A stretch of 64,000 nt of DNA, taken from assembly GCF_011089885.1 (NCBI RefSeq), contig NZ_JAANBD010000029.1, forward strand, positions 186,001-250,000, read 5' to 3'. The DNA comes from Thioalkalivibrio sp. XN279 (lineage in GTDB: Bacteria > Pseudomonadota > Gammaproteobacteria > Steroidobacterales > XN24). A program made the translations under genes and the position numbers. Under the pieces are notes generated by a model. The model worked only from the letters and a program-made list of their open reading frames with translations. It did no database searches and was not told the origin of the DNA. Below are positions 1 to 64,000 of the stretch, piece by piece. Positions within the stretch are counted from its first letter, which is position 1; each line of letters starts with the position of its first letter.

Positions 1-1968
<1,968 letters not shown>

Positions 1969-2000
1969 GGGGTTCACCCGGAGAAACTCGGTTTCCCTCG

Positions 2001-2029
2001 ATATGGGGGGCCTGCAGGCGCTTTTCAAG
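2001..2029 (-). promoter_or_regulatory. Sigma-32 (heat shock) promoter of clpB
   Basis: Read on the minus strand, CTTGAAA (2029-2023) is followed after exactly 14 bases by CCCCATAT (2008-2001). This matches the known RpoH consensus CTTGAA-N13-15-CCCATNT almost perfectly. It lies 33 bases upstream of the clpB ATG, the right place for a heat-shock chaperone gene. Confidence 0.85.
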
Positions 2030-2040
2030 CACTGCCCGAT

Positions 2041-2120
2041 GGGGCCCGTAACGGGGTCTGACCCCCGAAAGTGCTCATAAAATCAGTATGTTTCGGGGGT
2101 CAGACCCCGTTACAGGCCCC
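2041..2120. repeat. Long inverted repeat with GGGGTCAGACCCC core
   Basis: Two 30-base arms (2041-2070 and 2091-2120) are reverse complements with one mismatch and a 20-base A/T-richer spacer. Each arm contains the palindromic core GGGGTCTGACCCC or its complement. The element sits between pgeF and clpB, both on the minus strand, and the TAA stop of pgeF (2112-2110) lies inside the right arm. It would form a very stable hairpin and may act as an attenuator or terminator ahead of clpB, or be a REP-like mobile palindrome. The same 13-base core recurs inside rsmI at 62381-62393. Confidence 0.85.
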
Positions 2121-2868
2121 CGATCCAGACGAGCGTGGCCATGCGGCCCGTGGGGTGCTCTGCGCCGTCGCGGCGGTGGGAGAAGAAGCGCTCCGGTTCG
2201 GAATACGTGCACCAGCGCCCGCCGTGGACACCGGCCACGCCCGCCGCCTCGAGGCGGTGCCGCGCCAGCCCGGCCAGGTCGAACTGCCAGCGCCCGGGCC
2301 GCCCGGCGGCGAAGAACGCCTCCGCCCCCGCCCCGCACGCCGCCAGACAGGCGTCCCGAACGTCCGCCCCGACCTCGTAGGCCGCGGCACCGATACCCGG
2401 CCCGATCCAGGCCATCACCTCCCCCGGCGGGGCATCCATCTCGGCCAGCGTCGCCTCCAGCACCCCGGCGGCCAGCCCGCGCCAGCCCGCATGCGCCACG
2501 CCGACCCGCGCACCATCCGCCCGCGCGAACAGCACCGGCAGGCAATCCGCCGTCAGCACCGCCAGCACCCGCCCGGGCGTCCCGGTCACCGCCGCATCCG
2601 CCACCCGTTCGGCCGGCACCCCGGGCGCGTCCAGCCGCAGCACGCCCCGCCCGTGCACCTGCTCCAGCCACGCCGGCTCGGACGGCAAGCCGAGGGCCGC
2701 CGCCAGCAGCCGGCGGTTCGCCGCCACGCATGCCGGATCGTCGCCCACGTGGGTGCCGAGATTCAACGAAGCCCGGGGATGTGCACTTTCGCCGCCAACA
2801 CGCAGGGTCGATGCCGCGCGTACGCCCGGCGGCGCCGGCCATTCCGGCACGATCCACGCCGGCCTCAT
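2110..2868 (-). CDS. pgeF: Peptidoglycan editing factor PgeF (YfiH/laccase-domain family)
   Basis: A 252-residue protein of the YfiH/DUF152 family. Known members remove wrongly incorporated L-Ser from peptidoglycan precursors; older annotations call them polyphenol oxidases. The expected metal-site motifs are present: QVHG, TADCLP and HAGWRG, supplying the conserved His, Cys and His. The ATG at 2868 shares four bases (ATGA) with the rluD stop, so translation is probably coupled to rluD. The stop codon is provided by the long inverted repeat, and the C-terminus LVWIGGL is close to the family end. The longer open frame upstream runs inside rluD and is not used. Confidence 0.93.
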   Translation of the reverse strand: MRPAWIVPEWPAPPGVRAASTLRVGGESAHPRASLNLGTHVGDDPACVAANRRLLAAALGLPSEPAWLEQVHGRGVLRLDAPGVPAERVADAAVTGTPGRVLAVLTADCLPVLFARADGARVGVAHAGWRGLAAGVLEATLAEMDAPPGEVMAWIGPGIGAAAYEVGADVRDACLAACGAGAEAFFAAGRPGRWQFDLAGLARHRLEAAGVAGVHGGRWCTYSEPERFFSHRRDGAEHPTGRMATLVWIGGL

Positions 2869-3815
2869 GCCTTGGCGTCCGCCCGCAGCACCGCCAGCAC
2901 CGCCGCCAGGTCCTCCGGCACCGGCGCCTCGAAATGCACCGTCTCGCCATGGCCGGGATGCACCAGCTCCAGCCGCGCCGCGTGCAGGGCCTGGCGCCGA
3001 AAGCCGCGCAGCGCCTCGGACAACGCGGCACTCGCGCCCGGCGGCATCACCAGCCGCCCGCCGTAGACCGGGTCGCCCACCAGCGGGTAACGAACATGCG
3101 CCATGTGCACCCGGATCTGGTGCGTGCGGCCGGTCTCCAGCCGGCAGCGCACATGCGTATGGCCGCGAAAGCGCTCCACCACGCGGTAATGCGTCACCGC
3201 CTCGCGGCCGCCCTCGCGCACCGCCATGCGCACGCGATCGACCGGATGCCGCCCGATGGGCGCGTCCACCGTGCCGCCGCCGGTCATCACGCCGACACAC
3301 ACCGCCTCGTATTCCCGCTTCACGCTGCGCTCCTCGAGCTGGCGCACCAGCGAGGCATGCGCGGTCGGCGTGCCCGCCACCACCATCACGCCGCTGGTGT
3401 CCTTGTCGAGACGGTGCACGATGCCGGCGCGCGGCAGCACCCGCAGGTCCGGGCGATGGTGCAGCAGCGCATTGACCAGGGTCCCGGCCGGGTTACCCGC
3501 GCCCGGATGCACCACCAGGCCCGCAGGCTTGTTGAGCACCAGGATGTCCTCGTCCTCGTACACCAGCTCCAGCGCAATGGCCTCGGGCGCATCGCGACTC
3601 TCGTCCTCCAGCGTGGCTGCGAGGCGCACCTGCTCGCCGCCGTCCACCTTGTCGCGGGGGCGCAGCGTGCGGCCGTCCACCGTGACCTGCCCGGCGCGGA
3701 TCCAGCCCTGCAGGCGGCTGCGCGAATAGTCCGGGAACAGCACCGCCAGCGCCTGGTCGAGGCGTTGCCCGGCCATCTCCAGGGGAATCTCGGCCTCGAG
3801 TTCGACAGTCTGCAT
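2865..3815 (-). CDS. rluD: 23S rRNA pseudouridine synthase RluD
   Basis: A 316-residue RluA-family pseudouridine synthase. RluD makes the pseudouridines of helix 69 (1911/1915/1917) of 23S rRNA and supports late 50S assembly. An S4 RNA-binding domain (about 15-70; RLDQALAVLFPDYSRSRLQ) precedes the catalytic domain with the motif HRLDKDTSG containing the catalytic Asp. The start MQTVELEAEIPLEMAGQRL at 3815 fits the family; a longer open frame would run through the bamD promoter. It is assigned to RluD rather than RluA or RluC from its length and the bamD-rluD-pgeF-clpB order. It is divergent from bamD, with about 100 bp of shared promoter space. Confidence 0.93.
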   Translation of the reverse strand: MQTVELEAEIPLEMAGQRLDQALAVLFPDYSRSRLQGWIRAGQVTVDGRTLRPRDKVDGGEQVRLAATLEDESRDAPEAIALELVYEDEDILVLNKPAGLVVHPGAGNPAGTLVNALLHHRPDLRVLPRAGIVHRLDKDTSGVMVVAGTPTAHASLVRQLEERSVKREYEAVCVGVMTGGGTVDAPIGRHPVDRVRMAVREGGREAVTHYRVVERFRGHTHVRCRLETGRTHQIRVHMAHVRYPLVGDPVYGGRLVMPPGASAALSEALRGFRRQALHAARLELVHPGHGETVHFEAPVPEDLAAVLAVLRADAKA

Positions 3816-3881
3816 GGGGGTTCCGCCAGCGCGCGCCAGCGGCCAGTTTACTCGTCCCGGCGCCCACCCGCCGCAGCCGTA

Positions 3882-3887
3882 TATAAT
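3882..3887 (+). promoter_or_regulatory. -10 element of bamD promoter
   Basis: A perfect TATAAT lies 31 bases before the bamD ATG in the divergent rluD/bamD gap. No good -35 hexamer is visible at 16-18 bases upstream, so only the -10 box is called. Confidence 0.5.
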
Positions 3888-3918
3888 GGCGAGCTTCGGC
3901 CCGCGTTCCGGATTCAGC

Positions 3919-4665
3919 ATGACCTCACGCCTCCGCGCCCTGCTCTCGCTCATCGCCCTGGCGGCCCTCGCCGCCGGCTGCGCCTCGGGGCGTGACGACG
4001 ACCTGCCCGATCCGGACAGCAACGCCCAGCGCATCTTCGCCCAGGCCGAGAAAGCCATGACGAGCGGCAACTACCCGGCCGCCATCGCGGCATTCGAGAG
4101 CCTCACGGCGGTCTACCCCTTCAGCGACGAGGCGCGCCAGGCGCAGCTGAACCTGATGTTCGTCTACCTGCGCAACGAGCAGCCCGAGTCCGTGATCGCC
4201 GCCGCCGACCGCTTCATGCTCGAGAACCCGACCCATCCCCGCGTCGACTACGCGCTCTACATGAAGGGCCTGGCGCGTTTCCCGCGCGATGCCGGCCCGC
4301 TGGAGCGCCTGTTCCGCATCGACATGGACAAGCGCCCGCCCGCGGGCATGCAGGAATCGTTCGCCACCTTCCAGCAGCTCCTGCAGCAGCACCCGCAAAG
4401 CATTTACGCGGAAGACGCTCGCCAGCGCATGGTTTACCTGCGCAACCGCCTCGCCGCACACGAGGTGCGGGTGGCGCAGTTCTATCTCGACCGCAACGCC
4501 CACGTCGCCGCGATCAACCGCGCGCGCACCATTCTCGAGATCTTCCAGGAAACGCCGTCCGTGATCCCGGCGCTGCAGATCATGGCGCAGGGCTACGACA
4601 ACCTCGGGCTGGAAAAACTGGCGGCGGACACGCGGCGGATCCTCGAGGCGAACCGGGCCCCCTGA
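3919..4665 (+). CDS. bamD: Outer membrane assembly lipoprotein BamD
   Basis: An essential lipoprotein of the BAM complex that inserts beta-barrel proteins into the outer membrane. The 248-residue product starts with a lipoprotein signal and the lipobox LAAGC (Cys21), followed by TPR-type helical repeats (NYPAAIAAFESLTAVYPF; AQLNLMFVYLRNEQPE). Length and composition match BamD (about 245). The ATG at 3919 is chosen because it places the n-region right before the hydrophobic segment; the frame is open further upstream without a plausible signal. The stop is three bases from the convergent nadE stop. Confidence 0.95.
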   Translation: MTSRLRALLSLIALAALAAGCASGRDDDLPDPDSNAQRIFAQAEKAMTSGNYPAAIAAFESLTAVYPFSDEARQAQLNLMFVYLRNEQPESVIAAADRFMLENPTHPRVDYALYMKGLARFPRDAGPLERLFRIDMDKRPPAGMQESFATFQQLLQQHPQSIYAEDARQRMVYLRNRLAAHEVRVAQFYLDRNAHVAAINRARTILEIFQETPSVIPALQIMAQGYDNLGLEKLAADTRRILEANRAP

Positions 4666-4668
4666 CCG

Positions 4669-6276
4669 CTACCGCGCCGCGAACCCCGAAGTGATCGGGT
4701 AGCGCCAGTCGCGGCCGAAGGCGCGCCGGCTGATGCGGATGCCGGGCGGCGCCTGGCGGCGCTTGTACTCGTTGCGCTTCACCATGCCGAGGATGCGCCC
4801 GACCACCGCGCGCTCGTAGCCGCGCGCCACGATCTGGTCCACCGACGCGTCCTCCTCGATGAAGGCCTCGAGGATGGGATCGAGCACCTCGTAAGGCGGC
4901 AGCGAGTCCGTGTCCTTCTGGTCCGGTCGCAGCTCGGCCGAGGGCGGGCGCTCGAGCACCCGCGGCGGGATGACCTCGTGGCGGGCGTTGCGATGCCGCG
5001 CCAGGCGATAGACCAGCGTCTTGCTGCAGTCCTTCAGCGGCGCGAAGCCGCCCGCCATGTCGCCGTACAGCGTGGCGTAGCCGACCGCCATCTCGCTCTT
5101 GTTGCCCGTGGTCAGCAGCATGCAGCCGAACTTGTTCGACATCGCCATGAGGATCATGCCGCGGCAGCGCGCCTGGATGTTCTCCTCGGTGACGTCCTCC
5201 GGCATGCCGGCGAAGACCTCCGCCAGCGCCGCGCGCGCGCCCTCGAAGATGGGCTCGATGGAGACGACGTCGTACTGCACGCCGAGCGCCCGTGCCTGGG
5301 CCGCGGCGTCCTCCTGGCTCATGTCGGTGGTGTAGCGCGAGGGCATCATCACCGCCCGCACCCGCTCGGGACCCAGCGCGTCCACCGCGATCGCCAGCGT
5401 CAGCGCCGAGTCCACGCCGCCGGACAGGCCGAGCACCACACCCGGAAAGCGATGCTTGTTGACGTAGTCGGCCACGCCCAGCTCGAGCGCACGGTAGACG
5501 CCGTCGACGAACTCCGGCGCCGGCGTGACGTGCGAGGGCTTGATGTGCCCGCCCGCCTCGACTTCCACCAGCTCCAGCGCCTCGACGTAGAACGGCGCAC
5601 GATAGACCAGCTCGCCGTCGGCGCTGAACGCCATCGAGCCGCCGTCGAACACCAGCTCGTCCTGGCCGCCGACCAGGTTGGCGTAGATCACCGGCAGGCC
5701 CGTCTCCGCGATGCGATCGCGCATCACCGCCTCGCGGCGCGACAGCTTGCCGGTGTCGTAGGGCGAGCCGTTGATGGAGATCAGCACCTCGGCCCCGGCC
5801 TGTGCCGTGGCCTGCGCCACGCCCGGGCTCCACAGGTCCTCGCAGATGGTGATGCCGAGCTTCACCCCGCCCATCTCCACCACGCAGCATTCCGTGCCGG
5901 GCTGGAAATAGCGCTTCTCGTCGAACACGCCGTAGTTCGGCAGCTGCTGCTTGCGGTAGATCACCGGCGCGTCGCCGGGCCGCAGCAGGATAGCGCTGTT
6001 GTGGATGGTCTCGCCGTCGTACTCCGGATAACCGACCAGCACCGACATGCCGTTGAGGCTCTGCTTCAGCCGCTGCAGCGCCTCGGCCACGTCGCGCGCG
6101 AAGCCGCGATGAAACAGCAGGTCCTCCGGCGGGTAGCCGCACAGCGCCAGTTCCGGGAACACCACCAGGTCGGCGCGCAGCGCGTCGTGCGCGCGCCGGC
6201 ACATCTCCAGCATGTGCGTGACGTTCGCCTCGACGTCGCCGACGACGGGGTTGAACTGGGCGATGGCGATGCGCAA
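4669..6276 (-). CDS. nadE: Glutamine-dependent NAD+ synthetase
   Basis: Catalyses ATP-dependent amidation of deamido-NAD using ammonia from glutamine, the last step of NAD synthesis. The 535-residue protein has an N-terminal nitrilase-type amidase with a Glu-Lys-Cys triad (FPEL Glu42; YRKQQLPNYGVFDEKRYF Lys near 110; ITICEDLW Cys near 146). The C-terminal synthetase domain carries the PP-loop SGGVDSA and the conserved TTGNKSE segment. The start is a TTG at 6276: the family N-terminus MRIAIAQFNPVVGD begins there and no ATG precedes it in frame. It lies seven bases after the sucD stop, so it is probably the last gene of sucC-sucD-nadE. Confidence 0.95.
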   Translation of the reverse strand: MRIAIAQFNPVVGDVEANVTHMLEMCRRAHDALRADLVVFPELALCGYPPEDLLFHRGFARDVAEALQRLKQSLNGMSVLVGYPEYDGETIHNSAILLRPGDAPVIYRKQQLPNYGVFDEKRYFQPGTECCVVEMGGVKLGITICEDLWSPGVAQATAQAGAEVLISINGSPYDTGKLSRREAVMRDRIAETGLPVIYANLVGGQDELVFDGGSMAFSADGELVYRAPFYVEALELVEVEAGGHIKPSHVTPAPEFVDGVYRALELGVADYVNKHRFPGVVLGLSGGVDSALTLAIAVDALGPERVRAVMMPSRYTTDMSQEDAAAQARALGVQYDVVSIEPIFEGARAALAEVFAGMPEDVTEENIQARCRGMILMAMSNKFGCMLLTTGNKSEMAVGYATLYGDMAGGFAPLKDCSKTLVYRLARHRNARHEVIPPRVLERPPSAELRPDQKDTDSLPPYEVLDPILEAFIEEDASVDQIVARGYERAVVGRILGMVKRNEYKRRQAPPGIRISRRAFGRDWRYPITSGFAAR

Positions 6277-6283
6277 TGGGCGC

Positions 6284-7153
6284 CTAGCTCAGGCGATCCA
6301 ATATCGCGCTGCCCAGCTCCGCCGGCGAGCGCACCGTGGTGACGCCCGCCTCCTCCAGCGCACGGAACTTCTCGTCCGCGGTGCCCTTGCCGCCCGACAC
6401 GATGGCGCCGGCGTGGCCCATGCGCTTGCCGGGAGGCGCGGTGACGCCGGCGATGTAGGCCACCACGGGCTTGGTCATGCGCCGGGCGATGAACTCGGCC
6501 GCAGCCTCCTCGTCGCTGCCGCCGATCTCGCCGACCATGAGCACGCCCTCGGTGTGCTCGTCACGCTCGAACAGCTCGAGGCAGTCGATGAAGTTCATGC
6601 CGCGCACCGGGTCGCCGCCGATGCCGACGCAGGTGGACTGGCCCAGGCCATTCTTGGTGGTCTGGTACACGGCCTCGTAGGTCAGGGTGCCGGAGCGGGA
6701 GACGATGCCGACCTTGCCAGGCTTGTGGATGAAGCCGGGCATGATGCCGATCTTCGCTTCGCCGGGGGTGATGATGCCGGGGCAGTTGGGGCCGATGAGG
6801 CGGCAGCTGTAGTCCGTGAGCGCGGCCTTGACCTTCACCATGTCGAGCACCGGGATGCCCTCGGTGATGCAGACGACCAGCTTGATGCCGGCGTCGGCGG
6901 CCTCGAGGATGGCGTCGGCGGCGTAGGGCGCCGGCACGTAGATCATGCTGACGTCGGCGCCGGTCTCGTTGACGGCATCGTGCACGGTGTTGAACACCGG
7001 CAGGCCGAGGTGCTTTTCACCGCCGCGGCCGGGCGTGACGCCGCCGACCATCTGCGTGCCGTAGTCGATGCACTGCTCGGAGTGGAAGGTGCCCTGGCGG
7101 CCGGTGAAGCCCTGGCAGATGACCTTGCTGTCGCGGTTTACGAGGATGCTCAT
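6284..7153 (-). CDS. sucD: Succinyl-CoA ligase alpha subunit
   Basis: The alpha subunit of TCA-cycle succinyl-CoA synthetase (succinyl-CoA + ADP/GDP + Pi to succinate + NTP). Its 289 residues equal the E. coli length. The CoA-binding Rossmann region starts [13 protein letters not shown], and the phosphohistidine loop reads GHAGAIVSG. The ATG at 7153 follows an AGGGA Shine-Dalgarno and lies 11 bases after the sucC stop. It is co-transcribed with sucC upstream and probably nadE downstream. Confidence 0.97.
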
Positions 7154-7164
7154 GTCGGTGTCCC

Positions 7165-8328
7165 TTACTTGGCGGCCGCGGCCACGGCCTTCTTGGCCGC
7201 GTCGGTCAGGTCTTCGGCGGCGATGATGTCCACGTCGCTGTGCTCGAGCAGCTCGCGGCCGCGCTCCACGTTGGTGCCCTCGAGGCGCACCACCACCGGC
7301 ACTTCCACGCCCACCTCCTTCACCGCCTGGATGATGCCCTCGGCGATGAGGTCGCAACGCACGATGCCGCCGAAGATGTTGACCAGGATGGCCTTCACGT
7401 TGGCGTTGGACAGGATCAGCTTGAAGGCCTCGGCCACGCGCTCGGCGGTGGCGCCGCCGCCGACGTCGAGGAAGTTGGCCGGGGCGCCGCCGTGCAGCTT
7501 GATGAGGTCCATAGTGGCCATGGCCAGGCCGGCGCCGTTCACCATGCAGGCGATCTGGCCGTCCAGCGAGACGTAGTTGAGGCCGTGCGCGGAGGCGCGG
7601 TTCTCCATCTCGTCTTCCTGCGACGGGTCGCGCCATTCCATGAGGCGCGACTGGCGGAACAGCGCGTTCTCCTCGATGCCGATCTTGGCGTCGAGCGCGT
7701 GCAGCTGGCCGTCGCCGTTGACGATGAGCGGGTTGACCTCCAGCAGCGCGCAGTCACGCTCGACGAACAGCCGGTAGAGGTTCTGCAGGAGTTTCGTGAA
7801 CTGGCCCACCTGCTCGCCCTTCAGCTCGAGGGCGAAGGCCACCTGGCGCGCCTGGTAGGGCTGCAGGCCGGCGGCCGGATGCACCGCCACGGTGACGATC
7901 TTCTCGGGCGTCTTGGCGGCCACCTCCTCGATGTCCATGCCGCCGGCGGCCGAGGCCATGACCACGATGCGCTCGCGGCTGCGGTCCACCAGCAGGCTGA
8001 GGTAGAGCTCGCGCTCGATGGAGGAGCCGGCCTCGACGTAGACGATGTTGATGGGCAGGCCTTCCGGGCCGGTCTGGTGGGTCACGAGCTGCTCGCCCAG
8101 CATCTTCGCCGCCGCCTCGCGCACCTTGTCCGGCGTGTCGACCACCTTCACGCCACCGGCCTTGCCGCGCCCGCCGGCGTGGACCTGGGCCTTCACCACC
8201 CAGGTGCTGCCGCCGATCTCCTCGGCCGCCTTGGCCGCGTCGTCGGCGCTGCGGGCGGGGATGCCGCGCGAGACCGGGATGCCGTGCTCGGCGAAAAGTT
8301 GCTTGGACTGGTACTCGTGGAGGTTCAT
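7165..8328 (-). CDS. sucC: Succinyl-CoA ligase beta subunit
   Basis: The ADP-forming beta subunit, 387 residues (E. coli 388). An ATP-grasp domain starts [19 protein letters not shown]. The C-terminal CoA-ligase part contains [11 protein letters not shown] and [12 protein letters not shown], both classical signatures. The ATG at 8328 fits the family start; the open frame continues upstream to 8541 but that part has no family similarity and runs antisense through pilS. It is the first gene of the sucCD-nadE operon, divergent from pilS with a 106-bp shared control region. Confidence 0.97.
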
Positions 8329-8434
8329 GCCGCAAGGACTCCCGCTGCGAAAGGGTTTCGGCACGGGCCGAAAGCTGGTTATTCTCCCCCATCGGTCCGC
8401 ATTGCGCCAAGCCCGGGACATTACAAGAAGCCTC

Positions 8435-10060
8435 ATGCCCCTCCGCACCGAACTCATGGCCCCGGAATTCGCCTGGCGCACGCTCAGGCTGCTGAACGCC
8501 TTCCGGCTGCTGTACGCCGCACTGCTGTTCGCCATGTTCATCTACCCCACCACGCCGCGGCTGGTGGGCGAGGCGCATCCCGACCTGTTCCTGGCCACGG
8601 TGCTGGCGGCCTTCGTCTGGGCGGCGGTAAATGACTTTGCGGTGAACCAGCACTGGCCCTCGGTGCAGGCCCAGGGCATCAGCCAGGGGTTCTTCGACAT
8701 CGGCGCCATCGTGCTCCTGACCTGGGCCAGCGGCGGGCTGGGCAGCGGCGTGGCCAATCTTTTGATCATCACCGTCACGGCGCTGGCCATGATCACCTCC
8801 CGCCTGCGCGGCCTGGCCTTCGCAGCCCTCGCCGTGCTGGCGATCCTCGGCATGCAGGCCTACGGCCTCGCCACCGGCGTGACCGGCGCCGGCGAGAGCA
8901 CCGCCTCAGGCCTGTTCGGCGGCCTGCTGATGTTCCTCGCCCTCGCCGCCGGGCCCTTCGCGCGCCGCTTCGCCGAGAGCGAGGCCCTCGCCCGCCAGCG
9001 CGGCGTGGATCTGGAGAACCTCAACCAGCTCAACGAGTACATCGTGCAGAACCTGCGCGAGAGCATCGTGGTGCTGGACTCTGACGACCGTATCCGGCTC
9101 ATGAACGAGGCCGCCGGCAAGTATCTCGGCATCGGCCGCGGCTGGCGCGGGCGCCCGGTGCGCGAGGCCTCCGAGCGGCTCTACCAGGCGGTGCGGCAAT
9201 GGCGCGAGCACGGAAGCAGCGACCCGCCCCCGCCCTTTCCCTCCGCCGACGGCGCCACCCAGGTCGCGCCCTATTTCGCCCCCATCGGCCGGCCGCGCAG
9301 CGGCGCCCTGCTGATCTTCCTCGAGGACACCAGTATCCAGTCCGAGCGCGCCCAGCAGGCCAAGCTGGCGGCGCTGGGGCGGCTCTCGGCCAGCATCGCG
9401 CACGAGATCCGCAACCCGGTCGGGGCGCTGAGCCACGCCGCGCAGCTGCTCGGCGAGGCCGAGAACCTGCAGGACAGCCAGCAGCGCCTCACCACAATCA
9501 TCGAGAACAACGCCACCCGGGTGAGCAACATCGTCGAGAACGTGCTGCAGCTGTCGCGGCGCGAGCAGCTCAACCCGCAGCGCGTGGACCTGGTGGCCTG
9601 GGCCAAGCAGTTCGTGGAGGAATACGGCGGCGCCGCCGGGCTGCCGGCCGAGGCCGTGGACCTCGAGATCAGCAACGCGCCCATCGAGGTACGCATGGAC
9701 CCGGGGCATCTCTACCAGGTGGCGACCAACCTGTGCGACAACGCCCTGGCCTATGGCGTCATGGCGGGGGCCGCGCCGCGTATCGAGCTCGCCATCGGCC
9801 GGCGCAGCGGCACCGACCGGCCCTATCTGGAGGTGCGCGACCGCGGCCCCGGCATCCCGCCCGAGCTGGCCGAGCAGGTGTTCGAGCCCTTCTTCCGCGC
9901 CGGCACCGACGCCACCCAGCGCAGCGGCAGCGGGCTCGGGCTGTTCATCTCCCGCGAGCTGTGCGAGGTCAACCGCGCCACCTTGTTATATGAGCCGCGC
10001 AGCGATGGGGGAGCGATATTTCGTATCATCTTCGCCGACCCCAAGCGCTGGAGGACCTGA
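8435..10060 (+). CDS. pilS: Type IV pilus sensor histidine kinase PilS
   Basis: The membrane kinase of the PilS-PilR system that controls pilin transcription through sigma-54. The 541-residue protein has an N-terminal block of about six membrane helices (roughly residues 20-180), a PAS-like segment (about 190-300; [18 protein letters not shown]), and a HisKA domain with the phospho-acceptor His323 in [14 protein letters not shown]. An HATPase domain follows, with an N-box ([10 protein letters not shown]), RDRGPGIP and [14 protein letters not shown]. The ATG at 8435 is the first plausible start; another in-frame ATG lies seven codons later. Its stop directly abuts the pilR GTG. Confidence 0.94.
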
Positions 10061-11452
10061 GTGAGCGAGCCGACCGTCCTTGTCGTCGACGACGAGCCGG
10101 ACATCCGCGAGCTGCTCTCCATGACCCTGGAGGGCATGGACACCCGCCCGGACACCGCCGCCGACCTCACCGAGGCCAAGAGCAAGCTCATCCACGGCGA
10201 CTACGACTTCTGCCTCACTGACATGCGCCTGCCCGACGGCGACGGCCTCGAGCTGGTGCAGTGGATGCAGCGCAACACGCCCGACGTCCCGGTGGCGGTC
10301 ATCACCGCCCACGGCAACGTCGAGACCGCCGTGCGCGCGCTCAAGCTCGGCGCCTACGATTTCGTTTCCAAGCCGGTGAAGGTGCGCGACCTCAGGAAGC
10401 TGGTCGCCACGGCCCTGAAGCTGCGCGGCGCCAACGGCGAAGGGGCCGGCGCCCGGGCCGGGACACTGCTGGGCAGCTCGCCGGCCATGGACAAGGTGCG
10501 CAGCATGATCGCCAAGGTTGCGCGCAGCCAGGCGCCGGTGCACATCGTCGGCGAGTCCGGCACCGGCAAGGAACTGGTGGCGCGACTCATCCACGACTCC
10601 GGCCCGCGCGCCAGCCAGCCCTTCGTGCCGGTGAACTGCGGCGCCATCCCCGCCGAGCTGGTCGAGTCCGAGCTGTTCGGGCACATGAAAGGCAGCTTCA
10701 CCGGCGCCACGGCGGACCAGGAAGGCCTGATCCGCTCCGCCGAGGGCGGCACCGTGCTGCTGGACGAGATCGCCGACCTGCCGCTGCCCACCCAGGTCAA
10801 GCTGCTGCGGGTCATCCAGGAGCGCACCGTGCGCCCGGTGGGCGACACCCGCGAGATCCCCGTGGACGTGCGGTTCCTGTCCGCCACCCACCAGGACCTC
10901 GGCAAGCTGGTGGCCGACGGCCGCTTCCGCGAAGACCTTTATTACCGCATCAACGTCATCGAGCTCAGGGTGCCGCCGCTCCGGGAGCGCGGCGACGACG
11001 TCATCGAGCTGGCCGAGCACCTGCTGGCCCGACTGGCCGAGCGCAGCGGCGTCGAGACCCCGGAACTCAGCCGGGACGCGCGGCGCCTGCTGCAGCAACA
11101 CCGCTTCCCGGGGAACGTGCGCGAGCTCGAGAACACCCTTGAACGCGCGCTGGCGCTTTGCGAGGGCGGGCGCATCGAGGCCGGGGACATCCACCTGCGC
11201 GGCCCGGCGACGGGCGCCGACGAGGGGCCGCTGCCCGAAGTCAGCGGCATTTTCCGCGGGCTGCACCCGGCGACCGAGCCCTACATCAACCCCGAAGACA
11301 GCCGCCTCGACATGCGCATCGAGGACATCGAGCGCGCCGCCATCCTCCAGGCGCTCGAGCAGACCCGCTACAACAAGACCCAGGCCGCCAAGCTGCTGGG
11401 CATCAGCTTCCGGGCGCTCAGGTACCGCATCAAGAAGCTCGGGATCGAGTAG
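10061..11452 (+). CDS. pilR: Sigma-54 response regulator PilR
   Basis: An NtrC-class activator of pilA, 463 residues. The receiver domain has VVDDEPD and phospho-acceptor Asp54 in LTDMRLPDGDG. The AAA+ domain has Walker A GESGTGKE (from residue 164) and the sigma-54 contact loop GSFTGA in place of the commoner GAFTGA. The C-terminal Fis-type helix-turn-helix (NKTQAAKLLGISFRALRYR) ends the protein. It starts with GTG immediately after the pilS TGA, so the pair is translated together. The target promoter lies just downstream, before pilA. Confidence 0.95.
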   Translation: MSEPTVLVVDDEPDIRELLSMTLEGMDTRPDTAADLTEAKSKLIHGDYDFCLTDMRLPDGDGLELVQWMQRNTPDVPVAVITAHGNVETAVRALKLGAYDFVSKPVKVRDLRKLVATALKLRGANGEGAGARAGTLLGSSPAMDKVRSMIAKVARSQAPVHIVGESGTGKELVARLIHDSGPRASQPFVPVNCGAIPAELVESELFGHMKGSFTGATADQEGLIRSAEGGTVLLDEIADLPLPTQVKLLRVIQERTVRPVGDTREIPVDVRFLSATHQDLGKLVADGRFREDLYYRINVIELRVPPLRERGDDVIELAEHLLARLAERSGVETPELSRDARRLLQQHRFPGNVRELENTLERALALCEGGRIEAGDIHLRGPATGADEGPLPEVSGIFRGLHPATEPYINPEDSRLDMRIEDIERAAILQALEQTRYNKTQAAKLLGISFRALRYRIKKLGIE

Positions 11453-11498
11453 GCGGGGCCCTGGACCCGTCGGGCGAGCCCGGCTGGGGTGTCCAAGG

Positions 11499-11524
11499 GT
11501 GACGTGGAGCGTCACATTGTGACG
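11499..11524 (+). promoter_or_regulatory. Candidate PilR enhancer: GTGACG inverted/direct repeats
   Basis: GTGACG (11499-11504), CGTCAC (11510-11515) and GTGACG (11519-11524) give one inverted and one direct repeat. They sit about 130-150 bp upstream of the predicted pilA transcription start, where NtrC-type activators bind. Assignment to PilR is inference from position. Confidence 0.45.
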
Positions 11525-11593
11525 TTGAAGGTCGGGTTCGGGCGCGGTGGCTGGCCGGGCCTGGATCGGCTCACGTCAAGCCGTTTACTTGAA

Positions 11594-11606
11594 TATCAAT
11601 AAGTTA
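11594..11606 (+). promoter_or_regulatory. IHF binding site upstream of pilA
   Basis: TATCAA-TAAG-TTA matches the IHF consensus WATCAA-N4-TTR at every position. It lies between the putative enhancer and the -24/-12 promoter, where IHF bends DNA at sigma-54 promoters. Confidence 0.7.
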
Positions 11607-11624
11607 CGCGCAATCCCCGAGAGT

Positions 11625-11639
11625 TGGCACGCCGCTTGC
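11625..11639 (+). promoter_or_regulatory. Sigma-54 promoter of pilA
   Basis: TGGCAC (11625-11630) and TTGC (11636-11639) match the -24/-12 consensus TGGCAC-N5-TTGC, with the invariant GG and GC 12 bp apart. Transcription would start near 11651 and leave a roughly 70-base leader before the pilA ATG. Confidence 0.9.
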
Positions 11640-11721
11640 TTCTATTCCTGCGACGGCGAGCGATCGCCACGCACTGCAACGACAGATTTCGTTTGGTTGT
11701 TCTCTCAAGGGAGATTAGAAA

Positions 11722-12156
11722 ATGCGTAAGGTACAGAAGGGTTTCACTCTTATCGAACTGATGATCGTGGTTGCGATCATCGGCATCCTGGCGGCGATTG
11801 CTATTCCCGCCTATCAGGACTACACAATTCGCGCGAAGGTCACTGAAGGCCTCAACACGGTGGCTGTTGCTCGTACAGCTGTGGCGGAGTACTGGAATAC
11901 GACCGGCATCTTCCCGACCAGCCAGTCAGCGGCGGGGCTGGGCACCAACACCGACTACGCAACCAATATCATTAAGCAGGTTGACGTGGACGGAAGCGTG
12001 ATTGACGTCCAGTTCAAGGCAATCGGCGGCGACGTTGATGACGGTGACTTGATCCGCTTCACGGCTACCCCCACCAGCCCCGGCAGCACGCTTGAGTGGG
12101 ATTGCGCGACCGGCAGCACGCTGCCCGCGAAGTACCGCCCGGCCAACTGTCGCTAA
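11722..12156 (+). CDS. pilA: Type IVa major pilin PilA
   Basis: The structural subunit of the type IV pilus, 144 residues. A short class-IVa leader (MRKVQKG) is followed by the prepilin peptidase site G7|F8 with Glu at mature position 5 and Phe as the N-methylated residue ([20 protein letters not shown]). The C-terminal disulfide loop is formed by the two Cys in [19 protein letters not shown] good Shine-Dalgarno (AAGGGAGA) precedes the ATG. The gene is monocistronic: sigma-54 promoter upstream and a strong terminator downstream. Confidence 0.97.
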
Positions 12157-12181
12157 AACCTAAAGCGACTAGCTAACTGAA

Positions 12182-12215
12182 AGCCGGGGCGCCAGTGTGC
12201 GCCCCGGCTTTTTTG
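12182..12215 (+). terminator. Rho-independent terminator after pilA
   Basis: A perfect 12-bp stem AAGCCGGGGCGC / GCGCCCCGGCTT with a six-base loop (CAGTGT), followed by a T-run. It isolates the highly expressed pilin transcript from pilB. Confidence 0.93.
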
Positions 12216-12291
12216 CTCCTTGGCCCACAGGAAGGCCTGAGATAGACTCGGGCGATTATGTGAACTGATTGGCAGCATTCCGGTCGCCAAC

Positions 12292-12320
12292 TCAACGAAA
12301 CTTTTGAGTTCTGATATACA
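12292..12320 (+). promoter_or_regulatory. Possible promoter of pilBCD
   Basis: TATACA (12315-12320) lies 17 bases after TCAACG (12292-12297), between the pilA terminator and the pilB ATG at 12337. The -35 box is weak. A promoter is expected here because of the terminator, but its exact place is uncertain. Confidence 0.3.
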
Positions 12321-12336
12321 ACAAGCCTGATAGCCA

Positions 12337-14058
12337 ATGGCAGCCACCGCACAACCCAGACTGACCGGACTACCACGACGCCTCGTCCAGGAAGGGGTGA
12401 TCAACGAGTCCATCGCGCTCGAAGCGGAAGCCGAAGCTCAGAGATCGGCTAAGTCGTCGGTGGTGTCCTATCTGGTCGAAAAGAATCTCGCCGACCCACG
12501 CGAAATTGCGACTGCTGCGTGCCATGAGTTCGGTGTGCCTGTGCTTGATCTCGATGCTATCGAGGTCGACCTCGAAACGGCCCGACTGGTCGACGAAAAA
12601 CTAATGCATCGTCATCGCGTGCTACCCCTTTTCCGTCGGGGAAGGCGCGTGTTTCTCGGTGTCTCTGATCCGACCCGGCTCCAGGCGATCGACGAGATCA
12701 AGTTCGCGACGGGCATGAGTATCGAAGCCATCGTTGTGGAGGACAACAAGCTCGACGCGATGCTGGCGCGAATGTCCGAGGCACTCGACACGACACTCGA
12801 GGGCTTGGGTGGGGAAGACATCGACCTGGAGAATCTCGAACTCGGCGGCGAGCAGGAAGATTCTGGCCAGGACGTCACGCGAGACGAGATTGACGATGCG
12901 CCGATTGTGCGTTTCGTTAACAAGGTTCTGCTCGACGCCATCCACAAGGGGGCGTCGGATATTCACTTCGAACCCTACGAGAAATTCTACCGGGTGCGCA
13001 CTCGTCTGGATGGCGTGCTGAAAGAAGTCGCCAAGCCGCCCGTAACGCTTGCCAACAAGGTCACCGCGCGCATCAAAGTGATGTCCCGAATGGACATCGC
13101 CGAGCGTCGCATTCCCCAGGACGGTCGGATCAAGCTCAAGCTTTCGGCGAATCGCGCCATTGATTTTCGTGTCAACACGCTGCCGACTCTCTACGGTGAG
13201 AAGGTCGTGCTGCGTATTCTGGACCCGAGCCAGGCCAAACTCGGCATTGATGCGCTGGGATATGAAGACTTCCAGAAGCAGCTGTATCTCGACGCCTTGT
13301 CCAAGCCTTACGGGATGATCCTCGTAACAGGTCCGACCGGAAGCGGTAAGACGGTTTCACTCTATACCGGCCTTAACATTCTCAACACGATCGACCGAAA
13401 TATTTCCACTGCGGAGGACCCGGCGGAAATCAACTTGCCCGGCGTGAACCAGGTCAACGTCAACCCCAAGGTCGGCTTGACCTTCGCCTCGGCTCTGCGT
13501 GCATTCCTGCGCCAGGACCCGGACATCATCATGGTGGGTGAGATTCGCGATCTCGAGACAGCTGAGATCGCCATCAAGGCGGCGCAGACGGGCCATCTTG
13601 TGTTATCCACGCTGCATACCAACGATGCCCCCAAGACGTTGACACGCATGGTCGATATGGGTGTGGCACCCTATGCGATTGCTTCCTCTGTAAGCTTGAT
13701 CATCGCCCAGCGCTTGGCGCGTAAGCTCTGCGACAATTGCAAGGAACCTAAGGAAATACCCAAGGAAGCCTTGCTCCGCGAAGGGTTCACAGAGGCCGAA
13801 GTAGAGGAAGGCCTCACAATCTATGCGCCAGTCGGGTGCAGCAAGTGCAACGACGGTTACAAGGGCCGCACCGGCATCTTCCAGGTCATGCCCGTGTCGG
13901 AGACCATCGGCCGGATCATCATGGAAGGCGGAAATGCGATGCAGATCGCCACGCACGCCGAGAAAGAAGGCATGTGGGATCTAAGGCGAGCCGGGCTGGT
14001 AAAGGTCAAGAATGGCATCACGAGCCTCGAGGAAGTCAACCGAGTCACAATCGATTGA
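12337..14058 (+). CDS. pilB: Type IV pilus extension ATPase PilB
   Basis: The hexameric GspE/PilB secretion ATPase that powers pilus polymerisation. The 573-residue protein has an MshEN-type N-domain and a catalytic domain with Walker A GPTGSGKT (from residue 332), Walker B (DPDIIMVGEIRD) and a His box (TGHLVLSTLHTNDA). A zinc-binding tetracysteine (CDNC ... CSKC) occurs near residues 466-508. The ATG at 12337 yields the usual short N-terminus. The conserved Asp-box region (ASDIHFEPY) is intact. It is followed by pilC and pilD. Confidence 0.97.
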   Translation: MAATAQPRLTGLPRRLVQEGVINESIALEAEAEAQRSAKSSVVSYLVEKNLADPREIATAACHEFGVPVLDLDAIEVDLETARLVDEKLMHRHRVLPLFRRGRRVFLGVSDPTRLQAIDEIKFATGMSIEAIVVEDNKLDAMLARMSEALDTTLEGLGGEDIDLENLELGGEQEDSGQDVTRDEIDDAPIVRFVNKVLLDAIHKGASDIHFEPYEKFYRVRTRLDGVLKEVAKPPVTLANKVTARIKVMSRMDIAERRIPQDGRIKLKLSANRAIDFRVNTLPTLYGEKVVLRILDPSQAKLGIDALGYEDFQKQLYLDALSKPYGMILVTGPTGSGKTVSLYTGLNILNTIDRNISTAEDPAEINLPGVNQVNVNPKVGLTFASALRAFLRQDPDIIMVGEIRDLETAEIAIKAAQTGHLVLSTLHTNDAPKTLTRMVDMGVAPYAIASSVSLIIAQRLARKLCDNCKEPKEIPKEALLREGFTEAEVEEGLTIYAPVGCSKCNDGYKGRTGIFQVMPVSETIGRIIMEGGNAMQIATHAEKEGMWDLRRAGLVKVKNGITSLEEVNRVTID

Positions 14059-14105
14059 TCACCGTGCCCGAAACACCCTCAACGAATAGCGACGAGTGAC
14101 TAGCT

Positions 14106-15317
14106 ATGGCTGACGCTGCGAAACAATATCCCTTTTCCTGGCAGGGCAAGGACGCCAAAGGCACCCTGGTCAAGGGCACGCTCGTCGCTGTAAACGATGC
14201 AGCAGTGCGGGCGAGCTTGCGGCGACAGGGACTCGTACCTATCCAGATCCGACGCCAGAGCACGCTTTTCCAGAAGCGCTCAAAAATCACCAGTGAAGAC
14301 ATTGCCATCTTCAGCCGCCAGCTGGCAACGATGATGCAAGCCGGCATCCCTCTGGTCCAAGCGTTCGACATCGTAGCGAACGGACACGAGAACCCCGGGA
14401 TGCAAAAGCTACTTTCCGCCATTAAGGTGGATATCGAGAGTGGCACAACCCTGGCCGATGCGCTCGCGAAGCACCCGATCTATTTTGACGATCTCTTCGT
14501 GAACCTCGTCTCGGCGGGCGAACAGTCCGGTGCTCTGGAAACGTTGCTAGACAAGATCGCCATCTACAAGGAAAAAACTGAGGCCATCAAGAAGAAGATA
14601 AAGAAAGCACTAACCTACCCCACTGCCGTCCTGGTCGTGGCTTTTATCGTGACTGCGGTCCTGTTGGTATTCGTTATCCCGCAGTTCGAGAGTCTGTTCC
14701 AAGGTTTCGGTGCCGACCTGCCGGCGTTCACGCGCATGGTGATCGACGTATCGCTCTTCGTGCGGAGCAATGGCGTCTTTATTGTCATCGCACTCGTCGC
14801 CGCGGCGTCGGCATTCGGCTATTTCAAAAAACGCTCCCGCAAGTTCAACCATTTTCTCGATAAATTGATTCTTCGGGTTCCGGTCATCGGCGAGATCATC
14901 CGGAAGGCTGCGATCGCTCGATTCACTCGAACTTTGTCGACTATGTTCGCCGCCGGCGTGCCCCTGGTTGAAGCCCTTGAGTCGGTGGCCGGCGCGACCG
15001 GCAATATCGTCTATCAAGTTGCCACGCTGGAAATACGCACGGAAGTCGCCACTGGCACCCGCTTGCAGCGGGCCATGGAAGCTACGGAACTCTTTCCGAA
15101 CATGGTCATCCAGATGGTGGCAGTTGGTGAAGAGTCGGGCTCGCTGGATGAGATGTGCGGCAAGGTTGCAGACTTCTATGAGCGCGACGTTGACGATGCC
15201 GTGGACAATCTGTCCAGCCTGCTCGAGCCGATGATCATGGCCATCCTCGGCATCCTGGTCGGCGGCCTCGTGATCGCCATGTACCTGCCGATTTTCAAGC
15301 TCGGCGCAGTGGTCTGA
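14106..15317 (+). CDS. pilC: Type IV pilus inner membrane platform protein PilC
   Basis: A GspF/PilC-family polytopic protein that couples PilB to pilin assembly; 403 residues. Two repeated T2SSF domains of about 120 residues are seen (FSRQLATMMQAGIPLVQAFD and FTRTLSTMFAAGVPLVEALE). Membrane helices lie near residues 170-195, 220-240 and 375-395. It begins 47 bases after pilB in the same direction, and pilD follows after 28 bases. Confidence 0.97.
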   Translation: MADAAKQYPFSWQGKDAKGTLVKGTLVAVNDAAVRASLRRQGLVPIQIRRQSTLFQKRSKITSEDIAIFSRQLATMMQAGIPLVQAFDIVANGHENPGMQKLLSAIKVDIESGTTLADALAKHPIYFDDLFVNLVSAGEQSGALETLLDKIAIYKEKTEAIKKKIKKALTYPTAVLVVAFIVTAVLLVFVIPQFESLFQGFGADLPAFTRMVIDVSLFVRSNGVFIVIALVAAASAFGYFKKRSRKFNHFLDKLILRVPVIGEIIRKAAIARFTRTLSTMFAAGVPLVEALESVAGATGNIVYQVATLEIRTEVATGTRLQRAMEATELFPNMVIQMVAVGEESGSLDEMCGKVADFYERDVDDAVDNLSSLLEPMIMAILGILVGGLVIAMYLPIFKLGAVV

Positions 15318-15345
15318 TTCGAGTCGGAAACAGGACGGTTTTTGC

Positions 15346-16224
15346 GTGAGCACGCTCGCGGCTTTGCCGCCCGCCATGCTAGCGGCATTCGCGTTGCTAT
15401 TCGGCCTGCTGGTCGGCAGCTTCCTCAACGTCGTGATCCATCGGATTCCACTGATGATGCGGCGGGAGTGGCGTGAACAGTGCGTCGAGGAAATGGCGCA
15501 ACCGGCGTCTGACATCCCCGAGGGTCGGTTCAACATCGTGGTGCCGCGCTCCCGGTGCCCCAAGTGCGGTCATGGGATCACAGCCGGCGAGAATATCCCG
15601 GTCGTGAGCTGGCTGATGCTGCGCGGCAAGTGTTCGGGCTGTGGCACAAGGATCTCGGCCCGTTACCCCGCGGTCGAACTGCTGAGCGGACTCATGTTTG
15701 CTGCGACCGCCGTGCTGCTGCCCTGGCCGGCCCAGGCCCTGGCAGGGATCGCCCTGACCGGCGCGTTGATCGCGTTGAGTTTCATCGACATCGACGAGCA
15801 GCTGCTGCCGGACAACATCACGCTACCGCTGCTATGGGCCGGGCTGGCATTCAACCTGCTGGCCGGGGAACACGCCTTCGTCTCGCTGCAGGACGCCGTG
15901 GTCGGCGCGATCGCCGGTTACCTCTCGCTGTGGACGGTGTACTGGCTGTTCAAGCTCCTGACCGGCAAGGAGGGCATGGGCTACGGCGATTTCAAGCTGC
16001 TGGCGGCGTTGGGCGCATGGCTGGGATGGCAGATGCTGCCGCTGATCATCCTGCTGTCTGCGGTCGTCGGGGCCGTCATCGGCATCGCCATGATCGTGCT
16101 GCTGGGACGTGACAAGCAGGTTCCGATTCCCTTCGGGCCTTACCTCGCGGCGGCGGGCTGGATTGCACTGCTGTGGGGACCGCAGCTCGCGGCGGCCTGG
16201 CTCAACTACGCCGGGCTTCATTGA
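15346..16224 (+). CDS. pilD: Prepilin peptidase / N-methyltransferase PilD
   Basis: A bifunctional aspartyl protease that cleaves prepilin leaders and methylates the new N-terminus. The 292-residue polytopic protein has the zinc tetracysteine CPKC ... CSGC in the first cytoplasmic loop and the two catalytic Asp motifs (FIDIDEQLLPD and GYGDFKLL). It starts with GTG at 15346. Its stop at 16224 is one base from the GTG start of coaE, indicating co-transcription. Confidence 0.96.
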   Translation: MSTLAALPPAMLAAFALLFGLLVGSFLNVVIHRIPLMMRREWREQCVEEMAQPASDIPEGRFNIVVPRSRCPKCGHGITAGENIPVVSWLMLRGKCSGCGTRISARYPAVELLSGLMFAATAVLLPWPAQALAGIALTGALIALSFIDIDEQLLPDNITLPLLWAGLAFNLLAGEHAFVSLQDAVVGAIAGYLSLWTVYWLFKLLTGKEGMGYGDFKLLAALGAWLGWQMLPLIILLSAVVGAVIGIAMIVLLGRDKQVPIPFGPYLAAAGWIALLWGPQLAAAWLNYAGLH

Positions 16225-16225
16225 C

Positions 16226-16885
16226 GTGATCCAGGCGCCGCCGTTCCGCGACGGGCGCCTCCACGTCGGCCTGACCGGCGGCATCGCCAGCGGCAAGTCC
16301 ACCGTGGCCAGGCTGTTCGCGGAACGCGGCGTGCCGGTCATCGACCTCGACCAGGTCGCGCGGGAAGTCGTGGAGCCGGGCCAGCCTGCGCTCGAGGCCA
16401 TCGTGGACGCCTTCGGCAGCGAAGTCCTCGACGACGAGGGCAAGCTCGACCGCGGCGTCCTGCGTGCAAGGGTATTCAAGGACGAGGCGGCGCGCCGGCG
16501 GCTCGAGGCCCTGCTGCACCCGCTGATCCTCGAGGCGACCGTCAGGCACGTCGAAGCGGCGGGCGGCCCATACCAGGTGATCGTCGCGCCCCTGCTGGTC
16601 GAGTTCGGCCTTGCGGGCTGGGCTGACCGGGTGCTGGTGGTGGACTGCCCGACCGCGATTCAGCTGCAGCGGCTCATGACCCGGGACGGCAACGACGAGG
16701 CCCTGGCCCGCTCCATCCTGGCAGCCCAGGCGACGCGTGACGAGCGGCTGGCTGCCGCCCATGACGTCATCTCCAATGCCAACGGCCCCGAGTTGCTGAA
16801 GGACCCCGTGGCGCAGCTCGACGCCCTGTACCGGGACATGGCGGCCACGGGTGAGCGGGACCGTCCCGGCCTGCGGCTGCCCTGA
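16226..16885 (+). CDS. coaE: Dephospho-CoA kinase
   Basis: Phosphorylates dephospho-CoA in the last step of CoA synthesis; 219 residues. The P-loop GLTGGIASGKST and the VIDLDQVARE segment are characteristic. GTG at 16226, one base after the pilD stop, gives an 11-residue lead before the family core. The frame is open into pilD but that part has no similarity. pilD-coaE-zapD-yacG is a known gammaproteobacterial order. Confidence 0.95.
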   Translation: MIQAPPFRDGRLHVGLTGGIASGKSTVARLFAERGVPVIDLDQVAREVVEPGQPALEAIVDAFGSEVLDDEGKLDRGVLRARVFKDEAARRRLEALLHPLILEATVRHVEAAGGPYQVIVAPLLVEFGLAGWADRVLVVDCPTAIQLQRLMTRDGNDEALARSILAAQATRDERLAAAHDVISNANGPELLKDPVAQLDALYRDMAATGERDRPGLRLP

Positions 16886-16982
16886 GAACGTCCGGGGGTT
16901 TGCGGTTACCCCCGGCATCGTAGAGAATCGCGCGATGAGCCAAGGTGCGGCGAACGCCCCGCTCCGCCAGGAAGCGCGGGAC

Positions 16983-17738
16983 ATGATCGTCTACGAGCAG
17001 CCGCTCACCGAGCGGATGCGTACCTTCCTGCGCATCGAGTTCCTGGCCCGCCAGGCGCAGCATCACGCCCGGCAGCCCTCGGCCTGGTCCAGCCGGGCGG
17101 CCATGCACAGCCTGATCGAGATCCTGGCGATCGTCAGCCGGGGCGACGTGCGCGGCGAGGTGCTGAAGGACCTGGAGCGCCACGCCACCATCCTCACCGG
17201 GTTCGGCAACCGCCCCGGCGTGGACCGGACGCGGCTCGACGCCTTGCTGGCGCGCATCTCCCAGCTGAGGGAGCAGCTCGGCAGCTGCGGCGCCAACTAC
17301 ACCCAGCCGCTGAAGAACTCGGAGTTCCTGGCCTCCATCCGCCACCGCAGCGCCATCCCCGGCGGCACCTGCGAGTTCGACCTGCCGGACTTCAAGCACT
17401 GGCTGAGCCTGCCCGAGGAGCAGCGCTACAACGACTTCCAGGCCTGGTTCCGCCACCTGAAGCCGTTGTGCGACGCGATCGGCCAGCTGTTGTGGCTCAC
17501 ACGCGAGTCGTCCCCAGGCAAGCAGGAACTGGCGCCCGGCGGCATGTTCCAGTACCAGATCGACCGCTCCATCGGCTGCCAGCTGGTGCGCATCTCGCTG
17601 CCGGCGGGCGCCGACTACTACCCCGAGATCAGCGGCGGACAGCACCGCTTCACGGTGCGGTTCCTGACCTGGTCCGGCCCAGAGCAGCGCCCGGTGCAAG
17701 TCCTAGACGACGTCCGCTTCGACCTCACCTGCTGCTGA
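16983..17738 (+). CDS. zapD: Cell division protein ZapD
   Basis: An FtsZ-associated factor that crosslinks FtsZ filaments; cytoplasmic. It has 251 residues from the ATG at 16983, close to E. coli ZapD (247), and begins [20 protein letters not shown] like the family. An AGGAAG Shine-Dalgarno eight bases upstream favours this ATG over the in-frame ATG at 16935, which would add 16 residues. It lies between coaE and yacG, and FtsZ itself is encoded later in the window. Confidence 0.92.
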
Positions 17739-17746
17739 TCCTCGCG

Positions 17747-17941
17747 ATGCGCGAAGTCGAATGCCCCCATTGCGGCAAGCCCGTGCCGTGGACCCCGGAA
17801 TCCCGCTGGCGGCCATTCTGCAGCGAGCGCTGCCGGCTGATCGATCTCGGGCAATGGTTCGGGGAGGAGCACGCCATTCCGGGTGAGCCTGGCGATGGTC
17901 ACGACTTGCCGGACGACGATCTGGACGACGAGGCGCGCTGA
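17747..17941 (+). CDS. yacG: DNA gyrase inhibitor YacG, zinc-binding
   Basis: A 64-residue zinc-ribbon protein. E. coli YacG (65 residues) binds GyrB and inhibits gyrase. The four cysteines are present as [10 protein letters not shown] and [13 protein letters not shown], followed by the usual acidic tail. It starts nine bases after the zapD stop. Its stop lies six bases from the convergent Nudix gene. Confidence 0.93.
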
Positions 17942-17947
17942 GTCCGA

Positions 17948-18931
17948 TCAGTTTTTGGGCCAGAGGCTCCGGATCGCAGCGATCCCCTGAGCGCCACGCG
18001 CCCATGCAGTCTCGAGATCCTCGGGGCCGAGGCCGCCTATCGCATAGACGGGCAGCGGCAGGTCGCGGACGAGTTCTTCGAAGCGCTGCCAGCCCATGCC
18101 GGGTTGGCCGGGGTGTGAGGGGGTTTCCAAGACATTGCCCAGGAACGCGTACGTGGCACCGAACTCAATAGCCCTCTCAAGCTCCTCGGCGTTGTGACAG
18201 GACGCACCGAGAAAAAGTTCGGGCTGCAGTAACCGCACGGAACTGTGCGTGAGGTATCGCACTGGTGCGTGGATACCCGCGACGACTTCACGAAGCCGCA
18301 AAAAAAGTGCAGGGGGTAGTGCATCGAGCGCGGACATCCATTCGACGGGGTCTCCGTGCAAAAGGAGCCTGGCGCCCGTCGCTTCCAACCTGCAGCAGGC
18401 CCCTGCGAGGAGTGCGAGCAGTGATCTAGTATCCGCGCCGGGACGTCGCAGGCAGATAAGGCCGCCAAGCAAATCCGCGCGCTCAAGCATATCAAGCAAC
18501 TTCGCATCACTGATCGCCACAGCCGGCGTTACAGCAATCGTGTCCGGAAGCCTGAGGGCGGTGGTGATCTGGGTGTCAGCTGGCAGCAATCCGATCTCTT
18601 GAAGGTCGGCCACACCGCACCATCTCAGCGCTTGGCCCTCCCGCGGCTCGATCTGTCCGCGCCAGCGACTTACGCGCCACACATCGAGGTCGACCTCGAA
18701 CTCAGCATATTGGTGCCTGTATCGGATCAGAGGGCGCGCCGAATCGACTTCAATGTTCAGCTCCTCGCGAAGCTCCCGCGCCAGGCTATCGAAGCGCAGT
18801 TCGTTAACTTCGAGTTTACCGCCCGGGAACTCCCAGAAGCCGGCCATCGCCTTGCCCCGGGGCCTCTGGGAAACGAGTACGCGCCCTCCAGCATCCATGA
18901 GGACCCCAGCAGTAACGTGGATTCTTTTCAA
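17948..18931 (-). CDS. MutT-type Nudix hydrolase fused to a thiamine-phosphate-synthase-like domain
   Basis: A two-domain protein of 327 residues. The N-terminal Nudix domain has an intact box GGKLEVNELRFDSLARELRE..EELNI (G-x5-E-x7-REUxEE) and resembles MutT, which removes 8-oxo-dGTP. The C-terminal part (about 150-327) has a TMP-synthase/TenI barrel pattern (HAPVRYLTHSS; FGATYAFLGNVLETPSHPG; YAIGGLGPEDL). Such fusions are known at the mutT locus of several gammaproteobacteria. The start is probably the TTG at 18931, giving LKRIHVTAGVL like other MutTs. The frame is open to an ATG at 19009 that overlaps the divergent gene. In E. coli mutT follows secA; here the glycan island intervenes. Confidence 0.88.
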   Translation of the reverse strand: MKRIHVTAGVLMDAGGRVLVSQRPRGKAMAGFWEFPGGKLEVNELRFDSLARELREELNIEVDSARPLIRYRHQYAEFEVDLDVWRVSRWRGQIEPREGQALRWCGVADLQEIGLLPADTQITTALRLPDTIAVTPAVAISDAKLLDMLERADLLGGLICLRRPGADTRSLLALLAGACCRLEATGARLLLHGDPVEWMSALDALPPALFLRLREVVAGIHAPVRYLTHSSVRLLQPELFLGASCHNAEELERAIEFGATYAFLGNVLETPSHPGQPGMGWQRFEELVRDLPLPVYAIGGLGPEDLETAWARGAQGIAAIRSLWPKN

Positions 18932-19007
18932 TGTCGCTGATTTCTCTAACTTTGGCCGTGTGCGAAGTGTATATTGTCGCCCGGAAACTGATTTACGCCG
19001 AGATAAC

Positions 19008-20978
19008 ATGCCTGCAAGTTCGGGCGGTTCACGCCGTTGTCATCTGCTCGCCGTAGCCATACTCCTTGCGGGACTGATCGTAGGCTGGCTTGCCTATGCG
19101 CCCGGACTCACGGGCGGCCTGATGTTCGACGATGAGGGCAGCCTGGGCGGCCTCGCGAACGTCAGCGACTGGGATAGCGCGATTCAGTTCATCTCCTCAG
19201 GTGTCGCAGGCCCCATCGGCCGACCGTTGGCGCTGGCCTCTTTTGTGCCGCAGGCCTACGCGTGGCCGGATTCGCCAGAAATCTTCCTGCAGACCAACAT
19301 CCTCATCCACCTGCTCAATGGCGTCCTGGTGACCTGGCTGCTCTATCTGATCGGCCGTGCACGCGGATCCGACGAACGGTGGGCCTCGTTGGCAGCAAGC
19401 GGTGCTGGTGTCATCTGGCTGTTGCTGCCCTTACTGGCATCGAGCTCACTGTTCATCGTCCAGCGCATGACGACACTGGCATCGATGTTCATGCTCGCGG
19501 GCGGCATTGGATACTTCTATGCGCGTCGGAACCTGGAGCACGCCCCGTACCTGGCACTTGCTGGGATGACCCTGGCGTTGGGTATCGGCATGGCGCTCGG
19601 GATGCTCAGCAAAGAGATTGGCGCATTGCTGGTCTTGTACGTTCTTGCCACCGAAGCCACGCTGCTTTCTCGTCCAAGCAATGTTCCCCGAGGCATATGG
19701 CGCAGCTGGTTTGCGCTGGTGCTCGTCGCGCCGCTGATACTGTTGCTGGGCTACCTCGCGATGCGCCTGCCGTATTCCGAGGGCCTAGTGCTGCGTCGAG
19801 ATTTCACGGGCTTTGAGAGACTCATAACCCAGGCGCAGATCCTATGGGAGTATCTGTACCTGGCGTTCATCCCGACAGCCAGCCAGCTAGGGCCGTTCCA
19901 CGACGACTATCCCGTTCAGAGATCGCTGTTAAATCTCCCGACATTGCTAGCCGTGGCGGGCTGGCTCGGGATCATCGGGGCGGCCTTTGTCTTCAGGAAA
20001 AAGGTGCCACTTTTCAGCTTTGCAGTGGCCTGGTACCTCGCGGGACATCTACTCGAGTCAACCACCGTGAGCCTTGAGCTGTATTACGAGCACCGCAACT
20101 ACCTGCCGCTCGTGGGCCCGGTCTTCGCTCTTGTCGCGTCTATGCAAGGCCTTAATAGACAGTGGCGGCGGCTCGCCGGCTTTGGTTTAGCAACCTACAC
20201 AGCGCTTTTAGCCGGCGTACTTGTCACTATCTCATCCCTTTGGGGAAACCCAGAGATGTCCGCGGAGGTTTGGCAGCTCTATCGCCCTAACTCTCTTAGG
20301 GCCAACCAGCACCTCGCCGCCCAGCTTGAGAACCAGTCTTTCGCCCCTGCGTCACGGCGGCTCTTGAACCGCTATCTAGAGGACAATCCGGAAGCTCACG
20401 GCGTCGCTTTACAGGTCTTGGGTATTTCGTGCCAGCTCGAGCCGGACTCAGATCATAAAGAGAGCATCAATCACCTGAAGCAAGCCCTACCAACAACCCG
20501 ATTCAATGCCACTGTCTGGTCAGCATTTAAGCAGATCACGTTCCTAGTGACTGAAGAGAAGTGCAGTAACATCAGTGATGAAGACGTTTACGCTCTCGGA
20601 GAGGCGATGCTTGCCAACCCGGCATTCGAGGTTGGCGCCATCCAGCACGTGATACATGTGGAACTCGGGCGGATCGCGTACAGACAGCGAGACTTTGCCC
20701 GAACAATGATGCATCTTGAGTCCGCCATAAAGGCATTTCAGAATCCCAGAACGCTTCGGATGGCAATTAGAATTCTCGTTGAGGCGGGCCGCACGGACTT
20801 AGCATGGGAGTTTCTTCGGGAGGCTAGACAGCAGAAACCCCCGCAGAATCCATTCCGTGCGATACAGTGGCGCATGGATCTGGATCAGATAGAAGAGGCA
20901 CTGTCCGCACTCGAATCAGAGCACGTCTTACAGCCGGACGGTACGCCGTCGACGCTACTCACGTTAGAGGAGCAATGA
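19008..20978 (+). CDS. TMTC-like GT-C membrane glycosyltransferase with TPR C-terminus
   Basis: A 656-residue protein with about 10-12 membrane helices (residues 13-480) and a helical, TPR-like soluble tail (about 490-656). After the first helix comes an acidic motif FDDE (40-43), the place of the catalytic acidic residues in GT-C enzymes. A segment GRPLALASFV ... NILIHLLNGVL resembles the RPL...N..LH signature of TMTC O-mannosyltransferases, and EHRNYLPLVGP is a further conserved loop. The next gene (Dpm1-like) overlaps its stop and could supply the polyprenyl-phosphate sugar. It lies close to the pilus genes. Protein, perhaps pilin, O-glycosylation is inference; glycan modification is an alternative. 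Confidence 0.65.
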   Translation: MPASSGGSRRCHLLAVAILLAGLIVGWLAYAPGLTGGLMFDDEGSLGGLANVSDWDSAIQFISSGVAGPIGRPLALASFVPQAYAWPDSPEIFLQTNILIHLLNGVLVTWLLYLIGRARGSDERWASLAASGAGVIWLLLPLLASSSLFIVQRMTTLASMFMLAGGIGYFYARRNLEHAPYLALAGMTLALGIGMALGMLSKEIGALLVLYVLATEATLLSRPSNVPRGIWRSWFALVLVAPLILLLGYLAMRLPYSEGLVLRRDFTGFERLITQAQILWEYLYLAFIPTASQLGPFHDDYPVQRSLLNLPTLLAVAGWLGIIGAAFVFRKKVPLFSFAVAWYLAGHLLESTTVSLELYYEHRNYLPLVGPVFALVASMQGLNRQWRRLAGFGLATYTALLAGVLVTISSLWGNPEMSAEVWQLYRPNSLRANQHLAAQLENQSFAPASRRLLNRYLEDNPEAHGVALQVLGISCQLEPDSDHKESINHLKQALPTTRFNATVWSAFKQITFLVTEEKCSNISDEDVYALGEAMLANPAFEVGAIQHVIHVELGRIAYRQRDFARTMMHLESAIKAFQNPRTLRMAIRILVEAGRTDLAWEFLREARQQKPPQNPFRAIQWRMDLDQIEEALSALESEHVLQPDGTPSTLLTLEEQ

Positions 20979-21856
20979 TGCATCTGAAAGCTGTATCTGT
21001 TGTAATACCAGCTAAGAATGAAGGTGAAACCATTGGCGGGGTCGTACAACGACTTAAGCGAGCCCTTCCTGATGTCCAGATACTTGTTGTCGATGACGGC
21101 TCCACGGACGAGACAAGACAAAAGGCAGAACAGGTCGGAGCCGAGGTCGTCAGGAATCCGTATAGCCTAGGTAACGGTGGCGCTATCAAGACCGGGGCGC
21201 GTGCTGCTTCCGGCGAAATACTCGTATTCATGGATGCTGATGGTCAGCACGACGCCGAGCAAATTCCCCGGCTGTTAGAAGAGATCGATGCAGGCTACGA
21301 CATGGCCGTGGGCGCACGAACCCACGCCTCGCAAGCAAGCCACGGTCGGAAATGGGCCAATCGCTTCTACAACCGGCTCGCAAGCTACATGACGGGACAG
21401 CCCATCCCCGACCTCACTTCTGGACTGCGTGCTGTCCGCGCGAGCAAATTCCGGGAGTTTCTCTATCTCTTGCCCAACGGTTTCTCTTATCCGACAACCA
21501 TCACGATGGCGTTCTTCAGGGCGGGCTATCCGGTTGCGTATGTGCCGTTTACGGCGGGGCGAAGAGAAGGCCGGAGCCATATCAATCCGCTCAAGGATGG
21601 TCTTAGGTTTCTCCTGATCATCTTCAAGATCGGGACACTTTACTCGCCGCTTAAGCTTTTTGTCCCTATCGCCTTGTTACACGGCGCCCTGGGCCTCAGC
21701 TACTACGCCTACACATACACGACGGCATCCCGGCTGTCGGTTGCCACAGTTTTCATGCTGACGGCTGCCGTCACAATCTTCCTGATCGGATTGGTCTCCG
21801 AGCAAATTACCGCACTTATGTACAAAGATTCTGGAGACAAACGGACAGGACCATGA
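20975..21856 (+). CDS. Dpm1-like polyprenyl-phosphate glycosyltransferase (GT2)
   Basis: A 293-residue family 2 glycosyltransferase. The GT-A domain has VVIPAKNEGETI, VVDDGSTDET and the metal-binding DADGQHD. It ends with two predicted membrane helices (about 223-245 and 255-278), as in bacterial dolichol-phosphate-mannose-synthase-like enzymes, which charge undecaprenyl phosphate with one sugar. Two adjacent ATGs (20975 and 20978) overlap the stop of the GT-C gene. The second has better spacing from the GAGGAG Shine-Dalgarno. The tight coupling suggests it makes the donor for the GT-C enzyme. The sugar is unknown. Confidence 0.82.
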   Translation: MMHLKAVSVVIPAKNEGETIGGVVQRLKRALPDVQILVVDDGSTDETRQKAEQVGAEVVRNPYSLGNGGAIKTGARAASGEILVFMDADGQHDAEQIPRLLEEIDAGYDMAVGARTHASQASHGRKWANRFYNRLASYMTGQPIPDLTSGLRAVRASKFREFLYLLPNGFSYPTTITMAFFRAGYPVAYVPFTAGRREGRSHINPLKDGLRFLLIIFKIGTLYSPLKLFVPIALLHGALGLSYYAYTYTTASRLSVATVFMLTAAVTIFLIGLVSEQITALMYKDSGDKRTGP

Positions 21857-21969
21857 AAGATCGCTCAGCGCTTTCTATTCTTGGATCGCCATTACAAGTA
21901 GCCCCACACTAAATTCCCATATTTCGTTGAACGCAGCACAAGCTCTGCGAAAGCTCAATCTGTTTAGGT

Positions 21970-22839
21970 TCAAATCCTCTGCTGCCCCGTGACAATTTCA
22001 CGAACCCCGCGGAGCCAGAAGCTAATTTGCGCGTATATGTGTTTTACCGGGATCAATAGGCCGATCACCATTCGGATCACTGGCTCATCGGTGTAGCGAA
22101 GGTAGTACCTGTAATAGCGGAGCGGATGAACCCGGTACACGATCTTGCGCCAACCCTTCCAAGGACTGGAGTAACTGGCGCCACAGTTCTGGTCGTGCAA
22201 GCGATACCTTAGATGCGTCAGAGGGATTGTTCGCAACGCGCCGACTTGCAATAGCGCATATACGAATATGGCATCGGGGTAGTAATCGAGCAACAAGATA
22301 TCTTGTTTAACTTTTAGCAGCTTCTCGCGATTAAACAGGCTGTAAGTGTAATGGCTACGGTAGTTGTTCTCATTTCCGAGGAAGCATCTTATGAAATCCC
22401 TATGCCGAAATGCAGGGAGCCGCTTCTCTACTATGGTTGCGTCACCTCGGACCAAAAACAGAGCCCCGCGAACTCCCGCGTCATCCACGGTAATGTGCTT
22501 TGTCAACAACTCTAGCCAAGTACTGTCCCAGACATCATCGTGAGAAGCCCACATAAACATCTCGCCGCGCGATTGATGCAGGACGAATAAGAAATTCCTG
22601 CCGATACCAATGTTGGTTTCCTGACGAAAATAGCGAATCCGCGGATCGCTCCGCTCGTAACCCCGCACGATCTCTGCGGTAGCGTCGGTCGAGGCGTTAT
22701 CGGAGATGATCAGTTCGAAGTCGCCGAATGTCTGGCCTAATAGCGAGTCTAGCGCCTCGTGCAAGTACCTTTCACCATTGAATACGGGTAGGCCAATAGA
22801 CACCTTCGGAGGCTTGTTAGTTGGGAGACTGTCAATCAT
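21970..22839 (-). CDS. Family 2 glycosyltransferase
   Basis: A 289-residue cytoplasmic GT-A enzyme: VSIGLPVFNGERYL at the N-terminus, the nucleotide-binding ISDNASTD, and WASHDDVWD in the DXD position. It probably adds a sugar to the lipid-linked glycan built by this cluster. The ATG at 22839 is preferred to an upstream TTG at 22875. It is the last gene of the leftward rfbF-rfbG cluster, separated from the flippase by about 220 bp. Confidence 0.85.
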   Translation of the reverse strand: MIDSLPTNKPPKVSIGLPVFNGERYLHEALDSLLGQTFGDFELIISDNASTDATAEIVRGYERSDPRIRYFRQETNIGIGRNFLFVLHQSRGEMFMWASHDDVWDSTWLELLTKHITVDDAGVRGALFLVRGDATIVEKRLPAFRHRDFIRCFLGNENNYRSHYTYSLFNREKLLKVKQDILLLDYYPDAIFVYALLQVGALRTIPLTHLRYRLHDQNCGASYSSPWKGWRKIVYRVHPLRYYRYYLRYTDEPVIRMVIGLLIPVKHIYAQISFWLRGVREIVTGQQRI

Positions 22840-23060
22840 GTAGCCTGCTTCGAGTGGCGTTGCGTTTTCTCGCAAAGTTACAGTTTACGAACATTGTCCT
22901 AGCCAAATACTTAGGCAAATCTCGCTTGTTGCCCCGGCAGGTGCCGCTTGCGGTTGATCGTGATGACAATTGCTAACATGAGCTCTCCCAGTAAAACAAC
23001 AGTTCATAAGCAGGGTTTCCATCGGTTTTGACGTTGGTCTACTCATCGAGAGTGCCGTTT

Positions 23061-24563
23061 TTAAGGCGAACGCGGTTGAAGCTTCGACCGCTGAACGATT
23101 TGCTCTCGAACATAGGCCGCAGAAAATGCGGCCGCTGCGAATGCAGCTCCGCCAGAAAACGAAAGTGTCACAACAACCATCAAAGCGCTCTCCGGGCTTG
23201 GAAGCAAACCCTTGATCAACATCGCTGCGGCAAGGGCCCCGGCAATAGGCATGACAATATCGTTCACGTACCAACGCCGCTTCTCTCGCACAAGAATTTG
23301 TCGATACATGAAGTGGACGCCAACCAGGACATAGCCGGCGTTAAGCGTAACCCAAGCCCAAGCCGCACCTTCAGGTCCATATCTTGCCGTAGCCCATAGA
23401 ATGGCCGGAACCACCAATAGCACCGCGACGAGGTTTATCCGGACCGCCAGGCTTGTCCAGCCATGCGCGAGCTGCGTCTGGTAGGGGATCCACATCAGCC
23501 CATTCAACAGGTTTCCAAGAGCAAGTAGACTCAGCAGAGGAGCCACACGAACTGCGAGTTTCGGATCTTGCGTCCAGAGTCGCAGTATAGGCTCAGCGAA
23601 CAGGATCAGGATGATCGCTGCACTACCCGCGGTGACCGAGACTAACTGGGCCGCTTGATGATAGGCCTTGACCAACCCGACTTGGTCATCACGGGCATGG
23701 AGCTCGCAGAGCCTCGGGTACCAGGCTTGCGCGATGGGCCCGACGAGCATGTAGAGCCCAGCCGCCACCAATGCGGCGACGGTGTAGTAGCCGTACTCGC
23801 TGAGAGAAAGCAGCCTGGATAGAAGAATCTTATCGATCTGAGTGAGAAGGAGCGCGAGAAAGGTGACGCCCAGCATACCCCCGGCGAAATGCCGGATACC
23901 GCGCAGCGCGTCGAGCGAAAATCGGCCATCGCGCCCCCCGCGTGGCAGCGTTGTGTAGGTCGCCCAAGCGAGCGCGGCAAGGGTTGCGATGGAAATCACG
24001 CCTTGCCAGATGAAGAAGGCCTGTATGGTCGGCGAAACCCACGCGAGGACGCCGACTGCCCCGAAGCCGCGCACCGTGGCCATCGCACTGTTGACGACGT
24101 TGAAAAGCACCTGCCGCTGCAGTCCCATGATGCTACTGCGGTAAACGTTTTCCACGAGCCGCAACGCTGTGACCAAGCCCATGATTGCAATGGCCTGTGC
24201 AACGACCGGGACTGGCAGGGATTCAACGCGGAGCCACGCGCTTGCGATCCGCTCCGCCGCAAGGAACGTGGCAGCGGAAATCGCAATAGCTACGCCAATT
24301 GCGATGATCTCCACACTACGCAAGACGTCGCGAATTGACTCGCCGGTATGCGCCCCGCCGGTAAACCGGGCCATTTCTCGGTTGAGCGTCGGGGTCAAGC
24401 CCAAGTCCAGCAGGCTCAACCACGCCACCAGAATGGCAAACAGCCCGATCAGGCCAAATGCCTCAATCCCCAAGAACTTAATATACAGGGGAATGAAGGC
24501 TACCCCCATCAGGGCTGCCCACCCTTGCCCCACGTAGTTAGCGATCAGATTGCGCTTGAGCAT
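23061..24563 (-). CDS. Wzx-type polysaccharide flippase (MATE/MOP superfamily)
   Basis: A 500-residue protein with about 12-14 hydrophobic helices. It starts MLKRNLIANYVGQGWAALMG, a common start of oligosaccharide flippases (PST family). It would translocate the undecaprenyl-linked glycan across the inner membrane. Helices are spread evenly from residue 10 to 480, with short basic loops. It sits between a glycosyltransferase and a methyltransferase in the cluster. No polymerase (Wzy) was recognised nearby. Confidence 0.88.
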   Translation of the reverse strand: MLKRNLIANYVGQGWAALMGVAFIPLYIKFLGIEAFGLIGLFAILVAWLSLLDLGLTPTLNREMARFTGGAHTGESIRDVLRSVEIIAIGVAIAISAATFLAAERIASAWLRVESLPVPVVAQAIAIMGLVTALRLVENVYRSSIMGLQRQVLFNVVNSAMATVRGFGAVGVLAWVSPTIQAFFIWQGVISIATLAALAWATYTTLPRGGRDGRFSLDALRGIRHFAGGMLGVTFLALLLTQIDKILLSRLLSLSEYGYYTVAALVAAGLYMLVGPIAQAWYPRLCELHARDDQVGLVKAYHQAAQLVSVTAGSAAIILILFAEPILRLWTQDPKLAVRVAPLLSLLALGNLLNGLMWIPYQTQLAHGWTSLAVRINLVAVLLVVPAILWATARYGPEGAAWAWVTLNAGYVLVGVHFMYRQILVREKRRWYVNDIVMPIAGALAAAMLIKGLLPSPESALMVVVTLSFSGGAAFAAAAFSAAYVREQIVQRSKLQPRSP

Positions 24564-24599
24564 GGTTAGCGTCGTCAGTACGCCGCGTACCGCACCGGC

Positions 24600-25406
24600 T
24601 CAACGCACCCGTTTCAAGTATCCGTCTGGTGCCACGGTAATCAGCAGCTTGTTCTGGATATCTTTGTCGACCTGAAACTCAGGATGGCTCTTGAGGAACT
24701 CCCAGACAGCCGTCTTGGGATTATCCCCGGGACCCCAAGGACGATCGGGAAACATGTATGCCGGTAGGTTCTCGATAATAGTGTCGAAAACCACAAGGTA
24801 GCTACCAGGGGTTACTAGCGACGCATAAGCATCAAGCTCGCCGAGAACGTGTTCGTAGGTATGATTGCTGTCGAGACAAACCAGCACACACTCGAAGCCT
24901 TCGGCCATGGAATGAATCCGCTTGACGATAACTGAGTCTATGGATGAACCCTCGATCATATTGATGCGATTCGATAACGGATGCGCCTCAATTGCTGCAC
25001 GGTTATGGGCGCGAATGTCAATGTCGACACCGAGCACGTGGCGACGAGGTTGCCTGGGATCCATCGCAACCCCGTTTTCCAAAGCGTCGCAATAATCAAG
25101 CAATGCCAGCATCGAGGCGCTGAAGATCAGCGAGCCACCGTGCGCGATACCGGTTTCGATGATTAGGTCCGGCTTGATTTGCCAGATCAGTTCCTGGAGC
25201 GCCACGATGTCCTGAGGATATTGGATGACGGGGCGCCCGCACCAGAAAAAGTTGTAGGAGTATTTTGGCCGGGTCGATGCGAGCATGAAATTGTGGGCGG
25301 CCTCCACCAATTCTGGGTTACTCGCGTTAGCGGAGAGTCGATCGATCACCTCTTGTTCGAACTTTGTCACAGTCGTCACCGCCACACTATTAGATTTACT
25401 TGGCAC
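24600..25406 (-). CDS. CmcI/cephalosporin hydroxylase-family methyltransferase
   Basis: A 268-residue protein of the CmcI family, a SAM-dependent Rossmann methyltransferase group often found in polysaccharide clusters and in rhamnosyl O-methylation. Recognisable parts are YNFFWCGRPVIQYPQDI, IIETGIAHGGSLIFSASML (SAM loop), VLGVDIDIRAHNR and VCLDSNHTYEHVL. It starts with GTG at 25406 without a clear Shine-Dalgarno. Within this cluster it may O-methylate the finished sugar; the acceptor is unknown. Confidence 0.82.
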   Translation of the reverse strand: MPSKSNSVAVTTVTKFEQEVIDRLSANASNPELVEAAHNFMLASTRPKYSYNFFWCGRPVIQYPQDIVALQELIWQIKPDLIIETGIAHGGSLIFSASMLALLDYCDALENGVAMDPRQPRRHVLGVDIDIRAHNRAAIEAHPLSNRINMIEGSSIDSVIVKRIHSMAEGFECVLVCLDSNHTYEHVLGELDAYASLVTPGSYLVVFDTIIENLPAYMFPDRPWGPGDNPKTAVWEFLKSHPEFQVDKDIQNKLLITVAPDGYLKRVR

Positions 25407-25540
25407 ATTGTCAGTTTCTCAGATGGATTTCGGATCTATTGTTCCATCAGCTCGCCATCAGCGGAACACACGGTTATCAGAAGAGCGCACGATCAACATC
25501 GGTTTCCGGCATGTGGGAGAATTCTGACCGCCCCCTTTTT

Positions 25541-26362
25541 TCAAGGCTCGCGAACACCTACCACGCGCGGCGGATCGAAAAGGTTGTCTTGCCGCGCGCC
25601 AAACTGCAAAAGATCCCGCCGCCCAAATTCGTCCGCGATCTCCTCGGCCAACTGCCGCACCGTAACCGGCACTCCGGAACAGATGTTGATTGGCCCCTGA
25701 CGGTGACCAAGAGCTGCTTCCGCGATCAGCTCGCCGGCCTCCCGGACATCGAGAAAATCGCGAATCTGTGTTCCGCTAGTCAACTCCGCCGGCTCACCGG
25801 CGCTTAGTTGCCGGCGGAGGTACGGAACAAGACGACGCGGATCCTCGCCCTCCCCATAAAGGTAGAACAAACGACACCAGGCAAAGTGCACACCCAATGA
25901 TGGCAGCAACTGGCTCAGCACGAGAAACGCAGACGCCTTGCAGGCTGCGTAAAGGCTTTGTGGCTTGAGCGGGGTGTCGGTGGTCACCGTGCCAACATCT
26001 AGATCGTACTCAAAACAGGTGCCAACACCTACGAATCTGCGAACGCCGGCCTGGATACTAGCGTGGGCCAAATCGATGGTGCCCTTAAGACACGTCACGT
26101 TTTGGTCCGAATCAAGATACTTGCCTGGTTCCGTATACCATGCCAAGTGAATCACCGTATCCACTCCATCCAAGACCGATTTCCACCAAGATGGCTTTGC
26201 CTGGAAAAGGTCAGGTGTTTCTATAACGTGGACACCGTGTTCCAAAGGGATTGAGGTTGATGACCCGTTACGCAGGACCAATCTCAAGGGATGTCGTTTC
26301 TTGGCAAGGCTGCGGACGACCTGACGACCAACGAACCCGTCGCCACCGGTAACCAGGATCAT
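25541..26362 (-). CDS. NAD-dependent epimerase/dehydratase (extended SDR), probable 4-ketoreductase
   Basis: A 273-residue extended SDR protein with a Rossmann motif TGGDGFVG, and the catalytic Tyr/Lys in YAACK (about 134-138). It lies directly downstream of the C-methyltransferase (17-bp gap), where related sugar pathways place the reductase that turns the 4-keto group into a hydroxyl. The reaction on CDP-linked substrate is inference from the neighbours. Confidence 0.8.
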   Translation of the reverse strand: MILVTGGDGFVGRQVVRSLAKKRHPLRLVLRNGSSTSIPLEHGVHVIETPDLFQAKPSWWKSVLDGVDTVIHLAWYTEPGKYLDSDQNVTCLKGTIDLAHASIQAGVRRFVGVGTCFEYDLDVGTVTTDTPLKPQSLYAACKASAFLVLSQLLPSLGVHFAWCRLFYLYGEGEDPRRLVPYLRRQLSAGEPAELTSGTQIRDFLDVREAGELIAEAALGHRQGPINICSGVPVTVRQLAEEIADEFGRRDLLQFGARQDNLFDPPRVVGVREP

Positions 26363-26378
26363 GTCTCGAGCGCCTCAG

Positions 26379-27602
26379 TCATATGGCACGCAGTGTTGGT
26401 ACGGCAGTCACAAACCGCGTGCCTCGCTCATCCAGTGCGACAAATTGGCTTCGGAGTTCGTCAGCTATGTTCCACGGCAGGATCAACAAGTCATCTGGTG
26501 GCTGATCGAGTAATGCCTGCGGAGATTTTATTGGGATATGACTGCCAGGCAGATAACGCCCCTGCTTGGATACGGCAGCATCGCAGACGAAGGGCAACAG
26601 GTCGGGCTTAATACCAGCGTAGTTCAACAGGGTGCTGCCTTTGGCAGCTGCGCCATAGCCCGCAACCTTTCGGCCAGTGCGCTTCTGTTCGATGAGGTAA
26701 GCCACAAGATCGTCCTTTACCTTGTCCGCACGGGGCTGGAACCTTTGGTAGACATTGAGGTCGCGGAGGCCGGCCCGCGATTCCGCGTCGAGGATCGCAC
26801 CCAACCTATCTGTTGTCTTCCGTTGATCTTCGGCATGAACCCCATAGACACGAAGGCTACCGCCGTGGGTGAGCAATTGCTCGACATCCCATATGCGCAA
26901 ACTGTGCACCGAGAAAATCCGCTGTACCGTATGGAGCGAGAGGTATGAGAAATGCTCGTGGTAGACAGTGTCGAACTGCGTGTGTTGGATCAGCCGCAGC
27001 AGGTGCGGAAATTCCAGGGTGATTGTCCCGCCGGGCTTTAGTGCCTGTCGGAGACCGACAGTGAAGTCGTTGATGTCCGGAACATGCGCGTAGACGTTGT
27101 TGCCGATGATAAGGTCGGCCTGTTGGCCTGCGTCTGCCAGGCGCTGGCCCAACGCGGCGCCGAAGAACTCACGTAGCACTGGGATGCCCTGTGCTTCCGC
27201 TTCCGCGGCTGTGCCGGCAGCCGGCTCAATCCCGAGACAGGGTATGCCGGCGACGACGAAGTTTTTGAGCAGGTAACCATCATTCGCCGCAACCTCGATG
27301 ACGAAGCTGGCAACATCAAGCCCTAGGCGCCTACGGATCATCTCCGTGTAGCGGGCCGCATGTGCCAACCATGTCGTTGATGTCGAGGAAAAGTACGCGT
27401 AGTCGGAGCGGAACAGCTCCTCGGGTTGAGCGTAGTCTTCTGTCTGGACAAGCCAGCAGTGATCGCAGACATAGAGCTTGAGCGGGTAATACAGCTCGGG
27501 GCTGTGGAGGTCTGCCTCGGTCAGGTAGGCGTTGGACGGCGGTGCAAAACCCAGGTCCAAGAAGACGTGTTGGAGTCGGGTGCAACAATGGCGGCAGTTC
27601 AC
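26379..27602 (-). CDS. Sugar C-methyltransferase (TylC3/TcaB9-like, three-domain)
   Basis: A 407-residue SAM-dependent methyltransferase with three parts. The N-terminal zinc-binding domain (Cys pairs CRHC ... CDHC, residues 3-60) is followed by a Rossmann SAM domain (IEVAANDGYLLKNF). The C-terminal domain contains YGAAAKGSTLLNY. The motif YHEHFSYLS carries the Tyr/His/Glu residues proposed as catalytic in nucleotide-sugar 3-C-methyltransferases such as TcaB9. It starts with GTG overlapping the stop of the RmlC-like gene (GTGA). With rfbF and rfbG upstream it predicts a 3-C-methyl-6-deoxy sugar. Confidence 0.85.
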   Translation of the reverse strand: MNCRHCCTRLQHVFLDLGFAPPSNAYLTEADLHSPELYYPLKLYVCDHCWLVQTEDYAQPEELFRSDYAYFSSTSTTWLAHAARYTEMIRRRLGLDVASFVIEVAANDGYLLKNFVVAGIPCLGIEPAAGTAAEAEAQGIPVLREFFGAALGQRLADAGQQADLIIGNNVYAHVPDINDFTVGLRQALKPGGTITLEFPHLLRLIQHTQFDTVYHEHFSYLSLHTVQRIFSVHSLRIWDVEQLLTHGGSLRVYGVHAEDQRKTTDRLGAILDAESRAGLRDLNVYQRFQPRADKVKDDLVAYLIEQKRTGRKVAGYGAAAKGSTLLNYAGIKPDLLPFVCDAAVSKQGRYLPGSHIPIKSPQALLDQPPDDLLILPWNIADELRSQFVALDERGTRFVTAVPTLRAI

Positions 27603-28162
27603 AATACGTCCACCCCCATAAAAAACTCATCCAGGAAGGGATGTGTCTGATCCCGATCGGACCGGTCTCCGACCGGCAGAGGCCAGGCTATACCGAGACG
27701 CGGGTCGAGGGCATTGAGCGCGCCTTCGGCGTCCGAGTGATAGGCGGCGGTGTGCAGATAGAAGACCTCGCAATCGTCGGCGAGCGTCTGGAAACCGTGC
27801 GCAAAGCCTTCGGGGATGACCAGAGTTCGTCGATTCGTGGCGCTCAGACGTTCTGCGTGCCAGCACAGGAAACTCGGCGATCGCCACCGGAGATCGACCG
27901 CGACATCGAACACCTCGCCCTTAACGCAGGTGACCAGCTTCATTTCGGCATGAGGCGGGTACTGGAAATGCATGCCCCGCACCGTCCCCGCCTTCACTGT
28001 GAGCGTGTGGTTGATTTGCTCAATACCTCTTCCTTTGAGCAGATCAGCCAGTTCTGCGCGGCAAAAGAGCCTGTCCAAACGGCCACGTTGGTCGCCGATT
28101 GGGTGGCGTGTCAGTAGGGAGAGCCCTGCCAACGGGGTATTGGCGAGAGTGAACCGTCTCAT
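27599..28162 (-). CDS. RmlC-like nucleotide-sugar 3,5-epimerase
   Basis: A 187-residue cupin of the dTDP-4-dehydrorhamnose 3,5-epimerase family. The catalytic His lies in VRGMHFQYPP, followed by the Lys segment EMKLVTCVKGEVFDVAVDLR and the Tyr region VFYLHTAAYH. In this context it probably acts on a CDP-4-keto-6-deoxyhexose to enable C-3 methylation, or epimerises C-3/C-5. The ATG at 28162 overlaps the rfbG stop (ATGA). The frame is open further upstream inside rfbG without similarity. Confidence 0.85.
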   Translation of the reverse strand: MRRFTLANTPLAGLSLLTRHPIGDQRGRLDRLFCRAELADLLKGRGIEQINHTLTVKAGTVRGMHFQYPPHAEMKLVTCVKGEVFDVAVDLRWRSPSFLCWHAERLSATNRRTLVIPEGFAHGFQTLADDCEVFYLHTAAYHSDAEGALNALDPRLGIAWPLPVGDRSDRDQTHPFLDEFFMGVDVL

Positions 28163-29226
28163 GGCGTGCCAACGAATGCAGCTATATCGGCCTCGGATAG
28201 TGTGAGGGCGCTCGCACCAGACGCTTGCTCTCGATACCACTGGAGCGTTCTAGTGACCGCCTGAGACAGGGACCAGCGGGGCTGCACGTCTAGTATGGTT
28301 CGGGCCTTTGTGATCTCCAGCGCAAGCCAGCCGGCTTCGTGAGGGCCATCGGCGCCGTCGCGGTAGTCTATGGCCCCGGCACCGTAGGCGGCGCGAGCCA
28401 GCTCGATCACCTCACGGACCGACACAGCCTCGTGAGGCAGCGGGCCAAAGTTGTAGGGCCCCGCAAGGGCCGGCTGATCCCACAGTCGTTCCGCCAACCG
28501 CAGGTAGGCACCAAGAGGTTCCAGCACGTGCTGCCAAGGCCGGGTTGCGGCGGGGTTCCGAACGAAGAGGGATCGCCCAGCGCTCCACGCTCTCACCGCA
28601 TCTGGAATCAGGCGATCCTCCGACCAGTCGCCGCCGCCAATGACGTTTCCGGCGCGCGCGGAGGCTACAGCAATACCCCGCTCGGCGAGAAAGGCATCAC
28701 GGTAACTCGCGATGACTAACTCAGAGGCGGCTTTGCTGGCACTGTAGGGATCGTGCCCGCCCAACGCGTCGGTTTCTCGATAAGGAAATGGATGTTCTAG
28801 GTTTTGGTAAACCTTGTCTGTGGTAATGGCAACAACAACGCGAAGATGCGGAAGTGGACGCAAGGCCTCGAGGAGATTGGCAGTGCCTTGAATGTTGGTA
28901 GAAAAAGTCCCAAGCGGATCCCGGTAACTGGCCCGCACTAGGGGCTGCGCAGCCAAATGAAACACGATTTCAGGATCGGCGGCCCCGATCCAGTACGCAA
29001 GCGCGTCCGCATCACGGATATCGATCTCGTGGCTTTCGAGGAGTAACGAGATATCAGCCAGCGTGAAAAGGTTTGGTTCAGAGGTTGGCGGCAGGGCAAT
29101 ACCCGTAACGCTCGCACCCAAGCGGTTGAGCCAAAGCGCGAGCCAGGAACCCTTGAAACCGGTGTGCCCGGTGAGGAGAACACGCTTGCCGCGCCAGAAG
29201 CGGGGCCGCGGGTTGACGTACCTCAA
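28159..29226 (-). CDS. rfbG: CDP-glucose 4,6-dehydratase
   Basis: Converts CDP-glucose to CDP-4-keto-6-deoxyglucose. It is an extended SDR enzyme of about 355 residues with [12 protein letters not shown], the ITTDKVYQN segment and the catalytic YSASK, all typical of RfbG. The start is most likely the TTG at 29226: it overlaps the rfbF stop (TTGA), has a GGAAGA Shine-Dalgarno seven bases upstream, and gives the family-like [11 protein letters not shown] second TTG at 29262 would give a 12-residue extension. Confidence 0.92.
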
Positions 29227-29996
29227 GACCAAATCTTCCAGGGTGCTGCGCCAGAGCTCCAAAGCTCTTCGAGCTGGTTTTTATCCCGCAGCGTGTCCAT
29301 CGGTTGCCAGAAACCTTGATGCTGAAAGGCCATCATCTGCCCCATGCGAGCCAGCTCGGCCAGAGGCTTCCCTTCCCAACTGCTGGTATCGCCATCGATG
29401 AGGTCGAGGCAGCGCGGTGAAAGCACAAAAAAACCACCATTGATAAGGCCGCCATCCCCTCGAGGTTTCTCTGTAAAGCCAGTGACCATATCGCCAGACC
29501 GATCGATGGCGCCGTAACGACCGGGAGGGCGAACCCCAGTTATGGTGGCCCAGTACCCATGGTCATGGTGATAGCGTATCAGCGCTGTGATATCGACATT
29601 GCTGAGACCGTCGCCGTAGGTGAAGCAGAAGGCATCCTCATCCCGGATGTAGTCAGAAACGCGCCGGAGGCGCCCACCGGTCATCGTATGCTCGCCGGTA
29701 TCCACCAAGGTGACCTTCCAAGGCTCAGCCTTGTGCTGGTGAACCTCCATGCTGTTATTAGACATGTCGAAGGTGACATCCGACATGTGCAGGAAATAGT
29801 TTGCGAAGTATTCCTTGATCAGGTAGCCCTTGTAGCCGCAACAGATCACGAACTCATTTACGCCATGGGCAGAGTACAGCTTTAGGATGTGCCACAGTAT
29901 TGGGCGACCGCCGATCTCAATCATCGGCTTGGGCTTCATGTGGGTCTCCTCGGAAATCCGGGTCCCTAGTCCACCCGCGAGGATAACAGCCTTCAT
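29223..29996 (-). CDS. rfbF: Glucose-1-phosphate cytidylyltransferase
   Basis: Makes CDP-glucose from CTP and glucose-1-phosphate, the first step of CDP-linked deoxysugar pathways. The 257-residue protein begins [20 protein letters not shown] and contains the characteristic [17 protein letters not shown] and [13 protein letters not shown]. It is the first gene of a leftward run in which rfbF, rfbG, the epimerase and the C-methyltransferase overlap by four bases at each junction. Confidence 0.95.
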
Positions 29997-30098
29997 GTTT
30001 GCTCTCGTTGGTACCGCGGCGCTGTGCTGGGCTTCAAACGCTTTGCCGCCTGATCCTCAATCGATCCGATGCCAAGCCCCAAGTGTTTTTTTTGATTA

Positions 30099-30125
30099 CT
30101 TATATTAATAACGAAGTATAAGCAA
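30099..30125 (-). promoter_or_regulatory. Candidate promoter of the rfbF operon
   Basis: Minus strand TTGCTT (30125-30120) and TATAAG (30104-30099) are separated by 15 bases, slightly short. They lie in the most A/T-rich stretch of the gap, about 100 bases before rfbF. Confidence 0.4.
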
Positions 30126-30403
30126 TATGCAGCACCGTTTCGATGGGCCGCGCGGCGTCGTCACCGATAGCGGCGCGGGCTTTCGAAGTTCAGCGTTCAC
30201 TATCACTCACTGACCGCGATTGAGTAGTATCGCGACGGCCGCATTTACGGTTGCAAGAGGCTCGTAGGCAGAGCCTCCGCGCTCGTGGCTGCAGCCCCAC
30301 CAGTTGGCATGACGGCCACACCATAGTTGGCCCTGCCACAGAGTCGCGGGCGGGCCATCCTCGTCCGTCGAATAAAATGCTCGGCGTCGCCCCATGGCAC
30401 CTT

Positions 30404-30440
30404 AAGGGATGAAGCCCCTGGACTCCTGGGGTGATCCCTT
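30404..30440 (-). terminator. Terminator-like hairpin after the GT4 gene
   Basis: AAGGGAT and CCCC (left) pair with GGGG and ATCCCTT (right) around a nine-base loop, with a small internal loop. It lies about 34 bases past the stop of the leftward GT4 gene. There is no T-tract after it on the minus strand, so intrinsic termination is doubtful. Confidence 0.3.
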
Positions 30441-30473
30441 CATACGGTCCATGTCAGGTTGTCACGAAAGGAT

Positions 30474-31538
30474 TTAAAGAGCCCAAATGGAATCCATCAC
30501 GCTCCGCCCGATATTTGACCAATCATATTTATCCGGAAAAGGAGCAATCCTTGGCTTGTCGAAACACGCTGACAAGGCGCGCGCGAGATCGGAAGCGATA
30601 GGCTCACACAGACTGTCTGGCGTGTCACCGAAAATAAGCTCATGCCCAGCGACACGCGTTGCCACAACAGGCCGTTCGCAAGCGAGGTATTCGGCAATCT
30701 TGCAAGCGCCTGACAGGTCAATTTGTGCATCCCGCTCATAGGGGACGACGACGACATCACATGCGGCGATCAATAGACTCAGGCCTGATTGCGGCAAAAT
30801 CCCTCGATAGTCCAAAAACTCGCTTGAAGGATTGATCCCAATGATCGGCCCCGCCATCAGGACACGCAAACCGCCGAACTCAGCTCTGAGCAGCTCCGCT
30901 GCCTGCAGCAATAGGGGCCCGCGCTTAGGCGTGATTGCGCCAAAATAGCCGAATATTGGTGAATCAATCGGCAGTCCGAGAGACTCTCTGGCAGATCGCT
31001 TGTCCATGGGGAAAAAGACGGCCCGGTCCACTCCGTTCTCGACCAGAGCGACATGCTGATTTTGAACCAAGAGCTTGTCGAGAAGTGGAACGCTGGCGCA
31101 AAACACAAGGTCCGCCTTCCGAACGGCAGCTCTGAACATAGGCTTCATCCCAGGCAGTCGGTTGCCCGAAAACGCCGGGTAGTAATCGTAGACGTCGAAA
31201 ACGAATTTAGCGCCCACTGATAAGGAAAGGAGGCGCGCAAAAAAGCCAATGTGACTGTCACCACTAGCAATAATGACGTCTGGCCGTGAATTTCTTACCG
31301 TTTGTCTCAGGCGGAACATCGTGCCCACGAGTCGACTTGCCTTGGCCGGTTCGGCTCGGAAGGCAACCCCTTCGATCATCGTCTCAGTGGCACATGCATT
31401 CCGGTAATCCAGCGCTATGACCGACACCTCAGCGCCAAGGCGTGCAAGTTGCACCGGGATATGAAACAGTCGGCCGAACCTATCCCCGATCAGGTCCTTG
31501 CTCGTGTAGAACCGCTTACACAGGAACAGGATTTTCAT
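30474..31538 (-). CDS. Family 4 glycosyltransferase
   Basis: A 354-residue GT-B enzyme of the GT4 (group 1) type. The N-terminal domain starts MKILFLCKRFYTSKDLIGDR. The C-terminal donor-binding domain has FGYFGAITPKRGP and a degenerate E-x7-E region (LSGACKIAEYLACERPVVAT). The ATG at 31538 overlaps the stop of the upstream methyltransferase (ATGA). It probably adds a sugar to the surface glycan; donor and acceptor are unknown. Confidence 0.85.
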   Translation of the reverse strand: MKILFLCKRFYTSKDLIGDRFGRLFHIPVQLARLGAEVSVIALDYRNACATETMIEGVAFRAEPAKASRLVGTMFRLRQTVRNSRPDVIIASGDSHIGFFARLLSLSVGAKFVFDVYDYYPAFSGNRLPGMKPMFRAAVRKADLVFCASVPLLDKLLVQNQHVALVENGVDRAVFFPMDKRSARESLGLPIDSPIFGYFGAITPKRGPLLLQAAELLRAEFGGLRVLMAGPIIGINPSSEFLDYRGILPQSGLSLLIAACDVVVVPYERDAQIDLSGACKIAEYLACERPVVATRVAGHELIFGDTPDSLCEPIASDLARALSACFDKPRIAPFPDKYDWSNIGRSVMDSIWAL

Positions 31539-32365
31539 TCGTCGTGCCAGATGGACCCAAGGGAATTAGACAAACCAATCGACTGGGCATGTTGGGGACT
31601 GGCGCCTCTCTGTACCACCTTTGGCGTTAGCAAATAAATGAGCGTGGGGAAAACGCGCCGTAAGATACGGTAGCTCTCGTCCGGGAGATGCTTCAGGATT
31701 GTCCGATAGCTCAACGCGCCGGGTCGCTCCAACTCGAAGGTGCTTCGCACAGCGCGGCCCAGCTGCTGCTGGCACCGGAATCCGGCTTCCGCGATCATCG
31801 GCTCCAACACCCTCACCGTCAGTGGACGACAATCGTAATCTTGACCCCGTCCGCTATATCGGACGTATGCACTACGCCAGCGCTCGGGCAGCCAGCTCAG
31901 AAATGCCAACCTGTAATGTGGCTCTACGAGTTGCCAACGATTGGGCACCGCGAGATATCCAATTCCGTCGCGCTTGATTACGCGATGAAGCTCCGCCAAA
32001 TGTTGCCTTTGTGCATCGTGATCACCCACATGCTCGATAACGTGGTTGCTGATGACGACGTCGTATACCGCGTCCGGAAAGGGAAGTTCGACGCCATTCA
32101 CTTGCTGGAACCGAAATCCCTCCTTCGACTGGCGGCTATCGCTGACGTCAACCGCATCGACCTCACAGCGAAGGGTCGGATGGCAACCGAAATAACTCGC
32201 TATTCCACCTGAGCCCGTGCCGACTTCAAGTATCTTCAGAGGACCATCGCGTTCTCGCAGAGATAGCAAATTCTCGATCTTTCGAGCTTTCGCATCCCGA
32301 CTCTGCAGGTCCATGGAAGCATGTCCGCGCCGCTCGTGGGCACCGGGGATAGGATGTTGGCTCAC
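31535..32365 (-). CDS. Class I SAM-dependent methyltransferase
   Basis: A 276-residue protein of the Methyltransf_11 type: SAM loop ILEVGTGSGGIASYF, acidic residue in DAVDVSD, and post-II motif YDVVISNHVIEHV. The start is a GTG at 32365; an in-frame ATG at 32314 is an alternative. It lies between two GT4 genes with gaps of 9 bp and -4 bp, so it likely modifies the same glycan. Confidence 0.82.
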   Translation of the reverse strand: MSQHPIPGAHERRGHASMDLQSRDAKARKIENLLSLRERDGPLKILEVGTGSGGIASYFGCHPTLRCEVDAVDVSDSRQSKEGFRFQQVNGVELPFPDAVYDVVISNHVIEHVGDHDAQRQHLAELHRVIKRDGIGYLAVPNRWQLVEPHYRLAFLSWLPERWRSAYVRYSGRGQDYDCRPLTVRVLEPMIAEAGFRCQQQLGRAVRSTFELERPGALSYRTILKHLPDESYRILRRVFPTLIYLLTPKVVQRGASPQHAQSIGLSNSLGSIWHDE

Positions 32366-32374
32366 TTTTATCGC

Positions 32375-33631
32375 TCACAGTTCTGCTCGACGTGATGGTG
32401 AAGGCGCTGTGCGGTCTCGCTGCGCCACGGCTCGCATTGCTTCAACAAACCTGGCTGCAGTCACCGACCAGTCAAAGCGGCGCTGAGCGTGCGCCACTCC
32501 GCGCTTTGCGATGTCCGGGAAGCCATCCGACTCGGCCAATAATTGAGTCAGGGCATCGGCAAGCGTTTTCGCGCCGCGAGCAGGCGTGGAAATACCCGTT
32601 TGTTCGTGGAGGATGACATCACGTACCGCAGGGAGCTCCGATGCGATCACTGTGCACCCACACCCCATCGCCTCAACCATCACCAGACCGAACCCCTCCT
32701 GGTCGCCGCTCTCAGCTTCAACAAAGGGAAAAACCGCGATATCCGCTGCCCGATAGTAGTCCGGCAATTCAGCATGCGGGACAGCGCCGACGAACCGAAC
32801 ACAATCCTCCAAGCCCAAGGCCCGCGCTTGCGCTTCGAGCTCAGCCCGCAGCGGACCATGCCCCACGATATCGAGCGTGACGTCGAGATGCGTCTTGCGA
32901 ACCAGCGCCATCGCCTCGAGCAGGTACTTGACGCCTTTCTTTTCCACCAGCCGCCCAACGAATATCAACCTATTGAACGGTGGCTGCCTCGGTTCCTCCG
33001 GCGGCGTGAACAGACTCCGCAGGTCCGTCCCCATCGGAATCACCTCAGGCTCGACATTCGGAGCAATCTCCCGGACCCGATCGGCCATTGCGTTGCTGAC
33101 CACCGTGACAGCATCACACCGCCGTAATACCCAACGCTTTATGGCGGTCCACGCCTTGCCCCGCAAGCCAAACAAATCGCCACCATGACTCGTGCAGACC
33201 ACCCGCACGCGACGACCAGCGAGCCCGCGCACCAAAACGGCGACCAGTCCCTGGGGCACGATCCAGTGCGCGTGCACGATATCCACCGGCGGCCCACGAC
33301 GCAGGCGACGCACGGTGTGCCAGGCCAGGCTCAGCATGAAGAACGGCACCTGGAACAGGCGCCAGCGGTTCTCCTTCAGACGCCAGCTGATGCCGCCCTC
33401 GTAGGCCACCGACTGCCACCATGGTATCCAGTAACGGAAGCGGGTGACGGGGATGCCATCGAGCACTTCCCGGCGCGCGGCGCCAGTCGCATGCGGCGCC
33501 AGGATTTCGACATCAATCTCGTCGCTGAGATGCCGCGCTAGGTCGAGCACGAAGCGCGGCTCGCTGTCGCCTTCCCAGCGGGGCAGCGTGGAGGTGAGCA
33601 TCAGGACGCGAAGCGGCTTCTTGTCGTTCAC
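32375..33631 (-). CDS. Family 4 glycosyltransferase
   Basis: A 418-residue GT-B enzyme with a clear GT4 donor site: FVGRLVEKKGVKYLLEAM and the E-x7-E motif in EGFGLVMVEAMGCG. The acceptor domain contains VHAHWIVPQG and CTSHGGDLFGLRG. The GTG at 33631 is preferred; a TTG at 33655 would add eight residues. It is the first of three overlapping or near-adjacent leftward genes (GT4-methyltransferase-GT4). Confidence 0.88.
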   Translation of the reverse strand: MNDKKPLRVLMLTSTLPRWEGDSEPRFVLDLARHLSDEIDVEILAPHATGAARREVLDGIPVTRFRYWIPWWQSVAYEGGISWRLKENRWRLFQVPFFMLSLAWHTVRRLRRGPPVDIVHAHWIVPQGLVAVLVRGLAGRRVRVVCTSHGGDLFGLRGKAWTAIKRWVLRRCDAVTVVSNAMADRVREIAPNVEPEVIPMGTDLRSLFTPPEEPRQPPFNRLIFVGRLVEKKGVKYLLEAMALVRKTHLDVTLDIVGHGPLRAELEAQARALGLEDCVRFVGAVPHAELPDYYRAADIAVFPFVEAESGDQEGFGLVMVEAMGCGCTVIASELPAVRDVILHEQTGISTPARGAKTLADALTQLLAESDGFPDIAKRGVAHAQRRFDWSVTAARFVEAMRAVAQRDRTAPSPSRRAEL

Positions 33632-33826
33632 TGGAGACTCGTTACAAAAACGCAAGCCATACTGGCTTTAATTGAGACAAAGCATAAGTCGACCATGGGC
33701 CCACTCCAGCGAATATCTCGAGTTAGGGGTAGCGAACGCCTCATGGATTCCGAGGCTTGAGCGGCCGCAGCCAACAACGACATCATTGTCCTCGGGTCGA
33801 GTCACTTCTGGGCGCAATAAACCTAG

Positions 33827-35833
33827 CTATCGAGACGTAGATACATTGGATTCGCCAAGATGATCTACTAGCCGCTGACGCAGGACGGGAACCCACATCT
33901 TGACAAAGGAATCGTTCAGATGCTGATTATCACGGAACACTAATATCCCAGTTTCACTCATGGCAGCACACACGTCATCCGGACAAACGAGGTCATTGAA
34001 GTTGGCGAAGTGGACGTTTGCATACGGCTCAGCAGCCTGCTCCAGGAGACGCTCATTAGGCCTAACAAGCGCTGTGCGCCCCTGCGCCTTGCACCGGTCC
34101 AAGAGCAATTCATGCCGCGAGGGGTCCCCTCTCATCAAACAGCCGGGACCATGAAAGCCCAAGCTAGGCGTGCCCGGAATCAATATTACTGAATCGGCTG
34201 CTTCTGAGACACGATCAAGTATTCGGCGCGTACCCTCATGCCACTGTTCCGCGCTAAATTCGTATCCTGCGAAACTCCCAAAAATCAGCACATCAGGGCG
34301 TTCCCGGTCAAGCCAATTGAGGACACCCTCCCGCCATTCCGCACAGACCTCGTAGATCGCACCGATCCTCGTGTAAAAAAAATCCTCGTCGACCATCGGG
34401 CAGGACGATTTGGTGAGCACCACCGTCCGCCATTCCGGCGCCCGGAATATCTCCGGGACCGCTGAAAACCACTGTACACCTATGCTGTCTCCAAGCAGGA
34501 CAACGGTCCGCGGCGCGTCTGCCGGACCAAAGACACATGGCTCGACGCGTGCATGGGCTATCCATGCGTCACACGACTTTCGGTAGATCTCAGGGACTGT
34601 GATTTTTGAGAAACCTGGCGGCCGTTCCGCGATAACACGCGTATGCATGAGACGATCGACATGGACCGACACGGCCACGAGCGTCAACATCACCAAAGCC
34701 CCAGACAAGAGAACCCTCTCAAGCGGGCGGTCCATCACGCCGCCCTTCCAGAATGGGAGTTCGACGTACCGGTAGCTGAAAATCGCGAACAATAGAGCAC
34801 AAAGGACCAGACTTACGGTCTGGACACTCTCCTCCTCGACCCCAAGAGACAACCCGAGTATCAGGACCGGCCAGTGCCAGAGATAGAGGGAATAGGAACG
34901 GTCACCCAGCCAGACCAAGCCGCGATGCGTTAGTAGACCTCTCGTACCTCGCGCGTGAAGCGAGCCCGCAACTATTGTCAGCGCGGCACCAATAGACGGC
35001 ATCAGGGCCCATAGACCCGGATACGCAACAGTTTTATCCAGGTAAATCGCGCTGAAAAGAATCAATGCGAGTCCGGTGCCAAGTATGGCGCGCACCAGGG
35101 GAGATGCTCTGGGGTGTGGATTCGCGGGAAGCGCCGCCAGGACTCTGGTCCGGCATATGAAGAGCAGCAATCCACCGAGCGCAAACTGCCACATCCGTGC
35201 TAGCATCATGAAAAACGCTGCTCTCGGGCTTGCGAACGACCAGTACAGGCTCAGCAGAAAGCTCGATGTTGCTATGGCAACCAGGCCCCAAAAAATACCC
35301 TGGTCGGTATCTCCTCGAAGTCTCCGCCCCAAATTGAAAAAGCAGATCAGCAGTACGGGCCAGACCAGGTAGAACTGCTCCTCCACTCCGAGAGACCACG
35401 TGTGCAAGAAAAGGTCCCGGGCGGCTAGATCGTCGAAATAGTCAATTTGGGCGAAGACGAAATAGATATTGCTGGTCCACGTCGCCGCGTACGCCCCAGA
35501 GCGCAACTGCGCTTCTGCCTCAAATGAAGACAGCAGCCACACTGCCAAGCCGAAGGTTCCCGCGAGCATTACCGCGAGGGCCGGCAACAGCCGCCTCAGA
35601 CGCCTGGCATAAAACTCTAGCAGGTGGATGCGACCTGTAGCGTTCAGCTGCCGCAGCAAGAGGGCGGTGATCAGATACCCCGAAAGTACGAAGAATATAT
35701 CTACACCGACGAATCCGCCGGAGAACGCGCTGAATCCCGCGTGATCGAGGACAACGAGCAGGACTGCGATGGCACGCAGACCTTGTAGGTCAGGGCGAAA
35801 GCCGAGTTCGTGAGACCGCGCTTTGCCCGTCAA
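33827..35833 (-). CDS. OafA/YrhL-type acyltransferase with SGNH domain
   Basis: A 668-residue membrane O-acyltransferase. The N-terminal acyltransferase-3 domain (about 10-370, ten helices) starts FRPDLQGLRAIAVLLVVLDH and contains FFVLSGYLIT and HTWSLGVEEQFYLVWP. The C-terminal SGNH-type domain (about 430-655) has VLLGDSIGVQWF with the putative catalytic Ser. Such proteins O-acetylate O-antigen or other surface polysaccharides. It starts with TTG at 35833 after a GGGAGG Shine-Dalgarno. It lies 34 bp from the secA stop and marks the right border of the glycan island. Confidence 0.92.
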   Translation of the reverse strand: MTGKARSHELGFRPDLQGLRAIAVLLVVLDHAGFSAFSGGFVGVDIFFVLSGYLITALLLRQLNATGRIHLLEFYARRLRRLLPALAVMLAGTFGLAVWLLSSFEAEAQLRSGAYAATWTSNIYFVFAQIDYFDDLAARDLFLHTWSLGVEEQFYLVWPVLLICFFNLGRRLRGDTDQGIFWGLVAIATSSFLLSLYWSFASPRAAFFMMLARMWQFALGGLLLFICRTRVLAALPANPHPRASPLVRAILGTGLALILFSAIYLDKTVAYPGLWALMPSIGAALTIVAGSLHARGTRGLLTHRGLVWLGDRSYSLYLWHWPVLILGLSLGVEEESVQTVSLVLCALLFAIFSYRYVELPFWKGGVMDRPLERVLLSGALVMLTLVAVSVHVDRLMHTRVIAERPPGFSKITVPEIYRKSCDAWIAHARVEPCVFGPADAPRTVVLLGDSIGVQWFSAVPEIFRAPEWRTVVLTKSSCPMVDEDFFYTRIGAIYEVCAEWREGVLNWLDRERPDVLIFGSFAGYEFSAEQWHEGTRRILDRVSEAADSVILIPGTPSLGFHGPGCLMRGDPSRHELLLDRCKAQGRTALVRPNERLLEQAAEPYANVHFANFNDLVCPDDVCAAMSETGILVFRDNQHLNDSFVKMWVPVLRQRLVDHLGESNVSTSR

Positions 35834-35867
35834 CGATCCCGTGCCTCCCTGCCAGGGACTGTGCTTG

Positions 35868-38618
<2,751 letters not shown>

Positions 38619-38712
38619 TACTGGATACCTCGGGGCGCGCTCGCACACGGCGGGCGCACGTGGAAAAGGCGAGCGGAAGCGGCCCGGGGCCGCCGCTGCT
38701 CAAAAAGAGGGT

Positions 38713-38741
38713 ATTTTACGGGCTGGAGCCGGTGGGCGAAA
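38713..38741 (-). promoter_or_regulatory. Possible secA promoter
   Basis: Minus strand TAAAAT (38718-38713) lies 17 bases after TTTCGC (38741-38736), about 95 bases upstream of the secA GTG. The -35 box is poor. Confidence 0.3.
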
Positions 38742-38787
38742 CTGCGGGCTCCGGCCGGGCGAGAAACCGGCGCCGGTCCCCGCCGGC

Positions 38788-39702
38788 TCACCTCAGGTAC
38801 TGGCGCGGGTTCACCGGGCGGCCGTTGTCGAACACCTCGAGGTGCACGTGCGGCGCCGTGGAGCGGCCCGTGGAACCCACCAGCGCGATCACCTCGCCCT
38901 TTTGCACCGCGTCGCCGACGGCCACCAGGTTCTCGGTGTTGTGGCCGTAGCGGGTGACGAGACCGTTGCCGTGGTCGATCTCCACCATGTAACCGTAGTT
39001 GGCCAGCTTGCCGGAGAAGGTCACCACGCCGGCCGCCACCGCCAGCACGTCGCTGCCCTTGGGGCTGACGAAGTCCAGGCCGCGGTGGAAGGAGCGCTTG
39101 CCGGTGAAAGGATCGGTGCGGTAGCCGAAGCCCGAGGACATCCAGCCGCCGCGGATGGGCCGGCCCTCGATGCTCGCCGCCTCGGTGAGGCGACGGTTGA
39201 ACATCAGCGCCTCGAGGATGTCGAGCTGGCGCGAGCGGTCCTGGATCTGGTGGTCGAGGTCGTCCAGCAGCGCCGTGATCTCGCCCGACTGCAGAGACGC
39301 CGCGTGCTCGATGGCCTCGGGACCACCCAACGCCGGCTCGTCGCCGAAGTTGAACTCGCCTTCCTCGAGGCCTGCCATGCTCACCAGGCGCTGGCCGAGG
39401 GCATCGAGACGGATGATGTGGGCGGAGAGCTGGCCCAGCCGCGCCGCCAGGGCGTCGTGGTTGCGGCCGGAGGTGTCGCGGATGGCGTCGAGCTCCGCCT
39501 GCTGCGCCGCCAGCTGGGTGCGCAACTCGGTGAAGACGGCCTGTTCGGGATCGGGCTGGAGCATGCGGCCCGCAAGGAGCCCGGCGGTGAAGACGAGGGC
39601 GACGGCCGCGAAGGAGGCTGCCAGCACCTCGCGGAAACTCAGCGGCACCTGTCGGGTGCGGCCGTTCCGCGTCGTGTATATGAAGAGATTCACCGGTCCC
39701 AC
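38788..39702 (-). CDS. M23 family metallopeptidase (LytM domain), membrane-anchored
   Basis: A 304-residue envelope protein. A single N-terminal membrane helix (about 28-47) is followed by a predicted coiled-coil (about 55-165) and a LytM/M23 domain. The zinc-binding residues are complete: HRGLDF (HxxxD), YGHN, and HVHLEV (HxH), so it should be an active peptidoglycan endopeptidase. The start is GTG at 39702; another in-frame GTG lies three codons later. M23 genes next to secA occur in related bacteria. It is followed by secA after about 170 bp. Confidence 0.9.
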   Translation of the reverse strand: MGPVNLFIYTTRNGRTRQVPLSFREVLAASFAAVALVFTAGLLAGRMLQPDPEQAVFTELRTQLAAQQAELDAIRDTSGRNHDALAARLGQLSAHIIRLDALGQRLVSMAGLEEGEFNFGDEPALGGPEAIEHAASLQSGEITALLDDLDHQIQDRSRQLDILEALMFNRRLTEAASIEGRPIRGGWMSSGFGYRTDPFTGKRSFHRGLDFVSPKGSDVLAVAAGVVTFSGKLANYGYMVEIDHGNGLVTRYGHNTENLVAVGDAVQKGEVIALVGSTGRSTAPHVHLEVFDNGRPVNPRQYLR

Positions 39703-39752
39703 CGCCTGCGATCGAATGCATACCGCGCGGCAAAACCTGCGTTCACGATTGC

Positions 39753-40235
39753 TTGCATGAATTCATTCGTCATGTGGTTTGGCAGCTCCGCTGTCGTCAG
39801 CCAGGCCCCGCGCGGGGTCGGGCACCTCGGACCGGTGGCTTTGCGAGGACGCCTCTCGACGCCTTAGCCCTTTTACAAACAGGTGAAGGATGCAGGAAAA
39901 TCCCCTCACACTCAACCCCGGAAAACCACATCAGCCAGCGCGAACCCAGGCAACTCAAGGACTTGCTGTCAGGCAGCGACCTGTCACGGCTGGTCGAACG
40001 CGCCCGCGAGGCCGGCGAACTGGACGCCCGGGTGCGGACATTGCTCCCCGAAGGCCTCGGCGCCCACGTCACCGGGGCCGCTTTTCACCAGGCCGACGGC
40101 GAGGTCGTGGTGCTGGTCGACAGCGCCGCCTGGGCCAGCCGCATCCGCTTCCACGCCCCCGAGCTGGTGGCGCAGCTGGCGCCGAGATACGACGGGGCGG
40201 TGACGCGGGTGCGGGTCAAGGTGCGGCCGGCCTGA
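39753..40235 (+). CDS. dciA: DciA-like DUF721 protein, N-terminus apparently frameshifted
   Basis: The conserved part (39930-40235, about 101 residues: SQREPRQLKDLLSGSDLSRL ... VDSAAWASRIRFHAPEL) matches DUF721. Its known role is as DciA, the loader of DnaB helicase in bacteria without DnaC. In this frame no good start codon lies near the domain, and the open frame runs back to 39753 through unlike sequence. By contrast, ATG 39890 has a Shine-Dalgarno-like AGGTGAAGG but is in another frame. Removing one C from the CCCC run at 39916-39919 would join it to the domain (MQENPLTLNPENHISQREP). So this is either a sequence error, a real frameshift, or an unusual start. lpxC, dciA and secA are usual neighbours. 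Confidence 0.75.
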   Translation: MHEFIRHVVWQLRCRQPGPARGRAPRTGGFARTPLDALALLQTGEGCRKIPSHSTPENHISQREPRQLKDLLSGSDLSRLVERAREAGELDARVRTLLPEGLGAHVTGAAFHQADGEVVVLVDSAAWASRIRFHAPELVAQLAPRYDGAVTRVRVKVRPA

Positions 40236-40250
40236 GCTTCCCGGCGGGCT

Positions 40251-40313
40251 GAACCGTCACATGCCCGTCCCGCTCGGGAAATCTTTATCTCGCGTGCCGG
40301 GCATGTGACGTTC
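40251..40313. repeat. Nested inverted repeat between dciA and hicB
   Basis: The arms 40251-40267 and 40298-40313 are reverse complements (core GTCACATGCCCG) except for one extra C. The 30-base loop holds a smaller perfect hairpin TCCCG-CT-CGGGA (40268-40279). It lies between convergent genes and has no T-tract. It could act as a bidirectional transcription barrier or be a REP-like element. Confidence 0.7.
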
Positions 40314-40355
40314 CAGCCTGGCCAACAAGCCGCGCACGCGTCGATTTTCGGGGTA

Positions 40356-40712
40356 TCACCGCTTCATGCCCTCGCGGCGGCCGAGGCTCTCAGCCAGGAA
40401 TGAAGACACAAGCGCATTCATGCTGACTCCCTCCTGCCTGGCGCGCGCGCTCAGCCGGGCATGCAGGCTGCGGGGAACCCTCGCGATAAATTTTCCACTC
40501 GGCAGATCGCCAGGGCTTGGAATATCCCGCCCGGCCTCTGCCGCGGCCTTGAGCCAGGCATCAAGTGCATCCTTGCCGTTGGCCATGGCCTCTTCGGGCG
40601 TTTCCCCATCGGACATGCATCCGGGCAGATCCGGATAGGTCACCAGCCAGCCACCCCCTTCTTTATCTGAAAGTGGACGCAATTCAAGGGGATAGTCGAT
40701 GTGCTTTTTCAT
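40356..40712 (-). CDS. hicB: HicB family antitoxin
   Basis: A 118-residue antitoxin of the HicAB type II system. The N-terminal degenerate RNase-H-like HicB domain (YPLELRPLSDKEGGGWLVTYPDLPGCMSDG, about 7-38) binds and blocks HicA. The C-terminal ribbon-helix-helix domain (FIARVPRSLHARLSARARQEGVSMNALVSSFLAE) should bind the operon promoter. The ATG at 40712 shares its A with the hicA stop (TGATG), so translation is coupled. Confidence 0.93.
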   Translation of the reverse strand: MKKHIDYPLELRPLSDKEGGGWLVTYPDLPGCMSDGETPEEAMANGKDALDAWLKAAAEAGRDIPSPGDLPSGKFIARVPRSLHARLSARARQEGVSMNALVSSFLAESLGRREGMKR

Positions 40713-40981
40713 CAATCAGCTCCAATCTCATCCAGCAGCGCAAGGAACTGGATTACGTACACGGGCTTGATCGGGCGTTTGAACGGAATCGTCACGGCAA
40801 TCTCTGCCTCGGCGTGAAGGAATACGAAATGACTGCCACCTGTCTTCCGCACTTCGATGCCGTATCTCTTCGCTACCGCTTCGCGCTCTTCGATGCGCCA
40901 ATCTCGCGGGTTGACCCGCATCTTTGCGAGTAGCTTGTCAGCCTTGCCCATAAGGCATGACGATACTTCATGCGATATCAC
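40712..40981 (-). CDS. hicA: HicA family mRNA interferase toxin
   Basis: A small double-stranded-RNA-binding-fold toxin that cleaves mRNA in the cytoplasm. The conserved core GIEVRKTGGSHFVF contains the catalytic His (residue 51 with the GTG start), followed by the usual VTIPFKRPIKPVYVIQFLALLDEI. GTG at 40981 has a strong Shine-Dalgarno (GGGAGGTG) and gives 89 residues; an ATG at 40951 gives 79 residues, closer to the family, but without a Shine-Dalgarno. Toxin-first order is normal for hicAB. Confidence 0.9.
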   Translation of the reverse strand: MISHEVSSCLMGKADKLLAKMRVNPRDWRIEEREAVAKRYGIEVRKTGGSHFVFLHAEAEIAVTIPFKRPIKPVYVIQFLALLDEIGAD

Positions 40982-41116
40982 TCGACAACACCTCCCTTAA
41001 CAAACCCGAAATTAGACGCGTTGCCAGCTGACGTGCAGCGGAGGGACTCGTCATGGGCGAATTCTGCTTTTCCAGGGAAGCCAGGAGCGAAAGCGACGCT
41101 TACCAGCCACAGTTTT

Positions 41117-41208
41117 GCGACATATAAGACAAATTAACGTCATAAAAACAGATCTAGCGACATTTAAACTGTTTTGATGTCGCATAAATGCTTTTCGCGA
41201 CATATAAT
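41117..41208 (+). promoter_or_regulatory. 40-bp phased GCGACAT operator array upstream of fic
   Basis: GCGACATATAA (41117), GCGACATTTAA (41157) and GCGACATATAA (41197) repeat with an exact 40-bp period, close to four helical turns. An inverted half-site ATGTCGC (41177-41183) forms GCGACAT-N13-ATGTCGC with the second copy. The third copy overlaps a TATAAT box. The array lies in the divergent hicA/fic gap. It probably binds the winged-helix domain of the Fic protein or HicB. Confidence 0.75.
41203..41208 (+). promoter_or_regulatory. -10 box of fic promoter
   Basis: TATAAT ends seven bases before the fic ATG at 41216. Transcription would start at or beside the ATG, so the mRNA would be leaderless. 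No clear -35 box is seen, which fits control by an activator or by the phased repeats. Confidence 0.45.
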
Positions 41209-41215
41209 CCACGGC

Positions 41216-42640
41216 ATGCCGAAGAGAATCCCTGCCCACCAGCTCGACGACCTCGTCGCCATCGTGACGACCCGCCCGGAGGGCGCGTCGGTCGGGCTCA
41301 TCCGCGAGGCGCTGCCTTACGAGCTGCCGCCGCGGACGTTGCAGCGTCGTCTGGCCCTGCTGACCGCACAGGGACGGCTGGTTGCGGAAGGGCATGGCAG
41401 AGGCCTGCGCTATCGGGCGCCGGTCGAAGGTCCGAGCGCACCCGCCATGCAGGACATCCGGGGCGCCGGGGACCTGGCAGCGGGCCCAGGCACGCTCGAA
41501 GGGCGCGGCGAGCCTTACATTCCGGTCTCGGCTGAAGGGGAAGCCATCAGGCGCGCTGTCCGCGCACCGCTGCATCATCGACGGCCCGTCGGCTACCAAC
41601 GCAGCTTTCTTGACGCTTACCGGCCCAACGTCACCTTTTACCTGCCCGCAGACACGCGGCGACGGCTGCTCGAGGCGGGACGCCCGCCCGACGGCGCCCG
41701 TCCGGCAGGCACCTATGCCCGCACGATTTACCGCCGCCTGCTGATCGACCTCTCATGGAACTCCAGCCGCCTGGAAGGCAACACCTACTCGCTGCTGGAA
41801 ACTGAGCGCCTGCTGGAACTGGGCGAAGCGGCCGAGGGCAAGGACGCGCTGGAAGCGCAGATGATCCTGAACCACAAGGCCGCCATCGACCTGCTCGTCG
41901 AGCAGGCCGACGAGATCGGCTTTGATCGCTACACCATCCTCAACCTGCATGGCTTGCTGGCGGACAACCTGCTGGCCGATCCTCAGGCGGCTGGTCGGCT
42001 GCGGCGCATCCCCGTTGGGATCGCAGGCACCACCTACCATCCGCTGGAGGTGCCGCAGCTGATCGAGGAATGTTTCCAGCAAGTATTGGATACCGCTTCC
42101 GCCATTTCCGACCCCTTCGAACAGGCCTTCTTTGCGCTCGTGCACCTCGCCTACCTGCAGGGCTTCGAAGACGTCAACAAGCGCGTTGCCCGGCTCGCGG
42201 CAAACATCCCGCTGATCCGCAACAATCTCTGCCCCGTGTCGTTCGTGGACGTTCCGGAACGCACGTACATCGAGGGCGTGCTAGGGGTCTACGAGCTTAA
42301 TCGCATCGAGTTGCTGCGCGATGTCTTCGTCTGGGCCTGTCAGAGATCGAGCGCGCGCTACTCGACCGTGCGCCAGTCACTGGGCGAGCCGGACCCCTTC
42401 CGCTTGCGTTACCGCGCCCTGATCGCCGCGGCCGTCGCAGCCGTGGTGCGCGGACGGTTGGACAAGCAAGCCGCCACCGCACTCGCCCGGCAATACGCGG
42501 CGGACCAGGTCCCGCTCGTGGACCGCACACGCTTCATCGAGGTCGTGGAAACCGAGCTGATGAGCCTCCACGAGGGCAACATCGCGCGCTACCGCCTGCG
42601 CCCTGCCGACTACGAGACCTGGCGCCAAAGCTGGCGCTGA
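41216..42640 (+). CDS. Fic-domain protein with N-terminal winged helix and degenerate active site
   Basis: A 474-residue protein. The N-terminal winged-helix domain (about 8-65; ASVGLIREALPYELPPRTLQ) is followed by a linker and a Fic core. A class II inhibitory motif is visible at 183-189 (SSRLEGN, S-x3-EGN). The catalytic loop reads QGFEDVNKR (315-323) where canonical Fic proteins have HPFxDGNGR: the catalytic His is Gln and both glycines of the anion nest are Val and Lys. AMPylation in the usual way is therefore unlikely. A C-terminal helical domain ends the protein. The ATG at 41216 is chosen; upstream starts lie inside the operator array. Its function may be regulatory. It is divergent from hicAB. 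Confidence 0.85.
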   Translation: MPKRIPAHQLDDLVAIVTTRPEGASVGLIREALPYELPPRTLQRRLALLTAQGRLVAEGHGRGLRYRAPVEGPSAPAMQDIRGAGDLAAGPGTLEGRGEPYIPVSAEGEAIRRAVRAPLHHRRPVGYQRSFLDAYRPNVTFYLPADTRRRLLEAGRPPDGARPAGTYARTIYRRLLIDLSWNSSRLEGNTYSLLETERLLELGEAAEGKDALEAQMILNHKAAIDLLVEQADEIGFDRYTILNLHGLLADNLLADPQAAGRLRRIPVGIAGTTYHPLEVPQLIEECFQQVLDTASAISDPFEQAFFALVHLAYLQGFEDVNKRVARLAANIPLIRNNLCPVSFVDVPERTYIEGVLGVYELNRIELLRDVFVWACQRSSARYSTVRQSLGEPDPFRLRYRALIAAAVAAVVRGRLDKQAATALARQYAADQVPLVDRTRFIEVVETELMSLHEGNIARYRLRPADYETWRQSWR

Positions 42641-42663
42641 TCGGCCACGCCAACCCAGCCAAG

Positions 42664-42800
42664 GAGCAGCGGCCCCGAACCGTCATGGGTCCGCGGAGCG
42701 GCGATCGAACCCCAAGAGCAGCGGCCCCGGGACGTCATGGGTCCGCGGAGCGGCATAAGAATTCCAAGCGCAGCGGACCCATGACGGTCCGGGGCCGCGG
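42664..42800. repeat. Three REP-like repeat copies between fic and lpxC
   Basis: Two 39-base direct repeats (42664-42702 and 42716-42754; core GTCATGGGTCCGCGGAGCGG) differ at two or three positions and start 52 bp apart. A third copy follows in inverted orientation (about 42768-42800). The arrangement resembles a small BIME-type cluster between convergent genes. It could form large hairpins and serve as a bidirectional terminator. Confidence 0.8.
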
Positions 42801-42826
42801 TCAAGAGAAAGGGGTTGGAGCTGCGG

Positions 42827-43732
42827 TCAGGCCGCCGCGGGCACGAACGTCAGCGGCGCGTCCCGCTCGTCCTCGAAGGTCACCTCTTCCCACGCCGACT
42901 CGTTGCGCACCAGCTCGCGCAGCAGCTGGTTGTTCAGGCCGTGGCCCGACTTGTAGCCGCTGAAGGCGCCGATGACGGAGTGGCCGAGCAGGTAGAGGTC
43001 GCCGATGGCGTCGAGGATCTTGTGGCGCACGAACTCGTTCTCGTAGCGCAGGCCGTCCTCGTTGAGGATGCGGTATTCGTCCAGCACGATGGCGTTGTCG
43101 AGGCTGCCGCCGCGGCCCAGGTTCATGGAGCGCAGGAATTCCATGTCGCGCATGAAACCGAAGGTGCGGGCGCGGCTGATCTCGCGCAGGAAGGAGGTGG
43201 TGGCGAAATCGATCACGGCACGCTGGTGGTGGCGCTTGAACACCGGGTGGTCGAACTCGATCTCGAAGTCGATCTTGAAGCCGTCGTAGGGCTCGAAGCG
43301 CGCCCACTTGTCGCCGTCGCGCACTTCCACCGGGCGGCGGATGCGGATGAAGCGCTTGGCCGCGGACTGCTCGGCGATGCCGGCCGACTGCATGAGGAAC
43401 ACGAAGGGGCCCGCGCTGCCGTCCATGATCGGCACCTCGGTGGCGGACAGCTCGACCACGGCGTTGTCGATGCCGAGGCCGGCGAAGGCCGACATCAGGT
43501 GCTCCACGGTGGCGACGCGCACGTCGTCCTGCATCAGGGTGGTGCCGAGCGTGGTCTCGCGCACCAGCATGCCGTCGGCACGCACCTCGGGTGCGCCTGC
43601 CAGGTCGGTGCGACGGAACACGATGCCGCTGTTCACGGGCGCCGGGCCGAGGGTCATGAGGACCTTCTCGCCGGTGTGCAGGCCGACGCCGGTGGCGCGG
43701 ATGGTGTTCTTCAGTGTGCGCTGTCTGAACAT
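42827..43732 (-). CDS. lpxC: UDP-3-O-acyl-N-acetylglucosamine deacetylase LpxC
   Basis: The committed zinc-dependent step of lipid A synthesis. The 301-residue protein starts [20 protein letters not shown]. Zinc ligands are visible in VEHLMSAF (His near 78) and [11 protein letters not shown] (His/Asp near 235-239), and the catalytic His lies in SGHGLNNQL. The ATG at 43732 fits E. coli LpxC (305). It follows ftsZ as in E. coli, but a terminator lies between them. Confidence 0.97.
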
Positions 43733-43801
43733 GTAGGTTTCACGCAGCCGAAATAAATTTGTCAAACAGTCGGGCAAATTAACACATTTTGCACCTGCAA
43801 C

Positions 43802-43856
43802 AAAAGGCGAGCGCTCCCCGGGGAGGAAGAGCGGGGCTCCCCCGGAAGCGCTCGCC
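43802..43856 (-). terminator. Rho-independent terminator after ftsZ
   Basis: On the minus strand GGCGAGCGCT (43856-43847) pairs perfectly with AGCGCTCGCC (43815-43806). Further G/C pairing continues inside, and TTTTG follows. It marks the end of the dcw operon and uncouples lpxC. Confidence 0.88.
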
Positions 43857-43873
43857 CATGCCCGCCGGGCCGG

Positions 43874-45091
43874 TCAGTCGGCCTGGCGCCGCAGGAAGGC
43901 CGGGATGTCCAGCATCTCGGTGTCCGCGGGATAGTCGAAGCTCTGGCCCACGGCCCGTTTCGGCGCCTCGAGGTGCTCGTCCTCGCTGGCGCGGCGGCGC
44001 GCCACCGGCGGCGACTCGAGGTCGTTGTAGTTCACGGGCCTGGCCGGATCCGCCACGACGCGCACGCGCGGGGCGCGGGCGTGCGGCTCGGACTCCTGGC
44101 GTGCCGCCTGTCGCGTCGGCTTGCGCTGGTGAATGGCGCCGCCGAGGCCGGTGGCCACCACGGTGACGCGCACCTCGCCTTCCATCGCCGGGTCAATCAC
44201 CGTGCCGATGACCACCGTGGCGTCGTCGGAGGCGCGGTCCTTGACCACCATGCCGACGTCGTCGAACTCGCCGATGGCGAGATCCATGCCGGCGGTGATG
44301 TTGACGAGGATGCCGTTGGCGCCCTCGAGGTTGATGTCCTCCAGCAGCGGGCTGGAGATGGCGGCCTCGGCGGCGTCGCGCGCGCGGTCTTCGCCGGTGC
44401 CGCGACCGGTGCCCATCATGGCCATGCCCATCTCGGACATCACGGTGCGCACGTCGGCGAAGTCGACGTTGATCAGGCCCGGACGGGTGATCAGCTCGGC
44501 GATGCCCTGCACCGCGCCCTGCAGCACCTCGTTGGCGGAGCGGAAGGCGTCCAGCAGCGTGGTGGTCTTGCCGAGCACGGTCAGCAGCTTCTGGTTGGGA
44601 ATGGTGATCAGCGAGTCGACGTGCTTGGCCAGCTCGGTGATGCCCTGGTCGGCGATGTCGGCGCGCTTGCGGCCTTCCATGCCGAAGGGCTTGGTCACCA
44701 CGGCGACCGTGAGGATGCCGAGCTCCTTGGCCACCTGCGCCACGATCGGCGCCGCGCCGGTGCCGGTGCCGCCGCCCATGCCGGCGGTGATGAACAGCAT
44801 GTCGCTGCCCTCGATGGCCTCGCGCAGCCGGTCGCGGTCTTCCATCGCCGCCTGCCGGCCGAGATCCGGGTTGGCGCCCGCGCCCAGGCCCTTGGTGATG
44901 TTGCAGCCGATCTGGATCGCAGTCTTCACGCGCGAGTTCTTCAGCGCCTGCGAGTCCGTGTTGGCGCAGATGAACTCCACGCCGTCGATGCCGCAATCCA
45001 TCATGTGAGACACGGCGTTGCCGCCGCCCCCGCCCACGCCGATCACCTTGATGACCGCGTTTGAGTTGTATCCGTCTACCAGTTCGAACAT
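43874..45091 (-). CDS. ftsZ: Cell division GTPase FtsZ
   Basis: A tubulin-like GTPase that forms the Z-ring. The 405-residue protein has the GTP-binding signature GGGTGTG (about 104-110), T-loops ([18 protein letters not shown]) and the synergy loop [15 protein letters not shown]. After a variable linker (about 315-385) comes the C-terminal peptide [11 protein letters not shown] that binds FtsA, ZipA and ZapD. It is the last gene of the dcw run, 37 bp after ftsA. Confidence 0.98.
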
Positions 45092-45128
45092 TTTCGCTCT
45101 CCTCGGGATTGCCCCGCCCCTTGTGTGT

Positions 45129-46364
45129 CTAGAAATTGCCCTGGAACCACGCCTTCATGCGGGCCCAGACGTCCTTGATGCCGCCGCCCATGGGCGACTC
45201 GCCTTGCCGCTGCTGCATCTCGTGCAATGCGTACAGCAGCAGGCCCACCCCCGTTGCATGGATCGGGTTGCGCACGACGTCGGCCAGGCCGGTGACGCCG
45301 TGCGGCACCCCGAGCCGCACCGGGAGGTGGAAAACTTCTTCCGCCAGCTCGATGGCGCCCTCCATCTTCGAGCTGCCGCCGGTGAGCACCACGCCGGCCG
45401 CGATCATGTCGTCGAAGCCGGAACGCGCGACCTCGTTGCGGATCAGCGTGAACAGCTCCTCGTAGCGCGGCTCGACGATCTCGGCCAGGGTCTGGCGCGC
45501 CAGGCGCCGCGATGGGCGATCGCCCACGCTCGGCACCTCGATGGTCTCGTCCGGGTTGGCGAGCTGCGACAGCGCGCAGGCGTAGCGGATCTTGATCTCT
45601 TCCGCGTACTGCGTCGGCGTGCGCATGGACACCGCGATGTCGTTGGTGACCTGGTCGCCGGCGATGGGAATCACCGCGGTGTGGCGGATGGCGCCGCCGG
45701 AGAACACGGCGATGTCGGTGGTGCCGCCGCCGATGTCCACCAGGCACACGCCCAGGTCCTTCTCGTCGTCCGACAGCACCGCATGGCTGGAGGCGATCTG
45801 CTCCAGCACGATGTCCTCGACCGTGAGCCCGCAGCGCTGCACGCACTTGATGATGTTCTGCGCCGCGCTCTCGGCGCCGGTGACCATGTGCACCTTGGCC
45901 TCGAGGCGCACGCCCGACATGCCGATAGGCTCGCGGATGCCTTCCTGGTAATCGATCAGGAACTCCTGCGGGATGATGTGCAGGATCTTCTGGTCGGCCG
46001 GGATGGCCACCGCGCGCGCCGCGTCGATGACGCGCTCGACGTCGCCCGGCGTCACCTCGCGCTCGCGGATGGCGACGATGCCGTGCGAGTTCAGGCTGCG
46101 CACGTGACTGCCGGCGATGCCGGCGTAGACGTTGGAGATCTCGCAGCCGGCCATCAGCTCGGCTTCCTCCACCGCGCGCTGGATGGAGGCCACCGTGGAC
46201 TCGATGTTCACCACCACGCCCTTCTTCAGCCCGCGCGAGGGATGGCTGCCGATGCCGATGACCTCGATGCCGCCCTCGCCGGTGAGTTCGCCGACGATGG
46301 CGACCACCTTGGAGGTGCCGATGTCCAGCCCGACGATGGTGTCCCTGGCGTTACGCTTGACCAT
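45129..46364 (-). CDS. ftsA: Cell division protein FtsA
   Basis: An actin-like ATPase that anchors FtsZ to the membrane. The 411-residue protein has phosphate-1 ([15 protein letters not shown]) and phosphate-2 ([14 protein letters not shown]) motifs and [13 protein letters not shown] in the adenosine region. It ends with an amphipathic membrane-targeting helix ([15 protein letters not shown]). The ATG at 46364 overlaps the ftsQ end by 14 bases. Confidence 0.97.
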
Positions 46365-47208
46365 GAATCCTGTCCCTCTGCGCCTGCGCGCCTCCTGTCG
46401 TCTGGGTGTCCTTCGCGCCCGCCGGCTCCGTCGCGTCCTTTTCCTTGCGCCATCCCACCGCGAAGCCGCGGCTGTAGCGCAGGTCCACGTACTCCACCGT
46501 GGCCGCCTGCGGCGTCAGCAGCGGCGCCGCTATGCGCGCGAAGCGCTCCAGCCGCCGCTCGAAAGACTCGCGCCCGAGGCGCACCTCGAAGCCGTTGCTC
46601 AGCTCCATGCGCCAGGCGCCGCGCGCGTCCAGCTCCAGCACCCTGACGCCCATGCCGACCGCGGCGAGCATGGAGCGGGCATCCAGGTAACGTCGCGCCA
46701 CCAGCTGCTCGCTGCCCTCCGGGCCCGACAGCTGCGGCAGCTCGGGCGGGACGTGGCGCGTGTCGCGCACGAACAGCTCGCCGCGCGTGTTCAACAGGCC
46801 GCTCTCCCCCCAGCGCGCGGCCGGCACCTGCTCGATGACCGTGATCTCGATCTCCGCCGGCCAGCGGCGGCGCACCACCGCGTCGTCCACCCAGTCGACG
46901 GCGACGATGCGCGCGCGCACGCTGTCCAGCTGCACGCCGAGGAAGCCCTGCTCGCGCAGGTCGCCCAGCGCGGCCTCGACCTGCAGCACGCTGACGCGCT
47001 CGAACGGCCCGTGCACGATCACCTGGCGGATCGGCCGGTCCAGCGCCTGCGCGGCGCCCCAGCCGGCCGCGCCCAGCACGCCCAGCGCCAGCGCCGCCGC
47101 GCCGGCCTCCTTCCACGGCAGCGCCGGCAACTGCGGCAGCCGCCAGCGGAAACGCGGCTCGGGCTCGCGCCGCCCGCCGCGGCGGCGGGATTCAGCCGGA
47201 CGCGCCAT
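46351..47208 (-). CDS. ftsQ: Cell division protein FtsQ
   Basis: A bitopic divisome protein that links the FtsBL complex to other partners. The 285-residue protein has a basic Arg-rich cytoplasmic tail, one membrane helix (about 36-55; AGAAALALGVLGAAGWGAA), a POTRA domain (PIRQVIVHGPFERVSVLQVEA) and the FtsQ beta domain. The ATG at 47208 overlaps the ddlB end by 17 bases and gives the usual short N-tail. The longer open frame is inside ddlB. Confidence 0.94.
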   Translation of the reverse strand: MARPAESRRRGGRREPEPRFRWRLPQLPALPWKEAGAAALALGVLGAAGWGAAQALDRPIRQVIVHGPFERVSVLQVEAALGDLREQGFLGVQLDSVRARIVAVDWVDDAVVRRRWPAEIEITVIEQVPAARWGESGLLNTRGELFVRDTRHVPPELPQLSGPEGSEQLVARRYLDARSMLAAVGMGVRVLELDARGAWRMELSNGFEVRLGRESFERRLERFARIAAPLLTPQAATVEYVDLRYSRGFAVGWRKEKDATEPAGAKDTQTTGGAQAQRDRIHGQA

Positions 47209-48190
47209 GGCGCACCCCCGCGTCGTCATACGCCTCGTCGTCCGCGTCACCCGAGCGCGGCGCAAGGCTGGTCTCCAGCACGCGCCAGGCGAGCTCGGGA
47301 AAATCGATGCCGGCCTGGCGCGCGCCCATGGGCACCAGGCTGTGGCTGGTCATGCCGGGGATGGTGTTCACCTCGAGGAAGCGCGGCATGCCGTCCTCCG
47401 GCAGCAGGAAATCCACCCGCCCCCAGCCGCTCGCCGCCACCGCGGCGAAGGCGGTGCGCACCAGCCGGGCGAAACCGGCCTCGACGGCGGGCTCCAGCCC
47501 GCAGGGGCAGTGGTAGCGCGTCTCGTCGGAGAAATACTTGGCCTCGTAGTCGTAGAAGGCACGCGGCGTCTCGATGCGCACCGCGGGCAGCACCTCGCCC
47601 TGCAGCACGCCCACCGAGTACTCGCCGCCCGTGACCCACTCCTCCGCCAGTACCGGCCCGGCCCAGCGCGCCGCCTCGGCGAAGGCCGCCGGCAGCTCGT
47701 CCGCGCGCGTCACCTTGCTCATGCCGACGCTGGACCCCTCGCCGGCCGGCTTCACGATCAGCGGCAGGCCGAGCTCGGCGACCACCGCCTCGGCCTCCGC
47801 GGCCAGGCGCATCACGCGCCAGCGCGGCGTGGCCAGCCCGTGGGCCACGAACAGCTGCTTGCTGCGCAGCTTGTCCATGGACAGCGCCGAGCCCAGCACC
47901 CCGCTGCCGGTGTAGGGGATGCCGAGCGTCTCCAGCGCGCCCTGCATGAGGCCGTCCTCGCCGCCGCGCCCGTGCAGCGCGATCCAGGCGCGGTCGAAAC
48001 CCGGCCGCGCCAGCAGCGGCTCCAGGCCCTCCGCCGGGTCGACCCGGTGCGCGTCCACGCCGCGACTGCGCAAGGCCGCCAGCACCGCCTCGCCGGTGAG
48101 CAGCGAGATCTCGCGCTCGGCCGAATCGCCGCCCATCAGCACGGCCACGCGGCCGAACTCGGCCGGGTCTTTCACGTGCACGCGGCTCAT
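47192..48190 (-). CDS. ddlB: D-alanine--D-alanine ligase
   Basis: Makes the D-Ala-D-Ala dipeptide for MurF. The 332-residue ATP-grasp enzyme has VLMGGDSAEREISLLTG, the omega-loop region PAGEGSSVGMSKV and EVNTIPGMTSHSLVP. The ATG at 48190 overlaps the murB stop (ATGA). Its position in the dcw cluster favours the DdlB paralogue. Confidence 0.96.
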   Translation of the reverse strand: MSRVHVKDPAEFGRVAVLMGGDSAEREISLLTGEAVLAALRSRGVDAHRVDPAEGLEPLLARPGFDRAWIALHGRGGEDGLMQGALETLGIPYTGSGVLGSALSMDKLRSKQLFVAHGLATPRWRVMRLAAEAEAVVAELGLPLIVKPAGEGSSVGMSKVTRADELPAAFAEAARWAGPVLAEEWVTGGEYSVGVLQGEVLPAVRIETPRAFYDYEAKYFSDETRYHCPCGLEPAVEAGFARLVRTAFAAVAASGWGRVDFLLPEDGMPRFLEVNTIPGMTSHSLVPMGARQAGIDFPELAWRVLETSLAPRSGDADDEAYDDAGVRHGASG

Positions 48191-49128
48191 GACCCCGCCT
48201 CCGGGGCGCCAGGCGCCGGGCGCCGGGTCGCCGGGTCGCCGACGATGCGCACCTCGGTCTCGAGGCGCACGCCGTGCACCCGCTCGACTTCTGCGGCGAC
48301 ATGGCGCAGCAGGGTCTCGATGTCGGCCGCGGTGGCGGCGCCGGTGTTGATGATGAAGTTGGCGTGCTTGGGCGAGACCTCGGCACCGCCGATGCGGCAA
48401 CCCTTCAGGCCGGCGCTCTCGATGAGGCGCGCGGCATGGTCGCCCGGCGGGTTGGTGAACACCGAGCCGCAGCTCGGCAGCCCGATGGGCTGGGTCGCCT
48501 TGCGCTTCACCAGCAGCTCGCGGATGGAGGCCTGCGTGGTCGGGCGCCCGGCCGGGAACGCCAGCTCGGCGGCGACGAACCACTCGCCTTCCGGCCCGCG
48601 CACGCTGCGATAGCCGGTCTGGTACTCCGCCGCCGCGCGGCGGCGGCGCACCCCGGCGCGATCCAGCGTTTCCACCGCGCGCACGTAGTCCCAGGTCTCG
48701 CCGCCGAAGGCGCCGGCGTTCATCGCCAGCGCACCGCCCAGCGTGCCCGGGATGCCGGCGAAGAACTCGCCCGCGCCCAGGCCCCAGCGGGCGCAGCTGC
48801 GCGCGATCTTGGCGCAGGGCACGCCGGCCTCGGCGCGGATGCCCTGCGCGCCGAGCCGTTCCATGTGCGACAGGGCGTTGTGCGTGCTCACCACGGCGCC
48901 GCGCAGGCCGCCGTCGCGGACCAGCAGGTTGCTGCCCAGCCCGACCCAGTACACCGGCAGCTCCGGCGGCAGCGCGGCGAGGAAGCCCGCCAGGTCCTCG
49001 CGATCCGCGGGGCGGTACCAGGTGTCCACCGGGCCGCCCACGCGCCACGAGGTGTGCCGCGCCATCGGCTCGTCGCGGCGCAGCTCGCCGCGCGGCGTCC
49101 AGGCCGGGAAGTACTGCATCGCCGCCAT
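48187..49128 (-). CDS. murB: UDP-N-acetylenolpyruvoylglucosamine reductase MurB
   Basis: A flavoenzyme that reduces UDP-GlcNAc-enolpyruvate to UDP-MurNAc. The 313-residue protein has the FAD-binding segment GSNLLVRDGG and PGTLGGALAMNAGAFGGE. The catalytic Ser lies in SCGSVFTNP and the FAD-side Tyr in YQTGYRS. The ATG at 49128 shares one base with the murC stop (TGATG). In E. coli murB is elsewhere; here it lies inside the dcw cluster. Confidence 0.95.
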   Translation of the reverse strand: MAAMQYFPAWTPRGELRRDEPMARHTSWRVGGPVDTWYRPADREDLAGFLAALPPELPVYWVGLGSNLLVRDGGLRGAVVSTHNALSHMERLGAQGIRAEAGVPCAKIARSCARWGLGAGEFFAGIPGTLGGALAMNAGAFGGETWDYVRAVETLDRAGVRRRRAAAEYQTGYRSVRGPEGEWFVAAELAFPAGRPTTQASIRELLVKRKATQPIGLPSCGSVFTNPPGDHAARLIESAGLKGCRIGGAEVSPKHANFIINTGAATAADIETLLRHVAAEVERVHGVRLETEVRIVGDPATRRPAPGAPEAGS

Positions 49129-50549
49129 CACGACGCGCCTCCCGCCTGGTTCGGGGGCAGCGCCGCCGGCAGGCCGGCCGCCACCGCGCCGATGCTGCCG
49201 GCGCCGAAAGTGACCACCAGGTCGCCCGGCTGCAGTACCGCGGCCAGCGCCTCGGGCAGCGTCTCGACCTGCTCCACGAACACCGGCTCCACCTTGCCGC
49301 GCGAGCGGATGGCCCGCGCCAGCGCACGGCCGTCGGCGCCCGGAATGGGCGCCTCGCCGGCGGCGTAGACCTCGCACAGCAGCAGCGCGTCGGCGCCGGA
49401 CAGCACGCGCGCGAAATCGTCCATCAGGTCGCGCGTGCGGCTGTAGCGGTGCGGCTGGAACGCCACCACCACGCGCCGCTCAGGCCAGGCGCCGCGGATC
49501 GCTTCGATCGTGCGTTCCAGCTCGGTGGGGTGGTGGCCGTAGTCGTCCACCAGCAGCGCCCGGCCGTCGCCCGCCGCCAGCTCGCCGAGTTCCTGCATGC
49601 GACGGTCGATGCCGCCGAAACCCTGCAGCGCGCGCAGCAAGGCCGCGTCCGGCACCTCCAGCTCGAGGGCCACGGCGATGGCCGCCAGCGCGTTCTGCAC
49701 GTTGTGCCGCCCGGCGAGGTTCAGCGCCACCTCGAGCGGCGCATGCCCGCCCGGGCGGGTCACGGTGAAGCGCGACACGCGACCGTCCTGCACGAAATCG
49801 GTGGCGCGCACGTCGGCGCGCGGGTCGAAGCCGTAGGTCAGCACCGAGCGCGCGATGCGCTCCAGCAGCCCGGCGGCGCCCGGGTCGTCGATGCACACGA
49901 TGGCCAGGCCGTAGAACGGCAGGTTGTGCAGGAAGTCGACGAAGGCCTGCTTCAGCCGCTCGGTGTCGCCGCCGTAGGTGCCCATGTGGTCGGGCTCGAC
50001 GTTGGTGACCACCGCCAGCATGGGCTGCAGGTGCATGAAGGAGGCGTCGCTCTCGTCGGCCTCGGCCACCAGGAAACGCCCGGTGCCGAGCCGCGCATGG
50101 GTGTTGGCGCTGTTCAGCCGCCCGCCGATGACGAAGGTGGGATCCATGCCCGCCTCGCCGAGCACGCTGGCGACCAGGCTGGTGGTGGTGGTCTTGCCGT
50201 GCGTGCCGGCCACCGCGATGCCGTAGCGGAAGCGCATCAGCTCGGCGAGCATTTCGGCGCGCTTCACCACGGGGATGCGCCGGCGTTGCGCCTCCATCAC
50301 TTCCGGGTTGTCCGCCGGCACGGCGCTGGAAACCACCACCACGTCCGCGCCCGCGAGGTTGGCCGCGGCGTGGCCGAGCATGACGCGCGCGCCGAGCGAC
50401 TCCAGCCGCTGCACCACGGCGCCGCTGCGCAAGTCCGAGCCCTGCACCTCGTAGCCCAGGTTGAGCAGCACCTCGGCGATGCCGCCCATGCCGGAGCCGC
50501 CGATGCCGACGAAGTGGATGCGATGGACGCGGCGCATGCGGTTCTTCAT
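49128..50549 (-). CDS. murC: UDP-N-acetylmuramate--L-alanine ligase
   Basis: Adds L-Ala to UDP-MurNAc; 473 residues. The Rossmann-like N-domain starts [17 protein letters not shown]. The ATP loop is [10 protein letters not shown], followed by EADESDASF and the C-terminal [12 protein letters not shown]. The ATG at 50549 overlaps the murG stop (ATGA). Confidence 0.97.
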
Positions 50550-51643
50550 GCCGCGTCCTCCATGGGCAGGTGCCCTGCTTCCAGCAGCACGCGCTCGATC
50601 GCGGCCAGCGCTTGCGGCCGCGCCGCGCCGCGCGCACGGCGCGCCATGTCCTGCAGGCGGCCGCGGTCGGCGAGCAGGCCGGCGAGGACCCGGCCGAGGC
50701 GCTCGTGGCCGAGCTGCCGCTCGGGCACCAGCACCGCGGCGCCGGCGGCCACCAGGTAGCCGCCGTTGAGCGTCTGGTGGTTGTCCACGGCCGCCGGGAA
50801 CGGCACCAGCACCGCGGGCAGGCCCGCCGCGGCGAGCTCGGACACGGTGAGCGCGCCGGCGCGGCAGATGGCGAGATCGGCCCAGCCGTAGGCCTCGGCC
50901 ATGTCGTCGATGAACTCCGTGACCTCGGCCTCGACGCCGTGCTGGGCGTAGGTGGCGCGGGCAATGTCCAGGGTGTTGCGCCCGGCCTGGTGGCGCACTT
51001 CCGGGCGCAGCGGCTCCGGCAGGTGTGCCAGCGCCGCGGGCACGGCCTCGTTCAGCGCCAGCGCGCCCTGGCTGCCGCCCAGCACCAGCAACCGGATGCG
51101 GCCGCTGCGCTCCGCCAGGCGCCGGTCCGGGTGCGGCAGGGCGGCGATCGCAGGCCGCACCGGGTTACCGACCACCTCGGCGTCCACGCCGTCCGGGAAG
51201 GCGCCGGGGAAGGCCGCCAGCACGCGCCGCGCGAGGCGCGCGAGCAGGCGGTTGGTGGTGCCGGCGACGGCGTTCTGCTCGTGGATCACCAGCGGCCGGC
51301 GCGTGAGCCAGGCGGCCACGCCGCCGGGCCCGGCGGCGTAACCGCCCATGCCCAGCACCACCGCGGGACGCAGCCGCAACATGATGCGCAGCGCCTGCGC
51401 GATCGCCAGGCCGATCTTGAACGGGGCCGCCAGCCGGGTGGCCAGCGCCTTGCCGCGCAGGCCGCCGATGGTGATCCATTCGACCTCGATGCCGGCGGCC
51501 GGCACCACGCGCGCCTCCAGCCCCAGGCGCGTCCCCATCCACACCACTTCCAGGCCGCGCGCGCGCAGGGCTTCCGCCACCGCGAGGGCCGGGAAGACGT
51601 GGCCGCCGGTGCCGCCGGCCATGACCAGCACGCGCGCGCTCAC
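50546..51643 (-). CDS. murG: UDP-GlcNAc:lipid I GlcNAc transferase MurG
   Basis: Converts lipid I to lipid II on the inner face of the membrane. The 365-residue GT-B enzyme has the G-loops [16 protein letters not shown] and LVLGGSQGA, and the donor-site [24 protein letters not shown]. The GTG at 51643 overlaps the ftsW stop (GTGA) and gives the family start. The longer open frame runs through ftsW and is a shadow. Confidence 0.96.
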
Positions 51644-52833
51644 GACCGCCTCCCGGCGCGCGCGGTGGATGTCGCACGCGCCGGGCGGGCCGGCCGCGCC
51701 AGGCCGTCCGCCATGAGCTCGTAATGGATGCGCAGCAACAGCCCGATGGCGGCGCCGGTGATGAGCAGGCTGCTGCCGCCGTAGCTCACCAGCGGCAGCG
51801 TCAGCCCCTTGGTGGGCAGCAGGCCCATGTTCACCGCCATGTTGATGAAGGCCTGCATGCCGATCCAGGTGCCGAGACCGAAAGCCAGGCAGGCCTGGAA
51901 GGGGCGCCGCGCGGCCGCCGCGGCCATGCTGATGGCGAAAGCACGCCACACCAGCAGGCCGAACAGGGCGATCATCACGAACACGCCGAGCAGCCCGAAC
52001 TCCTCCGCGTAGACGGCGAAGATGAAGTCGGTGCGCGCCTCCGGGAGATAGAACAGCTTCTGCACGCTGCCGCCGAGGCCGACGCCCGACCAGCCGCCGC
52101 GCCCGATGGCGATCAGCGACTGGGTGAGCTGGAAACCGGAGCCGAACTGGTCGGCCCACGGATCGAGGAAGGCCGTGAGGCGGCGCATGCGGTACTCGGA
52201 CGTGAGCACGAGCAGCGCCAGCGACGCCGCGCCCGCCACGGTCATCAGCAGCAGGTAACCGAGGCGCATGCCGCCGACGAACAGCACGCCGATGGCGGTG
52301 GCGAAGAGCACCGCCGTGGCGCCGAAGTCCGGCTGCAGCATGAGCAGCGAGCCGGCCGCGGTGACCACCAGCATCGGCAGCAACAGGCCGCGAAAGCCCG
52401 CTTCCAGCAGCTCGCCGCGCCGCGCCACGTAGCCGCACAGGTAGAGCAGTATGAGCAGGCGCGCCGGTTCCGAGGCCTGCAGGTTGAGCGGGCCGAGGCG
52501 CAGCCAGCGCGTGGCGCCGTTGACCTCGTAGCCGACGCCCGGCACCAGTACCAGCAGCAACAGCCCGAAGGCGCCGGTGAGCAGCAGCGGCCCGGCGCGC
52601 TCCAGTGCCGACATCGGCACGGCCATGCACAGGGCGGCAGCCAGGCCGGCGACGCCGAGGTAGACCAGCTGGCGCACGAAGAAGTAGAGCGGCTGCTCGT
52701 AGCTGCGCTCGGCGATGGTGATCGAGGCCGAGGCCACCATCACCGCCCCGAGCAGCGCCAGCGCCAGGGCGCTGACCAGCAGCCAGCCGTCCAGCGGGTA
52801 CTGCATGCGCGTGCGCGGCGCCACGGCGCTCAT
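51640..52833 (-). CDS. ftsW: Septal peptidoglycan polymerase FtsW
   Basis: A SEDS-family glycosyltransferase that polymerises lipid II with FtsI. The 397-residue polytopic protein has about ten helices and the signatures NGATRWLRLGPLNLQASEPA, PDFGATAVL and GLLPTKGLTLPLVSYGGSS. A basic C-terminal tail follows. The ATG at 52833 overlaps the murD stop. Confidence 0.97.
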   Translation of the reverse strand: MSAVAPRTRMQYPLDGWLLVSALALALLGAVMVASASITIAERSYEQPLYFFVRQLVYLGVAGLAAALCMAVPMSALERAGPLLLTGAFGLLLLVLVPGVGYEVNGATRWLRLGPLNLQASEPARLLILLYLCGYVARRGELLEAGFRGLLLPMLVVTAAGSLLMLQPDFGATAVLFATAIGVLFVGGMRLGYLLLMTVAGAASLALLVLTSEYRMRRLTAFLDPWADQFGSGFQLTQSLIAIGRGGWSGVGLGGSVQKLFYLPEARTDFIFAVYAEEFGLLGVFVMIALFGLLVWRAFAISMAAAAARRPFQACLAFGLGTWIGMQAFINMAVNMGLLPTKGLTLPLVSYGGSSLLITGAAIGLLLRIHYELMADGLARPARPARATSTARAGRRS

Positions 52834-54194
52834 GCCGGCAGCTCCCGCGCGGCGGCGGCGAAGCGCTGCCCGCGCTCGCGGTAGTCGCTGTACATGTCGG
52901 TGCTGGCGCAGGCCGGCGACAGCAGCACGCAGTCGCCCGGCTCGGCCAGCCGCGCCGCCTCGGCCACCGCCGCCTCGATGTCCGCCACCCGCAACGTGGC
53001 GCAGGCGCCGGACAGGGCCGCCTCGAGCAGCGGCGCATCGCGCCCCAGCAGCACCGCGGCGCGCACGCGCTCACGCGCGGCCGCGACCAGCGGGGTGAAA
53101 TCGGCGCCCTTGCCGTCGCCGCCCGCGATCAGCACCACGGGGCGGTCCATGCCGCTGATGGCGGCCACCGCGGCGCCGACGTTGGTGCCCTTGGAGTCGT
53201 TGATGTACTGCACGCCGCGCCGTTCGGCGATCCACTCGGCGCGATGCGGCAGGCCGGCGAAGCTGGCCAGCGCCTCGAGGCAGTGGCGCGGCTCGAGCCC
53301 CAGCGCCTCGATCATCGCCAGCGCGGCCAGCGCGTTGGCGTGGTTGTGACCACCGCGCAGGCGCAGCCGGCTCACCGGCAGCAGCGCTTTCCTGCCGCGC
53401 GCCAGGGCAGGGCCCCCGGGCGTATCCAACAGGCCGTACTCGCCGGGGCCGGGCGCACCGAGGCCGAACAGGATGCGCGGCGTGCGCCCGTCCCACATCG
53501 CCATGACCACGCGGTCGTCGCGATTCAGCACCACGCGCTCGGCGCCGCGCAGGATGCGCGCCTTGGCGCCGGCATAGGCCTCCAGCGAGCCGTGGCGGTC
53601 GATGTGGTCGGCGCTGAGGTTGAGTACGCAGGCGGCGCGGGCATGCAGCGAGGTGGTGGTCTCGAGCTGGAAGCTGGACAGCTCCAGCACGTAGACGTCG
53701 GGCACCTCGCCCTCGAGCAGGTCGAGCGCCGGGGTGCCGAGGTTGCCGCCGGCGCGCACCGCCAGCCCGGCCGCGGCCGCCAGCTCGGCCACCAGCGTGG
53801 TGACGGTGCTCTTGCCGTTGGAGCCGGTGATTGCAGCCACCGGCGCCGGCGCCACGCGGGCGAACAGCTCGATGTCGCCCAAGAGTTCCAGGCCGCGCCG
53901 GCGCGCCTCTTCCAGCAGCGGTTCGCGCAGCGACACGCCGGGCGAGACCACGACCTCGGCCACGCCTTCCAGCGCGCCCTTGTCGAAACCGCCGAGCCTG
54001 AGATCGAGCGTGTCCCGCAGGGCGCCGAGCGCCGCCAGTCCCGGCGGCTCGGCGCGGCTGTCGACCACCCGCACCGCCTGGCCGAGGCGCGCCAGGTAGC
54101 GCGCACACGACGCCCCGGTGGCGCCGAGGCCGACCAGCAGCACGGGCTGGGCGGCGGCGCCGGGGCGGCGGTGTGTTTCGGGGTGCGCGATCAT
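52830..54194 (-). CDS. murD: UDP-N-acetylmuramoyl-L-alanine--D-glutamate ligase
   Basis: Adds D-Glu; 454 residues. The N-domain has [16 protein letters not shown] and VVSPGVS. The ATP loop is [10 protein letters not shown], followed by the NDSKGTN segment and [16 protein letters not shown] at the C-terminus. The ATG at 54194 overlaps the mraY stop. A long open frame continues upstream in mraY but has no similarity. Confidence 0.96.
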
Positions 54195-55279
54195 CGGACC
54201 TTCAGTGTGGCGAGGCCGAACAGGACCAGGATCACGGTGATGATCCAGAAGCGGACGATCACCTTCGGCTCGGCCCAGCCCTTGAGTTCGAAGTGGTGGT
54301 GGATGGGCGCCATGCGGAAGATGCGGCGCCCGGTGAGCTTGAAGGACGCGACCTGCAGCATCACCGAGACCGTCTCGAGCACGAACACGCCCGCCATGAT
54401 GAAAAACACGATCTCCTGCCTCACCGCGATCGCGACCGCGCCGAGCGCGGCACCCAGCGCGAGCGCGCCGATGTCGCCCATGAAGACCTGCGCCGGGTAA
54501 GTGTTGAACCACAGGAAGCCGAGGCCGGCGCCGACCAGCGCGGCGCAGAACACCAGCATCTCGCCCACCCCGGCGACGTAGGGGATGCCGAGGTAATTGG
54601 CGAAGTTGACGTTGCCCGTGACCCAGGCGAACAGGCCGAGCGCGCCGCCGATCAGCACCGTGGGCATGATGGCCAGGCCGTCGAGGCCGTCGGTCAGGTT
54701 GACCGCGTTGCTGGAGCCGACGATGACGAAGTACACCAGCGCCATGAAGGCAACGGTGCCCAGCGGCAGCGCCACCTCCTTGAAGAAGGGCACGATCAGC
54801 CCCAGGTCCACCGCCGGGTCGGTGGCGGTGAGCACGAAGGCCGCGCCGGCCAGCAGCGCGCCCACCGACTGCCAGAAATACTTCCAGCGCGCCGCCAGGC
54901 CGCGACTGTCGCCGACCACCAGCTTCTTGTAGTCGTCGACGAAGCCGATGAGGCCGAAGCCCAGCATCACCGCCAGCACGATCCACACGAAACGATTGGC
55001 CAGGTCCGCCCACAGCAGGGTGGCGACGGTGATGGCGACCAGGATCAGCGCCCCGCCCATGGTCGGCGTGCCCGCCTTGGGCAGGTGCGACTCGGGCCCG
55101 TAGCTGCGCACCTGCTGGCCGATCTGGTGGAAGGTGAGCCGGCGGATCATCCACGGCCCGACCAGCAGCGAGAGCGCCAGCGCGGTGAGCGCACCGAGAA
55201 TGGCGCGGAACGTCAGGTACTGGAAGACGTTGAAGCCGGACTCGAAGCGCGCCAGGTACTCGGCGAGGTACATCAGCAT
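54191..55279 (-). CDS. mraY: Phospho-N-acetylmuramoyl-pentapeptide transferase MraY
   Basis: Makes lipid I from UDP-MurNAc-pentapeptide and undecaprenyl phosphate. The 362-residue protein has ten helices and conserved loops: [16 protein letters not shown] (catalytic Asp pair), [19 protein letters not shown] and [11 protein letters not shown]. The ATG at 55279 lies one base after the murF stop. Confidence 0.97.
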
Positions 55280-55280
55280 C

Positions 55281-56642
55281 TCAGGCGCCCTCCCCCGCGG
55301 CCAGCCGTTCCACCACCTGCTCGAGCCGCATCGAGCGCGAGCCCTTCACCAGCAGGTTGATGCCCGGCTGCAGGTCGGCCGCCAGCGCCTGCACCAGCGC
55401 GTCCAGGTCGTCGAAGCAGCGGCCGTCGCCGAACGCCTCGGCCGCGGCGCACGCTTCGCTGCCGAGGGCGTAGAGCCGCGTCACGCCGTGTGCCCGGGCC
55501 GACTCGCCGGCCGCGGCGTGCATGGCCGTCGACGCCGGGCCCAGTTCGCGCATGTCGCCCAGCACCAGCCAGGTCTCGCCGGGCAGTGCCGTGGCGTACT
55601 CAATCGCCGCCTGCAGCGCGGCGGGATTGGCGTTGTAGGTGTCGTCGATGAGCAGTGCCCCGCCGGGCGCCTTGCGCAGGCTCATGCGCCCGCGCACCCC
55701 CTGCACTGCGGCCAGGCCGGCGACGATCTCTTCCAGCGACCAGCCGGCAGCCCAGGTCGTGGCTGCCGCGGCCAGCGCGTTCATGGCGTTGTGCCGTCCC
55801 GGCAGCCGCACCCGTGCGTCGGCGCTGCCGTCCGGCGTCACCAGGCGGAATTCCAGCAGCGGGCCTGCGGCGTCGAGCGACTGGCGCACGTCCTCGGCGC
55901 GGAACTCGGCTGCCGCCGCCATGCCGAAACCGACGCTGCGACGCTGCCCGGCCAGCTCGCGCCACAGCGGGGCGAACTCGTCGTCGCAGTTGATCACCGC
56001 GGTGCCGTCCGCGGGCAGCCCGGAAAACATTTCGCCCTTGCCGCGCGCCACGCCCTCGAGGCTGCCGAAGCCCTCGAGGTGCACCGGGCCGGCCGCCGTC
56101 ACCAGCCCCACCGAGGGCCGACAGATCGCCACCATGCGGGCGATCTCGCCGCCGTGGTTGGCGCCGAGCTCCAGCACCGCGGCGCGGTGGGACGCGTCGA
56201 GCCGGAACAGGGTCAGCGGCAGGCCGATCTCGTTGTTGTAGTTGCCGCGCGTCGCCAGGATGTCGCCACGCTGCGCGGCGATCGCGGCCATCATTTCCTT
56301 CACCGTGGTCTTGCCGAAACTGCCGGTGACGGCCAGCACCGGGATGTCGAAGCGACTGCGCCAGTCCGCGGCCATGCCGCCGAGCGCCTGCAGCGTGTCG
56401 GCCACCAGCAGCTGCGGCAGGTTCACCGGCACCGCGTGATCCACCACCGCCCCCGCGGCACCCGCCTCTGCCGCCGCCGCCACGAAGTCGTGGCCGTCGA
56501 AGCTGGGACCGCGCAGGGCGACGAACAGCTCGCCCGCCGCCAGCGCGCGGGTGTCGGTGGAGACGCCGCTGAACCCCGGGTCGGGCCCGAGCAGGGTGGC
56601 GGACAGGGCGCGTGCGAGGCCGGTCAGGCTGCCGTGGATCAT
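55281..56642 (-). CDS. murF: UDP-MurNAc-tripeptide--D-alanyl-D-alanine ligase
   Basis: Adds the D-Ala-D-Ala made by DdlB; 453 residues. The ATP loop reads [11 protein letters not shown] (Phe at the second position where Ser or Asn is common), followed by [20 protein letters not shown] and LGDMRELG. The ATG at 56642 overlaps the murE stop (ATGA). Confidence 0.96.
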
Positions 56643-58153
56643 GCTGCCGCTCCCGTCAGTTCCGCCACCAGCGCCCGGTCGCTGAAAGGCCGGTGTTCCG
56701 CGCCCACGATCTGGAACGTCTCGTGGCCCTTGCCGGCCACCAGCACGACGTCGCCCGACTGCGCCGCGCCGAGCGCCTGGCGGATGGCGGCGGCGCGGTC
56801 GCGCTCCACGCGCGCCCGGCCCGGGTCCTGCAGCCCGCCGAGAATGTCGGCGACGATGGCCACGCCGTCCTCGCTGCGGGGGTTGTCGTCGGTGATGACG
56901 ATCTCGTCCGCGAGCTGCTCGGCGATGCGACCCATCTCCGGGCGCTTGCCGCGATCGCGGTCGCCGCCGCAGCCGAACACGCACCACAGCCGGCCGCGGC
57001 AGTGGCGGCGCAGCGCGGTGAGCGCCTTGGCCAGCGCGTCCGGCGTGTGCGCATAGTCGACCACCGCCAATACGTTCCGCGCCGCGTCGGGGAACGCCTC
57101 CATGCGCCCGGCGGGGGCCCGCAGCACGCCGAGCGCATCGGCCGCCTCGTCGGGCGCCAGGCCCAGGGCCAGCAGCACGCCGAAAGCGATCGCCAGGTTC
57201 TCGGCGTTGAAGGCGCCGAGCAGCGGTGAGCGCAGCGCCGCCTGGCCGAACTCACCGGCCAGCGCCACGGCGAGGCCGTCCGCCAGCGCCTCGACGCCCA
57301 CCAGCCGCAGCCGCGTCTCGCCGGCCGCGCCCGGGCCTGTATCCGCCGTCAGCACCAGGCGACGGGCGTCGGCCGGCAGTTGCGCGGCGAGCTCGCGACC
57401 GAAAGCATCCAGGGTGTTGATGACGCTGACGCGCGGTGCATGCTCGAGGAACAGCCGCGCCTTGCAGGCGCCGTAGGCCTCCAGGCTCGGGTGGTAGTCG
57501 AGGTGGTCGCGGCTCAGGTTGGTGAAGGCGGCGACGGCGTAGCGCACGCCGTCCACGCGGCCCTGGTCGAGGGCGTGCGAAGACACTTCCATGGCCACGG
57601 CGCGCAGGCCCAGCCCGGCCAGGTCGGCCAGCGTGCGATGCACCTCCACCACGTCGGGGGTGGTCAGTGCCGAGGGCTGCAGCGCACCGACCGGGCCCGC
57701 ACCGAGGGTGCCGACGAGCCCGGCGCGCCGGCCCGCGCGTTCCAGCGCGCCGGCCACGAGGTGGGCGCAGGTGGTCTTGCCGTTGGTGCCGGTGATGCCG
57801 ACCACTTCGAGGCAACGCGAGGGCGCGCCGAAGAAGCGGTCCGCAATTTCGCCCAGGCGCGCCCGCAAGCCGGGCACCGGGAAGGCCACGCAGCCCTCCG
57901 GCAGGCGCGGCGCGCCGAGGCCGCTGGCGGGCTCCCAGGCGACGCAGGCCGCACCGGCGGCTGCGGCCGCCGCGGCGTGCTGCAAGCCGTGGCTGCGGGT
58001 CCCGGGCACGGCGAGGAACAGCGCGCCGGGCGTGATGCGGCGGCTGTCCAGGCTGATGTCGGTCACCCCCAGCGTCGCATGCGCCGCGGGCGCCGCCGCG
58101 CCCAGCAGCTCACCCAGCGTCATCACCGGCGGCGTGTCGGCTTGCGGCATCAT
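56639..58153 (-). CDS. murE: UDP-MurNAc-L-Ala-D-Glu--meso-DAP ligase MurE
   Basis: Adds the third amino acid of the stem peptide; 504 residues. The ATP loop is GTNGKTTCA, followed by TTPDVVEVH and the carbamylated-Lys region. The motif DNPR (TDDNPRSEDG) is specific for enzymes using meso-diaminopimelate, which indicates DAP-type peptidoglycan. The first of two tandem ATGs (58153) overlaps the ftsI stop. Confidence 0.96.
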   Translation of the reverse strand: MMPQADTPPVMTLGELLGAAAPAAHATLGVTDISLDSRRITPGALFLAVPGTRSHGLQHAAAAAAAGAACVAWEPASGLGAPRLPEGCVAFPVPGLRARLGEIADRFFGAPSRCLEVVGITGTNGKTTCAHLVAGALERAGRRAGLVGTLGAGPVGALQPSALTTPDVVEVHRTLADLAGLGLRAVAMEVSSHALDQGRVDGVRYAVAAFTNLSRDHLDYHPSLEAYGACKARLFLEHAPRVSVINTLDAFGRELAAQLPADARRLVLTADTGPGAAGETRLRLVGVEALADGLAVALAGEFGQAALRSPLLGAFNAENLAIAFGVLLALGLAPDEAADALGVLRAPAGRMEAFPDAARNVLAVVDYAHTPDALAKALTALRRHCRGRLWCVFGCGGDRDRGKRPEMGRIAEQLADEIVITDDNPRSEDGVAIVADILGGLQDPGRARVERDRAAAIRQALGAAQSGDVVLVAGKGHETFQIVGAEHRPFSDRALVAELTGAAA

Positions 58154-59880
58154 GGCTGTCCCATCGCCTGCACCAGCGTGCCCACCGAGCGGGCGTCGGC
58201 GCCGTCGTCCGGCGGAATGCCGAGAATGCGCAGGGCGTCGCCGAGCACCCGCGAGAACACCGGCGCCGCCACCTCGCCGCCGTAGTAGACCCCGCCCGAC
58301 GGCTCGTCGATCAGCACCACCGCGGCCAGCTGCGGGTCGGATACCGGCGCCACGCCCCCGAACACCGAGAGGTAGCGATCGTCGTGGTAGCCGCCGGCCA
58401 TGAACTTGCGCGCCGTGCCCGTCTTGCCGGCCACGCGGTACCCGGCGATGGCGGCGCGCGCAGCCGTGCCCTCGGCGCTCACCACCGGCTCCATCATCTC
58501 CAGCACGGCGCGCGCCACCTCGGGCTCGATCACCTGGCGCAGCTGGGCCGGGCGGTTGAGCGCGAGCAGGGACACGGGCGCGGCGCGGCCGTCGGCGCCG
58601 AGCACGGCGTAGGCGTGCGCCAGCTGCAACGGCGTGACGGAGAGGCCGTAACCGTAGGCCAGCGTGGCCTGGCCGATGGGTCGCCACAGCTCGGGCTCGG
58701 TGAGCACGCCGGCCGACTCGCCGGGGAACCCGGTGGCGGAGACCTCGCCGAGGCCGAAGCGGCGCAACTCGCCCCACAGCTGGCGCGGGTCCAGCGCCAG
58801 CGCCACCTTCGAGGCGCCGACGTTGCTGGAACGCAGCAGCAGGGTGGGGAAATCGATGCGCCCGAGGTTGTTGCGATCCTCGATGGTCTTGGTGCCGACG
58901 GTGAGCCAGCCGGGCGAGGTGTCGATCTCGGAGTCGGCCGCAAAGCGTCCGCTGCTGAGCGCCGCGGCGACGATCAGCGGCTTGATGCTGCTGCCCGGCT
59001 CGAAGATGTCGTTGGTGGCGCGGTTGCGGTAGCGCTCCGCAGAGAGCTGGCTGCGGTCGTTCGGGTTGAAGCTGGGCTGGTTGACCATGGCCAGCACTTC
59101 ACCGCTGCGCACGTCGAGCACCACCATGGAGCCCGACTTGGCCTGGTGCGCCTGCACCGCGCGCTTCAGCTCGCGGTAGGCCAGGTACTGGATGCGCAGG
59201 TCGATGCTCAGGCGCAGGTCGCGACCCGGCCGCGCCTCGCGGATGCTCTCCACGTCCTCGATGACATTGCCGAGGCGGTCGCGGCGCACGCGCTTCTGGC
59301 CCGGCTCGCCGGCGAGCCAGTGGTCGTAGGCCAGCTCCAGGCCCTCCTGGCCGACGTCGTCGATGTTGGTGAAGCCGAGCACGTGCCCGGTCACCTCGCC
59401 GCCGGGGTAGAAGCGACGGTACTCGCGCTGCAGGTGCACCCCGGGGATGCCGAGCGCCATGACCGCGGCGGCCTGTTCCGGCGGCAGGTGGCGGCGCAGG
59501 TAGAGAAATTCGCGCTCGGGCTGCGAGCTGATTGCGCGCAGCACCCAGTCCGGGTCGCGGCCCACCAGCTTCGCCAGCCGCGGGATCTCGGCGGGCGAGT
59601 TGCGCAGCTCGCGCGGGTTCACCCAGACGCTGTCGACGGGGCTGCTCACCGCCAGCGGTTCGCCGCGCCGGTCGGTGATGGTGCCGCGATGCGCCGCAAC
59701 GTCGACCACGCGCATCTGGCGCGCATCGCCCTGGCGCTGGAAAAAGTCCTGGTCGACGAACTGCAGCTTCACCGCGCGCGCACCCAGCGCGACGCCCATG
59801 AGCATGAACGTCACCGCGACGAAGGCCATGCGCCGGCGGAAGCGGCGCTGGAACAGTTCGTGTTCGGCCTTGCGCTTCAT
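58150..59880 (-). CDS. ftsI: Septal transpeptidase FtsI (PBP3)
   Basis: A class B penicillin-binding protein that crosslinks septal peptidoglycan. The 576-residue protein has a basic tail, one membrane helix (about 19-38), a pedestal domain and the transpeptidase domain. Catalytic motifs are SSIK (Ser297), SSN (RSSNVGASK) and KTGTA. The ATG at 59880 overlaps the ftsL stop. Confidence 0.97.
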   Translation of the reverse strand: MKRKAEHELFQRRFRRRMAFVAVTFMLMGVALGARAVKLQFVDQDFFQRQGDARQMRVVDVAAHRGTITDRRGEPLAVSSPVDSVWVNPRELRNSPAEIPRLAKLVGRDPDWVLRAISSQPEREFLYLRRHLPPEQAAAVMALGIPGVHLQREYRRFYPGGEVTGHVLGFTNIDDVGQEGLELAYDHWLAGEPGQKRVRRDRLGNVIEDVESIREARPGRDLRLSIDLRIQYLAYRELKRAVQAHQAKSGSMVVLDVRSGEVLAMVNQPSFNPNDRSQLSAERYRNRATNDIFEPGSSIKPLIVAAALSSGRFAADSEIDTSPGWLTVGTKTIEDRNNLGRIDFPTLLLRSSNVGASKVALALDPRQLWGELRRFGLGEVSATGFPGESAGVLTEPELWRPIGQATLAYGYGLSVTPLQLAHAYAVLGADGRAAPVSLLALNRPAQLRQVIEPEVARAVLEMMEPVVSAEGTAARAAIAGYRVAGKTGTARKFMAGGYHDDRYLSVFGGVAPVSDPQLAAVVLIDEPSGGVYYGGEVAAPVFSRVLGDALRILGIPPDDGADARSVGTLVQAMGQP

Positions 59881-60155
59881 GGCTTGACGATCTCGATCTC
59901 GGCGGGCGCGGGCACGCGCATGGCGAGCCGGTCGCGCGCCAGCTGCTCGACGCGGGCGTGGGCGGCCCAGGTGCTGCGCTCGATCTGCAGCTGGCGCCAC
60001 TCGATGTTCAGCGCGTCGCGGTCGCGATGCAGGGCCTGCAACGCGATGAACGTCTGGCGCGCACTGTGGCGCGCGTCCACCACGGCCACCGCGGAGACGA
60101 GCACGGCAGCGGCGAGCAGGGCCGCGAGCACCACGGGGCGCAGCAGGCCTCTCAC
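59877..60155 (-). CDS. ftsL: Cell division protein FtsL
   Basis: A small bitopic divisome protein of 92 residues. One N-terminal membrane helix (about 7-27; VVLAALLAAAVLVSAVAVVD) is followed by a leucine-zipper-like coiled coil. It forms a complex with FtsB and FtsQ. The GTG at 60155 overlaps the rsmH stop (GTGA). It is identified mainly by size, topology and position between rsmH and ftsI. Confidence 0.92.
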   Translation of the reverse strand: MRGLLRPVVLAALLAAAVLVSAVAVVDARHSARQTFIALQALHRDRDALNIEWRQLQIERSTWAAHARVEQLARDRLAMRVPAPAEIEIVKP

Positions 60156-61096
60156 GCCGCCACCTTTTCGGCCACGCGCAGCACGGCGCTGCGGGCGCGC
60201 GGGTTGGCGGCCACCTCGGCGTCGCCGGCACGGATGGCCTTGCCGACGCGGTGCAGGCGCGGCCGGGCATGCACGGGAATCTCGGGCAACCCGCGCCACG
60301 GCTCGGCGACCTCGGAGTGGCGGCGGATGAAGCGCTTCACGCGCCGGTCCTCGAGGGAATGGAAGCTGATGACGCACAGCCGCCCGCCGGGGCGCAGCAG
60401 CTCCACCAGCTGCTCCAGCACCGCGTCCAGCGCCGCCAGCTCCTGGTTCACATGGATGCGGATGGCCTGGAAGCTGCGCGTGGCCGGGTGCTTGCCCGGC
60501 TCGGGACGGCCCGGCATCGCGGTCGCGATCAGCGCCGCCAGGCGCGCGGTGGTGTCGATGGGCGCCTCGGCCCGGGCGCGCACGATGGCGCGCGCGATGC
60601 GCCGGGCGTGGCGCTCCTCGCCGTAGTCGCGCAGCACGCGGGTGATGTCGTCCTCGCTCGCGCGCGCCAGCCAGTCCGCGGCGCTCTCACCCGAGTCGGG
60701 ATCCATGCGCATGTCGAGCGGGCCGTCGCGCAGGAAGCTGAAGCCGCGGGTCGCGTCGTCCAGCTGGGGCGAGGAAACGCCGAGGTCGACCAGCGCCCCG
60801 TCGAAGCCGGCCCCAAAACCGGCCTCCCGGGCGATGTCCCCCACCGCGGCGAAATTCCCCCTGACGATCGACACTCTGTGGTCCCCGACGAAGCGCCGCT
60901 CACCCGCCCGGATGGCCTCCGGGTCCCGGTCCACGGCCAGCAGTTTTCCTTCTTCACCCAGCCGTTCGAGGATGGCTGCCGCATGCCCGCCGCGCCCGAG
61001 CGTGGCATCCAGGTAGCGCCCGTCCACGCGTACGGCGAGGGCTTCCAGCACCTCCCCGAGGAGCACCGGCGCATGTCCCGTCGCGCCCTGCTCCAC
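60152..61096 (-). CDS. rsmH: 16S rRNA (cytosine-1402-N4)-methyltransferase RsmH
   Basis: Methylates N4 of C1402 in 16S rRNA; RsmI, which modifies the ribose of the same nucleotide, is also in this window. The 314-residue protein has HAPVLLGEVLEAL, DATLGRGGHA (SAM loop), VDLGVSSPQLDD, RGFSF and ISFHSLEDRRVKRF. The GTG at 61096 shares one base with the mraZ stop (TAGTG). Confidence 0.97.
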   Translation of the reverse strand: MEQGATGHAPVLLGEVLEALAVRVDGRYLDATLGRGGHAAAILERLGEEGKLLAVDRDPEAIRAGERRFVGDHRVSIVRGNFAAVGDIAREAGFGAGFDGALVDLGVSSPQLDDATRGFSFLRDGPLDMRMDPDSGESAADWLARASEDDITRVLRDYGEERHARRIARAIVRARAEAPIDTTARLAALIATAMPGRPEPGKHPATRSFQAIRIHVNQELAALDAVLEQLVELLRPGGRLCVISFHSLEDRRVKRFIRRHSEVAEPWRGLPEIPVHARPRLHRVGKAIRAGDAEVAANPRARSAVLRVAEKVAA

Positions 61097-61551
61097 TAGA
61101 AGTTGAACGATTCGAGTTCGGCCGCGAGCCCGCCTGACTCGGCGGACTCCTCGGTCAGCCACTGGTCGCGCCGCTCGTTCCAGCGCTGCTCGTCCCAGAT
61201 CTCGAACTTGTTGCCCTGCCCGATGAACATCACCTGCCGGTCGATGGCGGCGAAGTCGCGCAACTCGCGCGGCAGCAGGATGCGGCCCTGGCCGTCGAGC
61301 TCGACCTCGGTGGCGTGGCCGACCATGAGGCGTTGCAGGCGGCGGGCCTGGCGATTCAGCGTGGGCAGGCGGGAGATGCGGCGCTCGATCTCTTCCCACT
61401 CGGGCAGCGGGTAGACGAGCAGGCAGTAGTCGCGGTCGACCGTGACGATCAGCTGGTTTTCACAGCGCTCCTCGATGCGCGCGCGATAGCGCGTCGGGAT
61501 CGCCAGGCGACCCTTCGCATCGAGTGAAATCCGGTTGGCGCCGCGAAACAT
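61096..61551 (-). CDS. mraZ: Transcriptional regulator MraZ
   Basis: An AbrB-like regulator of the dcw cluster, first gene of the operon. The 151-residue protein has two SpoVT/AbrB-type halves (SLDAKGRLAIPTRYR and VELDGQGRILLPRELR), each with the DxxGR core. The ATG at 61551 gives the family start MFRGANRISLD; the open frame extends 13 codons upstream. Its known binding motif lies directly upstream. Confidence 0.96.
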   Translation of the reverse strand: MFRGANRISLDAKGRLAIPTRYRARIEERCENQLIVTVDRDYCLLVYPLPEWEEIERRISRLPTLNRQARRLQRLMVGHATEVELDGQGRILLPRELRDFAAIDRQVMFIGQGNKFEIWDEQRWNERRDQWLTEESAESGGLAAELESFNF

Positions 61552-61574
61552 GATGGTGTCCCGGAGGCACGTGC

Positions 61575-61600
61575 CCCCATTTCTTCCCACTTATCCCCAC
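61575..61600 (-). promoter_or_regulatory. MraZ operator: three TGGG boxes at 10-bp spacing
   Basis: On the minus strand TGGG begins at 61599, 61589 and 61579, an exact 10-bp period. This is the known MraZ-binding pattern (TGGGN repeats). The boxes lie just downstream of the predicted start of transcription, as expected for autorepression. Confidence 0.88.
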
Positions 61601-61608
61601 TTGGCGCC

Positions 61609-61637
61609 ACTATATGAACCGGCTCACCCCCAGTCAA
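61609..61637 (-). promoter_or_regulatory. Sigma-70 promoter of the dcw operon
   Basis: TTGACT (61637-61632) and TATAGT (61614-61609) are separated by exactly 17 bases on the minus strand. Transcription would start near 61602, immediately before the MraZ boxes. Confidence 0.88.
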
Positions 61638-61787
61638 CCGCTTGTTGCAAAAAAATTTCTTTAGCTACCGATACTTAGCGAGCTTTCCGCAGGTGGAAAA
61701 ACTGCCATGCGTATGGCGAAAAATCAACCAGTTATAGGACGTTCTTGCGGCAGTGGATTAGATTGGGTCCCATTGCCACGGCAGACC

Positions 61788-62160
61788 AGGTGCGCAGGAG
61801 CCGGCCTGTAAGCCGGGTTCTGTCGGGGACAGTCATTCATCTGGGGCGCACGTCGCCGTGCGTCTCGAGCGACCTACCCAGAAGCGCGCGCGGGCCGCGC
61901 GTCGCGGCCGTAGCCGCATGCTTCCCTATTTGGTCTTGCTCCAGGTGGGGTTTACCGTGCCGCGAACCGTTGCCGGACGCGCGGTGCGCTCTTACCGCAC
62001 CTTTTCACCCTTGCCGGCGCCGCAGCGCTTAGGCGGTATGTTTTCTGTGGCACTTTCCGTCGGCTCGCGCCGCCCAGGCGTTACCTGGCACCCTGCCCTG
62101 TGGAGCCCGGACTTTCCTCCCCGGCCGAGGCCGGAGCGACTGTCCGGCCGGCTCCTGCGC
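61788..62160 (-). ncRNA. rnpB: RNase P RNA (bacterial type A)
   Basis: The catalytic RNA of RNase P, about 373 nt. The conserved core is clear on the minus strand: GGACAGTCGC, GAGGAAAGTCCGGGCTCC, GCAGGGTGCCAGGTAACGCC, GGTAAACCCCACC, AGACCAAATAGGG, AGATGAATGACTGTCC and GACAGAACCCGGCTTA. The ends pair in a long P1 stem: GCGCAGGAGCCGGCC (from 62160) with its exact complement (61806-61792). The 5' end fits a -10 box six bases upstream. It follows the rsmI stop by four bases and precedes the dcw promoter. The 3' end is set by analogy to E. coli (...CACCT). Confidence 0.96.
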
Positions 62161-62164
62161 CCGC

Positions 62165-63025
62165 CTATTGTACGCCCGACGCGCCCAGGCTGAGCGCCAG
62201 CTCGTACACTTCGCGCCGCGGCACCCCGGAGAGCCTGGCCGCAAGCTTCACGGCACGGCTCGGCGGCAGCTCCTCCAGCAGCGCCGGCAACAGCTGCTGC
62301 AACAGCGCCCGGTCGCCGTCGCCTGCCTGCGCATCCGCCCGTCCGGCCACCAGGACCACCATCTCCCCGCGCGACACGTCGGGGTCAGACCCCGCAAGCT
62401 CGACCAGCTGCGCCAGGCGGCCGCGATAGACCTGCTCGTGCAGCTTGGTCAGCTCGCGCGCCAGCACCCCCTCGCGGCCGGCGCCGAGGCATTCGACGGC
62501 GTCCTGCAGCAGCGCGCCGACACGGTTGCCGGCCTCGAAAAACACCAGCGTGCGCGACTCCTCCGCCAGCGCCTGCAGCCGGGCGCGCCGCGCGCCGGAC
62601 TTCGCCGGCAGGAAGCCCTCGAAGGCGAAACGATCCGTCGCCAACCCGGCCACCGAGAGCGCCGCCAGCAGCGCCGAGGGCCCGGGCACGGGGCTGACCG
62701 TGACGCCGGCCTCGGCCGCCGCGCGCACCAGGCGATAGCCGGGGTCGCTCAACAGCGGCGTGCCGGCGTCGGAGACCAGGGCCATGCTCTCCCCGGCGGC
62801 GAGCCGCTCGACCAGCCCGGGCGCCACCCGCGCCTCGTTGTGCTCGTGCAGCGAGGCCAGGCGCTGCCTGATCCCGAACGCCGCCAGCAGGCGCCCGCTG
62901 TGGCGCGTGTCCTCGCAGATCACCAGTGCGACCTCGCCGAGAATGCGCTGCGCGCGCGGCGACAGGTCCTCGAGGTTGCCGATGGGCGTGGCCACGACCC
63001 ACAGCGTTCCCGGTGTTTTTGCCAC
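62165..63025 (-). CDS. rsmI: 16S rRNA (cytidine-1402-2'-O)-methyltransferase RsmI
   Basis: A tetrapyrrole-methylase-fold enzyme that 2'-O-methylates C1402. It has 286 residues, equal to E. coli RsmI. Motifs are TLWVVATPIGNLEDLSPRA, CEDTRHSGRLL, LVSDAGTPLLSDPGYRLV and PVPGPSALLAALSVAGL. The GTG at 63025 gives the family start; the open frame upstream is antisense to lpoA. Codons near residue 212 include the palindrome GGGGTCAGACCCC. It is divergent from lpoA, as in E. coli yraL/yraM. Confidence 0.96.
   Translation of the reverse strand: MAKTPGTLWVVATPIGNLEDLSPRAQRILGEVALVICEDTRHSGRLLAAFGIRQRLASLHEHNEARVAPGLVERLAAGESMALVSDAGTPLLSDPGYRLVRAAAEAGVTVSPVPGPSALLAALSVAGLATDRFAFEGFLPAKSGARRARLQALAEESRTLVFFEAGNRVGALLQDAVECLGAGREGVLARELTKLHEQVYRGRLAQLVELAGSDPDVSRGEMVVLVAGRADAQAGDGDRALLQQLLPALLEELPPSRAVKLAARLSGVPRREVYELALSLGASGVQ
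62167..62172 (-). promoter_or_regulatory. -10 box of rnpB promoter, overlapping the rsmI stop
   Basis: TACAAT on the minus strand (62172-62167) ends six bases before the predicted RNase P RNA 5' end at 62160 and overlaps the rsmI TAG. No good -35 hexamer is seen. Confidence 0.55.
62381..62393. repeat. GGGGTCAGACCCC palindrome inside rsmI
   Basis: The same 13-base palindrome forms the core of each arm of the inverted repeat at 2041-2120. Here it is single, in frame, and encodes part of AGSDPD in RsmI. Confidence 0.7.
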
Positions 63026-63031
63026 TATAAT
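63026..63031 (+). promoter_or_regulatory. -10 box of lpoA promoter
   Basis: A perfect TATAAT lies 40 bases before the lpoA ATG, directly next to the rsmI start codon. The -35 region is weak. Confidence 0.5.
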
Positions 63032-63071
63032 CGCCCTTCCCCGCGCACCAGCCTTCCCGGACACTCGACGC

Positions 63072-64000
63072 ATGCTGCATCCCCGCCCCCGTATCGCGCA
63101 AACCCTGCTGCTGGCGACCGTCGTCGCCCTGCTGCTGGCCGCTTGCGCGCCGCTGCAGCGCGAGCCGGAACCGAGCGCCGGCGAGTCCACGCTGGCGGCG
63201 CTGGCGGAGGCGCGCCAGGCGCTGGCCGACGGACGCGCCGAGGCCGCGCTGCTGCGCCTGGCCGCGTTGCCCGCCGGCCGTACGGACCCGGAGGCGCTCG
63301 CCGTCCTCGAGTTGCGCGCGGAGGCCGCATTCGCAGCGCGGCAACCGGACGTCGGCGTCGCCGCGCTGGTGCAGCGCGAGCGCATGCTGGCGGATCCCGC
63401 GGCAAGGGCGGCGAACCAGCGCCGCATCTGGAACCGCATGCAGGAGGCGACTGCGGCAGGCATCGTGCTGGAGGCCCCGTCCGGCACCGACCCGGTGACG
63501 GCGGGCTGGCTGGCGCTGGGCCGCAGCGCTGCGGAAAGCGGCGGCAACCTGTTCCGGCTGCGCGCCGGCCTGGAAGCATGGCGCGCAGCGCATCCCGGGC
63601 ATCCGGCCGCGACCGGCCTGGTCGAGACGCTGCTGGCGGACTACCGCGCCATGACGGAGTACCCGGCACAGGTGGCCCTGCTGCTGCCGCTCGGCGGGCG
63701 CCAGGGCGGCGCCGCTGCCGCCGTGCGCGACGGCTTCATCTCCGCCTACCTCAGCGACGCGAGCGAGGGAGAACGCCCGGCGCTGCTCGTGTACGACACC
63801 GTGGCGCTGGGCGCGGGCGCGGCCTACGAGATGGCGGTGCGCAACGGGGCCGAGTTCATCGTCGGCCCGCTGCTCAAGAGCGAACTCGAGGAGCTGGCGG
63901 CTACGGAGCTGCCCCCCGCGCCCGGGCTGGCGCTGAACTGGGCGGATGACGGCGTCGAACTGCCGGGCTACCTGGCGCAGTTCGCGCTCGCCCCCGAGCA
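63072..64000 (+). CDS. lpoA: Penicillin-binding protein activator LpoA (LppC family), 3' part missing
   Basis: An outer membrane lipoprotein that activates the class A synthase PBP1A from outside. The visible 309 codons start MLHPRPRIAQ, then a lipoprotein signal with LLAAC (Cys25), a TPR-like helical domain (about 35-190), and the start of the periplasmic-binding-protein-like domain (QVALLLPLGGRQGGAAAAVRDGF near 198-220; EFIVGPLLKSELEEL). The family is about 600-680 residues, so about half is missing to the right. It is divergent from rsmI, as in E. coli. Confidence 0.93.
   Translation, partial: MLHPRPRIAQTLLLATVVALLLAACAPLQREPEPSAGESTLAALAEARQALADGRAEAALLRLAALPAGRTDPEALAVLELRAEAAFAARQPDVGVAALVQRERMLADPAARAANQRRIWNRMQEATAAGIVLEAPSGTDPVTAGWLALGRSAAESGGNLFRLRAGLEAWRAAHPGHPAATGLVETLLADYRAMTEYPAQVALLLPLGGRQGGAAAAVRDGFISAYLSDASEGERPALLVYDTVALGAGAAYEMAVRNGAEFIVGPLLKSELEELAATELPPAPGLALNWADDGVELPGYLAQFALAPE

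Follow-up and report, generated by a model that had tools for sequence, protein, structure and literature searches.

Beside the type IV pilus genes of Thioalkalivibrio sp. XN279 lie two overlapping genes, here called P1 and P2, and the locus raises the question of whether they form a two-gene protein O-glycosylation system and whether pilin is its target, as a preliminary description of the sequence had suggested. Work on pilin glycosylation has centered on TfpO, PglL, PglS, and TfpM, together with the rare TfpW. The window analyzed here is a 64,000-nt stretch (C29:186001-250000) of the source genome (G000; 3.13 Mb, 99.9% complete).

Organization of the P1-P2 locus

Both open reading frames were confirmed and the pair lies within the pil region, with the following features.

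11722-12156 (+): pilA, major type IV pilin, proposed acceptor (Pfam Pilin 8.6e-17, N_methyl 9e-11)
12337-16224 (+): pilB, pilC, and pilD, type IV pilus assembly and prepilin peptidase, given as context (ORFs; orthologues)
17951-18931 (-): mutT, divergent NUDIX/thiamine-phosphate-synthase-like gene, left edge of a probably acquired block (Pfam, comparison with relatives)
19008-20978 (+): P1, predicted GT-C glycosyltransferase with a C-terminal TPR domain, 656 aa (ORF, conservation, model, fold match)
20975-21856 (+): P2, predicted GT2 polyprenyl-phosphate sugar synthase with two C-terminal TM helices (Pfam, model, fold match)
21970-35833 (-): glycan cluster with GT2, Wzx-like flippase, methyltransferases, NDP-sugar genes, GT4s, and acyltransferase (gene annotation)

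The genes upstream of P1 run in the order pilS, pilR, pilA, pilB, pilC, pilD, coaE, zapD, and divergent mutT, and pilA is not adjacent to P1 in the window but lies about 6.9 kb upstream of it. The pil loci of relatives contain orthologues of pilB, pilC, and pilD that are 52-90% identical. P1 ends with a TGA stop codon at 20976-20978, and P2 may start either at ATG 20975, which gives a 4-base ATGA overlap with P1, or at ATG 20978, which gives a 1-base overlap and a protein of 292 aa; the sequence GAGGAG precedes the possible starts at the ATGA junction. The overlapping two-gene arrangement adjoining pilus genes is therefore present at the coordinates first described. A scan for sigma-70-like promoters around P1-P2 found none.

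P1 is predicted to be a GT-C glycosyltransferase with a periplasmic TPR domain

The structure of P1 was predicted by AlphaFold2 with an alignment of 71 natural sequences, giving a mean pLDDT of 92.6 and a pTM of 0.92. The parts and conserved residues of the protein are as follows.

19008-20243 (+): residues 1-412, membrane domain with a GT-C fold and 11 predicted TM helices (model; VIA-align)
20244-20975 (+): predicted periplasmic TPR domain, residues 413-656 (model, relatives, fold match)
19128-19133 (+): D41-D42 of the first periplasmic loop, proposed as a catalytic/metal-binding pair (conservation; DD position of TMTC/ArnT/PMT, PMC7801869)
19611-19616 (+): K202-E203, third periplasmic loop (K202 in 71/71)
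20088-20102 (+): E361-H-R-N-Y365, last periplasmic loop, with Arg as proposed lipid-phosphate binder (71/71; compare the AERV Arg of TMTC, PMC7801869)
20430-20432 (C475 codon) and 20562-20564 (C519 codon) (+): C475, probable disulfide with C519 (covariation)

Comparison of residues ~4-440 with GT-C structures by VIA-align gave the highest score with yeast STT3 (Z 18.0, 337 residues, 5.0 A), followed by Pmt4 (Z 15.9), ALG12 (15.4), ArnT (14.8; 311 residues, 4.5 A), and Pmt1-Pmt2 (14.6), with lower matches to PglB (13.7), AftB (13.3), and AftD (13.2). A middling Z can arise from helical repeats, but the GT-C chains rank above unrelated ones and span the whole membrane domain of P1, with STT3, Pmt4, and ArnT matching over 311-347 residues. 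From residue ~425 on, P1 matches TPR superhelices. Plain Foldseek placed TPR chains first, and VIA-align was needed to reveal the GT-C match. When the model is read with the N-terminus inside, the 11 TM helices place the invariant polar residues of the loops and the TPR tail in the periplasm. The model thus predicts with high confidence that P1 is a GT-C glycosyltransferase whose 11 TM helices precede a TPR domain in the periplasm, and the structural comparison proposed in the preliminary description yields the GT-C fold at Z 14-18 to STT3, PMT, and ArnT.

The sequence features first used to assign P1 to GT-C (an FDDE loop, an RPL...N..LH signature, and a TPR tail) are all present, as FDDE at residues 40-43, GRPL at 71-74, TNILIH at 96-101, and the C-terminal tail, and the motifs are conserved across the 71 family members. 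D41, R72, N97, H101, Q152, R153, K202, R271, and E350 are invariant in 71/71 members including P1, as are all five residues of E361-H-R-N-Y365 (P1 numbering), and D42 is found in 70/71. Because these residues are invariant across the family, the motifs are conserved ones and not chance occurrences. P1 has both an acidic pair in the first periplasmic loop and an Arg in a later loop (R363, invariant in the 71 sequences), and K202 may correspond by position to K203 of ArnT and K219 of TMTC1 (PMC7801869). In the TPR domain, C475 and C519 occur together in 67 of the 71 sequences, are both missing from 4, and never occur singly. This strict covariation suggests a probable disulfide, which in turn supports a periplasmic site for the TPR tail.

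The TPR signal is weak in the P1 sequence alone and clear in the model and in relatives. Pfam and PDB sequence searches with P1 or its GT-C profile returned TPR only and nothing for the membrane domain, and a Pfam-A scan of 60 P1 relatives gave nothing consistent there. As judged by sequence searches, the membrane domain of P1 falls in no family named by Pfam.

P2 is predicted to be a polyprenyl-phosphate sugar synthase

P2 matches the Pfam GT2 family at 1.8e-35, and its model (pLDDT 91.8) matches ArnC (E 1.6e-19), GtrB, and dolichyl-phosphate mannose synthase (DPMS), with ArnC and GtrB nearest. Both Asp residues of the DxD motif (D86-x-D88) are invariant, and two C-terminal TM helices cover residues 224-250 and 255-283. 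In an NCBIfam scan no model reached its curated cut-off for P2; the PgfS model matches at 1e-15, with 57.8 bits against a cut-off of 500. P2 is therefore predicted to be a GT2 polyprenyl-phosphate sugar synthase of the ArnC/GtrB/DPMS-like kind. The same assignment had been made from the sequence, and structure prediction bears it out as a Dpm1/ArnC-type protein having the GT-A fold of GT2 with DxD.

The P1 family is linked to type IV pilin genes

A locus was counted as linked when a type IV pilin ORF lay no more than 1.2 kb upstream of P1 in the same orientation, and the sample comprised 72 P1-family loci with enough upstream sequence, ranked by similarity. A pilin lies directly upstream of P1 in 52 of these loci, compared with about 0.5 expected in total (0.0074 per locus, the pilin density elsewhere in the same loci). 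Because the 72 loci had been ranked by similarity, an even draw across the phylum was also checked, and here a pilin is directly upstream in 17/20 strong P1 matches with readable upstream sequence but in only 1/6 weak matches. The corresponding count in a draw from Pseudomonadaceae is 16/16. The preliminary description had proposed a survey of whether the pair co-occurs with pilA, and the outcome is strongly positive. Further relatives of P1 are found at other sites of the pil region: next to pilS, in the pilR-pilA interval, or in the coaE-zapD interval. A minority of the family lies outside pil regions, for example in oadB-P1-P2 loci.

No Ser/Thr is fully conserved in the globular part of the 54 linked pilins, and a single conserved Ser/Thr acceptor site kept throughout them was rejected. 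Only 6/54 linked pilins have a C-terminal Ser/Thr, unlike the substrates of TfpO and TfpM.

P1 and P2 co-occur across genomes

P2 (>45% identity) is found no more than 3.5 kb from P1 in 39 of the 72 loci, usually overlapping P1 or following it by 0-25 bp, and 22/72 loci have the pilin and lack a close P2. In Methylotuvimicrobium buryatense 5G (L073), a tractable laboratory methanotroph, P1 comes immediately after a pilin gene and P2 lies about 7 kb further downstream. Among 147 genomes of the order, a strong P1 match is present in 12 and P2 (E <1e-60) in 10; all 10 genomes with P2 are among the 12 with P1, and P2 is found in 0/135 of the others (Fisher 7e-14, a test that counts related genomes as separate despite their common history). 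P1 and P2 lie on different contigs in G026, G039, G073, and G116, and because the pair co-occurs even there, the bond between the two genes is more than adjacency.

The close relatives G001-G005 have neither P1 nor P2. Holders of the P1 family among Gamma- and Betaproteobacteria include Woeseia, Wenzhouxiangella, Methylomonas, Thauera, Acinetobacter, Halopseudomonas, Comamonas, Microbulbifer, Colwellia, and Dyella, and P1 is present in ~6% of an even draw of Pseudomonadota (about two dozen genomes at <1e-50 among 397). Some genomes carry several copies of P1, and unlinked copies exist. A locus search with the single P1 sequence found nothing, and a search with the P1 family alignment found relatives; a plasmid collection contained no match to P1-P2. 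A literature search returned no description of the pair or family, within a coverage that excludes the primary TfpW papers (the 2008 paper and a 2020 preprint).

P1-P2 head a variable glycan block

P1-P2 head a low-GC glycan block of ~17 kb that reaches to secA (~19000-35900; GC 0.51-0.61 vs 0.66-0.70 to its right). The block lies between mutT and secA and carries genes for CDP/NDP-sugars, Wzx, methyltransferase, and acyltransferase. mutT and secA are neighbors in the family relatives G003, G004, and G005. In the same genus, no glycan genes were recognized in the mutT-secA interval of G002, and that of G001, which lacks P1-P2, holds another insert with a Wzx-like flippase. Because this interval differs among close relatives, the 17 kb block, of which P1 is the first gene, is variable and was probably acquired. 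In G001 (L238:10089-13157), the Wzx-like flippase is accompanied by two proteins (439 and 581 aa) that have no Pfam match, and the insert is possibly another glycosylation cassette.

The adjoining cluster is a possible supplier or extender of the glycan. No GtrA-type flippase (PF04138) was found in the source genome (controls matched in 7 genomes), and its single Wzy_C protein is encoded elsewhere, on C28. Further along the window, a c-di-GMP-I riboswitch (39778-39879 (-); 49.9 bits vs a cut-off of 35) immediately precedes an M23-peptidase-like gene (38788-39702) that neighbors secA, an unusual target.

Relationship of P1 to TfpW

TfpW of Pseudomonas paraeruginosa Pa5196/PA7 is reportedly a GT-C pilin arabinosyltransferase, as described by Kus and colleagues in 2008. 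Glycosylation of pilin by TfpW is established (PMC11841053, PMC12369383), and the D-Araf that the enzyme uses comes from a pathway encoded at a distant locus (PMC12369383). The gene that immediately follows pilA in PA7, and is itself followed by a gene of tfpX size, is tfpW by the same account (PMC12369383). This TfpW matches the P1 GT-C profile at E 1e-14, and profile-profile comparison by hhalign gives 99.1% and E 1.2e-18 over 408 columns. The alignments indicate that P1 is homologous to TfpW over the GT-C domain, at the superfamily level only. TfpW is closer to unlinked bacterial GT-C-TPR proteins (E 1.4e-29, whole length including the tail) than to P1. Pfam sees no TPR in the tail of PA7 TfpW (L199:6834-8759 (-)); because TfpW aligns over its whole length with TPR-bearing GT-C proteins, it probably has a periplasmic TPR-like tail.

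In the tree, the TfpW clade has a support of 100/100 and does not contain P1, and P1 and its relatives form a separate clade with a support of 92/90; the deep branches are long. A third pilA-linked GT-C clade, distinct from TfpW and P1, occurs directly behind pilA in Pseudomonadaceae (L203:6635-8281, L204:6306-7931 with a clear TPR, L206:6628-8250, and L208:6397-8013). No ALO-domain protein (the DprE1-type oxidase of the D-Araf route) was found in the source genome (controls matched in 3 genomes), and D-Araf is therefore disfavored as the sugar of P1.

P1-P2 as a candidate pilin O-glycosylation module

We consider it likely that P1-P2 is a two-gene O-glycosylation module dedicated to type IV pilin. 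The GT-C fold, the catalytic-loop conservation, the topology, the Cys covariation, the fold and DxD of P2, the pilin linkage, and the P1-P2 co-occurrence were established computationally, and we infer the activity, sugar, acceptor residue, flippase, and TPR role. In the proposed mechanism, P2 would act at the cytoplasmic face, using a nucleotide sugar to charge undecaprenyl phosphate, and a flippase would turn the lipid-linked sugar to the periplasm. The Arg in the last periplasmic loop of P1 would bind this donor, with D41/D42 of the first loop and a metal ion as the catalytic center, and P1 would move the sugar to Ser/Thr hydroxyls of PilA still in its inner-membrane-anchored form, which the disulfide-stabilized periplasmic TPR domain would hold. 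The idea of two-gene O-glycosylation of pilin thus gains support from the fold of P1, the type of P2, and the pilin survey, with the chemistry and the target still conditional. Counted against it are the distance of 6.9 kb to pilA, the position of P1-P2 at the head of a polysaccharide cluster, the unlinked family members, the lack of a GtrA flippase and of a conserved acceptor site, and the 22/72 loci without a close P2.

That position in the low-GC block between mutT and secA would suit a pair that modifies surface polysaccharide or lipid A within the glycan cluster, as GtrB/GtrII or ArnC/ArnT do, and P2 is structurally nearest to ArnC and GtrB, with ArnT among the fold matches of P1. We regard this as quite unlikely, in that the constant neighbor across the family is a pilin gene and not a polysaccharide cluster, and a TPR tail like that of P1 is not known from ArnT or GtrII. 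P1 could also be a general periplasmic protein O-glycosyltransferase for which pilin is merely the most visible target. Eukaryotic PMT and TMTC enzymes of the GT-C fold act on many proteins, and this precedent, together with the unlinked P1 copies and the several copies in some genomes, speaks for broad specificity. General O-OTases of the PglL type are unlinked to their target genes, whereas pilin-specific ones are linked, with TfpO, TfpM, and PglS encoded beside their substrate (PMC12645811); the P1 family, linked to pilin genes, behaves like the latter, so that a general enzyme is unlikely.

Homology to PA7 TfpW and the same pilA linkage would fit a TfpW orthologue that adds D-arabinofuranose to pilin. 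This is very unlikely given the separate clades, the closer affinity of TfpW to unlinked GT-C-TPR proteins than to P1, the genome without the ALO-domain oxidase of the D-Araf route, and the possession by P1 of its own synthase P2, none being seen beside tfpW in PA7; simple orthology was rejected on the tree and the absent oxidase. The non-glycosylating TfpX and TfpY hold a pilin-accessory position (PMC11841053), the same that P1 would hold if it were catalytically dead or a pilus assembly accessory like TfpY, yet the strict conservation of every GT-C loop residue and the co-occurrence of P1 with a sugar-lipid synthase make this reading extremely unlikely.

For a pilin-dedicated P1-P2, we lean towards an unnamed, widespread GT-C lineage that is independent of TfpW, recognizes pilin through the TPR-disulfide domain, and has its own lipid-sugar synthase. 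If this is true, a single TMTC-like superfamily gave rise to pilin GT-C-TPR enzymes by three or more recruitments, which is a reading and not a proof because the deep branches of the tree are long. Such repeated recruitment would plausibly be driven by phage or host pressure on pili, and pilin glycosylation shields P. aeruginosa from pilus-targeting phages (PMC11841053). The P1 family points to a further class of pilin glycosylation, often with its own donor synthase. It would connect the orphan TfpW with TMTC-like enzymes, make the role of TPR in acceptor choice testable in simple bacteria, and add to the pilin-specific transferases that serve as glycoengineering tools.

Comparison with known systems

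TMTC1-4 are GT-C enzymes with 11 TM helices, a first-loop DD, a fifth-loop Arg, and far-side TPR repeats (PMC7801869), and P1 resembles them in its 11 TM helices, its loop residues, and the luminal or periplasmic TPR repeats that follow. However, TMTC proteins have a TMTC_DUF1736 segment (PF08409), for which Pfam-A returned no match, either with P1 or with sets of 20 and 60 family members, and P1 is therefore TMTC-like in plan and not a TMTC, the likeness being one of architecture and superfamily and not of direct sequence comparison. To that extent the first proposal of a TMTC-like enzyme holds; the nearest characterized relative is TfpW, which had not been named.

In the ArnC/ArnT and DPMS/PMT class, a lipid is charged in the cytoplasm, flipped, and used for transfer on the far side. 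P1-P2 would share with ArnC/ArnT, and with GtrB and its GT-C partner, a division of labor in which undecaprenyl phosphate is charged by a GT2 enzyme and the charged lipid then serves a GT-C enzyme in the periplasm. ArnT and GtrII differ in acting on lipid A or O antigen, whereas P1-P2 is pilin-linked, and to our knowledge a TPR tail is not a feature of either. PgfS/PgfM of Streptococcus mutans (PMC5856776) and bacterial Ppm1/PMT also combine a GT2 synthase with a PMT-like GT-C enzyme for protein O-glycosylation, but they occur in other bacterial groups, act on other acceptors, and lack the pilin linkage. TfpO, TfpM, PglS, and PglL share the proposed role of P1, periplasmic O-glycosylation of pilins or pilin-like proteins; they differ in having O-antigen-ligase/WaaL-type domains and in transferring lipid-linked oligosaccharides, and no Pfam match to an O-antigen ligase (Wzy_C/WaaL) domain was found in P1.

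TfpW is like P1 in being a GT-C enzyme and in its motif plan of DD, RP, SKE, and H-E-R (E-H-R in P1). Its place directly beside pilA is matched in 52/72 loci of the P1 family, P1 of the window lying in the pil region but 6.9 kb from pilA. It is unlike P1 in sitting with TfpX, whereas P1 pairs with its own GT2 synthase. We conclude that P1-P2 would act like a TfpW joined to an ArnC-type synthase, belonging to the TfpW superfamily and not to the TfpW clade.
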